Shown here piece by piece: positions 1 to 64,000 of a DNA stretch of 64,000 bases. Within the stretch, counting starts at the first letter, position 1. Each line of letters starts with the position of its first letter. The stretch comes from Polytrichum commune. Its lineage: Eukaryota > Streptophyta > Polytrichopsida > Polytrichales > Polytrichaceae. The stretch is taken from the NCBI GenBank assembly GCA_950295325.1, contig OX485806.1, forward strand, positions 43,030,001-43,094,000, written 5' to 3'. The notes beneath the pieces were generated by a model, which saw nothing but the letters and a program-made list of their open reading frames with translations, made no database searches and was not told the DNA's origin. The translations under genes and the position numbers were made by a program.

Positions 1-1100
1 AATTTTGACAATGAAATTGGCTCCAACCCAATCTTCTCGCCAACTGCATTAACGTCCAACAATATGTCTTTCCATTTTGTGCCTGTGGGAAGAACTTTCT
101 CCACAACCTTTTCACCGGTTGTGAGTGTGCGTGTTTTGTGCGGCATTGCATCAGCAAGGGGGACAATGATGGTTGCTAGAGTTGCCGTTGCTTGCCTTGT
201 TGCTTCCCTAGGTTTCTTTAAACCCACGTTCCCATGGTGACGGGACCGGCGGCCTTCCTTGGCATAAGCAGCTTGTCTATAGAAGTCCGCCTTCGACACA
301 CCGTAAATGGTGTACCATGCCTTACAACACACGTCTATGCTTTCAATGGTGATTACCTTGCGACCCGTCCCATTCACATGTATTGCCCTATGGACATCAA
401 GTTTTTTTGTGGATCTTAGACGAAAATCTCCAAGCCACATTTCTTCACGGATGGCCTTCAATTTATCCCTTGGAAACAATTGGCAACAACAATGCACACA
501 ACAATCCTTTGTGGCAACTTCTCTTATGGACTCCTCCCCAAGCAGCCTTTGACGTTTACAATCAGTTGCAGATGGAGAAGGACGTGCCACAGTATCGTAC
601 TTTCTTTGACCCTTGCGTGGCCGCATGTTTGATTGCATTTCCTTTTCGAGTTGCATGTGTCGTTGCTCATGTTCACGCAAGCTAACTCCATCAGTCGTGA
701 CATTCCTCAATGGCCACCTGCGGAGGGAGAACCTATGAGTGGGATCCACCTCAGAAGGAACGAGTGACTCCAATATGACAATCCCAACGTCCTCGGTGCC
801 AAGCGGATTTTGATCAATGCAATCTTGTGGATGGGTGTTACGACAGATACCCTCCGCCACAACAACCCCATTGTCATTAAGAAGTAACACATCCAAATTC
901 ACCCATGAAGCTCTTGAAAGCACGGCACACTCTGGAATGGGACAGTCCGGTACGGAACGCGAAGGTATATCGAAATGCTCTTCATCTGAACTCTCATCCA
1001 TAGTAGCCTCCCCGACAATGTCTAGCTCTTCCTCAGATGCAGATGGCCAAGTGGCCATGTCTTCTCCAGACGAATACCCTCTTCCAGTATACCCATCCAT
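1..1100 (-). CDS. Partial transposon-type ORF, hypothetical protein
   Basis: I do not recognise a defined family. Reading the minus strand from an ATG at 1100-1098, the frame stays open to the left window edge, about 366 codons, so the C-terminus is missing. The first ~75 residues are acidic. A cysteine-rich stretch (KDCCVHCCCQLFPRDK) lies near residue 200. A conserved-looking block follows with GRKVITIESIDVCCKAWYTI, RSRHHGNVGLKKPR and MPHKTRTLTTGEKV. From memory, such blocks occur in transposon-borne ORFs of non-seed plants ahead of an integrase-like core; that core would lie outside the window. There is no frameshift or stop in the visible part, unlike most other mobile-element genes here, so this copy may be young. 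The upstream region holds the 22-bp palindrome array. I am confident it is coding and unsure of function. Confidence 0.6.
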   Translation of the reverse strand, partial: MDGYTGRGYSSGEDMATWPSASEEELDIVGEATMDESSDEEHFDIPSRSVPDCPIPECAVLSRASWVNLDVLLLNDNGVVVAEGICRNTHPQDCIDQNPLGTEDVGIVILESLVPSEVDPTHRFSLRRWPLRNVTTDGVSLREHEQRHMQLEKEMQSNMRPRKGQRKYDTVARPSPSATDCKRQRLLGEESIREVATKDCCVHCCCQLFPRDKLKAIREEMWLGDFRLRSTKKLDVHRAIHVNGTGRKVITIESIDVCCKAWYTIYGVSKADFYRQAAYAKEGRRSRHHGNVGLKKPREATRQATATLATIIVPLADAMPHKTRTLTTGEKVVEKVLPTGTKWKDILLDVNAVGEKIGLEPISLSK

Positions 1101-1292
1101 TTTGCCTACACACATGAACATGGAACCTTGTAAAGAATTGACAAAAGCTATAGGGTCCAATAGAAAAACACGGAAACCTTATCATAACACATGTTGTATG
1201 AATATTATATCGATGGGTTCCAAAAAGATGGAGCGCACAACAGTTTATTCAGGATCCGTCTATGCACATCCCCATTGTGTGCATGAGGGTGG

Positions 1293-1648
1293 GTTTGGGT
1301 CGAGCAACCCAAACCTCGTGATAGGATGGGCCTGCTAATCCAGGCCCAACCCGTGACAGGGGTGGGTTTGGGTCGCTCGACCCAAACCTCACAATGGAGG
1401 TGTGTTTGGGTCGAGCGACCCAAACCTCACAATGGAGGTGTGTTTGGGTCGAGCGACCCAAACCTCATTACAGGATGGGCCTGCTAATCCAGGCCCAACC
1501 CGTGAGAGGGGGTGGGTTTGGGTCGAGCGACCCAAACCTCGTGACAGGATGGGCTTGCTAATCCAGGCCCAGCCCGTGATAGGGGTGGGTTTGGGTCGCT
1601 CGACCCAAACCTCACTATGGGGGTGGGTTTGGGTCGAGCGACCCAAAC
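1293..1648. repeat. Array of seven 22-bp palindromes with two spacer types
   Basis: Seven copies of a near-perfect palindrome start at 1293, 1366, 1404, 1442, 1516, 1589 and 1627. Each has two 10-base arms (GTTTGGGTCG and its complement CGACCCAAAC) around a 2-base centre (AG or CT). The first copy has one arm mismatch (GCAACCC). The spacers are of two kinds: about 51 bp containing a second small inverted repeat (GGGCCTG...CAGGCCC), or 16 bp (CTCACAATGGAGGTGT type). The order is P-long-P-short-P-short-P-long-P-long-P-short-P. The array lies 5' of the minus-strand ORF at 1-1100. Confidence 0.9.
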
Positions 1649-1659
1649 ATTCCGCAAAT

Positions 1660-3530
1660 TCCGCCTTAAATTGCGGTAATCTTCCATATTCAGCTACGTG
1701 GATACTAATTGGAAGAATTCAGGCCGTGCATGGCTGTTGTAATTAGCTACTCATCAACGGATGCATACACGAACCTTGCACTCCACCACTACTTGAGAGA
1801 GCTTGCAACCATTTCAGAATGGAGAGATGAGAAAAAAGGAGCAAAGTTTGGGGGGTTTGGTACTTTATACTACCCGCCTCCGCCTTGGCCTTCCTCTTTG
1901 GATCCCTTTCCCGCCCGAACGTAAACCCTAAACCTAAGTTCAAACCTTCTGACAGAATTTCCCGCTTCTTGTTGGTAATAGAGCATCCATATTTAGCTTG
2001 CCTCTTCGTGGCGCCAACCATCAAATGACCTTGGACAACTAACCTCCTAATTCCGCTATTAAATAACTACACAAAATATGATGTGTGGATTTGATTATAT
2101 GTAGTGTTGTTACCACCAGTGTCCGAAAAGTTTTTGAAGTTATTGAGGTTAATTGCCTACCTCTTTAAAAGGGCATAGGCTATTTCCCTCATGGCATAGG
2201 TTGCATCCTACAATATCAAATTTTTGTAAGTTGAAAACCTTTTGAGTTTTTAAGTTACCTGCCAATTGCCTTTAAAACTAATTTTTAGTAGGTTAAAATC
2301 CTTCATATCTTTTAATGTTGTAGGCTTTAAATTCAAAATTTGAGTACTAAGTGGTATCCTTGGCAGGAATTGAACCTGGCTAAGCCCTTCACCACGTTTG
2401 AAGGCCAAGGATTAACCAACTCCTTTTTAAAGAGTTGATTATAAGTTATGAAAGGTTGCTAAAATTCAAATGAGTTTAAGGGTGAAAGTCCTCACCATCT
2501 TCTGATTCAACCTCTATGCGGTGATGGGGCTTGGGCTGTGGTATTTGTAAAGATCGACGGGGAGGGAGTCAGGGCTATTATTGATATCCGCCTATGTGCC
2601 ACTCAAGAGCCCCGAGTATTAGCCTAAAGATATGTACTTAGGCCAACTAATTTCCCAATTTGAAGAAGGATGAATGGCTAAAATCCGCTCTTTTAAAAAC
2701 TTTGTAGGCAAAATTTCCTACATGTTTTTTACCACATAGGTTGATATCCTATGTTTTAAAATTGTCCATAGGCTCTTTGTCCTACACTTTCAAAATTTTA
2801 TAGGCTAAGTCACAAATTTTGTAGGCTGCATTTACACTAGCCTTAGGCTCTTGGCGGACTATGGTTACCACCCTTACATGCTCAACATTAATTTTCAATC
2901 CTATGACAGTTAGTGTTAGAAGTAAATGTGTTGCTACCTTCTACTCTCACGTATATTTCTTCTTTTCACATCCTTACTAACACTAAATTCAAACATGTCA
3001 ATGCCACATATTACTATAGCTTATATTTAATGTTTATTACTTTCATATGGTTATTGATATATTGTGTATTCACTTGTATTTAGTGTATCAAACACTAAAT
3101 ATCATACTTATTGTAGTTGTGTTTTGTACCTATAGTTTTTATTGATTTGGCTTGCCAAAAAAAATGTAATCAACTTTATTTGTTTTAACAAATGTTTGAT
3201 GAAAAATCTAAACATATATAGTTGTATCTATTCAATGCAAGTTGAGCAGAACATGTCCTTAAATACATGTTGGTGTGTTCTAGTGTCACTACACTAAATA
3301 AGATATTTAGAGATTTATACACTAAATATGAACGCATCTACGACGTAACATAACATACATAACAAACATAACATGAAATGTAACCAACGTTCATGTTCAT
3401 GAATTAGACTATTGTGATATCTATATACATTTGTTTTTAGAACCACAAGCGACTTGGCCCCCTCATTTGACCTATGCGCCATTCATTTATGGCTTCGAGT
3501 GCAACAAGACACATTTATATACCCTAAACC
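1660..3530. other. AT-rich DNA without recognisable gene
   Basis: I see no sustained coding frame. Between about 2150 and 2850 there are many degenerate copies of words such as CATAGGCT, GTAGGCT and TCCTAC, suggesting an old tandem or dispersed repeat. The stretch from 2860 to 3530 is plain AT-rich DNA with repeated ACACTAAAT words. Confidence 0.5.
2355..2432 (-). repeat. Possible tRNA-derived SINE head
   Basis: On the minus strand, GAGTTGGTTAATCC resembles an RNA polymerase III A box. GGTTCAATTCC, about 40 bases downstream, matches a B box (GGTTCRANTCC). The segment between and after them (ATCCTTGG ... CCAAGGATACCA) could form an acceptor-like stem. It is too short for an intact cytosolic tRNA, so a tRNA-derived SINE or tRNA fossil is the better reading. 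Confidence 0.3.
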
Positions 3531-3531
3531 C

Positions 3532-3553
3532 TAAACCCTACACCCTACACCCT
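3532..3553. repeat. Short degenerate telomere-like tract
   Basis: Three to four units of CCCTAAA / CCCTACA, matching the land-plant telomere repeat. It sits just left of a MITE insertion, so it is interstitial, not a chromosome end. Confidence 0.55.
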
Positions 3554-3576
3554 CGTAGTTGTTCAGGGTTGCTTCC

Positions 3577-4125
3577 CACGGGTAGGTCACTTAGTGCATT
3601 TTAAAAACGACGTGCGGCATAATATAGAGAGGATTGAAATCATTTGAAATAAAAATTATAAAGGAATTCCAAATAATGAAGGGGCCATTAAATGTAGACA
3701 ATCCCATTATAAGTAAGTTAGATGGACATAAAATGTGGGCCATTATTTTTTTGTAAAATTAATATAGGGGCTGAAGATAAGGTTCCTAGAAGGTATGTTT
3801 AGTATAATGTTTGCTATGGTCTCCTATGTGTTTTCTTCATAACTTTGTTTGCAATGATATTATTGTTTGCACCCTTCTTTGTTTCCATGGTTTCCCTTAA
3901 CAGGAAGTAGATTAGCTTTTATTACTTAAAAGGAATATAGAGTACAAAAAATTGCAGTGACTTGGACAATATAAGTAATGGAAGGGTGCAAACAAATGGG
4001 CCATTTTTGAAATTCAAGTAATTATAGGGAGGCTTTAATTCAACCCTTGAAGGTAAATAGCCCCAAAACAAAAAACCCTGAGCCGCACGTGGTGCACAAA
4101 AATGCCTTAGAGTGACCTACCCGTG
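3577..4125. mobile_element. MITE with ~43-bp TIRs and 8-bp TSD (copy A)
   Basis: The ends are inverted repeats: the left begins CACGGGTAGGTCAC and runs through ACGTGCGGC, and the right end is its complement with a few mismatches. The flanks TTGCTTCC (3569-3576) and TGGCTTCC (4126-4133) are an 8-bp target duplication with one mismatch. It has no coding capacity. A related copy lies inverted at 57049-57547 with a perfect 8-bp duplication. Eight-base duplications are typical of hAT elements; the long TIRs are less typical, so the superfamily is not certain. Confidence 0.85.
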
Positions 4126-4384
4126 TGGCTTCCATATAGAACACCATCTACTGTAATTTGTGCCTCATTTCCTAATAAGATATGTTGTTTAATATATGTG
4201 GAGGGATCATCCAACAACAAAGTGATTGCTTAAATGGCTTCATATAATGTTGAACTCCACATATTAGTATTTGATAGCTTCATATTTGTATACATGGTGC
4301 TTCTTTCATTTACTATCACTATATTCAATATTTGTAGACTTTATCTTGTCTCAACTAAATATATGAACAACAACAACATTGTCT

Positions 4385-4445
4385 AATGTTTGGGTCGTCC
4401 TACCTAAACCATCTTCATATGAGTTCTTAATTGGGTTCTTTAGCA
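4385..4445. repeat. Degenerate palindrome segment shared with 24.2 kb
   Basis: A decayed copy of the 22-bp palindrome (GTTTGGGTCGTCC-TACCTAAAC) is followed by ATATGAGTTCTTAATTGGGTTC. The same order of palindrome plus trailing sequence is found near 24222-24275, so this is a fragment of the same larger repeat. Confidence 0.5.
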
Positions 4446-4762
4446 AAAACACCCGCTTCAATATATTTGTATCTCATAAATATGTAAACTTGTAAATAAG
4501 TATGTTAATGTTCCATCATGCTATAAATCAAACAACATCTTTGTTGCTTTTCGCAAACAATAATGATATTAAGTTGTCAACACTTAATATTGCATAATTC
4601 CATATTATAATGAATGACACTACATAAACTTGTAAAATTAGATTTAGTTCAATGGTATGTGTTAACGGATCCATCGTAGGCTATAGCATTGTCCTTTACC
4701 AACAACCTTCATAGATAATTACAATATATAACTCGAAACCATTCATTGTGTAAATGGTTACC

Positions 4763-6307
4763 TGTGAGCCCAAAAGGGTGCCCACATTTAGTCTTAGACC
4801 CTTGAAACGTTAGTTGATGCACTTTGAAGTAGCATGTTACTTCACAAAAATATAAAAAGAGTGAAATGTTAGTCTTAGAAGTACCATGTTGTAAGAGGCT
4901 AGGATGTGAGTTGTTATTGTGTTTTTACCTTCGGAAGGATTTGAGTGAATGAGGATAGGTAAGGAGAACTTGGATTGAGTAGTTAGTGAGTAGGCTAGTA
5001 CAAATGGATGGAGACAACCAAAGTGACTCAAGAGGCAAGTGCATTCGAATTGGGATGAATGGAGGATCACATGGAGCGCACAAGTGGACCACCTCATCAT
5101 GGCCACTTAATGGGGGAGGCCCAAAGAAGAATGCAAGGTGGAGGATAAGCAAATTCTCAAAGCACCAATCAAATCACGAGTTAAGCATCGTGGTTTGAAT
5201 TAAGTGGTGAGCGACGATTTGGAAAAGTAAGGGGAGAAAGTTATGGCGGCGGAAAGCGAAGGAGGCTAAGTTTGGGTTGAAGCATCCCAAGTTTGGTAAA
5301 GTGTGGTAGGTAGAAAGCCAAGGCTAGTTAAATGTTCGAATTAGGATCCTTGTTGATCATTTGAGGGAGGAAGGCTTAGAAGATAGGATTGGCGCCTACT
5401 AAGTAGGAGGAAATCTCAAGGGCTTATCGTGAGCCTTGAGGGTGCTCACCCCCTCAAGCTTACTATATAATCCCTCATTCTTCCCTCACTCATCCTCTCT
5501 TTCCTTTGTGCTCCAAGGCACCCCACGAGTTATAAGTGTGGGTGTGGGAAGCCATATTGGAGCACATGTGTGTGCTTAGTTTTTAGTTTGAGAGCCAAGG
5601 CTTGTTAGCCTTGAAGAGGGCTTGACCTCTTGGTAGAATTAGTGTTGACGTGAAGGATTTTAAAGTTAATTCATGATTCCAATTTGTGGTACTTAAAGTT
5701 CATGTTTTGAATACACGTGGTTGTAAGTTCCATGTTTAAGAGTTGAGCACTTGATGTTGTGATGAGTGCAAAAATATACTTGTGTGGATTAGTTAGTCTT
5801 AGTGAAGTTAGGAAATTCTCTCTCCCCCTCTCCTCTCTAGGATTTTAGGATTTTAGGATTAGAGAAGAATTGTGTGATTAGAAAGGGGTTGTTAGTAGAA
5901 TTAGGGAAATTAGGTAGGAAGATTAGTTAAGGGCTTGAATAATTAGTGAGGTAGTTGGGGATTACAACTACAAAGTTGTGGGTTCATGAAGGAGCTGGGT
6001 TTATGAAGGAGCTGGGTTTGTTTAGTTAGAAAGTAAAGAGCTGGGTTTATGAAGGACCTGGGTTTGTTTAGTTAGAAGCTAAGGAGCTGGGTTCATGAAG
6101 GAGCTGGGTTTATGAAGGAGCTGGGTTTGTTTAGTTAGAAGCTAAGAAGCTGGGTTTATGAAGGAGCTAGTTAAATCCAAGACCACTTGAAGGGTGAACC
6201 TTGCACTATGGACTCATCCAAGTCCAAATCCAATACCGCGGAGGAATGTGAGCCCAAACCCACTACTCGGACTACGGACGCTTAAGGGTGGGGGGTTTGG
6301 CCTCACA
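4763..6307 (+). repeat. 5' LTR (1545 bp)
   Basis: The LTR starts TGTGAGCC and ends CCTCACA. A TATA box (TATATAA, 5464-5470) sits in a promoter-like context before a CT-rich segment. Near the 3' end (about 5983-6170) there is a short tandem array built on ATGAAGGAGCTGGGTTT and GTTTAGTTAGAAGCTAA words. It is identical to the 3' LTR except for a few single-base differences and the 477-bp duplication present only in the 3' copy. Confidence 0.95.
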
Positions 6308-6311
6308 TAAT

Positions 6312-6330
6312 TGGTGCGTCCGCCGGGAGC
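6312..6330 (+). other. Primer-binding-site region
   Basis: TGGTGCGTCCGCCGGGAG begins four bases after the 5' LTR. It resembles, with several mismatches, the tRNA-Asp-type primer site used by some plant gypsy elements. The position is right and the primer identity is inferred. The 900-base leader from here to 7217 has no other feature that I recognise. Confidence 0.5.
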
Positions 6331-7216
6331 GAAGCGGAAGGTAGTTATAAGACTTGGAGGCGACTAGGAGACTTGGAGGCAACTAGGAAAAATTGGAGAC
6401 ACAAACTTGAGAGAAGGGAAGGAGCACCCGAAACTCGGTAAGTATTCTCTCTTTGGGTTACATTTGAATTCATTGTATTTCAACTATTCCTTGGAATGAA
6501 TTGCATTGTCAATTACGCAAATTCATTTTTGAGGAAGGAGCGCGGCGAAGGTACGTCCTCAACCTTTTTGGGGATTTGCTAAGAACTTAAAAGGAACCTA
6601 TAACCGAGTAGCTCATTAAAACATTAGAGGGTAAATTCACCTTAGGACATTGAACTTTGACACTCACCTCGGGGTGAGTCTCAAAGTTTTGGGAGTTGTC
6701 ATTTCATGCTCTAGATTAAATTAATATTTCACAAAGTTTATGGTGTTGTTACATTGAGTCACGATTGAGGGGAGTGCTAACTCACAGGGGGATGCGATTG
6801 CTCAAGGTATGTTTATTTCTTCAAAGTGAACTCATTAACTAATTAAGGAATGCCTTTTGTACTCGTGATTGTTGTTATCCGTTGTAGAGGGTAATTCCCG
6901 AATTGTGGATGGTGTGAGAAGTTGAAGGGTGAAGCCTCGACTTTTAACATAATCTACTCGGAAGGTCACCCCCTCACAATCGGTATTGTGGTGAGTGTTA
7001 ATTTGCGGGAAGGTGCGGAGGTGATGCTCCGACTTAACCAAAAAATTAACATGAACATGCCTATCCCCTATTGGGATTCTTTCACCTAAGTGGGCTTGCA
7101 GGTTCTTTTCCTCACCTCCTAAAAAAATTATAACCACACCAAGACAAGTGAAAATATTAAGAGGGGAATTGCTAGGATTATGTGTGGTCAAGTGAGGGTC
7201 GATCGATTCTTATGGA

Positions 7217-10200
7217 ATGCAAGGTAGGACTCGCTCACAAAAACCAAGTTTGATAGTAGGACTAGAGAAATCTACTCGAAAGAGGCGGTCCTCTAAAATC
7301 AGTGATAGATTAGAACAAGATAATGTTAGAATAGAGAGTTGTTTGAACGTCGAACCTAGGACTAGGTCAATTCTAGACACCTTAGAACTTGGAGCTCAAC
7401 TTGAAGAGGAGATCACTCCCTCCAAATTGAGTGGTGAAACTTCTTCGGAAAATTACACACTTAGAGAAGAATTCCCGGTAGAAGTTGATAGGGGATTGTT
7501 GAATAGTTCACCGGTCACCATGGCCGAGGAACGGGGGATGGATCCACCACCCATACCCCCAATTCCGCCCATACCTCCTATACCTCCAATAGACCCATTG
7601 GTTAGGCCAAGAGGCCTACCAATTGTGGTTCCACAAAATTTAGCGGCGATGGATATGCCATCTCATCTCCCTAAATTTTATGGGACCAAGGATGAGGACC
7701 CCTCTCGGCACATGGAACGGTATATCGAACGGTTGGCTAGCTTCCTCATAACCGACCCGGGTTATTGGTTAGTGTGGTTTCCTACCACTCTAGAGGGGGA
7801 AGCCTATGAATGGTATCGGGATCATGCCGAGGGACATTTTAGGGGATGGGAACAATTACAAAGGGAGTTTCTTAACGAATTTAGGCCGGAAGTGGGTCAA
7901 AGTACCGCATTAAGGGCATTGTCGTCATTGAAGCAAGGAAGGGAGGAAGAAATTTCGGCTTACATTAGGAGGTTTGATTTAGTGTGCACTAGATTTGTGG
8001 GTACCATGCTCAACGACGACACGCTAAAGCAATTTTTCATTCAAGGGTTTTTTAAGTCCGGAACTATTAGGGGTGTTCTAGAAAGGAATCCCTTGACCTT
8101 GGCGGATGCCAAGCGTGCGGCTAGAGATATTGAAAACTTGGATAAAGATCACGAAAGGCTATGGAGAAGGGAGGATGAATTGATCCCACAATTCATCCCC
8201 ATACGCCCTAGGGTGGTAGCGGTAGAACCCGCTAAGTATGAGAACCAAATTCCATATGCCATTGTGGACACCGGTCCCCGACCTTTAGCGGTTAGGGAAC
8301 CGGCACCTCTTTTGGCACTACCGGCCCCTAGAACGGATCCACACTTGGAGGAGGTTGAGAGAAGACTAGGTGCTAGCCAACTAGGATTCCAAGAGGCTAT
8401 GATAAAACAAATGCAAAGCCTCACGGATCAAATGTCATTAATGATCCGGAGTCAACAACCGGGGCCTCCACCCCCGGTTGAGTCGGGTAGGCATTCTTCC
8501 GGATTATGGTGTGTCCAATGTGGCCAACCGGGCCACACGCGTCAATTTTGTAGAAGTGGACAAAACCGTGACCAAAGAGGAAACGGTAACCCACCTCAAC
8601 AAAATCAACGAGGTCAAGCGCCACCTCACTATGGAAATGGAAGCAATAGAGGACCACAACCTAGAGGGCAAGGTGGCCAAAATTTAGAGAAGAAGGAATT
8701 TCATCCCTTTTGTGGAAGGTGGCACGCTCAAGGACAATGTTGGTCCGAAGGTCAAGAGTTTAATTGTAGCAATTGTGGAGGAAGTCATCCCTCGGATACG
8801 TGTCGCCAACCGGACAAAATAATTAATGTCCCTTACCCGGTGGCTAATCCACAACAACAAGCAAGGGATAATATGCGAGGTGCTAGGCCACAAGGAGTAC
8901 CGGCCAATGAACTTAGGCCACCTAACTTATACTATGACCATAGTAATGCTAGGCAAACTTTTCATCCACCGGCGGGCTTGCAAACTACAACCGGTTACAT
9001 TCCAATACAAAATAGACAAGGAGTTCCACCTAATGGTAGTAATGGGAGACAAGCGCCTCCAACGGATCCGGGACCATCTAACTCCCAAGATGTTAGGTTC
9101 ATGGATGGAGTGTTGGAGGCCACATGTGATGACATGCTTCCTCTCCCAACGAGAATTGGAGAGGAGCAAAATCAATGGCCTCCTCACACCAATGCTATTA
9201 CATATGAGTTAGTGAAGGGTAAGGGTGTGGTTGAAGAAGCACCTGCACTAGCGGTAACTACTAGGGCTAGGAGAGGGGATGCCTCGTTGGAGGTAGGAAT
9301 AGGAGAGCAAGGAAATTACTCTTCGGATGAAGAGATTAATCTCTCCGAGTTGGATAGGGTAGCTAGAAGAGCTACTAAGGATGTGGAGAGGGAAAATATA
9401 ATTTTACAAGATAGGGAGAGGACTAATGCGGTACATGACTTGGATAATAGCGATGTGGGTGAATGGGAAGGACCGGGGGTTCCCGTAGACAAATTCGACG
9501 TAGTGGGTAATTCTAAGGTGGAAAGATCTACCGGGTACGACTTGTGGGCGGACCTTAGTACACTCAAGGCGGATATTACTTTCGGCCAACTATTGGAAAT
9601 TTCACCCACGGCAAGGAAAACATTAAAGGAGGGAATGCCGGTACACAAGAGGATGAGGAAGGTGAAAGCTAAAATAGCCGCTAGGATCCAATCACAAGGT
9701 GGAAGAGACGTGAAAGCTATAGAAATAGAAGTTGTTATAGTAGATAAGGTGGTTCCTAATGTGCTAGTCGACGGAGGGAGTAGTCTAAATATACTACCGG
9801 AGGATACTATGAAAAAATTGGGACTTGGACTCACGGGGCCTTCACCTTTGGTCATAAATATGGCAAATCAAAGTTCGACTACGCCTTTGGGGATGATCAA
9901 GGATTGTAGAATGACTACGGGAGGTGAGGAGTACTTGGTCACCTTCCATGTCATTAAAATGCACTCCAACAAGGACACCTTCCCCATTTTGCTAGGTAGG
10001 CCTTGGTTGCGGATGGCGAATGCTATGGTCAATTGGGGTGGACCTAAACCATCCATCACTTATGGTCCGGAGGGTAATAGGGTCATAGTGTCCATTGGTT
10101 CATTAGAAGGATGGATGAAGAAGGAGATGTATTTGCCATTGGAGAAGGAAATTGATGACTTAAACGAGAATGAGATTGGCAAGGCATTGGTGGGAGTCGT

Positions 10201-12619
10201 CCATCCCGAAGGTCAAAGGGTTGTTATAGATTCGGGCTCGGGAAGTCTAGGTCCTAATTTTTACAATTATGGGGATAATGGGGATTATGCCCAATGGCTA
10301 AGGGAGTACCCCGAGTCCGAGGTTGATGTAATGGTTACATTTCACCAAGTAGGCTTAGGGAGTGAATTTCCTAGTGTTAGTTTAGGAGAGGGCTCATTGT
10401 TGGAGCCATGTGAGGTGCTCACCGAGGAAGAGTGGGTTAGCGGTGGGTTAACACCTTGGGTAGATGACGTGGAAGAGGGTGAGGTTAGTTTAATTCATGT
10501 AGATGGGACTCAAGAGGAGGATGTGATTATTGAGTCATCGAAATTGGAGGAGCCTTTACATTTCAAGACCACGTCTACGGGGATAGTTGTAGGTCAAGAT
10601 GTGAAAGATTACCCCAATGTGCCTTCCGATTGGTATCGGAACAAAGAGGAGCAAGCACATGTGTCGGAAGCGGATTGGCGGTATGTGGATGATCACCTAC
10701 ATTGTGTTAGGGAGGCATTGGTTAGGTGTAGGAAGATGAGGTTAGCATTGAACCCGGATAAGACATTTTTGGGAGTGAATAAGGGAGTGTTGTTGGGTTA
10801 TGTTGTTAGTGAGAAAGGTAGAGAACCCGATCCGGATAAGATTGCGGCCATAAGCGACTTGGCAACTCCAACCAATTCCAAGGGGATCTCTAAGTTGTTA
10901 GGACATGTGGGATGGTACCGGGAACTTATTCCTAATTTTTCAAAGATAGCGGTGCCCATTACCCATTTGCTCAAAAAGGATGTCAAATTCGAGTGGACGG
11001 ATGCTTGTCAAAAAGCCTTTGAGGAATTGCGGGATAGGTTGAGCACCTATCCGGTGTTGATACCACCCAATTGGGGTAAACCTTTTCACGTCTATTGTGA
11101 TGCTAGTAATGTGGCAATAGGGAGTGCGCTTTGTCAAGCAACGGGAGAAAAAGAGAAGGATCAACCTATAGCTTATGCGAGTAAGCAATTGACCCCCGCC
11201 GAAAGAAACTACTCTACAACGGAGAGGGAGTGCCTAGCCATGGTGTTTTCCGTTAAAAAGTTTAGGCATTACCTCATGTGCAACCCGGTTGTATTTTTTG
11301 TTGACCACATGGCTATCAAGTATCTAATTAACAAGGCGGAGTTAAGTGGTAGGTTAGCTAGGTGGGTTTTGTTATTAGAAGAATTCGACTACACGGTGGA
11401 ATATAAACCGGGTCGTATTCATTTACAAGCGGACCACTTGTCTAGGTTGTCGGAGGAGATAGGAAAAAATCCGGTAAATGATATGTTAGTAGATGATAGC
11501 CTCTTTGTGGTCACTTCTACACCGGAGTGGTATGCGGGCATAGTGGAATTTCTAACAACCCACAAGTTGCCCAAAGAGTGGACAAAAAAAGAGAGAAGGA
11601 AGGTGAGGGTAAATAGTAGGCAATTTGTTGTAGTGGGCCATAGGTTGTTTAGAAGGGGGTCCGATGGTATTTTACGACGATGCGTGTCAAAAACGGAGGT
11701 TGAAGCGATTTTAATCGCTTGCCACGATAGCGCTTGCGGCGGTCACTTCTCGAGTCAACTCACCGGGCAAAAAATACTTAGAGCGGGCTACTTTTGGCCT
11801 ACACTATTTAAGGACGCCCATGACTATGTAAGGAAATGCGACGCTTGCCAACGGTATGCCCGAGACGACCTTAGAATGGAGATGCCTTTACATGTATCAT
11901 TACCCTTAATTCCTTTCGAAAAATGGGGCATCGACTATGTGGGTGAGGTCCATCCCCAATCTTCAAAAGGAATGAAATATATTGTGGTGGCAACCGAGTA
12001 CCTCACCAAGTGGGCGGAAGCCAAAGCGGTGAAGACCGACACGGCGGAACACGCGGCAACATTTATGTACGAAAACATAATTTCGCGGTTCGGGGTGCCG
12101 AAGATCCTAGTAAGCGATAGGGGTACTCACTTTTTGAATGACTTGATTCGAGAGATGACAGAGAAATTTAAAATTGATCACCGGAAGACTACTCCCTACC
12201 ACCCACAAACCAATGGACAAACGGAAAGGGTTAACGGAATTTTGGTGAGTATACTACGCAAGACGGTTATAGACTCGAAGCGGGATTGGGATACGAAACT
12301 AACGGCGGCACTTTGGGCATACCGTACAACCTATAAGGTAACTACGCGTGCTACACCATTTTCCTTAGTCTATGGTCTTGAAGCGACACTACCAATCGAA
12401 TATGAAGTCGAGTCACTTAGGGTGGCCGTGAGTACGAGACTTACCGAAAGTCAATCCTTACGAAATCGACTAACCGATTTGGAAGCACTTGACGAAGGGA
12501 GGAGAATGGCGGCTCAACATATTGAGGCAATCCAAAGAAGGAGAAAGATTACTTTCGACAAACGACATAAGAGAAGGGCCCTAACACCGGGAATGATGGT
12601 CATGATTCAAGACGCATGA
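7217..12619 (+). CDS. Gag-Pol polyprotein lacking RT core (1800 aa)
   Basis: This is the structural and enzymatic polyprotein of the retrotransposon. By residue: a proline-isoleucine run near 110-127; retrotransposon gag domain ~150-290; zinc knuckle CX2CX4HX4C (CVQCGQPGHTRQFC) ~431-444; a second cysteine-histidine cluster ~516-528; a retropepsin-like protease with DGGSS ~850; RT remnant starting at YVDD ~1156; RNase H ~1290-1420 with its acidic residues (VYCDAS, TEREC, FVDH, ADHLS); integrase H2C2 ~1500-1545; integrase core D-D-E in GIDYVG ~1571, VSDRGTHF ~1632 and QTERVNG ~1668. Fingers and most of the palm of RT, including the first catalytic aspartate, are missing without breaking the frame. 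The ORF ends at TGA 12617-12619; the same frame then stays open 51 more codons to TGA 12773-12775, so the integrase C-terminus is truncated. Confidence 0.93.
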   Translation: MQGRTRSQKPSLIVGLEKSTRKRRSSKISDRLEQDNVRIESCLNVEPRTRSILDTLELGAQLEEEITPSKLSGETSSENYTLREEFPVEVDRGLLNSSPVTMAEERGMDPPPIPPIPPIPPIPPIDPLVRPRGLPIVVPQNLAAMDMPSHLPKFYGTKDEDPSRHMERYIERLASFLITDPGYWLVWFPTTLEGEAYEWYRDHAEGHFRGWEQLQREFLNEFRPEVGQSTALRALSSLKQGREEEISAYIRRFDLVCTRFVGTMLNDDTLKQFFIQGFFKSGTIRGVLERNPLTLADAKRAARDIENLDKDHERLWRREDELIPQFIPIRPRVVAVEPAKYENQIPYAIVDTGPRPLAVREPAPLLALPAPRTDPHLEEVERRLGASQLGFQEAMIKQMQSLTDQMSLMIRSQQPGPPPPVESGRHSSGLWCVQCGQPGHTRQFCRSGQNRDQRGNGNPPQQNQRGQAPPHYGNGSNRGPQPRGQGGQNLEKKEFHPFCGRWHAQGQCWSEGQEFNCSNCGGSHPSDTCRQPDKIINVPYPVANPQQQARDNMRGARPQGVPANELRPPNLYYDHSNARQTFHPPAGLQTTTGYIPIQNRQGVPPNGSNGRQAPPTDPGPSNSQDVRFMDGVLEATCDDMLPLPTRIGEEQNQWPPHTNAITYELVKGKGVVEEAPALAVTTRARRGDASLEVGIGEQGNYSSDEEINLSELDRVARRATKDVERENIILQDRERTNAVHDLDNSDVGEWEGPGVPVDKFDVVGNSKVERSTGYDLWADLSTLKADITFGQLLEISPTARKTLKEGMPVHKRMRKVKAKIAARIQSQGGRDVKAIEIEVVIVDKVVPNVLVDGGSSLNILPEDTMKKLGLGLTGPSPLVINMANQSSTTPLGMIKDCRMTTGGEEYLVTFHVIKMHSNKDTFPILLGRPWLRMANAMVNWGGPKPSITYGPEGNRVIVSIGSLEGWMKKEMYLPLEKEIDDLNENEIGKALVGVVHPEGQRVVIDSGSGSLGPNFYNYGDNGDYAQWLREYPESEVDVMVTFHQVGLGSEFPSVSLGEGSLLEPCEVLTEEEWVSGGLTPWVDDVEEGEVSLIHVDGTQEEDVIIESSKLEEPLHFKTTSTGIVVGQDVKDYPNVPSDWYRNKEEQAHVSEADWRYVDDHLHCVREALVRCRKMRLALNPDKTFLGVNKGVLLGYVVSEKGREPDPDKIAAISDLATPTNSKGISKLLGHVGWYRELIPNFSKIAVPITHLLKKDVKFEWTDACQKAFEELRDRLSTYPVLIPPNWGKPFHVYCDASNVAIGSALCQATGEKEKDQPIAYASKQLTPAERNYSTTERECLAMVFSVKKFRHYLMCNPVVFFVDHMAIKYLINKAELSGRLARWVLLLEEFDYTVEYKPGRIHLQADHLSRLSEEIGKNPVNDMLVDDSLFVVTSTPEWYAGIVEFLTTHKLPKEWTKKERRKVRVNSRQFVVVGHRLFRRGSDGILRRCVSKTEVEAILIACHDSACGGHFSSQLTGQKILRAGYFWPTLFKDAHDYVRKCDACQRYARDDLRMEMPLHVSLPLIPFEKWGIDYVGEVHPQSSKGMKYIVVATEYLTKWAEAKAVKTDTAEHAATFMYENIISRFGVPKILVSDRGTHFLNDLIREMTEKFKIDHRKTTPYHPQTNGQTERVNGILVSILRKTVIDSKRDWDTKLTAALWAYRTTYKVTTRATPFSLVYGLEATLPIEYEVESLRVAVSTRLTESQSLRNRLTDLEALDEGRRMAAQHIEAIQRRRKITFDKRHKRRALTPGMMVMIQDA

Positions 12620-12836
12620 AAGCTTGAATTTCCGGCGAAATTCAATGCGGTATGGTTAGGACCTTACCTTGTCTATGAGGTCTTTCCTAATAATTCAATT
12701 CAATTGGAAACGTTGAATGGTGAGCTCTTTCCTACCCGTACATCGGGAAGTAGATGTAAGGAGTACCGAGCTTGACTAGGCAACTTACCCTTGGAGCAAG
12801 AGATGTTTGGATTCATCCCCCGATGGTCGCCAATTA

Positions 12837-14858
12837 TGTGAGCCCAAAAGGGTGCCCACATTTAGTCTTAGACCCTTGAAACGTTAGTTGATGCACTTTG
12901 AAGTAGCATGTTACTTCACAAAAATATAAAAAGAGTGAAATGTTAGTCTTAGAAGTACCATGTTGTAAGCGGCTAGGATGTGAGTTGTTATTGTGTTTTT
13001 ACCTTCGGAAGGATTTGAGTGAATGAGGATAGGTAAGGAGAACTTGGATTGAGTAGTTAGTGAGTAGGCTAGTACAAATGGATGGAGACAACCAAAGTGA
13101 CTCAAGAGGCAAGTGCATTCGAATTGGGATGAATGGAGGATCACATGGAGCGCACAAGTGGACCACCTCATCATGGCCACTTAATGGGGAAGGCCCAAAG
13201 AAGAATGCAAGGTGGAGGATAAGCAAATTCTCAAAGCACCAATCAAATCACGAGTTAAGCATCGTGGTTTGAATTAAGTGGTGAGCGACGATTTGGGAAA
13301 GTAAGGGGAGAAAGTTATGGCGGCGGAAAGCGAAGGAGGCTAAGTTTGGGTTGAAGCATCCCAAGTTTGGTAAAGTGTGGTAGGTAGAAAGCCAAGGCTA
13401 GTTAAATGTTCGAATTAGGATCCTTGTTGATCATTTGAGGGAGGAAGGCTTAGAAGATAGGATTGGCGCCTACTAAGTAGGAGGAAATCTCAAGGGCTTA
13501 TCGTGAATTAGAAGGAGAACTTGGATTGAGTAGTTAGTGAGTAGGCTAGTACAAATGGATGGAGACAACCAAAGTGACTCAAGAGGCAAGTGCATTCGAA
13601 TTGGGATGAATGGAGGATCACATGGAGCGCACAAGTGGACCACCTCATCATGGCCACTTAATGGGGGAGGCCCAAAGAAGAATGCAAGGTGGAGGATAAG
13701 CAAATTCTCAAAGCACCAATCAAATCACGAGTTAAGCATCGTGGTTTGAATTAAGTGGTGAGCGACGATTTGGAAAAGTAAGGGGAGAAAGTTATGGCGG
13801 CGGAAAGCGAAGGAGGCTAAGTTTGGGTTGAAGCATCCCAAGTTTGGTAAAGTGTGGTAGGTAGAAAGCCAAGGCTAGTTAAATGTTCGAATTAGGATCC
13901 TTGTTGATCATTTGAGGGAGGAAGGCTTAGAAGATAGGATTGGCGCCTACTAAGTAGGAGGAAATCTCAAGGGCTTATCGTGAGCCTTGAGGGTGCTCAC
14001 CCCCTCAAGCTTACTATATAATCCCTCATTCTTCCCTCACTCATCCTCTCTTTCCTTTGTGCTCCAAGGCACCCCACGAGTTATAAGTGTGGGTGTGGGA
14101 AGCCATATTGGAGCACATGTGTGTGCTTAGTTTTTAGTTTGAGAGCCAAGGCTTGTTAGCCTTGAAGAGGGCTTGACCTCTTGGTAGAATTAGTGTTGAC
14201 GTGAAGGATTTTAAAGTTAATTCATGATTCCAATTTGTGGTACTTAAAGTTCATGTTTTGAATACACGTGGTTGTAAGTTCCATGTTTAAGAGTTGAGCA
14301 CTTGATGTTGTGATGAGTGCAAAAATATACTTGTGTGGATTAGTTAGTCTTAGTGAAGTTAGGAAATTCTCTCTCCCCCTCTCCTCTCTAGGATTTTAGG
14401 ATTTTAGGATTAGAGAAGAATTGTGTGATTAGAAAGGGGTTGTTAGTAGAATTAGGGAAATTAGGTAGGAAGATTAGTTAAGGGCTTGAATAATTAGTGA
14501 GGTAGTTGGGGATTACAACTACAAAGTTGTGGGTTCATGAAGGAGCTGGGTTTATGAAGGAGCTGGGTTTGTTTAGTTAGAAAGTAAAGAGCTGGGTTTA
14601 TGAAGGACCTGGGTTTGTTTAGTTAGAAGCTAAGGAGCTGGGTTCATGAAGGAGCTGGGTTTATGAAGGAGCTGGGTTTGTTTAGTTAGAAGCTAAGAAG
14701 CTGGGTTTATGAAGGAGCTAGTTAAATCCAAGACCACTTGAAGGGTGAACCTTGCACTATGGACTCATCCAAGTCCAAATCCAATACCGCGGAGGAATGT
14801 GAGCCCAAACCCACTACTCGGACTACGGACGCTTAAGGGTGGGGGGTTTGGCCTCACA
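12837..14858 (+). repeat. 3' LTR (2022 bp) with internal duplication
   Basis: It has the same ends as the 5' LTR and is followed directly by the target duplication TTACC. It is 477 bp longer because the segment from about 13035 to 13506 is repeated at 13512-13983. A TATA box is at about 14012-14020. No clear polypurine tract precedes it; the bases just upstream read CGATGGTCGCCAATTA. Confidence 0.95.
13035..13983 (+). repeat. 477-bp tandem duplication inside the 3' LTR
   Basis: The copies start at 13035 and 13512 (AAGGAGAACTTGGATTGAG). They are joined by a 5-base filler, ATTAG, between ...CTTATCGTGA and AAGGAG. The second copy matches the 5' LTR at sites where the first has private differences (GGGGAAGGCCC versus GGGGGAGGCCC; GATTTGGGAAAG versus GATTTGGAAAAG). 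Duplication after integration is the simplest reading. Confidence 0.9.
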
Positions 14859-14863
14859 TTACC

Positions 14864-15270
14864 ATAGTTATATTATTCCATTATGTAATTGCCTACGAGG
14901 ATTGCAATATAATTATTAAATACTCCTCTTAGTCTAGTATCTATCATTCTCGATTCATGCATATGTGTAGATTACTAAAATTACAAAACCAATACAGTTT
15001 CATTATTTGATATTAGCAAATCCATCGGGGGACCATTAAATTAAAAACCTTAGGCTATAAAGGTTTTTTAGTATCCTCAAGGATGGTATGGGATAGGTGG
15101 CTAAAGGATACCCACCTGCGAGGCCTATCGACCGTCGATGGGCCTGGGGCTCTCCAATGGCTCAGATTGTGTATTCGTTTGGGCCATGGAGCGCCCCGTG
15201 ACACGTGGCGGCCATGAGCCGAACGGACACGAAAGGCGCCGGCCCGAATGGGTCCCGCCCTTGAGTGACC
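14864..15270. other. Flank of the retrotransposon, no gene seen
   Basis: AT-rich to 15110, then GC-rich. This is the right-hand part of the pre-insertion site. I see no domain, repeat or clear promoter element beyond the change in base composition ahead of the CT-rich leader. Confidence 0.4.
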
Positions 15271-15495
15271 TTCCCCCTTTCACTCTCCCCTCCGCACTTT
15301 CTCCTTCTCTCTCCTCCGCTCCAAGCTCCTCCTCCTTTGCACGTTCCTCATACTTTCTGGAGGCGCCGCCGCTCTTGAAAGCGCCGCCTCCTCCCTTGCA
15401 TTCTCTCTCTCCTTGTCGAACTCGCATTCCCTCTCTCCTTCCCTCTTCATCATTATCTCATTCTCTCTTTCACTCCTCCTCTTCTTTTGATCTAT
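15270..15495 (+). promoter_or_regulatory. CT-rich leader / likely promoter-5'UTR of downstream gene
   Basis: A long pyrimidine-rich stretch with CTCTCTC, TCCTCC and CTTCTT runs on the plus strand just after a GC-rich segment with CpGs. Plant core promoters often carry such Y-patch and CT tracts in and around the transcription start. The next coding exon (16955) begins directly after a splice acceptor, so at least one upstream untranslated exon is expected, and this is the best place for it. Inferred from composition only. Confidence 0.35.
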
Positions 15496-15774
15496 TTTGT
15501 TGTTCATTGAGTGCGCATTGACCGAGTTCTGAGTGTAGTATGAGTTTAGGGTTTGTTTTTGTATTAAAGTCTATACATTTTAGCCATTTCAGAACGTCTT
15601 TGTTGTTTTGGAGTGTGAGTGTTGTTTCAAAGTGGTTGTGTCAGTTCCTCCTGGTCTTAGAAACATTCATGTGTGAGTGTAGAGTGATTTCGGAATTAGA
15701 ATGATTGTTCGAAAATCAGGATGCATGTGTGGCCTTCAGATAGCTTCTTTGTTCATGTTTGTAAACACTTGTTA

Positions 15775-15895
15775 CATTCAGAGTGAATGTTTGTGAGGGA
15801 TTGTTTAATTCTGAGTGAATGTTTGTGAGGGATTGTTTAATTCTGAGTGAATGTTTGTGAAAGCTTCTTCAATTCAGAGTGAATGTTTGTGAGGC
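15775..15895 (+). repeat. Tandem ~39-bp repeat
   Basis: About three and a half copies of a unit containing GAGTGAATGTTTGTGAGG, separated by GATTGTTTAATTCT or close variants. It lies in the putative leader intron upstream of 16955. Confidence 0.8.
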
Positions 15896-16043
15896 GTTCT
15901 TAGTTTTCTGATATCCAATCCTTTCTAGAATCAGCTTCCAAGACTAGCTTGTTAGAACTGCTTCCAACAGCAGCTTGTTGTGTAGTTTGCAAAGCAAGGT
16001 GATTTCTTCAACTTCTTTATGTGTGTCAATTTCTTTAGAGTTT

Positions 16044-16081
16044 CGCAGCATCTACAATGCATAAGCATTGTATATGCTGCG
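16044..16081. repeat. Hairpin, 17-bp stem and 4-base loop
   Basis: CGCAGCATCTACAATGC, ATAA and GCATTGTATATGCTGCG form an inverted repeat with a single mismatch. It is too short for a typical plant microRNA precursor. It lies just upstream of the palindrome cluster. Confidence 0.75.
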
Positions 16082-16174
16082 TAAACACATTATAAAGGTC
16101 TCTGGAATCAAAAGTGTTTCGAGAGACGACCCAAACTTCAGTTTGAAACCCTAAAACACTAAACTCTGCAGCTG

Positions 16175-16930
16175 GTTTGGGTAGAGCGACCCAAACTCTC
16201 CAGCTGGTTTGGATCGTTCGACCCAAACTCTAAAGATGGTTTGGGTCGTTCGACCCAAACTAGCAGATGCTCTGGGTCGTGGGCGCCAATCCATCTGCAG
16301 AGTTTGGGTCGCTCGACCCAAACCATAAGCATTGTTTGGGTCTAGGGTTTAGCCAAACTCCGCATCAAATGTTCATTTATAATTAATTTAATCATCATCT
16401 TGGGTGAATATCTAACCCTATCGACCCAATCCATCTGCAGAGTTTGGGTCGCTCGACCCAAACTAGCACATGCTTTGGGTCGCTTGACCCAATCCATCTG
16501 CAGAGTTTGGGTCGTTCGACCCAAACAGCGCATGAAATGGTAATTCATAATTTAGGTAATCATCATCTTGGGTATGATCTAAGGCCATAGCCGATCATTC
16601 CATACCGCTACAAAGTTTGGGTCGAACGACCCAAACTTTGCGTAAATTTTTACTGCTTACGAACAATACTTACACTTATAAACAACAACTCAAACACCCA
16701 AGCAATAATGAAATGACCCACAACTAGAACAGTAGCTCGTGATGATTGCTGTATCCATGAACTTAAAGATTGGTTTTCGTAGCCAAATAATATATTATTC
16801 ATTAGCCATTGTAGGCACAGGTTTGGGTCGTTCGACCCAAACCTGTGAAAAGTAACCCCATATATAAATGTTACTAAACCCAGACATAAGCCTATATGAT
16901 TTGAAAGAGTTTGGGTCGCCCGACCGAAAC
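16175..16930. repeat. Cluster of 22-bp palindromes upstream of the ParB-MTase-like gene
   Basis: Good copies start at 16175, 16207, 16239, 16302, 16442, 16505, 16615 and 16821, with one more at 16909 having one arm mismatch. Degenerate ones lie near 16270, 16334 and 16472. Arms are GTTTGGGTCG/CGACCCAAAC; centre dinucleotides vary (AG, TT, CT, AA, CC). The copy at 16821 extends into flanking CACAG/CTGTG. Spacers share words such as CCATCTGCAGA. The last copy lies 25 bases before the start codon of the next gene, inside the putative leader intron. Confidence 0.9.
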
Positions 16931-16954
16931 TAACATATGTATTTCTACTTGCAG

Positions 16955-19900
16955 ATGCCCCCCAAGAAAAGACCTGGAGAACGATGGTTCAAGCCGGCAC
17001 CAGACGCGATCTGGCAGGAGCACGAAACTCCTAAAAACCAATCCTACGTAGCAAAAGAAGACCTTGTAATTGCATGGTCCTTTCTTGTAGTAAAGGCAGC
17101 TCAATTCAAAATCCTCCTTGTTTTGAAGGTTGGCACGGAGGAGCAACACACATGGGATGCTTTGACGGGATGGGAGGTGGCATCAGTTCATGCTCTAGGA
17201 GAGCACGTTGACGTCATCCTGGAAAACTCTTCTCTGGAAAATGTGCACATGTTCATGCATGAGCAAGCCGAGCCATTCGATCCGGTATACGTGAAGGAAT
17301 CCTGCGCTGAGCCAGACATTGTTAAACCGGATACAATCTTCATAGATGCGATCATTTCAAACACGAAGGTTGCAACCAGGTTCACTAAACTTAAGCAGGC
17401 AATCAACGCAATAAACAAGACCCAGCAAAGCAAGTCAAAATCTCAACAAGCTGTGAGGCGCAAGGCGACTGCTGAAGAGGGCGCAGGGTCGTCAAGACCT
17501 CAAACAGTGAGGAAGCCCCGACCGGTTCCAGCTGACTCGAGGAGAACAACACCTACGGCAACTCCTGCTGATAGTGAAACACCGACGCCATCACAAAGCC
17601 GGCAGACGACACCATCTAAGAGGCCGAGAGAGTCAGTATCTGCCATGACAGATGAGCCTGTTTCACCGGAGCTACGTATGCCCAAGCCCGGGGAAGGAGT
17701 GGAGCCATCGGAGATCCAGAAAATACTCAACAATTTCGACACCAAGTGTTTACATTATTTTTTCATGGGCAGAGAATTCAAGTTTGATGTCAACATCGCA
17801 CAATGCCACCTAGCGCCACCAGAGAAGTGCGTTCGGGCAAAGGAAGATGCGTATGTTGATTGGTTAATCGCCCAGATGGTGAGCGACCAGTTTAAACATG
17901 ATAGGCAGACTATTGTTGTCATGCCTCAGGGACACAAAAGAATGCCTACACCGGATATGTGGCCTTCTATAGAGAAAGGCGATTTTTGGCTGATTGACGG
18001 TCAGCACAGTGTTGAAGCTTCAAAGAAACTTCAACTGATGACGGAGTGGAATGATCCTAATGGTCTAAAGGAAAAATTGAAGGTATGGAAGGCATTGGTC
18101 GTGTGGTCGGACGACGAAACCCGGCTGAGCGATATCTCCCGCTATTTCAACATGAATAACAAGAAGCAGGCATATCAAGCTTCTTGGATTAGGAACATCA
18201 TGGCATCGCGGGATGTGTGGGAGTTCTACGGCCGGCCTCCCAAGGAAAGGGAGAATGCAAAAGACAAGAATCCAAAGTGGGAGGTGAGCATTGTTTCTCA
18301 AACAGAGTTTGGGTCGCTCGACCCAAACTTTGGGTTTCTTCATACAGTTTGGGTCGCTCGACCCAAACTTTGCGTTTCTTCATACAGTTTGGGTCGCTCG
18401 ACCCAAACCTCGTGTTTCTTCATACAGTTTGGGTCGCTCGACCCAAACCTTGTGTTTTAGTTTGTGTTTGTCTACGCAGTTTGTTGTTCATCATTTTTCT
18501 TCTTTGTTTGGAAACAACATATTGAGAATTAACACGCATTCTATGCTCTTGTGCAGCTTTTCAAATACCAAATGATAAACAAGTTCTCCTCAATTGACAA
18601 TTCAAGTCACAAGCAAAAGAAGTACAATGAGCTAAGAGGAGAGATCTACTTGATTACATCATCCGACATGGTTTGGCAGAAGTGGAAGACAGTGTTTGAG
18701 AAACACGAGACAGGGGATCTCATGGATCCTGACACATGCAACCTCTTCAACTCGTCCTCTCGATTCAAGGCGATGAAGCCTCTCATGAGAGAATTCTTTA
18801 GAAGTCTGCAGGGTCTTTCGGAGGCGGAAATGGGGAAGGCGGCAACGCACATCTTGCACAACAACCCGACCCCTAAGAGATTTTGGGTGTACCCCAAAAT
18901 AGTCTTCACCAAGCCGAAATCCTTTGTTCCTTCATGCTACACAATGAAGGAATGGGCGGAGAATAGGAAGAAGAAAACAACGATCGTCCAGGAGCTGCAG
19001 AAGCTAATCCCGGAAAAGAACATTTTTGTCGATGACGAGGTGAACGAGGTGAACTGGAGAGCGTTCAAGGCTGAATACAACTTCACCAGTGCATCCATGG
19101 CAGCTCTGATCAGGGAGGCAGGAGAAGACTTCCTAAAGTCAAAACTGGTGAAGGGTGGGAAGAACCTGGCTCTTCCAGAACACTCGACGCGTGCCTTCTC
19201 AAACTTTATAAAGGAGAAGAAGATTGTAAGTTTTGAGGGGGATGCGCATTTCAACCTTGTCGCTTTTGACCCTATTAAAATCCAGGGATGGCCCGGCCTT
19301 GATTCCAGGAAAGAAATACGAGTAAGAGCAGCGGACCGGTTCCCCTTTGGTATAATAGACTTCCGGAGCATTCCTGGGAGTACGTTTGAGGGCACAATGG
19401 GTACACCCTTCTACGAGCCCTTCATGTCGAAGTTCGTGGAGTATGCAAGCCCTAAGCTTAGGGAGGTCGATATGTGGCTGTGGATAGTAGAGGATAGGAG
19501 AGCAGAGCAGGTGTATGAAATTGTGAGGAAATTGCAGCCTGAGTATGCGGTGTCTAAGTCTCACTACATTGCTGCACCGGCGGAGGGGGTGTACACGACA
19601 CTAAAGGACAAGAAAACCAAAGTCATGAATTTGTTGTGCTTGTACTTTGTGTTCAAAGCAACCTTGCTGAAGGTGGAGAACCACCCCATAACCCGGATGC
19701 AGAAACTATTCCAAGTTCCAGAAGGTCTGGGCGCAAGTAAGTCCCTCTACGACGAGGCAAAATATGCCATATACCATTCGGACGAGTTGCGGATGGAATT
19801 CTATCTCCGAATAATGAGGGCCTTGACGAGAAGAGGGGACTGTATATTCAACGTCTTCGGCGGCACCAAGCCCGTCTTCGCTGGCATGGTAAGCTCCTTA

Positions 19901-21622
19901 CCATAATTGTTTTCATAGTTTGGGTCGAGCGACCCAAACTAACACCGATGCTAGTTTGGGTCGCTCGACCCAAACTAACACTGATGCTAGTTTGGGTCGC
20001 TCGACCCAAACTATAACCTTTGCAATTGTTATTAGGTCTTGTATGTACTTCCCCTTTTCGGTGGAATCACATGTTATGCCATATAATAACATCTGGTGGG
20101 ATTTCTGCAGATGCTGGGGCTGAACGTGTACAGCTATGTAGACCTTAATGACATCCAATTCTACAAGGCCCAAAAATCATTGGCGAAGAAGATGGATATA
20201 CTAGACTGGATCCCTGGGAGCTACGCCGAGGAGACTGTTGAAGGGGGTGAGAGCCCGCTGGATAAGGCGAGGCGTGTCAACCCTGAAGAATTGGCCATAA
20301 AGGTTCCAGTTGCTGTACCAGAGCCTCTGGTCCAAGTGCATCCAGGCACATCCTCTCGGCGACCGCGTGACGAGGAGGGGGAGGAGGAGGAGGAGGATGA
20401 GGAGGTGGAAGAGGAGGAAGAAGAGGCTAAAGTGGAGGGCGAGGTCGAAGAAGGGGGAACAGGCTTCACTCAGGAATCTGAAGCCCCTCAACGAAAGAAG
20501 GCAATGCGGGTAGCAACTCCACAAAGTAAGTTGGTGCCCGTCCTGACGGTTGATGATGCCCGCGACATGTACTCCAGGGATGCGACTGCCGCGTTCAGGG
20601 AGAGGAGGAAACTAAAAGGCAAGAAACTCTATGGCGACTATGCCATCGAGGAGACAATTGCCATTAGCAGCGAAGACGAGGACGACATGGAGCTCGCGAA
20701 ACGGCTCAGGTCGGACCCTCCATCTCCAGATGCCTTCGCAGTGATGGTGAAGGTGAAGCCGGAAGTCCTCACCGTGCAAGAAGCCAACGAGAAGATGTTA
20801 AGGGACGAAGAACAACGCGTCCGCTTGCAAAAGGCCGCTGCTGAAGAACCCTCAGTGCGGAACGAAGTGGCAGAGCTAAGGGCTCTCTTATTGGAGCAAG
20901 AGCGACTGCGGGCATTGGCGCAACCTCCAACTAGTGCGGACTTGATCACGCAAGTGATTCGAGGCATGTGGGCGCAGGGTTTGGTGGTGGCTCCCCCGGG
21001 CTCATTTCCACACTTGCCCCCCGGCTTCCCTCCCCAGAACATTCCTCCGCAGCCCGTGCCGCAATCCTCCTTCAGTTTTCAGCACATGGTTCCCCCCCAC
21101 GTCCGTCCGTATCCGCCGGTTCAACAAGCGGATGACCCCAATATATGGCGCCTTCCCGGGTCTTCTAGACCTGTGACCCCCCCACCACTTCGGCCGCCCC
21201 TGGTGATCCCCCCACCCCATCAGCAAGACGACCCCCACATGTTTGGGTCGTCCGACCCAAACCCACCCCCCCTTACAGTGCAACAAGGCCAATCTCATGA
21301 TGCACGAGAGTTTGGGTCGGCCGACCCAAACCCCGTTACCGCTCAGTCTTCAATGGACCAGCATGGGTCTGAAAAAGACACACCCATGCCTGATGTTGAA
21401 GGTCCTCGAGGGCCTGGTGATACCTCTACTCCTATCCCAATCGATGAACCTATGCATGATGCACATGCGGAGGTTGGGTTAGGAGAAGGTCCTGACACTG
21501 AGCGCTTGCAGGAGAGGGGTGCTGACATCGTCGGAGAAGGCGGTGGCAAGAGAGAACGACAAGCGGAGGCGGTGGAGGCTTCCATGGCGTCCAGGCATGA
21601 CCAGGGAGAGGTAATACACTGA
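16955..21622 (+). CDS. ParB/Srx-like + permuted DNA-methyltransferase-like fusion protein
   Basis: Three phase-0 exons fit well: 16955-18283 (443 codons), 18557-19888 (444) and 20111-21610 or to the TGA at 21622 (~500). GT-AG sites are GAG|GTGAGC, GTGCAG|CTT, ATG|GTAAGC and CTGCAG|ATG. The ATG at 16955 directly follows a CAG acceptor. Exon 1 has a basic N-terminus, a Ser/Thr/Pro linker (~165-240) and a ParB/sulfiredoxin-like segment with LIDGQHSVEASKKL (~346-358). Exon 2 has FGIIDFRSIPGS (~705) where an N6/N4 methyltransferase would carry DPPY. The motif-I-like GDCIFNVFGGTKPVFAGM then runs across the intron into MLGLNVYSYVDLND, the permuted (beta-class) order. Exon 3 has a Glu-rich tract (~975-1003), a helical segment and a Pro-rich tail. 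Prokaryotic and phage proteins join these same domains. The missing DPPY suggests no methyl transfer. Function in the plant is unknown. Confidence 0.68.
18307..18448. repeat. Four 22-bp palindromes at 40-bp period in intron 1
   Basis: Copies start at 18307, 18347, 18387 and 18427, all with centre CT. The 18-bp spacers are near-identical (TTTGCGTTTCTTCATACA type). The reading frame runs through them by chance because the repeat encodes FGSLDPN, but the donor GAG|GTGAGC at 18283/18284 places them in the intron. Confidence 0.9.
19918..20011. repeat. Three 22-bp palindromes at 36-bp period in intron 2
   Basis: Copies start at 19918 (centre AG), 19954 (CT) and 19990 (CT), with 14-bp spacers TAACACCGATGCTA / TAACACTGATGCTA. 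They lie within the intron between 19889 and 20110. Confidence 0.9.
21241..21331 (+). repeat. Two palindromes inside coding exon 3
   Basis: Copies at 21241-21262 (centre TC) and 21310-21331 (centre GC) keep both 10-base arms perfectly. They are read in the same frame as FGSSDPN and FGSADPN within the Pro-rich tail of the ParB-MTase-like protein. Confidence 0.85.
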
Positions 21623-21632
21623 GACCTCCTCA

Positions 21633-21654
21633 GTTTGGGTCGCTCGACCCAAAC
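21633..21654. repeat. Single 22-bp palindrome after exon 3
   Basis: A perfect copy with centre CT lies just after the TGA at 21620-21622. Depending on the gene model it is in the 3' UTR or in a third intron. Confidence 0.88.
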
Positions 21655-21904
21655 TCCTGGTCTATTGTCTTGTTGCCGTGGTCGTGTCCCCCCTAGCTAG
21701 GAGGAACTGCCCCCACCCCGTCCATCCGCTCTCGCATCCCTTCAGCCCCCCCCCCCGACGATCACTAACGTCGCCCGTCCCACGATTTTACTCGAACTTG
21801 GAGGCGTGCACACAATTTTGTAGATGTTGAATTAGGATAGTTTGAACGGATCGTTCAACGCGGCTTCGCACCCCTAGGCATTTTGTACATAGAGCATTGC
21901 AAAC

Positions 21905-21910
21905 AATAAA
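21905..21910 (+). terminator. Possible polyadenylation signal
   Basis: AATAAA follows a TTGTACAT-rich segment (TTTTGTACAT, near 21881) that resembles a plant far-upstream element, about 285 bases after the TGA at 21622. If used, the ParB-MTase-like gene ends here and the FCP1-like gene is separate. If 21611-22099 is an intron, the signal is fortuitous. Confidence 0.35.
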
Positions 21911-22099
21911 ATTATTATTTTGTGCCCTTATGTTTGTTTTCGTGTTCAAATGTATATTTTTTCCTCTTGCCCCCTCTTGCATTTGTATGGCCGCCTATGC
22001 ATAGTGGTTCTTGTATTTTTCACAGAAAATATTGTATTCACTTTAAGTGGACATAGCATGACATAGTCTTCCCCCGCCTTATGTCGCTCGTCTCCACAG

Positions 22100-23859
22100 G
22101 GATCGGAGCATAGCGTCGCGGCTCCCCGCCGGGCCTCTCCAAGAAGCGAGGAAGGTAGCGCGATGGTCCCCCCCATTTTACCCGTTCCACCTTTGCCGCC
22201 TAAGACCCGGTTCCTGGTGTTAGACCTCAACGGGGTCCTCGTCCAATGCGTTCATTGCCCGAGGACCCCCACGGTGGCCTTTTGCAAACCCGAGGACGCG
22301 AATTACGACGGGCCGCCCACGTTCATAAAGAGCAAGCTAGTTCACCTCCGCCCGTGGCTTCGGACCTTCCTCCAGATCGCCCAACAACGATGGTGGGTGG
22401 TCGTGTGGAGCTCCATGAAGGCCGAGAACACCAATGCAGTCGTGGAGTTCATCTTCAAGGGCATCGAGCCCCCCTGCATGGTCCTAGCACAGGAAGCCTG
22501 TAGAATATTGTACACACCGGACGGCAAAGTCGTCAAAAAACCAAACAACCCCGCTTCCCCCCAATACCTCAAGGTCTTGAAGCCCATTTTTTGGGACCAG
22601 CGTCCGTCATTGATAGGTGTCCCCTACGACGTCCGTCCCACCCGGGAGAACACGCTCATGGTGGACGACAGCGCCGCAAAGAACATGTTGAACCCGACGG
22701 CCAACTTAATAGTTTGCCCTACGTGGACGGTCGAGAAGGTCCGGGACCGATTTTTGTTAGACCTTAGTAAATACCTCCAGGCGCTTAGGGGAAGCGGACT
22801 ACCTGTAAACAATTTTGTTAGGAATAATCCGATAGGCGAGAGATACTTGGATCCACGCGAGATACTTTGTACAGAGAGTTGTTCTCTCACGCGAAATTTA
22901 ACAAGCTCATTTGAGGCAGCACGTGTGTGTGTGTGTGTGTGTATGCGCCCGCCCACTTTGTGTAATATATGCTTCATATGTATCTTGATTTTCACGCGCT
23001 CTAGCAAACCCTCTTCCTTTGGGTTTTGTTTCGTTTCCTTTTTTGCGCCAGCGTTTGGAGCCCTCGATTGACATCGTCAGCGAGTCAGAGTTGGGGAGCT
23101 TCTTCTACGAGACCGTTTACGACGCCGCGTCAACCATTGACTACTCCAAGGAGCCTATTGACGCCGGCGTCGTCGATAGCCCCCCACCCAAGCAAATCTT
23201 ACGGCGATCTCCGTCCCCGTCGCCGCTCAAGGGCATAAATCGCAAATGCGTCCGGACATCCCCCTCTCGGCCCGGCGGAAGTATTACACCTCAACGGCGG
23301 CTGCGGATGGACGCACGGCCAACGAAGAGTGGAACCCTTCCTATTCCTTTGCGGGACGCCTTGCCCCTCCTTGCCAACTCCGATGGGAACGCCCCCGGTG
23401 ACAAGGTGAACCCCCCCCCCCCTCTCTAAAACATGGTTAACCGCGCATTACAATCATTTTGCACTTAAAAAATGATCGTGTGACACGTTTGGGTCTTCCT
23501 CCCTAAACTAACACATGTGGTCTTGCAATGACGCGTTGCAGGTTGCTCCCACCCGTAAACCTATGCGGTCTAGTGCGTCCATCGAGTTCGAGCGTATGTA
23601 CGCCATGACCAGAAATGCGAGACAATCCACTTCATCGTATTCGAATTCTTCGACGTATATTTCGGGCGGCCGACGGACTCCAAAATGTCTTATGGATGGC
23701 GGTCACCCCAAGAATGGCTATAGTCGCGGGGCGGAGATTTTCAGGAATGTTGAAGCAATGCGAGCAAAAGAAGCCGCAGCAAAAGAAAAAGAGGCAAAAG
23801 AAAAAGAGGCAAAAGATAAAAAAGCAAAAGAAAAAGAGGCAATCTCCGAGGCTAGATAG
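22100..23859 (+). CDS. FCP1-like HAD phosphatase domain protein, separate or fused
   Basis: Exons: 22100 (or ATG 22163) to about 22924, 23052-23405, 23542-23859, all compatible with phase 0; the first donor lies at the start of a GT run and is the least certain. The HAD/NLI-interacting (FCP1 homology) domain shows RFLVLDLNGVLV (nucleophile Asp kept; second Asp is Asn, as in many plant FCP1-like proteins), WWVVVWSSMKAEN (motif II) and ENTLMVDDSAAKNM (motif IV). Such domains act on phosphoproteins in the nucleus; the substrate here is unknown. The C-terminus is basic/Ser-Pro, then a Lys-Glu-Ala repeat tail (AKEKEAKEKEAKDKKAKEKE). The 21 codons before ATG 22163 are open back to a good acceptor (TCCACAG, 22099). 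They are in frame with exon 3 of the upstream gene if it splices at GAG|GTAATA (21610). A fused product of ~1885 residues is therefore possible. Confidence 0.62.
22923..22944 (+). repeat. (GT)n microsatellite at a splice donor
   Basis: About ten GT units directly follow GCAGCAC. They offer many possible GT donors, so slippage could change the splice site and the frame of the FCP1-like gene. Confidence 0.8.
23488..23509. repeat. Decayed 22-bp palindrome in last intron
   Basis: GTTTGGGTCTTCC-TCCCTAAAC keeps the general shape of the palindrome with several substitutions, inside the intron 23406-23541. Confidence 0.55.
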
Positions 23860-23999
23860 GCCATAGTAGGCGTAGGGTTTTGGGCCATAGGCAACATCAT
23901 TTTGGGTCGCACTATCCAATGTATGTGTGGTGTTAGCATGCTATGCATTTTACATGCCATACTTTGTATGTTTTTTTTGCAATAATATAAGTGTCACAT

Positions 24000-24300
24000 G
24001 ATTTCCCCTTCAATATGGTCCAAGGTTTGGATTGCCCTAACTAAACCATCACAAATATGAGTTTGGAATATTTTGTATGTTATATTATATTGGTTCACAT
24101 AGTTCCCCTTCAATATGGTCTAAGGGTTTGGAGTGCCCTACCTAAAACATATTCATACAAGATCTCATATTTTGTGTGCGATAATATGAATGTTTTAAGA
24201 TTTCCCCTTCAATTTGGCCTAAGGTTTGGATTGCGCATCCTAAACAATCCCAAATATGAGTTATTAATGGGGTTCTTGTTCTAAATACCCGACACAAAGT
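24000..24300 (+). repeat. Three degenerate ~96-bp tandem repeats built on decayed palindromes
   Basis: Units begin TTTCCCCTTCAATATGGTC near 24000, 24104 and 24199. Each continues with a decayed palindrome (AAGGTTTGGATTGCCCTAACTAAACC and variants), an AATATGAG segment and a TTTTGTATG/TGTGCG segment. The last unit is followed by sequence shared with 4410-4445. Confidence 0.8.
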
Positions 24301-24429
24301 GTTCGCATCTTACAACTTTCTCCAATATGTGTTCCATTTATACTTGTTCTTATTTATGTGAATGTCTCAAAATGCCCAAAAAGTCTCAATTTAACGAATA
24401 TAGTGTTCTTGGTATAATGGGCCACACTA

Positions 24430-25045
24430 CTTTCGCCCATTTCTTTGGGACCAATATCGGCTAAAACCCACTTTGTGGTGATGTGCCGCCCAACTTCTTC
24501 TTAGGACCATCGACTTCAATGCTCTTCAAATCTTTATGATTCGCACTACGTCCTCAAGAAGCTTTGGGGAGTTGAACATGGTATTCACCACCCGCTCTTG
24601 AAACCCCATCTAAAACGATGTGTTTCTTAGCCAACTAGTCAATCTTAGTTGTGCCATTCATTATGGTGGTTAAATTGCAGATATAGGCCTAAAAGCCTTG
24701 AGTGCCGCATTTGCACCCATTCCAACTTCATCACATTCTAAGCAATTTAGATTGGAATTTCAATCCAACATTACCACCGTCCAAGCTTTCGGATGCATTC
24801 GGTATTCTAGCCCCCGAATATTTTTCGAGGTTTGCGGGAGCCCTTTCAAAGCACTTCTCCATTTTCCTCACCGAATCCACCCTCATGCCCACCATTGTCA
24901 TTAGAATCAATGGTATGGTCAAAATCCATCTGCACATGAACCTTGTTCCAATTTGAGCCTCACAACATTTTGGAAACCCCGAGCTCACCATCATAACCCG
25001 TATTTTTGATAGCCATGTCTACCTCAAAGTGCTAGCTCAAATATT
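24430..25045 (-). mobile_element. Leader and 5' gag fragment of a minus-strand gypsy element
   Basis: The minus strand downstream of the LTR and PBS at 25046-25606 has broken coding-like frames (for example 24994-24731, containing CFERAPANLEKYSGARIPNASES). These probably represent the start of gag. Frames are interrupted and no pol domain follows, so the element is truncated at its 3' side. Confidence 0.45.
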
Positions 25046-25065
25046 GGAACCCTGCTTTGATACCA
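25046..25065 (-). other. tRNA-iMet primer-binding site
   Basis: On minus it reads TGGTATCAAAGCAGGGTTCC, one base different from the canonical complement of initiator tRNA-Met, two bases after the LTR end. This fixes the orientation and boundary of the LTR. Confidence 0.85.
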
Positions 25066-25067
25066 CG

Positions 25068-25606
25068 TGTCGCAACCCTTGCTAGCCCCCTTAGCAATCT
25101 TGCCAATTTTCATGTCTAGCAAAGGTTACGAACGCTAACCCTTCGCATATCGCCATGCTAATGGTTAGCTCCTCCTACCCCGGACCATATAGTTCATGGG
25201 AGGGAACCAACCCTCCTACTTTGCTTTCGGGACTCACCCCTTAATCGGTAACCCGTTTCTTCGATGTGGACTTCCATCCATGGAAGTCCAATCCTATGTT
25301 GATCATCGCATTGCCGGAGCAACACTACAACAACCCGAACCATACTAGGCCCCTAAACCCTTGTGCCTCCTAGTCTGCGTGGGTGGGAGGCATTCCCAAC
25401 GTCCGGGGCCCTCACCCACACTAGGATCACTTGGGCCCTCTCACCAACGGCGCCACAAGTCCCGGGTGTCACTCCGGGGTCCCCTTTGTGCCCATGGTGT
25501 TTCGGGCACTCCTCATGGAGAGGTGTGCGACAGCATCCCCGCACCTCAGTGGCACCAGGAGGTCGCGAATGAATGGCAAGGCACAACAAAATTGAACGTC
25601 GCAACA
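25068..25606 (-). repeat. LTR of a second gypsy family (539 bp)
   Basis: On minus it begins TGTTGCGACG and ends GGTTGCGACA, with the primer-binding site directly after it. Related sequence in the opposite orientation lies at about 45105-45825. I did not find its partner LTR in the window. Confidence 0.75.
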
Positions 25607-26668
25607 TGGGATTGAGAGGTAAGTTTCACCTAAGCTTATATATTTTTGCTTGCCTGCACCAATGGGTTCATGAGTTCTTTCATTTTTGCCACTCTTTTGT
25701 CACGTTCCTCCTCATAGGAGCATATGTCCTCATCCACATCTTCCTCGGGGCAGGTATGTGCAGTGCTCGACGTTTTTTCCGCGAGAATCTCTAGTTTTCC
25801 ACATGGCTGTGAAGATGACATGATTGAGGCCTTGTAGTGGTACCCACAGAGGAATTGTGCTCATATTCTACAGGGATATACGTGCATTTCTGGTCAGTGT
25901 TTGTGCCTCCCTACAATCTATGAAGTTTAGAGTGAAGGGCGAAGAGGGTATGGACTACGCAATCCACTGACAACAATTGCACAATGTGCTATTTTCTTTC
26001 AGCGGAGACTTGCAACATGCCATGTCCATGTACCTTATGGTATTTAGACCTGGCCCCTCAACGGCTATAATTTCAGGCGCATTGAAGACGTCACGCCAGC
26101 CTACTGAGATGGTAGGGTCTTATACGCCACATTCGCTCAACCTGCGGACTGACTGGTAAATGACTAAATTGCCACATATATAACTAGGGTTATGACCAAG
26201 TATATGACTAGGGCACCACTAGATAAACAAATGGTTGTCTATTCAACATTTTTCTAGGGAAAAGAAGAAGAGGACATCCTTCTGCAAAGACTATGTAACT
26301 TTGCTAGAACATGAAGGTTTCATAAATGCAGTGGAGCAGCAATTTCGATTCGTGGCCGTACAGTGGAGCAATAACTTGGATTTGCATTTTATTGTCTATA
26401 AAAACAAAAAAATTACTATTATATTTTGTAATCAAATAAACATATGTATATGATGCTATGAGCTATATGATAGCAAAAAATTACATTACTGTAAACACCA
26501 GGGCATGTAAAAAATATATTTGACCACCATAACCTCTTCGGTCGTGGTGTATGTGCTTTACTATGGAACAATTGAATATGTACATGAAGATTCTCCTCAT
26601 AGAAACTTGGATATTAAAACACCCCTTCGAGTATATCTTGCTTCCAGCCTCGTGACTGGACCTGTACG
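25607..26668. other. No recognisable gene
   Basis: Short broken frames only. Positions 26135-26175 share GGTAAATGACT...TTGCCACAT with 43083-43112, an old dispersed repeat. Confidence 0.4.
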
Positions 26669-26720
26669 CAAGAATGCTACAATGTGAGCGGTGAGCGGTG
26701 AGCGATGAGCGGTGAGCAGA
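26669..26720 (+). repeat. Left terminal repeat, GTGAGCGG iterons
   Basis: ATGCTAC is followed by five GTGAGC-type units (GTGAGCGG, GTGAGCGG, TGAGCGA, TGAGCGG, TGAGCAGA). It is inverted relative to 38119-38169. Confidence 0.65.
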
Positions 26721-29700
26721 TTTCGTGAGCAGAACATTATAGTTTAAAACTCCATTTAACGAATGTTAGGCCCCTTATGACCGTGGATTTTGCACATATT
26801 TCAAGTTTAATTTTGTAATTATAAGGCCTATATTTGTGGAGTGGCCAATTTCTAGAACCAAAAAGTTTCTTATAATTACCAATGAGGCCCTATGACCGTG
26901 GGAAAATGCACTATGGTTGATAAGATGGTGGACTAAATTCTCTTTGGAGTATGACAACCACCAAGTGTAGTGTGATTTGAGAACAACGAAAAGATGCATT
27001 CAATGAGATAATTGGAATATTGAAAACCACACCACACTTTATAAATCCAAATACCAATCAATCAAACATGAGGTTGTCACTACTAGATTCCCTATCTCCA
27101 AAGATACTCCCCTCATGGCCGCCCTCATCTGAAGTGGAATCTAAGCTATGGCACTCATTATCCACCTCTGCAAAAAGCTCGAAGAAGTCTATGGCACGGG
27201 GGTCATAACGTGGAGACGGGGTACTAGCTTTGGTAGGAGAAGGTTGTGCTGCTAGCACCATCGCCATATCATGGGCATAGATTGGCAAAGTGAATCCCAT
27301 GGTGGGAGTACCAAACACATCTGCTCCAAGGCCAAGTCTGAAAAGAAGCATGAAAATTGTAAGAAAGAGGATGGAAAGTGTAAAAGCTGAGTGGACAAGG
27401 AAAAGAAGCAAAGAAGGTCATCATACTCACTTACTGCGAGGACTCTGGCCTCGATCGCTTCAAGGCCGGAGGCCTCTTCTGCGTGCCTTGTGAAGCCTGT
27501 GTGGAAGCAACAACAATGGATGGAGCCTTCACCGGAGGCTTAACACTCTTAAGTGGCTTAAGGACACGGTTGAAGATGTCCTCGTCCTCCTCGAGAGCAA
27601 TGATATGGCGCCCAAGCTGCCTGCATGCATGGACAGAAGTCCATGTTGCGAAAGAAAGGTTAGCAAAGATAAATAAAAGGAAACGTAGAAAATGAAAACC
27701 AAGATATGATGGCAAGTGAAGTAGGACATACCAACGCCTGCATTAACGTCAACCACGACCTGCCCAATGTCTGTAGTGGCCATGATCAATGAGGACATGA
27801 AAGAAATATCTTTCTCACGGGGACCACGCCAAGCTTTCGAGCCGTCCATGAGAGGAGTTGTGGTATAATTCATAATGGCATCATCCATGTCGAGCTCAAT
27901 GCCAAGAGCCTTGAGTTCATTGGCATCGCGAAGGCAAAATGACGAGTGCCGGGGCCGCTTATCAAGGTCGGATCCGATTGTTTTCGTGGCACGAACAAGT
28001 AGTACAACTTGGAAGAGGTTGGTGGTCTTGTCCACATTCTTAGCTGAATGGAGGTGAAGACGGTTGACTCCCAGCCACTCCTTGAAGATGGTGAAGCCAA
28101 AAGCAGGGAAGTGGTCTTGAATGCTCTCCCTGAAGTCACCATTGTGAACTGGATGAAAGAGGAGGAGAGCTCCATCGTCATGGATGATCTCGTCCGCGAA
28201 ATCGAAGAGTTCACCAAGGAAATCAGAATCTAGTGCATTCCAGGAAGGAACACTATGTGCCGGATCGGATACATTGGGCACGGGCAGGTTCTCTGGGATG
28301 TCAGCAATGACAAGATCAGCCATGCCCACATCTAACCTCCTGACGCCTAGAGCTCTCCGTGTATGGGAGGGTGGAAGAGAAATGATGAAGTCTGAAACCA
28401 CCTAAAAATGACGACGCTGATGGAGAATGAAGGCATTCAAGATGCATTCTGAAACAACCGGAGGAGGCCTGGCAGATGAAAGAACGGGCGGTGGAGGCGG
28501 CCTCGACAGAATAGGTACCTGACTAAGAGTTGCAGTGGATGCAACAACCGCTTCAGGTGAAGCAGGGGGGTCATCCTCCACAGTCTTGAGCTTCCTTGCG
28601 CGTTTCTTCAGTGATGACTCGTCTTGGGTTGCACGCTTCCTCCTCTTGGACTTCTGTGTGTTGGCCTCATCGAGAGTCGCAACAACCTCATCCGCCTCCG
28701 AAAGCTGACTGTCAAGGAGAACAACCTCATCGCTTTGAGTAGGAGGCAGTGGAGGCTCTCCACCGGAGAGTCAAATCTTCAACGCCGCCTCCTCATCCGG
28801 TTGCCACGTCCTCTTACACTCCAAGTACCAACAACACTCCCGGAGATGCGGGAAGGAGAAGTTGCGCTTTTGAGCCGGGGAAAATATGAATGTGGGCGAA
28901 AAAGAATCTGACCATGCGTCAAGAAATGGAGGGAGCTTCTTGATAGCCTTCTTCTTGAAAAGCTCGTGCTTGATGTACCTTGACAACCAAAGAGTGAGGC
29001 CAATCAGCAACTTAGAGAACAAATGGATTGAAATAAATGAAGAGAACAAAAGATGTCCCAACTAACGTACCGACAGATTAAGCGCTTGACAATGTAACTT
29101 TGTCAGCGCCTTTGATATCCTTCCACCACGTCCCCTTTTCGTAGATATCTGACCCTGAAAAGTGACCAGTGAACGCCTTATCCCAAAGGCAGATTCGCCA
29201 CTTCTCCAAATACTCCGGCAACGAATCAACTTCCACGTCTCCATCAAGCCCACCCAATGCAGTAAGTATATCGGGTAACTCTTTGACCGCAACATCCTCT
29301 AGCTGTGAACAAATTCAAGGCCAAGATAAGAATTGGCACAAAATGAAGAGTTGAAAGGTAAGTAAGGATAAGGAGGATAGACGTACCCCTGCCCAGAATG
29401 CTGCTTTATTGAGCCAAGGTTTCAAGCTGTCCTCGCTTGCAAGACTTTTGGGAAACCGGATAGCTTCACGATTGAATCTTCCACTGTTCCACCACTTTAG
29501 CCAACGAACTTTATACTCTGGCTCCACAGCAGCCGTGGCAATGAGTTGCAATTTCTCCAATGTCATCTCAATCTTTTGAGAATGGTGGGCGCTATAATGC
29601 CTAGTAACCTGAAACAAATGACATCAAAATAAAAGGCGGAATAAATTTGATAATTACTCATGCAATGAATGCGAACAATACCGAAGGTATAATTTCGAAG

Positions 29701-31079
29701 GTGGTGACAAGGAAATTACCTCCTCTAAGAACTTTTTTCCAAGGGCCGGGTTTGCGATCGATTGTTGCTTGTTAAACTTATGTCCAAGTTCCTCAGTCGT
29801 CTTCTTTATCACATCGTCCAATACTTCATTCAACCCCTTCCCTGACTGCTCCTCTGGAGGCACTTCCTCCTTGTAGATCTGGGCTGCCTCATCTACCGCA
29901 TCGGCTATCTCTTGCTGAACATATATTCTTAATTGTTAGATGATGACTATAAGTAATGAATGCAAAGTAGGAGGTTGAGGAATTTGGAGTGACTTACATT
30001 GAAAATGAAGGATACCATAAGATCCTGGGTCAGCGGGTACCAAGGGCACTTGGGGCCTCTGCTCTTGCACGCTTGGTATTGCTCCTCGGTCAATAATGGC
30101 TGGTAGTAGCTAAGATCATACGAACCGTATTTTTGAATGCGGTGTAGAGTGTGTACGAGGCTAGTTTTAACGTGCGCGGTCTGGTTAGCCCTGTTCCGGT
30201 TGACACAAATACCATTAGATGCAAATCAAAAAATGAAGGAAAAAACGATTTGAAAAAATATCATACTTACTTGTTGATGTCGTGCATTGCGTTAAGGACG
30301 TCCCCACGCCCACCCGTTGTGTCGAGGACGACACATTCTGGGCAACCATGCTTCTCATACCATAGTGCATCGTCCTTGTGATCTGATTCAATACACTCTT
30401 TCCACGCAAGCAATCGGTGGTTACTATCGTACACGAAGAGCATACATCCACTGAGGCTCATCAAGTCCTTATCCGCGCGCAAAAGATACTCAAACTTATC
30501 ATTTTCTGCATTCCATAGCTCTCCCCATTCACGCATGTCTTTCGCAGAAATGAATCGATTATGTCCAGACTCATTTGTAGTAGACACATACAAAGTGGCA
30601 GACCCAGCTCGTTATCCAAATTGAAATGCCGTCATGAGCTTTGTAACGTCGCTGCGCAGGGTTGGGCGAACCAATGGTATGTGAATCAACCTACAGAGGG
30701 GGATTCTCATAGAGGACTTTTCGACCGGTTGTATCCTCATGCCCTCAACAACTGAAAAGCTATCTTTCTTTAAATTATGACGAATCCGATACTCCATTGC
30801 ATGAACACCCACATCCGACTCTTCAGGTGAGCCGCACAGTGCCATCCCGGGTGTCTGCGGTTTGCTACGACCAGGTGTAAGTCCAATATTTTCAGCATAT
30901 GACAAAGGAGACCCTTGCTCCCTATGCTCCTTAACACTAAGGGATGACCCAGCGCCAAGGAGAACCCCAACTTCCAATGACTCTCCATCTGCAACCATCT
31001 CAACGATCTCCTGAGAATCAATTACTTGCAAACATAAGAACCAGTTAGATGAACAAAATATGCATCATAATGAAAACTT

Positions 31080-32560
31080 TAGAAGATTCTGAAGTTGGCT
31101 CCCTGGGAACACACCTCTCCACAGCGCAACCACTGCACCTTGATACGAGGTGAATATGGCCACTAAGTCCCTAAACCAACCACAAAAAAATCAATCGCGA
31201 GGTTCACATTTGTGGCCCCCTAGCTCTCACCTCGAACCTCACTAAGATAGCATCAAGGCACCCCTAGAATAACAACCAAAATTCAGATGATCACATCTCA
31301 TTTGTGCCCCCTAGCTCTCAACTAAAATTTCACTAAGAGAGCATCTACTCACCCCTAAACAAGCCCCCCTATATGCACATGATCACATATCATATGTGCC
31401 CCCTCAAAACCTCATTCACGAGCATCCAGCCACCAAAATAACCTCACTAAGTGAGCATCCAGCCCACAAAAATAAAAAACAGGCCATCAAAAATAAAAAG
31501 CGAGGTGCACATATCTGCCCCTAGGAGTCTGTCGGATCCGACAGTGCCCCGAGCTCTAACCTCACACCTCACTAAGGACCATGCAGCCACCGTACAAAGC
31601 CACCAAAAATCAGATAATAACCTCACAATTCTGCCCCCAGCTCTAACCTTCAACCTCCCGAAAATAAAAAACGAGGTGCACATATCTGCCCCTAGGGGTC
31701 TGTCAGATCCGACAGTGCCCCAGCTCTGAACTCAAAGAAAAAGAAAGCTGAAGAACGAAACGAAATGAAACGAACGAACGAACCGAACCGAACCGAACCG
31801 CACCACCCGGCCCGCGCCCGCTCCAGCTCCTTCTCCTTCTCCGTCTTTTTCTTTCTTTAAGGATGCCTAATGGGTTTGAGGCAAGGGTTATGGGTTTGTC
31901 GCTCACAGACTTTGCCGCTCCGCTCACACAGACTTCGCCGCCTACAGACGTGGCCGCTCACAGGTATCACAACTCACAGGTATCACAACTCACAAATTTC
32001 CCAACTCAAAGAGGCCGGCTACCTCACAAATCACACAGGTACTACGACGACACAACAACCCTCTCACAGAAGTAACAACAAATTTAGGGTCCAGGTGCTT
32101 GTTTGTGAAACCAACAACGAAAATGGAACCTCCACTACTACGAAGTCAAAGCTGATTTAGAGAAGCAAGGGGAGACTTAAATCACAAGCCACTCTAAGTG
32201 AGCATTTATCCACCCTAATAGGCCATCAAAAATCAATTAGCAAGGTGCACATATCTGCCCCCAGGGTTCTGTCGGATCTGACAATGCCCTTAGGCTCCCA
32301 CTTTGAACCTCACTAGGACCATTCAGCCACCGAAATTCATATGATCACCTCTCATCTCTGGCCCCCAAGCTATCACATCGAACCACACTAAGAGCATCCA
32401 GCCACCCCACAAAGCCACCAAAATTTTTGCCCCCCCAACTCTCACCTTGAACCTCACTAAGGAGCCCTTTGTCAACCCTAAACTAGCCATCAAAAGTCAT
32501 TTGCGAGATTCAAATTTCATCCCCCAGGGCTCTCACCTCAAACCTCTCCACGGGGCGACC
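31080..32560. repeat. Degenerate tandem repeats filling the first large intron
   Basis: Units contain CCTCACTAAGNGAGCATCCAGCCAC, TCTGCCCCC, AGCTCTCACCT and GGTGCACATATCTGCCC in rotating order, with period roughly 80-170 bp. Three units carry a 16-base palindrome CTGTCGGATCCGACAG at 31529, 31700 and 32269 (the last two with changes). Confidence 0.75.
31768..31805. repeat. (CGAAC)n-like microsatellite
   Basis: GAACGAAACGAAATG is followed by CGAACGAACGAACCGAACCG, then GC-rich and CT-rich sequence. On minus it would read as (GGTTC)n and a purine tract, inside the intron of the ParB-MTase-like pseudogene. Confidence 0.7.
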
Positions 32561-33112
32561 ACTGCCCTTCCCTCGAGTCACTCCCCCGCTCCAAATCGTG
32601 GCTGCAACCCTGCATGCCTAGTTCAGAGGTCCGTTGTAATGCGGGGAACGATGGTAGGCTACTGCCGCGGCAGTCTTGTTCCTTTCCACTTGTGACAGTC
32701 TCATTGTGATGTCGAGTGCTTCGACGGGCCCACACTTGTTGCTGTCTCTAGCTCACAAATACAACCCTTAATTTCTAGTGCATATATGTTAACATCAACT
32801 TGAGGTTCATACCTGGGTCTCGCAAATTCTCGATAGATCATGTGATATCTCCACTTGTCTGGTCGTACCCACTCCAGCTTCCTTGCTAGCAATGTCTTCA
32901 CCACTGTGAGTCTGGCTTCTCCGTATACGAGACCTTGACCGTGTGCGGTCTGGGGAGAATTCCAATCCCTTGACTGTGTTGTTTAAGCTATCATATCGTT
33001 GTTTCGGTGGTCTCATCCTAGATGCCCTTAATTGCTTCCTGCTTGAGAAAAGTGCCTTCCTCCTCCTCTTCGCCTTTGGTATCACTAACTCTATCGGCGA
33101 GGACCCTGTCAT

Positions 33113-33882
33113 GTAACTGAACCGGTTTCACAAATTCTACACTTCCCTCCTCTGTGAACATCACTCTATCAATGTACGTGTCTCGCCTTTATTACATCCA
33201 CACTAATATTCCATCCCATAATCTCGTTCACATAATGTCGATATGTTTTTATTACAGTCAAGTTGCTATAAACATATAAGGAATCATAAAAAAAAATTTA
33301 AAATAATGAACACGGATGTCTAATAACATTTATAGAAATAATCCAGAAGTAATCTAAAAATGAAGAATATCATGTTTTATAAAAATAAAAATGATAGTAC
33401 AAATGATAATACATAATTCAAACTAAACTAATTGAAAGAAATATTCTGTATAGCCATACCTTGACGATACTCTTCCAACTAAACTAACCTATTCTAGCTT
33501 CTCCTTAAAGGTTAATGCTCTTCCCTTGCCCATTTCAATCCTCCACTCCAAAAGAAACACTTTACTTTAGGGTGTCCCTTATATCCACTAAATGGTTCAC
33601 GTGGTCTCTGGTGTATTTATAAGTACGTCACTCGGCATCCAGCCTCATGTTTGTTATTAATATATCTAATTTGGATTGGCATATGATCATGACTAACTTA
33701 AGTAACTGCTCCACTGCATTTTCAATTTTAATTCAAATTGCTCCGCCGTCTTTCATAGATTCCATCTTGCCATGGTTTTCTAATCACATCATTATATACA
33801 CCGCCCCACTTTCAATTCACTTTAAGTCCATTGCCCATTTGGCCACTACCTTCTGTGAACTCGCATTTACAATTCTTCTACA
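33113..33882. promoter_or_regulatory. Divergent intergenic region of the transposon
   Basis: 770 AT-rich bases lie between the two divergent start codons (33112 on minus, 33883 on plus), so both promoters are expected here. I see A/T-rich words but no TATA box that I can assign with confidence. Confidence 0.35.
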
Positions 33883-36800
33883 ATGGCCACCATCCGAGCA
33901 CTGCACCATTCCATCCCGCTTATGATCCCTCTAGGAGATGATGGTCTAGCCAAAGTCGCAGAGTCGTTCCTTAGTTTGAGGTTTAGATTCCACCCAGACC
34001 CAATTCATGTCGAGGAAGAAGTCTTTAATGCTAACGGTGATTTGAGTCACACTGTCCTTCAGATATCATTTCGCAATGACGATGGTAGAATTTGGTTCTT
34101 GCTCCTTGGAACGTACAAGGCCATAGGCGTCACCGAGTTGGATATGGCCACCACAACTGTGTTGCTAACACCAGGTGTGTCCCTTACGTCCACCACGCAG
34201 GTTCTTCTTCTCGCGACGGTCAAGAAGGAGCCCGGCATCGAAGAGGTTACCTTGCTCAGTGACTCTGATGATGATCTGCCACCTGCCTCTGACGTTGCCT
34301 CACTTACCCCACCTCCATCGCAAGATCAGCCCTTCATCAATCCTCTAAGGATTCCACAGTCGCCTACTGTAAGTCAACCATCTACTTCCAGACCCCCAGT
34401 TCACCCAGGTGTTTCTAAAGATCGCCCGAGTGTTGTCCACCACTTGAAATTGCTTGCAACCCGACCAGGGTCCAAGAACATACTCAAGAAGATTGATTAT
34501 GAATCTGTTAGGCATGAGAAGGTTGACTACCTCCCATCCGTTTTTGACGGCGACAACCTCTTTGAAATCCCTCCTCTCGGAGCTGATGCTCCCCATTCCC
34601 ATGCTAGACTCATGTTCGGAATGGACAAGCGTTTCGACGGTCATGCTTGGTGTAGGACAAAGACGTCTAATATTACCAATGATCTCGACTTGACCTTCCG
34701 GTCCTCATGTTGTGTTGGCCATCTCCGTTGTGATAACAAGGGATGTGATTATCTCAACCGCCCCAATCAAGCCACTGACGTCAACAAGACCGAATGGGAA
34801 GGCTGTACCCCCTCACCCTACTCCGTAGGAGCTGATCCCCCATCTGGGTCATCTCTCGTTTGTAAGGTCTGTAAGACACTACCCTATTGTCTTGATACTT
34901 GCCAAGCTAAGATGTACTATGTTCTTGGCAAAGGTGACATGACCCGTGCATGCATCCATATGGGTCATCACCATCACCCCGTTTCGCAAGGTGTATGTAG
35001 AGAGTCTAAGGTCGAAATTCATGATCTCATTGGTAGAGAGGTTGAGAGGACTCCCACCGCCACCAACTCTGCGATTGCTTTGGCTGCAAGTAAAGAGTTC
35101 CTTGCCAAGTATCTTCTACGCATGGGTGATGATCCCAATAAAGTTATGGACCTTGAGTCCATGAAGTTTGTCATGGACAGGTACCAACACCTCAGCACCC
35201 CTAGTATTCGAAACACAGTCACTTCCTTCAAGCGCATTGGGCGAGGGGGGAACATTGACAGCATCACCGGACTCAGAGGTCATAGGAGTTGGCCCTATGT
35301 GCAAAAAAACAAATTCCCAGGCCAAGGAAAATTGTTGGAGAAAGTCTATGTATTCAAGATGTCCGAGGTGGGCCCTGGGTCAGGAGTTGACCTTGTCAGG
35401 AGAATGCAACCACATGGTGATTTGCAGGATGCTTGGGTCATGTTTGACCATGTCAAGCGTGTCAAGGGGTGGACAACCATGGCTTGCCATGTCTATGACT
35501 CGGCCTACTGCCGGGTTATGACTATTGCAGTATGTGATATGTAGTCTGAGGATGTCACAGCGCAGAGCCTTCTTTGGCATGGGCTCAATGAAGTTATGCA
35601 CAGACATGGCATTGCTAAAGTTAACTTCAAAGGGTTCATGGCGGACAGTGCACAAGCCAATTGGAATGCAGTTAGGATTATCTATGGCAGTGGTGATCCC
35701 AAGGTTCCTATGGAGTCTCGCGAGAGGACATGTCTATTGCATTGGACAGTGTCTATGGAGCGCCACACCGCCACCCACATCAAGCCCGACCTCCAACAAC
35801 AACACAAGTTGTTATGCAAGTAGTACAAGGATGCCAAGACTCCCGAGCAGTCCGAGTCCTGTTATCTTGCCATCCGGGCATGGTGGCTTTCCTCTGGAGC
35901 AGCATCCGAGGAAGGAATCAAGGACCTTGATACATGGCTTGCATTTTGGCACTTTCATTACCGTCAATGGGGTGGTTTCATGCAACTAGTGAGTGTACCA
36001 TCCACTTTTTATTTCGTTTTTTGGTGTCAATTTTTTTTTGCCTATTAAGCCTTTTTTGTCATATGTTGTACATCTCCATAATACCAATATCAGTTTAGGC
36101 TTTTAGCCAGATTTTGTGCAAAGCGTACTCACTACATTTTATTGATTTCTCTCATAATTTCATAGATTCCGAGTTGGCGGAGATGCCATCTTGCAACCTC
36201 TCTGAGACAGTCCACAACAAATGGCTTCAGCAGTCTGGAAACCGTGGCTCTGATCTATATGTTGCCACCGTGGATGATTTCGTGAGGGTGTTCATACAAT
36301 GTACTAACTACTACGCCTACTTGAAGGGTGATCGCTCTGGTACTGGCCCAAGAAAAGAAGAACTCCGCCTTCGTGCTACACAACGATCCGGTGACGCCAA
36401 GAGAATTGTTGCAGCCCTCGAGCACAGGCCTGGAGCAGAGCATTGGTGCACCCGCAAACCCCAACTCGAAGGAGAGGAGGTCTTTGGCACCACCAAGCGC
36501 AAACTTGATATGCCCCCTGGTTCTGATCAGGATTCACATAGACCTGACAAGGTCAGCTTCTTTCATCCACAAGTGAGCACTAGGTCAACCAAGGCCCGTA
36601 CTGATTCTGCCACACCATCAACCCTGCCCCTAACACAATCACCCGAGAAAACGATTCCACAACGGGTCACCACGTCAATAACATTCAGGAGACCCACTGC
36701 GATGTCCCCAAGTGGCACATTTCTAGACTGCCCAAGACTTCCGCCAAGGCCTGCTTCGCCATGCAAGCTCGCACAAAGACCAAGTGCACCCAGAAGATCG

Positions 36801-37549
36801 TTCGGCATGGTAAAAGTACTCCAGCTCCTATGTACACTGGCTACATGCGCGACTACAAGAAGAACAAGGAATTCTTGACACAGTTCTTCTTCTGCAACGA
36901 CGACATTGAAAGATGTGTCAAAGGCACTAGGAGGAAGTGAGTGCAGTACCGTCCGGATGTCCCGGACGTCTGGCCTGTCCTCACTGGGACAAACCTCACT
37001 CTCCAAGAGGTTTTGGCCCTTGAAGAAGGGGGATTCCAACTTCAGCAGCGTCAAGATGCATGTGTCACCCAGAAGACTCTTCGGCCACTCCTCCAATGTT
37101 GCCTCATCCATGGCCGAACTCCCTACCCCGGCCCAAGCCGATCAATACCCTACGCTCAGGTTTGGAAAGAAGATTCGGCGCAGTAACAACGGACCATGCA
37201 TCCAACAACGCAACAAGTGGGAGTCCGCCCTCAACGTCAACGGACAAATCACCTCCGTTACAATGATACCTCACCTAGGGATCGGATGCATCATTCTCTT
37301 CCAGTCCCGAAAGAAGGCTAAGGTTGAGGAGTACCGTATCACTATCAGCACCTTCCCGTCGTGCACATGCCCGGATTTCATGGAAATGTCAGCAAGAGCA
37401 CTTGGGAAGCGGCGCACTTGGACTTCATCTTCCGTGTGACCTGCAACTTGGATCAATACCAAGAAACTTTCATCCATGCTCCGAGCCTTAGTTTCAATGA
37501 AGTGAAGCACCTCCTCGAAAGTGGCATCATGAAGCATGTGGGACCTTAG
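33883..37549 (+). pseudogene. SWIM-type (MULE/Zisupton-like) transposase, decayed
   Basis: The ATG at 33883 opens a frame of 553 codons. Residues ~1-200 are variable. A cysteine cluster follows (CCVGHLRCDNKGCDYL ... CKVCKTLPYCLDTC, ~285-345), then CIHMGHHHHPVSQGVC. The RNase H-like core begins at MTIAVCDM and, after an in-frame TAG (35542-35544), continues in the same frame with FKGFMADSAQANWNAV. A second TAG lies at 35821-35823. An intron near 35987-36165 leads to NLSETVHNKW...; frameshifts follow before TISTFPSCTCPDF, a SWIM zinc-finger start (37346-37380), and HLDFIFRVTCNLD in a shifted frame. DDE cores followed by SWIM are typical of MULE and Zisupton/KDZ transposases; I cannot decide between them by eye. 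A relative lies at 63225-63990. It is inactive because of stops and shifts. Confidence 0.72.
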
Positions 37550-38118
37550 CGTGGATACCTATAGGAGCTAGGTTGCCCCCCCCCCTTATTTATAAGTTCA
37601 TGCTAAGTATTTCCTATTGCGTTGAGTATACCATAGAATGAGTTCGCTCCGAAAATATCGCTGATATATCAGACCTATCATTATCTACATGATTTGAATT
37701 GTATTCGTTTCTAAATATTTATAAAGGTTTCTAAATATTTATGGGTCTCTTCTTCCAACGGTAGTTTTAGATGTTATTGAATGGTACGAGTTTTGCTACT
37801 TGCTTGAATGCTTGAATTTTATGACTTAGAATTTTCTCTTACGTTGTGACCTTAGCCTTTGATTAAGCGGCTCTCACCATAATATGGACAGTAAAAAGTT
37901 CCCTGGTTTAATTAGATCATGTCAACTAGTCTCTCTAAAAGGTACCCTAAAACAAAGTCTCTGTCCTTAAAGCCCTCAAAATTTGCACGGTAATAGGTCC
38001 ATCATTTTTACTAAAAAAAGAGGTCCCACGATTTTTCTATTTCTATTTCTAAATTTAGAAAATTTATTACTATAATAGGAAAGTGTTGACTTTTTTCTGC
38101 TCACTGTAAGCAAATTTT

Positions 38119-38169
38119 CTGCTCACCGCTCACCGCTCGCGTCCCACCGCTCACACGGTAGCATCGTTG
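38119..38169 (-). repeat. Right terminal repeat, inverted GTGAGCGG iterons
   Basis: The plus strand reads TCTGCTCACCGCTCACCGCT...CCGCTCACACGGTAGCATCGTTG, the inverse of the left end at 26669-26720 with small changes. Confidence 0.65.
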
Positions 38170-39545
38170 TCTGGAGCGGTGAAGGACCTATCGGTTCGGT
38201 GGTTTTTTCTCTCTTCGTTTTCTTCTGGGAGCGTCTGCGGAGGGGCTCTCCTCGGCAGGAAGGGCATGCTGGACTTCTGTGGGCTAATGGAAGCAATCAG
38301 TTGGGATCAATGAGGTTGAGTAGATAGGGAAGGACGCGGTGAAGAGCTGACTGTGGCTGATGAAGCCACAGCCGAATTGATATCAGGGTCGACATTGGGG
38401 AATACGGGCTCGGAAGAGCCGGGGCTTCGAGGCACGAAATTCAATCTGCCAGGTGGGTAGTTGATGAGATCATAAGGAAAGAATCGAGGGGGCAAGCTGA
38501 GGTCTGGAAGCAAAGTGAGGATTAGTCTGCACATGGAATCTCCAGGCGAGCAGGTCGGAAGTGGAATTGAATTGATCTCTGAATCAACTGTGTGATGCAC
38601 AACAATTTCGATGAGCATTGGTCCAGTTGTTAATTTGGTAGAGATCTGATTGACAATCACAAGGGCTACTAAAATTTGGGACTAAGGCCACCGGTCAGAG
38701 AAGACAGGAGGAAAAGGTATTGAATAGATGCCCAAGTTTAGTGGACTCCAAGTGAAGAAAGCAGGTTTGCTGGCCGATCAAGCATCTCAGTGACTCGGGC
38801 TTCACTTCTGCGGTCTGGGTTCCACTGAGACGCAAGTCCAGGGCTGAAGGGTTGCTGCCGAGGCGAGGGGGATGACTGAGATATAGGCGCAGGGCTTGGG
38901 AAGCAGAGGATCACCAAAACAGAGGCTTGCAAAGGCTGCTGGTCACTGCAGTCGTCGAGGAAGCCCAACTGAAGGTTGACGGGCACTGACGGGTGCCTTG
39001 ACAGACCAAACAGCGTAGATTTGGCCGCAAGGTAGTAAGATTGAAGGCCGAGGGTTGAGATCTAGGGGTGCCCAATGACTTGGGAGACTGGAATTAAATT
39101 GTAAAGGGAACACTTATTAGGTTGTTAGGTTTGGGTTGGCATTTAGATGCTAATCAATGTGGTTGGAAGCGTAGTGATTAAGGGGAAGGGTAATGTAGGT
39201 TGAAAAGGGGAGGTGGATTAGTGTAGAGGGAGAAGGGGGTGATTAAGGAAGGAGAGGAAGTAGTGGGCAAGTGGGCAAGTGTGCATTTGTTCCAGTTAGA
39301 GGTGTTTAGGAAGTGATTGTGTGATTGTGTGAAGGTAAACTGGACACAAGGCGTGGAGTATTCTTAAATACTGATTGCCTTGTGCCCCATAATAAAGAGT
39401 GTGACTTTCCTTGACGAATTGAGAAAATGAGGTTAAGTGTGCCTCAACATGGGAGGAACAAGAGGAAGGCATGTGAGCTCTAGACTTCTACCTGGACTAG
39501 GACGCAAGCAAGGGTGGGGGTTTAGGGCTGACAGGGAACAAACCC
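38170..39545. other. No recognisable gene
   Basis: Two minus-strand frames (38660-38307 and 38986-38738) rich in Ser/Pro have no motif I recognise. The sequence is less AT-rich than its surroundings. It may be an old gene fragment. Confidence 0.35.
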
Positions 39546-40065
39546 CGACATCACTATTTTTGAGAAATGGATCAAAGATGCAGTGCATAGGCACCCTGTG
39601 GACCCCAACAATGCGGATGACATGGACCGAGTGTTGCTGTGCAGCAGACCATCACAACTAGCCACGCGATACACGAGGATGAAGGCCTACGGAAACTACT
39701 TTCATGTAGAGTACCAGCAATCCGCCACGCTTCGCACTTATAACAGCGGTGTGGCCTCCGTGTTTCACATGTCCTCCATGGAGTCGGGATCAACAACGTT
39801 GAACTATGTGGGAGTACTAAAGGATATACTAAAATCGAACTATGGCCCATTTCGTACCCCTATTATATTTTTTAGGTGCAAGTGGATGAAACAATGCGAC
39901 AATCCCGGTAATCCTACTTATGTAAGAGATGATGTCACAAAATACCGAAGATGTTGGAGCCGTTTATTTTTCCCAGCCAAGCAATACAAGTATTTTGGTC
40001 AGAGGAAGTGGGCAGAATGGGATGGAGAGTTGTGTTGGCGAAGGAGGCACGCCAAGAAGACATGA
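39546..40065 (+). pseudogene. CACTA (En/Spm) element fragment, DUF4216-type
   Basis: The frame contains GNYFHVEYQQ, LRTYNSGVASVFHM, LNYVGVLKDILKSNYGPFRTP, FFRCKWMKQ and NPTYVRDD. These match, from memory, the DUF4216 region at the C-terminal side of plant CACTA transposases (the sequence after the DDE core). No upstream transposase core or DUF4218 region is seen, and the frame degrades after VRDD, so this is a truncated copy. Confidence 0.7.
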
Positions 40066-43000
40066 ACAATGCACAACAGATGTATTCATTACTACAAGCA
40101 CACAAGTAGATGGAATGGACACAGCAGACCATCTGAATCTATCGCCCACCACCGTCTCCCTAGTGAGAGCCATATAACTTTCAGATTCCGAGAACTTACT
40201 GGCACTGGCGAGATTTTAGGTGTGTGTGAGAACATATGATCACATTTATGGTTGAGCCGAGAAAAACTCGGTTCGTGGAGAGTGGGGGCGGTTGCAGGTA
40301 ATGTAAGGGGGATTTTGTGTGCTCTCATTTGTACATGGATACATGGTAAAGTTGATTGTGCGTGGAAACATGTTGAACACTGATTTTGGAGGGAAATACA
40401 TTCAAGTATGCGCAATTATAATATGACACGAGAGTATGAGTCCAATATGACTTGTCGATGGACGACATTGTGTACGTGGCATGGCCCTCAAAGTGCAAAG
40501 TTGGCCACCTTGCAAGCCACTGAGATTGATTTTCAAGCACAGTAGTGATGACATCTATGCATGCACTTTGTCTATGAATGTCTTCCATATCAATGAATTC
40601 ATGTTAATTGTTCACACCATTAATGAAGTGGCATGCCACCTCATTGTCTCAAAAATGTCTAGTCATTATCGGTTGTGTTTTAAGTCATTACAGTGACTCG
40701 TCATCACCCTCATGATGGTCCATAATTTAATAAATTTTTGTGTGACACGTCCCTCAATGTATGTTAAGTACCAACATTATGAGAGGGAAATGAAACACCC
40801 AAAGGCATCAAGCATCACCAAGAGGAAGAAGATCATCACCGAAATGGAGAGAGGCCCGGAAGAGAGCTCGGAGGTTCTCAACCACGGCTATAGGGTCCAT
40901 TACCACGGCATCACAAGGAAGACGCGCGGTATTAGGCTCCCTTACCATGGTGATAGGTACTCGGCCGTTTAACAAAGGGAACTTAGTATTAGAAAGGAGG
41001 AATATAAGGGTATAGAAGGACATTATGTGGTATATTAGGACTAGGATTATATACCACTAATCTAAGTGTAAGTGTTTTGAAGACAATTATGAAAGCAATT
41101 ATAAGTAGTATTAGGGAGCATATAGGAATATGGGTTTTTGAGGATTAAATGACTATTGAGGAGATATGATTATGAAGTATATATGAGAATTGGGGATATT
41201 TTGAAAGACATGATTATGGAATATTAGGAATGTTGGGATATTAGAAGATGCATTATGAGCATATAGGACAAAGGTAGATTCTACTAGTATGTTTAAAACA
41301 AATCATTGGAATCAAGCAAATGTGAAGACTTGATTGCATTCTCAAAAGGAATTACAATGTAGCCACGACAAGGATATAGTAGAATCTTAGAGACTTGAAC
41401 ATTCAAATGGTAAAACGGTTATAACCGTTTAAGTTAGTTAACATCTACATATTTTGAAGATAGATAGTTATTTAGAAAAGTGGAGATCACAACCACTCTT
41501 AATGTAGATTTTGGATTAGGAAGAGAAGACTATATAAGGAAAGCAAATTAGGAGACTATTACCTCATTTTCTACACAACGAAGTTATCTTAAATTTGAGT
41601 GTCAAGAATCACTTGAAGCTTTTGTAACTCTCCTCTCGAGGAACTTTTGCAATACACTTATCTTTTCTACAATATGAGTGATCTCTCTTACCTCTCCCTC
41701 TCAATTTGAACTACGAGTCGTCAATGGTACTTTGTAGCTTAAGTGATTGAGCAACCGAGAGTAGAGTAGATTGAGTAGACTCTTTTGAGAAAGAACTCAA
41801 AAGATAGTGTGAGGGTGAAAACAAAGCGCTCAAGACAAATTGGAGAATCAATGGGACTTTGAGAGAGATTGAATTGAGAAAGTGATTGTCAACTTGAGTG
41901 AAGGAAACAAGATTATCTCTCAAAGCGGAACTTATCATTGATCTCCTCAAAAGGGAATTATAAATATACATGTGATTGAATGATTGAAGAATTATATGCA
42001 TGTTATGATTTAAGCAAAACAACTTAACGATTGCAACTTCTTCAAAAGAGGAGGAGCTTATTATTGAAAACTACATAATTGACTTATAAGTATTATACAT
42101 ATTATACTACATATTGATTGTTGAACTTATGATTAACAAGAATGATGAAGACATTAATTCATATCAAAGTTTGAATACATATGAATGAAGTAATATTGAT
42201 ATAAGATAATCTACTTACTACAATTGTTATTGAAGCTTCTTACTTTAAGATTCTTTGTGAGTTGTTGGATGTCATTACAATTTGAAGGATTATCTATTCA
42301 AGAGAAGATCTCTCTCTCTCTTGAGCAAAACTCAAAAGAGATAGGTTTATCTTCTCGTCATCAAGAAACACTTTATAGTAAAAGTGTTTCTTCTCTTAAG
42401 ATACTTTGTGAGTTGTTGGATGTCATTAACAATCAAAGAGGAGTTCTTTCTCTTGAATAAACCTCAAGAGAGTTATAATTATTCTTGTCATTAAAACACT
42501 TTGAATGTTAAACATGACATTGCAAAACAATCAATGATGTGTTCACGAAATTATAACTACTATATGCATACATATCAAGTTACAATATTATAAGTAGTAA
42601 CACTTGAGCTTAAAAAGGAAGACTCAAGAATATTAGATCTTCTTCATCATTATAAGATTACTATCATTTGTGTGATTAATATTTATGAACTACTAACATT
42701 AAGGATTCATACAATTTATTGAACACTATATTATTATCAAGGATATTGTTACACCTCTTGAAGCTTTCTTTAAATCTAATGGTTCTTATTATCAATGATG
42801 CCTTGAATTGAGAGTAAGAATTAAGATAATGAGATTGTGTTCACTCCAATAATTATATTCATATCATAAGGAGAAGAGAGGGATTATTAATTAGAGACCG
42901 AACATATTAATGAGGCACGGTAGTTCTCAAGCGAATATAAATTTACGTGATGTCTCACCGTGAGTCTTCTTGAGCTAAATTACAAGGGAACGACCCACGG

Positions 43001-43082
43001 GGTGCATCAATGTACACGTGGGCCTAGTATTGGTTACGAACTATGTAGAGTCATGATATAGTATGCCCATTTAGGGCCAACA
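40066..43082 (+). other. AT-rich, LTR-like DNA without genes
   Basis: No sustained coding frame. TATATAAGGA at 41531-41540 is followed by a CT-rich segment and the end ...GGGCCAACA at 43082, all as in a plus-oriented LTR. GGTAA flanks a TG at 40297-40303 and follows the CA at 43082, a possible 5-bp duplication around a ~2.8-kb solo LTR. That match could be chance. An internal direct repeat (CTTTGTGAGTTGTTGGATGT) occurs at about 42251 and 42412. Confidence 0.3.
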
Positions 43083-43499
43083 GGTAAATGACTGCACAAT
43101 TGCCACATAGGATTTGTCTTCGCGCATCCCCATGCAGTGGATGAATTGAAAGGTACACCTCACAGATGAACGAATGTCTGGGGTCCCGTTGAACGCATTT
43201 CATCCAAGAATCACCACCGTGAGTGAACAATGACTAAACGTCTATACACGTTAGTGGAATTGAATGTGGTGCACGACTGAGTCATTAAATGAGTACTTCA
43301 AGACGCCCAATCATTGATTCCATGGTCAGAATGGACAAATTTTCTTTTAGTGTCATCTTCAAGATTTGTTCACGCTTCTAGGCCAAGTTTTCATCATTTT
43401 GGTTGAGTTCTAGTATTGAATATGCCCCTTTGAGAGTTAGGTTAGCATGTTGGAGTGGATCCACTTCATAAGCCGCCTTGAAAGGCGATTACGTAGTAC

Positions 43500-45096
43500 A
43501 TGGCTGCATTGTAACTAAAGTCCACTAGACCCATATAGTCTGCCCACCTTGTTGGTTCGCATTCACAAAGTTCCTCAAGTATTGGTTGAAGACTCCATTC
43601 ACACGCTCAGTTTGCCCATCTCTTTGGAGATGGAAGGCCGTGCTAAACCTTATTTTTGTTCCAACCTTCCTAAAAACATGCCTCTAAAATGCATTTGTAA
43701 AATCTGGATGTTGAACTTGACACTACTGCTATATTGGTTTTTTTCCCTCTATGGTTGGCAATGGGACTATCATGTTAATCCTTTAAAACCAATATTCCTC
43801 AACTTTCCATGTGGCATATATACATGATTTTGCTAAATACTTGAGCAATCTGTCCACCAACTTGACTTATTTGAGCGCCTTGCCCTTGTGAAACTCACCT
43901 AGAAGCCTTTGTGCTTCGGGGTCGTTAATCTACCCTTCCCTTATCTTACGTTGCAAGTTTCCTTCACTTTTGTACATAACCAACAAGGTTTGGGTCGTGC
44001 TCATTGCTTGAAACTCCTCTTGTCCACTTAGCGTGTCCGGCACCACATTGTCAGGGCCCGGTTTGTGCATCGTACTCACATTCATAAGCACTCAGGTAGT
44101 ATGCCACCGCAATGGCATGGCGCTCATTTGCACTTGTGTCCCAAAATACTTCAATGACACATTGTCCGTGTACACCTTGGTCTTGTGCAACCCCAATTAT
44201 TGTTGCCACGTCTTTAAGCAATACAATATAGTAAAGACTTCTTTGTCATAACTTGGCCGTCCACTTTGAAAACCATCGAGTTTTTCGCTTTCATATGCGA
44301 TCGGATGTCCATCTTGCATCAACACTCTACTAGTGGAAAATTCACTCGCATCCGTATACACCTCAAAACGCTTGTCTAACTTTGAGAACTTGAGCACGGG
44401 CAGCAATAACAACTTGCTCTTGAGCTCCGCAAAGGCTTGGTGATAAGGATCATCCCACTGTTAGGATGCCCCTATCTTCTACAAGTTGGATAAGGGCCGA
44501 GCAACCTTAAAAGATTACAAATGAAGCGGCGGTAGTAGTTGGCTAGGCCAACGAATAACCTAAGTTTTTGTTGGGTTGAGGGTCGCTTCCACTCTTTAAA
44601 TGTTTTTCCCTTCCTCATGTCCGGCTTAATTCCATCTTTCGTCACCACATGGCCTAAAAACTCAATATCTTGTTGAGGAAAGTTGTTTTTCTTTCTTTGA
44701 CGGTAACTTTTGGGGCAATTTATTGGTGAGTTTTTCTTTTCACCTCGCCAACACCTCGTATATGTGCTTTGGAAAAGTTCCATCTTTTTTAAATTCCCCA
44801 TGCATTCCTTGGAATTGCTCCAATTGAACCACAATCACTATTTATTTATTCTTCATTTGGTTCATTGAGATCAAATTCAACTTGATTCCTCCTACCATAG
44901 GAGTCCTTGTCAATTTCAAATTCACCTCTTTGCCATCACAACACATCACAAACGTATCAGTTTGCACCTCATATCTATCGTGTAAGGTTCAAAAAAGGTG
45001 TCCTCCAAAATGAGATCCACCTCATCCATTTCACATAGTGAGAAAGTCTCCACAAATTGCAATGTCCCACATTTTAAGGTCACATGCAATACCACC
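43500..45096 (-). pseudogene. Ty3/gypsy pol remnant
   Basis: On minus, in order: protease-like segment (~45096-44830, CGTLQFVETFSLCEMDE); RT thumb (~44720-44472, IEFLGHVVTKDGIKPDM and LRLFVGLANYYRRF); RNase H (44412-44197, VYTDASEFSTS and HPIAYESEKL); linker (KPGPDNVVPDTLS, ~44060); integrase end (~43640-43530, DGQTERVNGVFNQYL). RT fingers and palm, including YxDD, are absent between protease and thumb. Frames are broken by stops and shifts. The iMet-PBS LTR at 25 kb may belong to a related family, but the linkage is not shown. Confidence 0.78.
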
Positions 45097-45104
45097 AAAT
45101 GATC

Positions 45105-45825
45105 CTAGTGTGGGTAAGGGCCTTGGGCATTGGGAATGCCTCCCACCCACGGAGACTAGGAGTCACAAGAGTCAAGCCATGAGCATTGGGTTGCTTACGG
45201 TGTCCAGACTTTAGAATGCTTAAGAATTTCCCAATTGGAGGTGTGAGCTAGGATATATGGCAATTTGAGTGAGGCGTTACTTAGGGACAGTGCTTTGGGA
45301 CAACAGTGACCTGGGAATGGCGCTCAGGACTGCCTAGGTTTGAACAGGCATAACATCCTCAATATCTTCCTAAAGGAGGCAAGTGAGGTCCATCGGTATC
45401 TATGCAAAGAATTTATGTTAATATAATGGTTGTTTGATAACATCAAAGATCATGAGGAGAGGTTATGGTGGTGTAAAACTGCCAGGGGCTTCTAGCCCCA
45501 ACAGCTAAAGGAAAATGTCTACTTGGCCCCAACCCTTAAGAGAGAGACAAAAAGTTTCTTGACAGTGGGGTAGGGGCCCTATCCAAAGTCCTTGAGGCTC
45601 ATATGGATGATGCAACGTGGCTAGCCGAACCTACCGCATGGCGTCTACGAGCGTTGGCCCAACGTGGGGGCCTAGTTGCCTAGTATGCTTCGAGTTGTTA
45701 TAGTGTTGCTCCAGCAACACGATGATCATCTAAAGATGGGATTTCCATGGATGGAAGTCCACATCTAATCATTGGTTACCGATTAAAGAAAGAGTCCCGA
45801 ATGCAAGTGTAGGAGGGATTTAGGG
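45105..45825 (+). repeat. Diverged LTR fragment related to the 25-kb LTR, with insertion
   Basis: Two blocks match the complement of 25068-25606: 45105-45175 (GATCCTAGTGTGGGTAAGGG ... GCCTCCCACCCACG) and about 45665-45825 (TTGTTATAGTGTTGCTCC ... TTCCATGGATGGAAGTCCAC). About 490 bases of unrelated sequence separate them. Confidence 0.65.
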
Positions 45826-45925
45826 TTTAGGGTAAATATATAATCAACAACTAGCGATCTCGAGTAGAATTTAACGCAATATTCATCCAAACGCTATTAA
45901 ATCCATCCAAACTAACCAAATAGAC

Positions 45926-47140
45926 ATGCATATATTTACAAACAACATGAACAACATATACATGATCAACAATCACATACAACACCCAACATCACAATAC
46001 CATCACCTTGACAAATTATTAATAACATCAATTGTCCATCAGATATACTGGACCCCACACATAATCCACATACACAAAGTACGCACTCACACAGGTATTA
46101 CGCAAAACAAAATAGCTCATACATTAGCCAACGAAGGAACACTTAAAGAAAACCCAACCACCACCCCCACATATCCACATGACCTACTCTACTCCAAACT
46201 GGTTAGCAAGTTGCCCAACCGCCACACACAATGGAGCCATCCAAAATCTCCACACATTCATAATGAAAGAACACAGAAAACAAAAATCTGAAACAACCAA
46301 AATCAAATTCCTATACATGGACAAATGGCTATCAAACACCCAAATAAACCAGAAACTCTCCAACCACTTTTGGAAGAACAATAAGGTGATAGACGCCCAA
46401 ATCACCCAAAGGTTAAAATTCAGATACGCACAATACATGGGTAACCATAGAAAGAATATCTTCTAGCCCCTCACACATCAAAACCTCTACTGCACACTAT
46501 TCCATCTCAATGACAAAGACACATGGCCCCACTTCCTATCCACATGCAAAAATCCATATTTAAAAGGCCTAAAAATTACACCCACAATAAAGCAGTACAT
46601 CTCATTACCCAGACACTGCAAGCTAACAAAAGTACTTGGTTCTTTACACTGACAAATGGAGGAAAATTTAACAACAAACCACCCGAACAAACAATTCCAC
46701 ACGGGCTCCTTAAATGCACATGCCCACAAATAACATGCCAATGCCTAACCAAATTACGACCACATATCCTATGCATAATCGGAGCCCCAAACCACATACA
46801 AACACCAATATCACCCATGCCTACACACACAATCCAACTCATTGAATTCACATATTGCCACAACAGATACCCCGAACAAGCCCTCACACACAAACACGAT
46901 AAATACGACCCACTAATTAACACCATACAAAATAATGGATGGAAAACTAACCCCCGCATGACCATCACAGCCAATGTTAGAGGAGCCATACACAAACACT
47001 CCCTCAACAAACTTATCAATCTAAAAATCCCAAACCAACCATCAAAACCCTTATGAAAAATATACATCAAAATGCCATCAAATATCTCACATACCTAGTC
47101 TTAAACAAAAGGAAACTTGAAAACAACCAAACACATGTCC
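45926..47140 (+). pseudogene. 3' part of a LINE with RNase H and possible nuclease domain
   Basis: A first frame holds a type I RNase H C-terminal half (KLLITSIVHQIYW, HIHKVRTHTGITQNKIAHTLAN). The usual GNExADxLA catalytic acids are changed to K and H here. A shifted frame continues with NLHTFIMKEHR and KDTWPHF. A third frame (46523-47056) has KCTCPQITCQC, RPHILCIIGAPNHIQ and IEFTYCHNR, compatible with a PD-(D/E)XK-like nuclease fold in which the D has become H. The 3' end runs into a pyrimidine-rich TTTTC tail near 47290. The 5' part (RT) is missing, as usual for 5'-truncated LINEs. Confidence 0.65.
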
Positions 47141-47144
47141 CTCC

Positions 47145-49527
47145 CCCCCAATAAGTTGGGATAATTTGTACACCACCCGAGCCCACCTCCCAAAAGGCAT
47201 AAAGCCTTATGTTGCATCATGAACAACCATGATCAACATTAGGCCAACGGGCTCACATTCATGCCGGTACCCAAGTACGGGCATTATTTTTTCTTTTCTT
47301 TTCTTTTCTTTGTCCAATGGCAAAGACATTGCAAAACTTTCAGTAGGATGCACAAAAATGCAAATTTCACTGCCTTGTGATCTTAAAATGTTTGTGGAAT
47401 CCTAACATTTGCCAACACAAATTAAATCTAACAAAATGATACATGTTTCACAAACATTTGGCCACAAAAATGGGCTTCCTTAAGAGGCACTAATCATGCT
47501 CATGGAAGTCTCTCTTTGTTTTCCGGGGGGGGGGGGGCGGGGGGGAGAGGGGTGCTAGGAAGGTCTCAATAGGTCTCCTCCTGTTCCTCACAATATTATA
47601 TTGTCGATGGTGATGATCCCACTCCAACAAGAAGAGGTACTTGTTTAGAAATAGTTTTCAAAGTCAATTATGAGCTAACCATTAAAAAATGTCAAGTTTT
47701 TATGTATTTATTTACTTTTTCCTCAAAGTGTTGTCCTTAATACACTTTTAAAATTATGGGCCATGATATTGTTTCCTATATTTTAAAACTATTATTGTTT
47801 TCATCACGTATTCCTAAGAATGATTTAAAAAGAATCACAAATATCAATGAGTATTGCTAGCGTATGGGTGTAATCTTAAAAACAGTAGCGACGACCCTGT
47901 TAAAATGTATAATGGCTTTGAGGTTTAGAAGGCTCATTTTTTAGATGATCTCATGAAAGAATGAAACAATCAATGAAGTCAAGGGTTAATAGAGGGATCC
48001 ACACCAAGTGAGTATAGAGGAGTGAAGACTTGAAAAAGGTACTTCATAGCCCTCTTCTTGGACAAAACTCCACATCATAGCCATTCAGTTGGCACTCAAA
48101 AGTTTTGAGCCTTCTAAAATTGCCAAGGATTTGTGGTGTCTATGTAAACTCATCCAATAGGAAGTTAGAAATTGTAGCAAACTATTTCATAGTCTTGAAT
48201 AACTATTTGAGGACTATTGAACTCTAGAAATGGCACATAAGATCTCAAATTAGTCACGTGCAATCCAATTGGAATGAATCAGTCCTCAACCTTCCAACAA
48301 GCATATTTTCATTGTAACCTCTTCATCCATGATGAATAAGTTTACATGGGGACCACGAAGCCCAAGCACAACATATATTTCTATATGATTGTGGGGATAA
48401 TTGCCATTAAGTTGATAGTCAAGTTTGAACCCTCTCAAATGGTACCCTCTTACTCTATCTCTCTATGCACATAGATGTTTGATTCAACAATTCATGCCAC
48501 AGGACTTCATGCAGGAAAATGAATGACGACAAATAAGGTAAGTATACTTTAAACAGACATACTAGGCATTGAGCATGATTCCTATTATTAGAGCATTCAA
48601 ATTTATGTAAAATATTTTTGCAAGATCAAGTGGATTACAATGCACTAAAAATCACATCATTTGAATGCCATATGCAAAAACTATAAGGGCTTACAATTTC
48701 AATTATAGGCAATTTAAGCCACCGCCTATATTAGATGTTTAGATGGTGTAAATCCTCCTAATGGGGCATTCCCACCTGACATTAGTTAGAAGTAGTTTTA
48801 GTCTAAAAGCGGTTTTAGTTATCTAGGGTTCACACATATGGCTCTTTTTAGTGCCAAGCCTAGGTGGCAAATGATGTGGCATGGCTTAAAAGTGGAGGTT
48901 TTAAGCCTCAACCACCGATCCTCCCATCGGTACCTAAACATGAGGCAAGAATATAGAAACTTTAAAAGTGTCGCCTCCCACCCTTGTGATTGGTTGCTTT
49001 TTAGTCTTAGCTATGAGGGCACAAGGAGCTTCATTAACAAAAACCGGTGGTAAGATAGGTGAGTCGTAAGGCATTTGGGGATGGGACAAAAACTACCCAA
49101 CATTCATTGCTTGGTAGATAAAACCATGAACATGTGTGAAAGCTACTTAACTAAAACCTACTTGAAAATCTCCGGAGCAAGTTCTTGTAGGTGCATTGGG
49201 ATAGTCGGATGCCTCCGCTATAACCGAGGGAGCTTTACCCGGTTTTTAGGAAATACTTTAGGTCTTAACTAAAGTCAGGTGGGAAGGGGGCATAAGCAAC
49301 ATATACTTATTGTACAAGTTTTGTAGATGTTAGATTTACATTGAGTGTTGATTTTGGGTATAAATAACTTAAGGGCCACTTCACACTATCACAAGGCCGT
49401 AATCATGAAACTATGAGGGACCTTTAAACCTTTTCGAAGGCCGTACCATGGATATTTGAAATTTGTGGGGTCATGGGCTTCATTTGCTGCCAAACTTTCA
49501 TACCTTGGACAATTGCCAAATTTACTA
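47145..49527. other. No recognisable gene
   Basis: The LINE tail with (TTTTC)n at 47287-47312 and a G-run at 47525-47547 (G13-C-G8 pattern) stand out. The remainder is AT-rich with only short frames. Confidence 0.4.
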
Positions 49528-49976
49528 TAGTTAACTAGATTTTTTTAATACATTTTAGGGAACAACTATAGTTAACTAGAAAAAAATGAAATCGATTTGA
49601 AGAACAAACGTAATTAACTAGAAAATTTTAAGACTAATTTAAGAACTATAATTAACTAGAATTTTTTCAAGTATTATTATATATTCAAAGAAGTTCGCTT
49701 ATTGATTTGCTTTAGTGGAGGGTCTTTAATATGCTCGGGACACTGAGGATCATCAAGAAACGTCTTTATACAATCACTCACAATGTTGGGCTCCAGAACA
49801 ACCTTCATGTACACCACCAACACAAATAACACACTAGTGACACTACAACATTATAACATAATTTCGTGAATATGTTGCACTCAACTTTAGTTAACTAGAT
49901 ATGACTATAGTTAACTAGATTTTTTGGCAGGTCAAATCATGAACAACTATAATTATGAAAAGCAACTAGTTAACTA
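49528..49976. repeat. Cluster of TAGTTAACTA palindromes
   Basis: The 10-base perfect palindrome TAGTTAACTA occurs at 49528, 49569, 49888, 49908 and 49967. The variant TAATTAACTA occurs at 49611 and 49649. Most sit in ACTATAGTTAACTAGA(T/A)-type context. Such clusters often mark subterminal regions of DNA transposons; I see no transposase here. Confidence 0.75.
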
Positions 49977-51710
49977 ATAGTTGAATTAGTTGGTTAATTG
50001 TCCAAGGTCTACAAACCTTTAACGAGATGCTATTTCATTACCATCCTCTTCAAATGGGCCCTCCCACACAATAAGATGTAATTAACAAAGGGTTGTAAGA
50101 AATGTCATGGTCACCTAGTTTAGCACTACTTCCAGCTCTTTAAGGTGGGCTTGATACAAAAACCAAGAGATCATGAAATATTACTCATTGCATGTCAAGT
50201 AGGACTCTCTGTAGTTTTTTCATCCATTCAAACTCCTTAGTCTCTTGAGCCCTTAAGCTCTAGTGAAAATTACCTATTACAGGGAACCAACTTTGCTGTC
50301 AAATTTTGGCATTAATACATCAATACTTGGGTATAAAAATATATATGCATATTTTGCATGCTCAGTTTGAGGATCACAATATTATAAACTGCCATAGAGT
50401 TTTTGGAGCCAAAACATGTTCACACAATAAATGCAAGTGTTTGTATACATGTAATGGTCAAGCTAAGTGATCAGGTTGATATGTCTAATTTTTTATCCAT
50501 TAAAAGGAGACACGTTATTACCCGTGATTGATGAATTTGGCATGAACAAACCACTACATCTACTAATAGTCACATGTCGCCCTACCATCAGCTATACCAT
50601 CAGATATAGTAGGCACCCAATACCAACTGCGACCAAATTGGTGTAGCACCCTCTACAACCCCTGGCAGCCTCTCTTGCAACCCCCACTTAGTTCAGAAAT
50701 ATTTAAAAACGACATGCCTGCCTAACATAGCAATGAGGCTCCACATTTATATTGTTGCACGTTTGAAGGACTATTTGATTAGAGTAGAGGCACCCATTAC
50801 AGATCACTCGAGATCCTCTGGTGGATCTGGATAAGTATAAGGTAGTGGAATTTTATCCTGTGTAGGAAGATAGAGATCATGAGGATAACAATGTTTTTGG
50901 TAATTTTACTCCTTAAATTGAAGTCATGATGAATTTTGAAGCCAAAAGTTGACCCGAACATATGACCAATGTCTAGAGTCTGCAAAAGCACTCAATTAAT
51001 TGCTCATTCCTCCTCACTTTAGCACTCAAAACCAAGATGTGTGTCATGGCACTATTCGTTCCAACATGATCGAAATTTAATCCCACCCTCGTCAAAATTC
51101 AATCCCAACCTGATCAAAATTCCAATATCCTATAGATTGTCAATGTGATCCTGATCATGAATAGGCGCCCTTTACTATATTCAATGTGGGCCTTCAAGTA
51201 GGACAAGCCTTCCAAGGACAAGGAATCATTGTTTTAACCTGCATAATTTCAATTTGGGAATTTCTATCTAGCAACATGATCTTTCCTTGGGGGGGGGGGG
51301 GGGTTTGGGACCACGTTGATTGTCTTGCAATCAAATGACACTTGGTGCTAGGTGACAAGTCATGAAGACCACTCTAAAGAACACTACGCTAAACATCGTC
51401 ATTTAGCGTGGTCCACACTATTTATCATTGACCCACATTCGCTAGGGGGCAACTAGACACGGTATCATATGAATAACACTTGGTGCTACGTGACTAGTCA
51501 TGAAGACCACTCTGTTAAACATGGCACCCCAATTCAAATGCCACAGTAAATCATATGTTAAGTGCATATTGACCCATTTTGAGAGACTTGAGAATTACCT
51601 TGGTGCTGTTTTGGTCAGGCAGATGGGTGTTAGCATGCCAATGAGAAGTTACGCAGATGGAGATATAAAACAGTGGAGATATACATGGAGTTCATGACAG
51701 ATGCTGTGCT
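49977..51710. other. No recognisable gene
   Basis: AT-rich DNA with short frames only. A G-run at about 51287-51303 and a short direct repeat (ACTTGGTGCTA-GTGAC-AGTCATGAAGACCACTCT) at 51331 and 51479 are the only structures I see. This is the 3' flank of the glycosyltransferase gene. Confidence 0.4.
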
Positions 51711-54700
51711 TCAGACCTCAAAAAATCCACCAAATGATGGTAGACACTGGCGAGGAGCCCGCCAGTATATTCTTTGATGGTGCTTCATCTGAGTAGACAT
51801 AAGTTTGTATCTTTTCCAGTCGGCCATAACAAGGCGCAGATCTTGTAGTTTCCGCTGAAGCCCTGTACAGCAGTTTGCATGCATTGTGCATACCTGGTCA
51901 AAATCTTTGCTCACCTGCTTACACATTGACACAATCTTTGTAAATATCTTGGAAGCGTGAGCAGTATGATTTTGTAACCCTGCTAAAGAGTCTTTATTTA
52001 CATTCTGTTTGTCCCACCAAACTGCTCGGTTTCATTCAAACAAACTTTAGTTCAGAAATATGAATGTCACAACCAAAAGGGTGCCAAGATACTACTTCTA
52101 AATGAGCAATGTCACAGAAGAACCAAGCTTAGGTTGGTATCGAAACAATTTAATGTTGCACAGGGTGCAGAAAGTACATGAAGAGAAGTAAGCTAGGCCT
52201 TAGAAAGGGAAGGACTTTTGGATCTAAAACAGGGTCTAACTCATGGGACCCATATCTTTAAATCCCAGCTAGGCCTATGCAAGGCTACTTTTTCCCACCA
52301 ATCCTAGAATGGCAAACTAGTAAGCCAGGTTTTTTTTTTTAGAAAAAAATGTAATGATAGCTTGGGCCCACTCTTTTAGCATGTTGAAATAAGCAATTAA
52401 AAGAAGTTGGGTAACTCTCAAACTTGCCTTTTAGCCAACTCACCTGGAGTTTGATCCAGAGACTTAACAGATAAGTCTATTAAACATGAAATGCTTCAAT
52501 GATTAACAATTCACTTCTTTTTACCTGACAGAATCCCCCAAAGTGGAGAGTGTTAAGGAAACGAAGCTCCAGTCCAATGTCCATGAAGTCTTGGTCTGAT
52601 TTGATCTGAATGAGCACATCCTGATCATGTAGACCTGGATGATATTCCCGTGACATATACCAATACTTGTAGAAATCAATTGTGCGGTTGTTTGACCGTG
52701 CATACAGGAAACCACCATTGGGCTGATTATTCAGATCTTCGGATACCCCCGTGTATTTGTCACATGCTATTTGGAAGTCGGCTGACTTGTCAAACTGTGG
52801 AAAGGGATCACGAAACCACATGATATCCGCATCCTGCAAGAAACCACACTACCACATGAGCAACCACGTGGAGTCTTGATAAATATTAGACAGATCATGC
52901 AATCAGACAATTTCAAGGTCCAACACCCAACATCCAAGATGGACACATTGGACAAATCAAATTCCAAGAGATAAGAGCTAAACAACCTCAAGCTGATTTG
53001 ACTTTAATTAGAGTCTCACATCAATACGCAAACATCTGAAAGGAGAAAATGAAGAAATAAGCTCAGTGAAGACAAAATGTAGATGCTAATGGCATGAGAA
53101 TAGCTGGAAAGATATTTCCTCACCAATCTAGATCATCATTAACATTATCCCAGTGACAAGTCTTTGACAAATAAAATGAGATAGAAGTCTTAGTTTTACA
53201 GGTGCCTCTGTCAATTCCAACTCTGGTGGCAGATTGAGCTGTGTATTGAATGATATTAACAAGGTGAACCACACTGAACATTTTCTATGGGATGCACTGG
53301 TAACTGGATTTCAGTTCTCCGTATCTTGAACAGACCCACCCAAGTTGCTATGTAAAGGAAACAAGAGGACAAAAAAATAATTTGATCTACATTACCGAAA
53401 AGACAAAGCTGTAGCCCATCTCAAGGATGATTCTGAGGAAGTCGATCCTCCTCCACATCATTTTCAAGTAGTCCTCCGTCATGAAAAACTTTTCTCCTGA
53501 AAAGTCTACACCTTCGGTCTTCAACATGTAGCAGAGACTATGCAATTCTGCACACCGATTGTATGCCACTTGGTCCAACGCAATAACCACCAGATGATTT
53601 AGTAGGTGAGAAATTTCATCACCAACATGAAAACTCTCCAGAAACAAATCTATCATGGTATTTGGTTGCGCCCATGCTTGATTCAAAGTTGTAACAATTA
53701 TGGTATTATCTGGCATAGATGCCTTCCTAAGTAATTCCTCCAAGCCTGTATATAAATTATTGGTCTGAAGGAATCCAAACACACACACACACACACACAG
53801 AGTAAGTGCTACACTTCCAAGTGTCTATGGTATCCATTAACAAGCAGATAATGGAAAACTGAATTGCATCCAGAGGTAAACACCAATTTGATGATGAACA
53901 TGAACCCTGGCATAATTAACTGGCACTAAGGACTAGAATGCACAAACACAGAACCAATAAACCCATCTTCCTTTACATGTTACCTTTCAAAGACATTAGA
54001 GTTATCCTTTGACTCAACAGTACATTCGGTTGGGAGTAGGTTGTTTGCAGACACACACCTTCCATGTTTGGTAAGTTTTTGGTGAATGCTCAGAGACATG
54101 TGGAGATTTGCATGAAGAACATTCTGTATCAGTTCATCGAAGGTCAAACTCGTTTTGGCTGCCAAGAGGTGCTAAAACGAGGTAGGCCGTCGATGTACCA
54201 AAATAAGTTGCTATTCATTCAAATTCAAACACTACATCCAAGCATGTGCCACAAGTGAAGAAATTATTGACTTCAATGCAAACAACCAATGGAAAATTAT
54301 AGGGACCAACTCCTGATGAAAAGCCTCATAACTCTATTACAGGCTGCAAACATTGAGCTTACTAGGATATTATTGAGCCTTACATGCTCCTCGGGATAAG
54401 ACTGCACTTAATGCAGACTTGACAATTGTATAGGACTTTGCGACTAACTTCTGGATGAAGTTTTAAACCTAGTGTGTGCATGCGTTTGATGAGTTATAAA
54501 AAATGAAGCCATGAGGGTTTAGGGTTTACCCTGGACACTAAACCATTGGCTTCCAAGCACTGCCGTAGAGAGTCACCTTTCATACTCCTCCTTACATCAC
54601 AAACCTCTAAATCCATAAACCAACACGGATTTCACATTGATTCAATCTCATCAAACTACAACATTGGATCAATGCCTACCAGACATGAGATTGCAATTTT

Positions 54701-55676
54701 CAGATCTTTGTAAGTAAATTCTATACTTGCAAGACCTACAAGGAGATTAATGAGTTGAATCAATGTTGAATGAATCATCAACTACTGTAAATGTTGAGTT
54801 ACCGCTGAATAGAAATTAAACCCTGAAGGGAATATATCAACATTGGCTCCGGTTTGAACACTGCTCACTTGCATTTTGAGATGTGTTGGTACAAACCTTG
54901 TGGCACACTCAAGCTACACAGAAAGACGGTCTTCGAATGCCTCAAAACAAGAGCAATGTTGCTTCGCCAGCTAGAGTAACAGCCTCACGAGATTAAAATG
55001 GTGCGCGCGCGAATGGATTATGCGATAAAAAAATATCTCCGTGATGGCTTTGTACTCTTTGTATAGAGCATAAGGACCTGCTTGATGATTCAATTGCCTG
55101 TTTGGTGACCTCAACCTGCGGAAACCTATACAACCTTTGCTAAGAGATATTGATACATCGCCAACGACTATGAGATTCCCACATCGCGGCCTCCACGCGC
55201 ATTTCAAAAGCCGCTGGAAACCCAGCATCCGTGGAGGTCAAGAAGGCAACCTAAACCACACTTGCATTTACAGACGCAACCTACTTACACCAAAATAGAT
55301 CTCCAATGCTCTTCAGGCGACGCTCTTCAGGTGATGCTCTTGAAGTGCAATAAACGCTCAACACTACAGACTTCACCCATCCGTGCTAATTTTTCATCCT
55401 GTACAACACCATGGTAACAAAGTAGAGAGTTCTTACACTAATTTTCAGAGTTTCCCTCCAAGGCGGCTCATGTCTGTGATCAAGTTCCCTGCTGCTCCAA
55501 AGCGATTGGAATCCCCGCCTGATGTTATGATGCAACTGAGCCCCACCTGACGAGTACAACACCAAACTACATGACAAAGCTGCCAATACGCCCACGAGGA
55601 CCAACGTTCTCACCGAGTGTGTCTGGCTCAATCCCATTAGTTTTAAGTCTACTTCCTTCCTTCCTTCCACCCACAT
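51711..55676 (-). CDS. GT77-type nucleotide-diphospho-sugar transferase, Golgi type II membrane protein
   Basis: Four minus exons with clean GT-AG sites and phase-0 joins: 55676-55437 (80 codons), 53764-53396 (123), 52833-52525 (103), 51914-51711 (67 plus TGA), giving ~373 residues, normal for this plant family. Exon 1 has a short cytosolic tail and one membrane anchor (TLVLVGVLAALSCSLVLYSS, ~24-43), so a Golgi type II protein is expected. Exon 2 carries NTIIVTTLNQAW and VVIALDQVAYNRC; exon 3 the DADIMWFRDPF metal-binding DxD motif at its start, then NGGFLYARSNNRT and HDQDVL; exon 4 VCTMHANCCTGLQRKLQDL and DWKRY. The exact sugar donor and acceptor are unknown; relatives act on cell-wall arabinans, extensin or RG-II. 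I chose ATG 55676 because upstream codons of this frame have no ATG. No damage is visible. Confidence 0.9.
53779..53800. repeat. (AC)n microsatellite near a splice acceptor
   Basis: About eleven AC units end about nine bases from the CTTCAG acceptor of exon 2 of the glycosyltransferase gene (minus strand). Confidence 0.85.
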
Positions 55677-55729
55677 CTCCTCCTCTTCCAGATCCTTAAC
55701 ACCCAACGCTCAAACATTGCCTTGCAACT

Positions 55730-56465
55730 TGAGACTCACTCCGGATCTCAAATAATACCCATGTATCCCTTCACTGCACAAAAACCCCATTGGGATCCTT
55801 AACCCCTAACCCTCAAGATTGCCTTGCAACTTGAGATTTACTCAGGAGCTCTAAGGGGAGTTTCCATGTAGGCCGCTTGCCTACTAGATTCTAAAAAATA
55901 GTGGGTCGAAGCTGTTTGCATGTACTTAAGCGCAAGTTATCATCCAACCACATTCTTGTGGACCACACTAGAATGTGGAGGACCATGGACACATACTGCT
56001 AGACTTTTATGTACCCACTTAAATATCTTTAATTTACAAGTGCCAATCACCGAAAGTTTTGAAGACCGGTTTTGAAAAGAGTAGGAGGTTAATAAGTGGA
56101 CCCGGATTTGAACATATGGGAGTAGCTAGTTGACACACATGAAGCCTATCCCACTAGATTTCCTCTACATTTAGGCAAGTTTGTACAAATGCACACTAAA
56201 ATCTAGTGGGCAAGCGGCCTACATGAAAACTCACCCTAATAATACCTATGTATCCCTTCACTGCACAAAACTCCCCTTTGGGATCCTTAACCCCTAATCC
56301 TCAACATTGCCTTGCAACTTGAGATATACTCCAGAGCTCTTATAACACCCATGTATCCCTTCAGTGCGCAAAAATTCCCCTTTGGAATCCTTAACCCACA
56401 AACTCAACATTGCCTTGCAACTTGAGATTCACTCTGGAACTCTAATAACTCCAATAAATCTCTTC
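55730..56465. repeat. ~110-bp tandem repeats upstream of the glycosyltransferase gene
   Basis: About four copies of a unit with TTGCCTTGCAACTTGAGA, ACTCCGGAGCTCTAATAA, CCATGTATCCCTTCA and TTGGGATCCTTAACCCCTAA. The array is split by the MITE at 55855-56236. It begins right upstream of the start codon on minus, so it probably contains the promoter. Confidence 0.8.
55855..56236. mobile_element. Tourist-like MITE, TAA target duplication
   Basis: Terminal inverted repeats of ~35 bp: the left starts GGGGAGTTTCCATGTAGGCC and the right (complement) GGGTGAGTTTTCATGTAGGC. TAA precedes (55852-55854) and follows (56237-56239). Removing the element restores the 110-bp tandem repeat (GAGCTCTAATAATACC). 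A 3-bp TAA/TTA duplication is typical of PIF/Harbinger (Tourist) MITEs. No ORF. Confidence 0.85.
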
Positions 56466-56469
56466 ACTG

Positions 56470-57048
56470 GACTTCCTTGGTGATATCCGTGTCTGCTCTT
56501 CCCAAACAATCTGTTTGCTGCGACAAAGGCATGCCATTCTCTTCCGTTGTTGTGTGGTAAACTCAAATTTGCTTGGGTCAGATTTATTAATGATGCTTCA
56601 AAGCTCAATCAATCAAACCCCTAATTTGGATGCATTCAATGCATGATTGGAGTACAAAATTAAATTCAATGTGAACAAGATGGCATTGCCATGAGAGGCT
56701 TTGTCCCCATCCCGCACCATATTTTATTTCAAATGACATAAAGTGGATAGCAAAGAACAATATAATAATTAGAAAATTAACAAGCTATCATAATTATTAC
56801 TGTTCATGTTAAAGTACATAAATTGAAACAAAAAAATTTAATACAACATTATCAAATTTTAATTATAAATGAGACGGTGAATAGTTATTGTAGGCTTCAT
56901 TATATATATACTTAGTTTTGGCAGGGTTATTGTGTCATTAAAAAAATAACAAATAAGTTTTAAGTTTTTAATTATTCAAATATAATAATTAATCAATTAA
57001 TAATGTAGCTTATCAAGTGTTAAAGAATCTATTTTGACAAAGATCATG
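56470..57048. other. AT-rich spacer without gene
   Basis: Low-complexity AT-rich DNA between the promoter repeats and the second MITE. No coding frame or repeat family that I recognise. Confidence 0.4.
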
Positions 57049-57547
57049 CACGGGTAGATCACTCTAAGGCATTTTTGTGCACCACGTGCGGCTGGGGGCT
57101 TTTTGTTTTGGAGCTATTTACCTTCAATGGTTGAATTAAAGCCTCCCTATAATTACTTAAATCTCAAAAATGGCCCATTTGTTTGCACCCTTCCATTACT
57201 TATATTGTCCAAGTCACTGCAATTTTTTGTACTCTATATTCCTTTTTTAAGTAATTTTGGACAGACGGAAATCCCAATTATCATCCATCCCCGTGAGTCC
57301 TAAACCCATTTACATACCATACTAAACATACATTCTAGGATCCTTATCTTCAGCACTTATATTAATTTTACAAAAAAATAATGGCCCACGTTTTATGTTC
57401 ATCTAACTTACTTATAATGGGATTGTCTACATTTAATGGCCCTTTCATTATTTGGAATTCCTTTATAATTTATATTTCAAATGATTTTAATCCTCTCTAT
57501 ATTATGCCGCACGTCGTTTTTAAAATGCACTAAGTGATATACCCGTG
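57049..57547. mobile_element. MITE with ~43-bp TIRs and perfect 8-bp TSD (copy B)
   Basis: Inverted copy of the 3577-4125 family. It begins CACGGGTAGATCACTCTAAG and ends ACTAAGTGATATACCCGTG. The flanks AGATCATG (57041-57048) and AGATCATG (57548-57555) are a perfect 8-bp target duplication. Most of its length aligns with the complement of copy A, including the blocks around CCGCACGTCGTTTTTAAAAT and GGGATTGTCTACATTTAATG. Confidence 0.9.
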
Positions 57548-58047
57548 AGATCATGACTAAAACTTGGAATATGATTAGGCAATTTGAATGCATGGTAATT
57601 TGGTTTGTGGTAATCTAGCCAGTAAGCTTCTATACATCCTATTAACAATTGATTACCTAGAATAATAGTCCAAATTTGGTCAGGTAGTGATTGATTTCTG
57701 GTGTTACTAATATGATTTATCATTTAAATTTATTATGCTTCATAATTAAAAATATTTTTGGGTTGAGAATAATTTGTTTAGATTATCAACATTAAAATCT
57801 CCTACAATATTTGTTGGACAAAATTGTAGAGCTTTTGTTATTTGTTCATTTAAAATATCTACAAATATTTTGATAGTGGTAGAACGTGAACGATATATGG
57901 ATATGACATGTATTGCTTTCCTTGTGGTAGAATTGAAAGTCGTGCTTATAAATTATAAACCATTGTATGTTTTTATTGAGTATGAATCTAATTTTATGGG
58001 ATATTCATATAATATGAGACTTTTATGTCCATCCAAAGCAAGCATAT

Positions 58048-58060
<13 letters not shown>

Positions 58061-58088
<28 letters not shown>
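58061..58088. repeat. (TA)n microsatellite
   Basis: Fourteen uninterrupted TA units. Confidence 0.9.
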
Positions 58089-58091
<3 letters not shown>

Positions 58092-58149
58092 CAAGCGAGT
58101 TTCTTATAAGCACAATATATGTGATGCTTGAAGGTTATGATTATATCAA

Positions 58150-59480
58150 AGATATTCAGGATGTTTTTGTAATGAATTAACAATCAAACTTTGGATTATT
58201 AGATGCAATGTATGTAGCAATTTCATATTTGGATTTAAATGCTCCCATTTAACATGTGATTGGATTCTATACATTTCTTCTACAACACAAGCGTCCACAT
58301 TAAAATCATATCTATTTAAAGGACGTAATAAATATGGATTTTCTCTTGTCCATGTTTGAGGGACTGCGATATAAATAAGACCATGTTTAGTTACAAAAGT
58401 AGGGTCAAATGCCATTTCATCATTTGTTAAGCCTTGAGATCTATGATTTATTCTTGTAGCAACAAGTTGGATGGGAAATTATATTTTTGTTATAAGATCA
58501 ATCTTATTCTTTCCTATTTTAATTTCTTTCATTTGTGGTTCAATAGGCGTCCAATAACCTTCTATGTTCATATCAATAAATAAAAATAATCTTTTGTGGC
58601 AAATCATGTGACATGTTTTTATTAAATTTTTCGATCCAAATATTATTTTTATCATAAAATAATGATATATATTTGAATAGGCCATCTGCACTATTCACAA
58701 TTCCATTATATAATAAATAATTAAAAACACATATTTCAACCAACATGTTTTTTTACAAATATTTTTGTGTGCAATCTTGCGTTTTTATTTGAATTAGTTG
58801 GTGGTTCGTAATTGGATAGTAATGAACGATGACGTATATCAATTGCTTTGAGTACAAATGTAAGTGATGTTGTTTTATCAAACACCATGGTGTTATGCAA
58901 TTTTGTAGCTCTATTTATATTATATAAACATGACATTATTAAATTGTTTGGAAACATATACAAACAATGTCTACTTATGGTTTAATTTCATTATTTGTTC
59001 GTGATGCAGTCTGAAATCTATTATGGATCTTAATGAATTGAAGTACTTTCACTCATGACATCACGTTATTCATGGCACCTGATATATTCTTGCCATAAAT
59101 TGGTAGTTAAGACATCAAAACCATCTTGAGGCCTTCTAAAATCCAATTGTCACAAACTAGAGTTGTTTGACAAAAATCCCATGTAAAAATGATCACTATA
59201 TCTACAAATGATTTGTTATGATTACATTTTATTGCTTGAAATCTCAAATCTATAACATTCAACAATCCATAACCAACAAGTCAAATTTCATCAATTACTA
59301 CAAGCCGTAACTGTTCATAATGACATCTAAAATTATTTAAAACTTCATATGTCATTTTTGAAGATTTGAAAGAGGTTTAATTTTTGGATTATTTAATGTT
59401 GAATGTGTTGTTGACCCATTTATGTTGAATGCAACTTTGGAAAAGCCATAAGGGAAACCCCCTGTTTTAAGTGAATCATA
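58150..59480 (-). pseudogene. PIF1-like helicase remnant of a Helitron
   Basis: On minus, in order: KVAFNINGSTTHSTL (59426-59382; PIF1 motif just after Walker A, which is itself lost); a VIDEI-like segment (~59300); MFPNNLIMSCLYNINRATKLHN (~58960); LFIDMNIEGYWTPIEPQ (~58590); MAFDPTFVTKHGLIYIAVPQTWTRENPYLL (58415-58326), the C-terminal SF1 helicase block of Helitron PIF1 proteins. Many stops and shifts separate the pieces. No Rep nuclease domain was recognised upstream (59560-60300). Confidence 0.7.
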
Positions 59481-59559
59481 ATCTAGTTTTTGTTGCATAA
59501 CCCCCCGTTTTACCACAACTGTTTGCACGGGGTTTGTCATGGTGTCTTATTTAAATGTT

Positions 59560-60885
59560 GTTATAATTGCACACTTGATAAATGAGCTTTACAAAATGCA
59601 TTGCCTTTCTTCACTCACGGCATGTTGCCATATTTAAGAAGTCCTTGAATGAATGCGTTTAATGGAATTTTAAATAAATCATGAAAACCATGACTTGGTT
59701 TATTAAGCACTATTATTTGTCGGTATATAATGACATGATATATTAATCTTTGTTTGTTTTTTAATTTATAAACTATAATTTGAAATGATTTTCCGTTCAT
59801 TAATTGTTCATTTGGAGATAATGTGAAAGAAATATCATTTTTAGAATATGAAGGTGCAGTACATGGTCTAATATTGATATAATATTCCAAATCACAATTT
59901 TCCATGTTTGAGCAATATGTGATTGGAAGGTTTGATAAGTCATTATTATCAAAAATTGATGTATTGGTCCATAAATCCTGAGAATCGTTTGCATTTTTTT
60001 TTCAAAATGGTCCAAACATCATTTTGGTTTGTAAAAACAATTTGGATAAATTGAAAATAAAATTTGATGGTATTATTTAATATTTAATAATTTTCTTTCT
60101 TCATAAGCTTTGTGCCATGTATTGTGTTATATTATTTGTATGAATTTTGAGTTTCTAAAATGATAGTACAATTATAGTTCTTGCCTACACCAATTTTCTA
60201 GATCTTTGAATTTATTGGAGTGAACATATTTTATTATTTTTCTTTATAATACATGTAAATTTATTACCCTTAACAATGCAATTGACTATAAATTATGCTA
60301 ATGATAATGTTTTTAAAATTAATGATCTTTCTATGTATCTATTATTTATAGATTTGCACATAAAATTACATTTGTAGGATCTCAATCTAATTTCATCAAT
60401 TGACATTGTGGTTTCCATATAGATGTTTTATCTTGACATGATGATGTATTTATGAATTTAAATTTTTGTGATGAATGATATAATGGTAAAGATAAAATCA
60501 AACAAACAACTAATTGTGTTGCGTTTGTCGTGTATTTAAGAATGCACTGTCTGATTTTTGATATCTAAAATGTGCCTCGGTTCTTATTATTGCACATATC
60601 GAATGATGAAATTAAGTTTCAAAGTGATAAAATTCCATTTGGTCATATCGGATGTGCAATATGTAGTTGTAGCATAATGATCAAGAATAAATTGAATACC
60701 GGTATTTGCAAATCATATATATGCAACATTCTAATTAAAAACATAAATCCGAATATCAATTGGTTATAATTGTAGAAACTTGTTATAATTGCAAAATTTG
60801 TTTTAATTGCTTAAGTACAACTTGTTCAAAGATCTAATGTAAAGAAATTTACAACCTAAGATTTCTTTCGGCTTTTCTTTTTAGG
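59560..60885. other. AT-rich region upstream of the helicase remnant
   Basis: Broken minus-strand frames (59905-59615, MENCDLEYYINIRPC...) may be further Helitron sequence, but I see no HUH motif. The rest is AT-rich without recognisable features. Confidence 0.35.
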
Positions 60886-60889
60886 CAAA

Positions 60890-61490
60890 ATGTCGGGTAA
60901 ACTTTAACGTCCAACACCATGATGTGATAGTCGCTTGTTAGCATGGTCTATAAAATCCCAATATTCTTTGAGTACTTCAAGACTCAAATTAGATTCAGAA
61001 TCCCAAGAGTTATGCTCAGGCCCAAAACCGAATCACTTGATGAGGTAGTATTTAACGGGACGGGTACGACTCCCTCTAAACTCATGTTATAGAACATGTT
61101 CCACTTCATATCATATATCATGACTTACAATGATTGGCGGTGGTGGAGGCTTTACCTTGCCATTAACCTTGTAAGGCTTCAACAAAAAGACAAGGAAAAC
61201 ATTATGAATTCCTATGGTCTTTGGCAATTTCAAACGGTATGCTACAACGCCAATTTTTTCAACAATCTCAAATGGACCAGTCCATCGATGAAGTGATTTC
61301 TTTGCACATGGGGTTTCAACTTAATGTTGGAAGTATTAATATCACCTTACATCCCACCTCATATGACACATTATGTTGTTTGGTGTCAACGTACTATTTT
61401 TGTCTCTGTAGGGCTGCCAACAAATGTTTTTTAGCTTTGCTAAAAACATTACTCATGGCCAAAGAAAAATCTTTTGCAGCTAGGGCTTGA
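60890..61490 (-). pseudogene. Chromovirus integrase C-terminus and chromodomain remnant
   Basis: On minus: an integrase C-terminal segment (CKVILILPTL; RLKLPKTIGIHNVFLVFLLKPYK; VKPPPPPIIV) and then a chromodomain-like block (GSRTRPVKYYLIK-stop-FGFGPEHNSWDSESNLSL). A TGA replaces the usual Trp in the K-W-x-G/F block, and frameshifts occur upstream. This is the 3' end of a Ty3/gypsy chromovirus pol; the rest is absent. Confidence 0.72.
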
Positions 61491-62880
61491 GACCAACTGA
61501 TCCTTCTGTTCACATGTGTTGAAGGATGCTTGGGGAGGTGACTATCAAAATTTTAAAAACCACGTGAGATAAAAAATAAGGTCAATTTAATTCATGGAGG
61601 GTAAATTTTATAAATTCATTAGATCTACCATAGCATTGGAAATATGTCCCCTACATGATTATTTGCAAAATAAGGTGGTGAATAATTCTTCCATTTTAGT
61701 AATCAGTGGAAAAAATAGGGTAATAGATATTGGATCCCCCAAATGTGTGTAGTAAGATCAATAAAATAATTATGGGTTTGACTACTTGGATGAAGAATTG
61801 TGTAAATTTTGTCCAAATTTGAATGAAACGCGTTAGTATGAAAGCATATGTTGTGGATTTTTTTTTGGGAAGGAATGTTGTGACTTCTCAATGGCCCTTG
61901 GGCTTGCTTAGGGTTGGGCAAGCATAGTGGCGTGAAGGCGGTGAAGCATTCGGGTAGGAGGTCTTGCGTTGGTGAAGTGTGGCGCAAAGGCGGTAGGTAA
62001 GATGCATTTTTTGGAGCTTTCTTCTTTGCTCCATAATATTCACACAAGGTGTTTCACGAGTGCCAAAGATTCGGCTTGTTCCGCTCCCATGCGGTAAAAA
62101 TTGATTTCAAACTCCAACTCCTTGATTTTCCCCCTCTACTACCCGTTTTTTGACGACATGCTATTGATTTCTGACGCCCTCCTCAATGCGAGATGTAGAA
62201 AGATGAAGAGTTACAAAACTTGAATGTGAGCATAGAAAGATGCGATGATTTCTAGGTTTTTTTGTACTTGTATATTGTTCTTTGAGACATCTACCTCAAG
62301 TGGGATGTTCTGATGTCGCTACCAATAGTTATAAAAATGTGTCCGTTTTGATGAGATGTGTCGTTCGGATTTTGTGTAACACGTGGATTTGGAGTCAGAG
62401 GACGAGGTCATACTGAAAATTGCAGTGTCATTCCATGAGAGGCCAATTTTGTCATCGAATAATAACTAATGTCGTGAAAACTAAAAGATTACTTAGATGA
62501 AAAACATATTAAGAAAGTTCGTGATGTTGGAATTGGGTTCCAGAAAGGTCGATATTGGGATCATCGATCTCAGAAATGTGAGCCAATTTTTCTCATATGA
62601 CCTTTTTCAATCCTAGAATTATAGGTTTCTTTCAAAGATTTCAAACATAAAATTACAAAATCCATTCTGTAATCCTAGTATTGGTAGTAGTGTCCAATAT
62701 GCCAACATTCTATTGATTGCATTTTTGCTACAACAATCTTTTGTAGATGATCGATTGTGCGCTATAACATTTGGCAACCTCGTCGTGGTAGACTTTAGGG
62801 ATTGCGCTTTGCCTTGGAGGAAGACTTGGTGGAGTGTTGCAGACTTTGAAGGTTGTCCGCCTCATGCCAACAATTAGTTT
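61491..62880. other. No recognisable gene; possible LTR remnant
   Basis: Short frames only (for example 62047-61703 on minus). Its position 3' of the pol remnant would suit an LTR on the minus strand, read toward lower coordinates only up to 60890, so these bases are more likely unrelated flank. Confidence 0.3.
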
Positions 62881-63224
62881 TAGTTATTTGTCATCATTGG
62901 TGTTAAACAAACCTCTCAAAAAATTTTAGTCTTATCATGACGTTGTAGAGGATATTCACATATATTGGAGGGTGCATAGTTAAATCCTAACCCTTCACAT
63001 TGTAAATATTTGGTACAAGGTTGAATGTGTTTGTAAACACAATTTAAGTAAATATTTTCGATTTGTGTATTCAGTTTTCTTTCATTTGAATGCAATCTTT
63101 TGTTTTTGGAGTACATAGTTGTGCAAAAAATCATGTCTTGTAACAATTGATTGTGTTTCTTGTTTTCTTCTATCCATGTTTACAACTTATTTATGTTAGC
63201 TTGTACATTTTGTTATCTCCATGT

Positions 63225-63990
63225 TTATTGGTAATCTTTTAAATAATATCTAAGTGTTATTGGTTGTGTTTTGAACGGCATCTTGAATAGTTTAGCATTG
63301 GTATAACTAATTGAAACTGACTGAATGACAAGATGGATGCTATGGAACGTTTGTTGCTTACATAATCGATTTTGCAATACTATAGTATTCCGTCTACTAT
63401 TTGGTACTTGTACGATTTGTAAAAAAATATGATGCCTTAATTGTTTGCTCACTGCCATGACTATGGCTGAATTTTTTGTTGTGGGTGTTTTTAATACGTC
63501 ATTTGCAACGCACTGGTATGTCATGTCCAATGATTCATGGCATTTGTCATTGGCCACAGTGTGATCATGTACACCAAGATGAATACAAACCTTGAATATC
63601 CTCATGGATGTTGAGTGGATGTATATTATTCAAGCATAACACAAAGCAATGCATACAAATGTGGAACGGCATACCTTACACCCAATAGTGGACCTAGTAG
63701 GGGCAACATTACCTACAACAAATGGGAGAAGAGTTGAACCGGCCCATTCAATGTTGTTCTGCACAACCCCATTGTGATGCATGTAATCACAATAGTCATT
63801 ATGGCATTCGAGATGACCTATACAATTAGAGCGCCGGATTGACAATCCATAATTATTTTGGATGTTCATGGTTTTGGTGGTGCATCAAGGGTGACCGTCG
63901 CACATCTTGTCAATGTCGTCCATTGAGCATCCATATGTATTGGAACTCTTTATGCCATAGAGGACAATAAAATCAAAACGTCGCCATTAA
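63225..63990 (-). pseudogene. Second SWIM-type transposase copy, N-terminal fragment
   Basis: On minus it matches the cysteine-cluster region of the transposase at 33883: DGHP-stop-CTTKTMNIQNNYGL, CIGHLECHNDYCDYM, GCKVCRSTFVCIALC, then KVCIHLGVHDHTV and TPTTKNSAIVMAVSKQL. In the 33.9-kb copy these are DGHAWCRTKTSN, CVGHLRCDNKGCDYL, VCKVCKTLPYCLDTC, RACIHMGHHHHPV and TPTATNSAIALAASKEFL. A TGA replaces Trp and a frame break lies between the two halves. The catalytic core is not seen. The fragment runs off or ends at the right window edge. Confidence 0.75.
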
Positions 63991-64000
63991 AAAAAATGGT

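Follow-up and report, generated by a model that had tools for sequence, protein, structure and literature searches.

Positions 26669-38169 of the window (the whole 64,000-nucleotide stretch of Polytrichum commune DNA that was analysed) hold a degenerate member of a transposon family that is present elsewhere in the genome (408 Mb, 64 contigs). The element is bounded by inverted arms of 52 nt each, which are 83% complementary and lie 11.4 kb apart, and encloses a transposase gene running from 33883 on the forward strand and a divergent multi-exon gene on the reverse strand (∼33109 to 27058), referred to here as the partner gene (Table 1). The end motif ATGCTACNNTGTGAGCGGTG (with up to three mismatches) is present within the window only at both element ends; shuffled controls gave a mean of 0.02 matches, and two matches were reached in 0 of 100 shuffles. 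An earlier note on this DNA had read the region as a DNA transposon whose inverted ends enclose a transposase and, divergently, a methyltransferase-like gene, and that reading is supported. The best candidates for a target duplication of this copy are no better than random pairs, with none above background. A solo LTR at 38168-39550, which would split the right end, was considered and dropped, as no matching duplication could be seen by eye.

Table 1. Features of the element in the window.
Feature	Position	Strand	Remarks
Left terminal inverted repeat, with (GTGAGCG)n	26669..26720	+	Arm comparison; related left ends elsewhere in the genome
Partner gene, last exon	27058..27337	-	
Partner gene, exon completing the methyltransferase domain	27435..27642	-	
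Partner gene, methyltransferase exon, with motif IV-like DIPEN and motif I (DVNAGVG)	27733..29010	-	Stops at 28771-28773 and 28402-28404
Partner gene, further exon	29387..29608	-	89-93% identity in the other six allele-a whole copies
Partner gene, exon 3	29998..30189	-	
Partner gene, exon 2, with ParB-like DxNHR motif (by eye)	30276..31049	-	Stop at 30612-30614
Repeat array in partner-gene intron 1, 30-nt unit x8	31186..32552	+	
Palindrome A, copy 1 (perfect)	31529..31544		
Palindrome A, copy 2 (1 mismatch)	31700..31715		
Palindrome A, copy 3 (2 mismatches)	32269..32284		
Partner gene, exon 1	32813..33109	-	
Transposase, main exon	33883..35990	+	Two stops, at 35542-35544 and 35821-35823
Transposase C-terminal part, SWIM-like CxC within 37170-37379	36099..37549	+	Spread over several frames
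Right terminal inverted repeat	38118..38169	-	Arm comparison; related right ends elsewhere in the genome

The CxC of the transposase SWIM motif is present in the window and the remainder of the motif is interrupted by a frame change; the SWIM stretch is 90-96% identical to that of the window in all eight other whole copies described below. Neither the window transposase pieces nor ten relatives gave a Pfam match. An alignment of 28 sequences contains conserved D, D and CxxH positions, which we take to be MULE-like. The main exon has 106 protein relatives among the matches listed and is stop-free in three of the six copies checked for stops, the window copy being one of the six.

As separate unspliced exons, the partner gene gave no profile match for methyltransferase or ParB. 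After intron removal, the predicted domain matches Pfam PF01555 (N6_N4_Mtase) with an E value of 1.1e-6 and 29.2 bits, above the cut-off of 26.7, over residues 168-222 of 232; it also matches CcrM 6pbd (E 4.9e-6, residues 10-221) and the NCBIfam CcrM model (E 1.8e-7, yet far under the model's own cut-off). These sequence matches confirm the methyltransferase identity of the spliced domain. Motif IV lies ahead of motif I, presumably the order of beta-class methyltransferases, and the cofactor motif is retained. The usual catalytic motif of these methyltransferases is (D/N/S)PP(Y/F/W). It is present in none of the 32 relatives (of 49) with a recognisable catalytic region; all 32 have DIPEN, DLPEN or variants in its place, DIPEN or DLPEN accounting for 23. 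Because the catalytic region is altered in this way, methylating activity of the partner protein is doubtful, and binding, not methylation, may be how the domain acts. An AlphaFold model of the methyltransferase exon was poor (mean pLDDT 36.8) and was set aside. No relatives were found in viral contigs; for phage relatives, one search gave none and the other a single weak match (E 0.8). The gene had been labelled ParB-MTase in the earlier note. The methyltransferase half of that label stands, but the ParB half goes back to a short DxNHR-type motif in exon 2 read by eye, had no ParB profile match in several profile searches and is unproven; two relatives match DUF6551 weakly (E 0.024-0.027).

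The partner gene in the window contains three stops, and its splice acceptor is unlike the one that the translations of two relatives, P0107 and P0108, imply. Owing to these changes and to the stops and frame changes in the transposase, the window copy is a dead element. Protein relatives have residues at four of the five stop positions in the two genes; these relatives came from open frames and show only that copies open at those positions exist. Many methyltransferase matches elsewhere in the genome hold one to four stops.

A genome search with the left end returned at least 67 matches (the best 40 of 274 candidates scored), with the right end at least 42 (the best 40 of 160) and with the methyltransferase exon at least 141 (the best 135 of 1482). 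Association was counted between 40 of the 67 left-end matches, namely those whose start falls in the first 38 bases (omitted were 26 inner pieces and a repeated match at one place), and 57 of the 141 methyltransferase matches. A methyltransferase-like match lies less than 6 kb inward on the opposite strand at 36 of the 40 scored left ends, 24 of the matches being close (at least 80% identity) and 12 ∼50% identical. The four other left ends have no such match within 6 kb, and two of them have one 18-19 kb inward; with only 57 of the 141 methyltransferase matches used, these misses may be overstated.

Ten other copies were compared at both ends, and nine have an exact target duplication of ∼10 bp. 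Eight of these duplications were the script's best choice (10 to 12 letters, some overlapping the first bases of the element), and the ninth (C3:35.66M) was recognised by eye beside both ends, where the script had put flanking repeats higher. The copy at C1:53.29M has none. Mutator-like elements (MULEs) make target duplications of about 9-11 bp, and the family combines duplications of this size with terminal inverted repeats. By eye, two copies sit in DNA resembling the transposase gene of another copy.

Eight whole copies were read, all with target duplications and between 12.9 and 29 kb long, some of them holding further insertions. The transposase main exon is 84-96% identical to that of the window in all eight (in two pieces in three copies), and the methyltransferase is on the opposite strand in every one. 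The earlier note had asked whether full copies always hold both genes, as is the case in these eight, which were picked by their ends, and whether they have matching target duplications, as is the case except in the window copy and at C1:53.29M among those compared. The pattern named there as speaking against the proposal, transposases bounded by other ends and never linked to the partner gene, is absent among the copies read, which were likewise chosen by ends.

Clustering at 75% identity or more gave counts of 42/49 for the methyltransferase versus 4/106 for the transposase among the matches listed, under different length filters. A comparison by eye of the lengths of the long contigs in the two match lists showed no equal pair and tied no relatives of the two genes together. 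Since these counts differ widely, the partner gene may also travel otherwise than with the element. About 20 methyltransferase copies with near-equal scores have three TAA stops each and, except for C4:48.70M, no left end among the best-scored left ends; they may travel differently.

The partner gene occurs as two alleles with at most ∼50% identity to each other; the transposases next to them are 84-96% identical to that of the window. Allele a is present in six of the eight other whole copies, with a methyltransferase 91-95% identical to the window's. Allele b is found at C5:16.96M and C4:4.89M, where the methyltransferase shares 49-50% identity with the window's across roughly half of the domain and 33% across a different stretch; the transposase of both copies is 92% identical to the window's. 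ParB-like exons were found in all six other allele-a whole copies. One allele-b copy has such exons at 41% identity, 14-17 kb from its methyltransferase match, and these may belong to that copy or to a nested element; none were found in the other allele-b whole copy.

Each allele is accompanied by a distinct palindrome. Palindrome A (CTGTCGGATCCGACAG, with up to two mismatches) occurs 3, 3, 13, 9, 12, 7 and 13 times in the seven allele-a copies (window included), mostly in partner-gene intron 1, with one occurrence in a later intron in five copies. In the allele-b copies the palindrome is B (GTGTCTCGGNNCCGAGACAC), with 22 occurrences in one copy and 21 in the other. Neither crosses over in any of the nine whole copies, and Markov shuffling, done three times per copy, produced neither. 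As both allele-b copies served to define palindrome B, its presence there is no independent test; the independent tests are its absence from the seven allele-a copies and the absence of palindrome A from the two allele-b copies. Eight more copies, four per class and picked before their motifs were seen, were then sampled as 4-kb slices, each taken at the same distance from the left end. Palindrome A was present in three of four a slices and none of four b slices, and palindrome B in none of four and one of four, respectively, again without crossing; of the four slices that hold neither, two contain three copies each of a third palindrome, C, described below. Totals, which are rough in that whole copies and slices differ in length, are 10/11 a and 0/6 b for palindrome A and 0/11 a and 3/6 b for palindrome B. 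In this small sample, the kind of palindrome in the non-coding DNA of the element matches the partner allele. The gene described in the earlier note as cargo is carried by the element, but as a regular part of it, with alleles that have DNA motifs of their own. Palindrome B is arrayed with a period of ∼234 bp, like a simple satellite, and the allele-a palindromes sit inside larger repeat units. Another palindrome, near the left end, occurs with both alleles.

A second gene in the window lies outside the element, with exons at 16955-18283, 18557-19888 and 20111-21622 that join in frame to give an open protein of 1390 aa. Its layout looks by eye like that of the partner, with a DGQH motif followed by a methyltransferase-like order; the methyltransferase-like part was recognised by no profile library used. 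Palindrome C (GTTTGGGTCGNNCGACCCAAAC, with up to two mismatches) was matched 27 times from 1293 to 21654 (0.00 expected). The matches are located upstream of the 16955 gene, in both of its introns, in its last exon and 3' of it, and also upstream of the divergent open frame 3-1178. Among the 28 window palindromes listed with arms of at least 8, this kind accounts for 22. The 16955 protein has 47 relatives, and in 28 of these the frame enters the intron by at least seven residues. Palindrome C is encoded in the intron-entering frames of 17 of the 28, in different reading frames, whereas a shuffled-tail control gave 0 or 1 of 200. The suggestion that the element would explain this second gene was not sustained: the gene is outside the element, a profile comparison detected no relation to the partner gene (shallow alignments, Neff about 2) and its palindrome is different.

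We consider it probable that the family is a Mutator-like cut-and-paste DNA transposon with an allele-specific, VANC-like self-recognition partner, the two parts being judged together. The partner protein would bind its own palindromes, perhaps through the ParB-like part, and would in this way recognise only elements of its own type. Recognition of its own palindromes is the most likely role of the partner. It would then most likely counter host silencing or switch on element promoters, as VANC does in VANDAL elements, although anti-silencing as the outcome is a tentative guess by analogy. It is also conceivable, and offered with similar reserve, that this is transposon self/non-self recognition by ParB/methyltransferase-like proteins, with at least three types, namely a, b and the 16955 family. 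Each type would read a long palindrome of its own, and protein and site would pass together, as one module, between elements with a common transposase.

The palindromes could instead be by-products, namely tandem repeats or small parasitic elements in the introns of a lineage that are tied to the allele by shared descent. The regular period of the allele-b arrays, the larger repeat units around the allele-a palindromes and the left-end palindrome common to both alleles all fit this explanation, as does the fact that a lineage inherits allele and palindrome together in any case. We nevertheless regard it as unlikely, because three partner types each have a different long palindrome, random repeats need not be palindromic and palindrome C recurs in the intron of 17 of 28 relatives of the 16955 protein in different frames. 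That the partner is an active adenine or N4-cytosine methyltransferase marking element DNA, with the palindromes as methylation sites, would agree with the retained cofactor motif of the CcrM-like domain and with the link between palindrome and allele; the absence of the usual catalytic motif from all 32 relatives with a recognised catalytic region and the length of the palindromes, which are unlike typical methylase sites, make it improbable. Gene capture is frequent in Mutator-like elements, the cluster numbers of the two genes differ and four of 40 left ends lack such a gene over the first 6 kb inward, but a methyltransferase-like gene captured once as passive cargo, with no role in the element, is very improbable given its presence in all eight whole copies and near 36 of 40 left ends, its two alleles in the same place and orientation and the key motifs retained across relatives.

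How transposons evade host silencing without causing genome-wide derepression is understood for few systems. If the reading of the partner as an allele-specific recognition protein is correct, the moss family would represent a second solution, apparently reached independently, in which a methyltransferase fold of bacterial type is combined with long palindromes. Its natural alleles would make protein-site co-evolution directly testable, and new sequence-specific DNA readers might follow.

Several known systems share parts of this arrangement. ParB-parS partition systems also have palindromic sites near the gene, and the short DxNHR- or DGQH-like motif is a further resemblance; unlike those systems, the moss protein has no ParB profile match and no partition role is expected. 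CcrM and other beta-class DNA methyltransferases match the spliced domain in sequence and in having motif IV before motif I, and differ from it in that the catalytic motif here is DIPEN, DLPEN or a variant and the gene is a multi-exon one within a transposon. Retrotransposons with captured C5 cytosine methyltransferases, described in dinoflagellates and charophytes in the accessible part of PMC5890265, similarly combine a mobile element with a DNA methyltransferase, but they are retrotransposons with an enzyme of the C5 class, whereas the element here is a DNA transposon with an N6/N4-type domain. Transposons are known that carry genes of the TET/JBP or SET kind (PMC12730594, accessible part). 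The fungal TET/JBP elements are likewise DNA transposons with a DNA-modification-type gene; they differ in enzyme class and in transposases, and the portion of PMC12730594 available to us describes no partner-specific palindromes. In the part of the literature that was covered, we found no description of a plant DNA transposon carrying a ParB or methyltransferase gene.

The VANDAL/VANC system of Arabidopsis differs in that the moss partner is CcrM-like with a possible ParB-like part and its motifs are long palindromes. The moss element has inverted ends, which VANDALs, to our knowledge, do not have. Pfam searches gave no match in the partner protein to DUF1985, which we take to be the VANC domain. 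The likenesses lie in the organization of the element: according to the part of PMC5735166 available to us, a VANDAL is a Mutator-type element with a transposase and a second protein, and VANC motifs are found in introns of both VANC and VANB and also in the region upstream of VANA. In both systems, short motifs specific to the family (in VANDALs) or long palindromes specific to the allele (here) are arrayed in the introns of the second gene and in other non-coding parts, and motif and protein change together (PMC5735166, same part).

The three-exon gene at 16955, which lies outside the Mutator-like element and is open over 1390 amino acids, is surrounded in the window by 27 matches to a 22 bp palindrome (palindrome C; 1293–21654), and the same palindrome is also present in the intron of relatives of this gene. 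The gene and its palindromes may constitute a second element, following the same logic as the 26669–38169 transposon and with a different divergent gene at 3–1178. Palindrome C also occurs three times in each of two 4 kb slices from further copies of the Mutator-like element, perhaps owing to nested elements of the 16955 type.

The end motif of the Mutator-like element, TGTGAGCGG, has two further copies on the reverse strand in intron 1 of its methyltransferase-like partner gene (31920 and 31954); beyond these and the two element ends, none was found in the window. Additionally, seven of the nine whole copies have one to four occurrences of a further long palindrome, with the sequence AAGAGGCCTCGGATCCGAGGCCTCTT or one close to it, at most about 0.7 kb from the left end. 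It accompanies both partner alleles (a and b); the window copy and C4:25.19M are the two for which none was listed.

Among the matches listed in the genome search, about 20 near-identical methyltransferase copies (near 475–486 bits) each carry three TAA stops. Nearly all lack a left end among the left ends scored, and they are possibly a separately amplified lineage.

Further features of the window, including other transposons
Feature	Position	Remarks	Pfam E value
Gypsy-type LTR retrotransposon	4763–14857	Nested between palindrome clusters	
NIF-type phosphatase gene	22163–23071	Directly downstream of 16955 gene	1.4e-15
Open frame	39583–40065	CACTA-like in appearance	
SWIM-type transposase fragment	63228–63884	Diverged; − strand; same family as that of the element	

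The target duplication of the Gypsy-type retrotransposon is apparently TTACC. The open frame gave no match to Pfam, and we take it to resemble a CACTA-type transposon protein.
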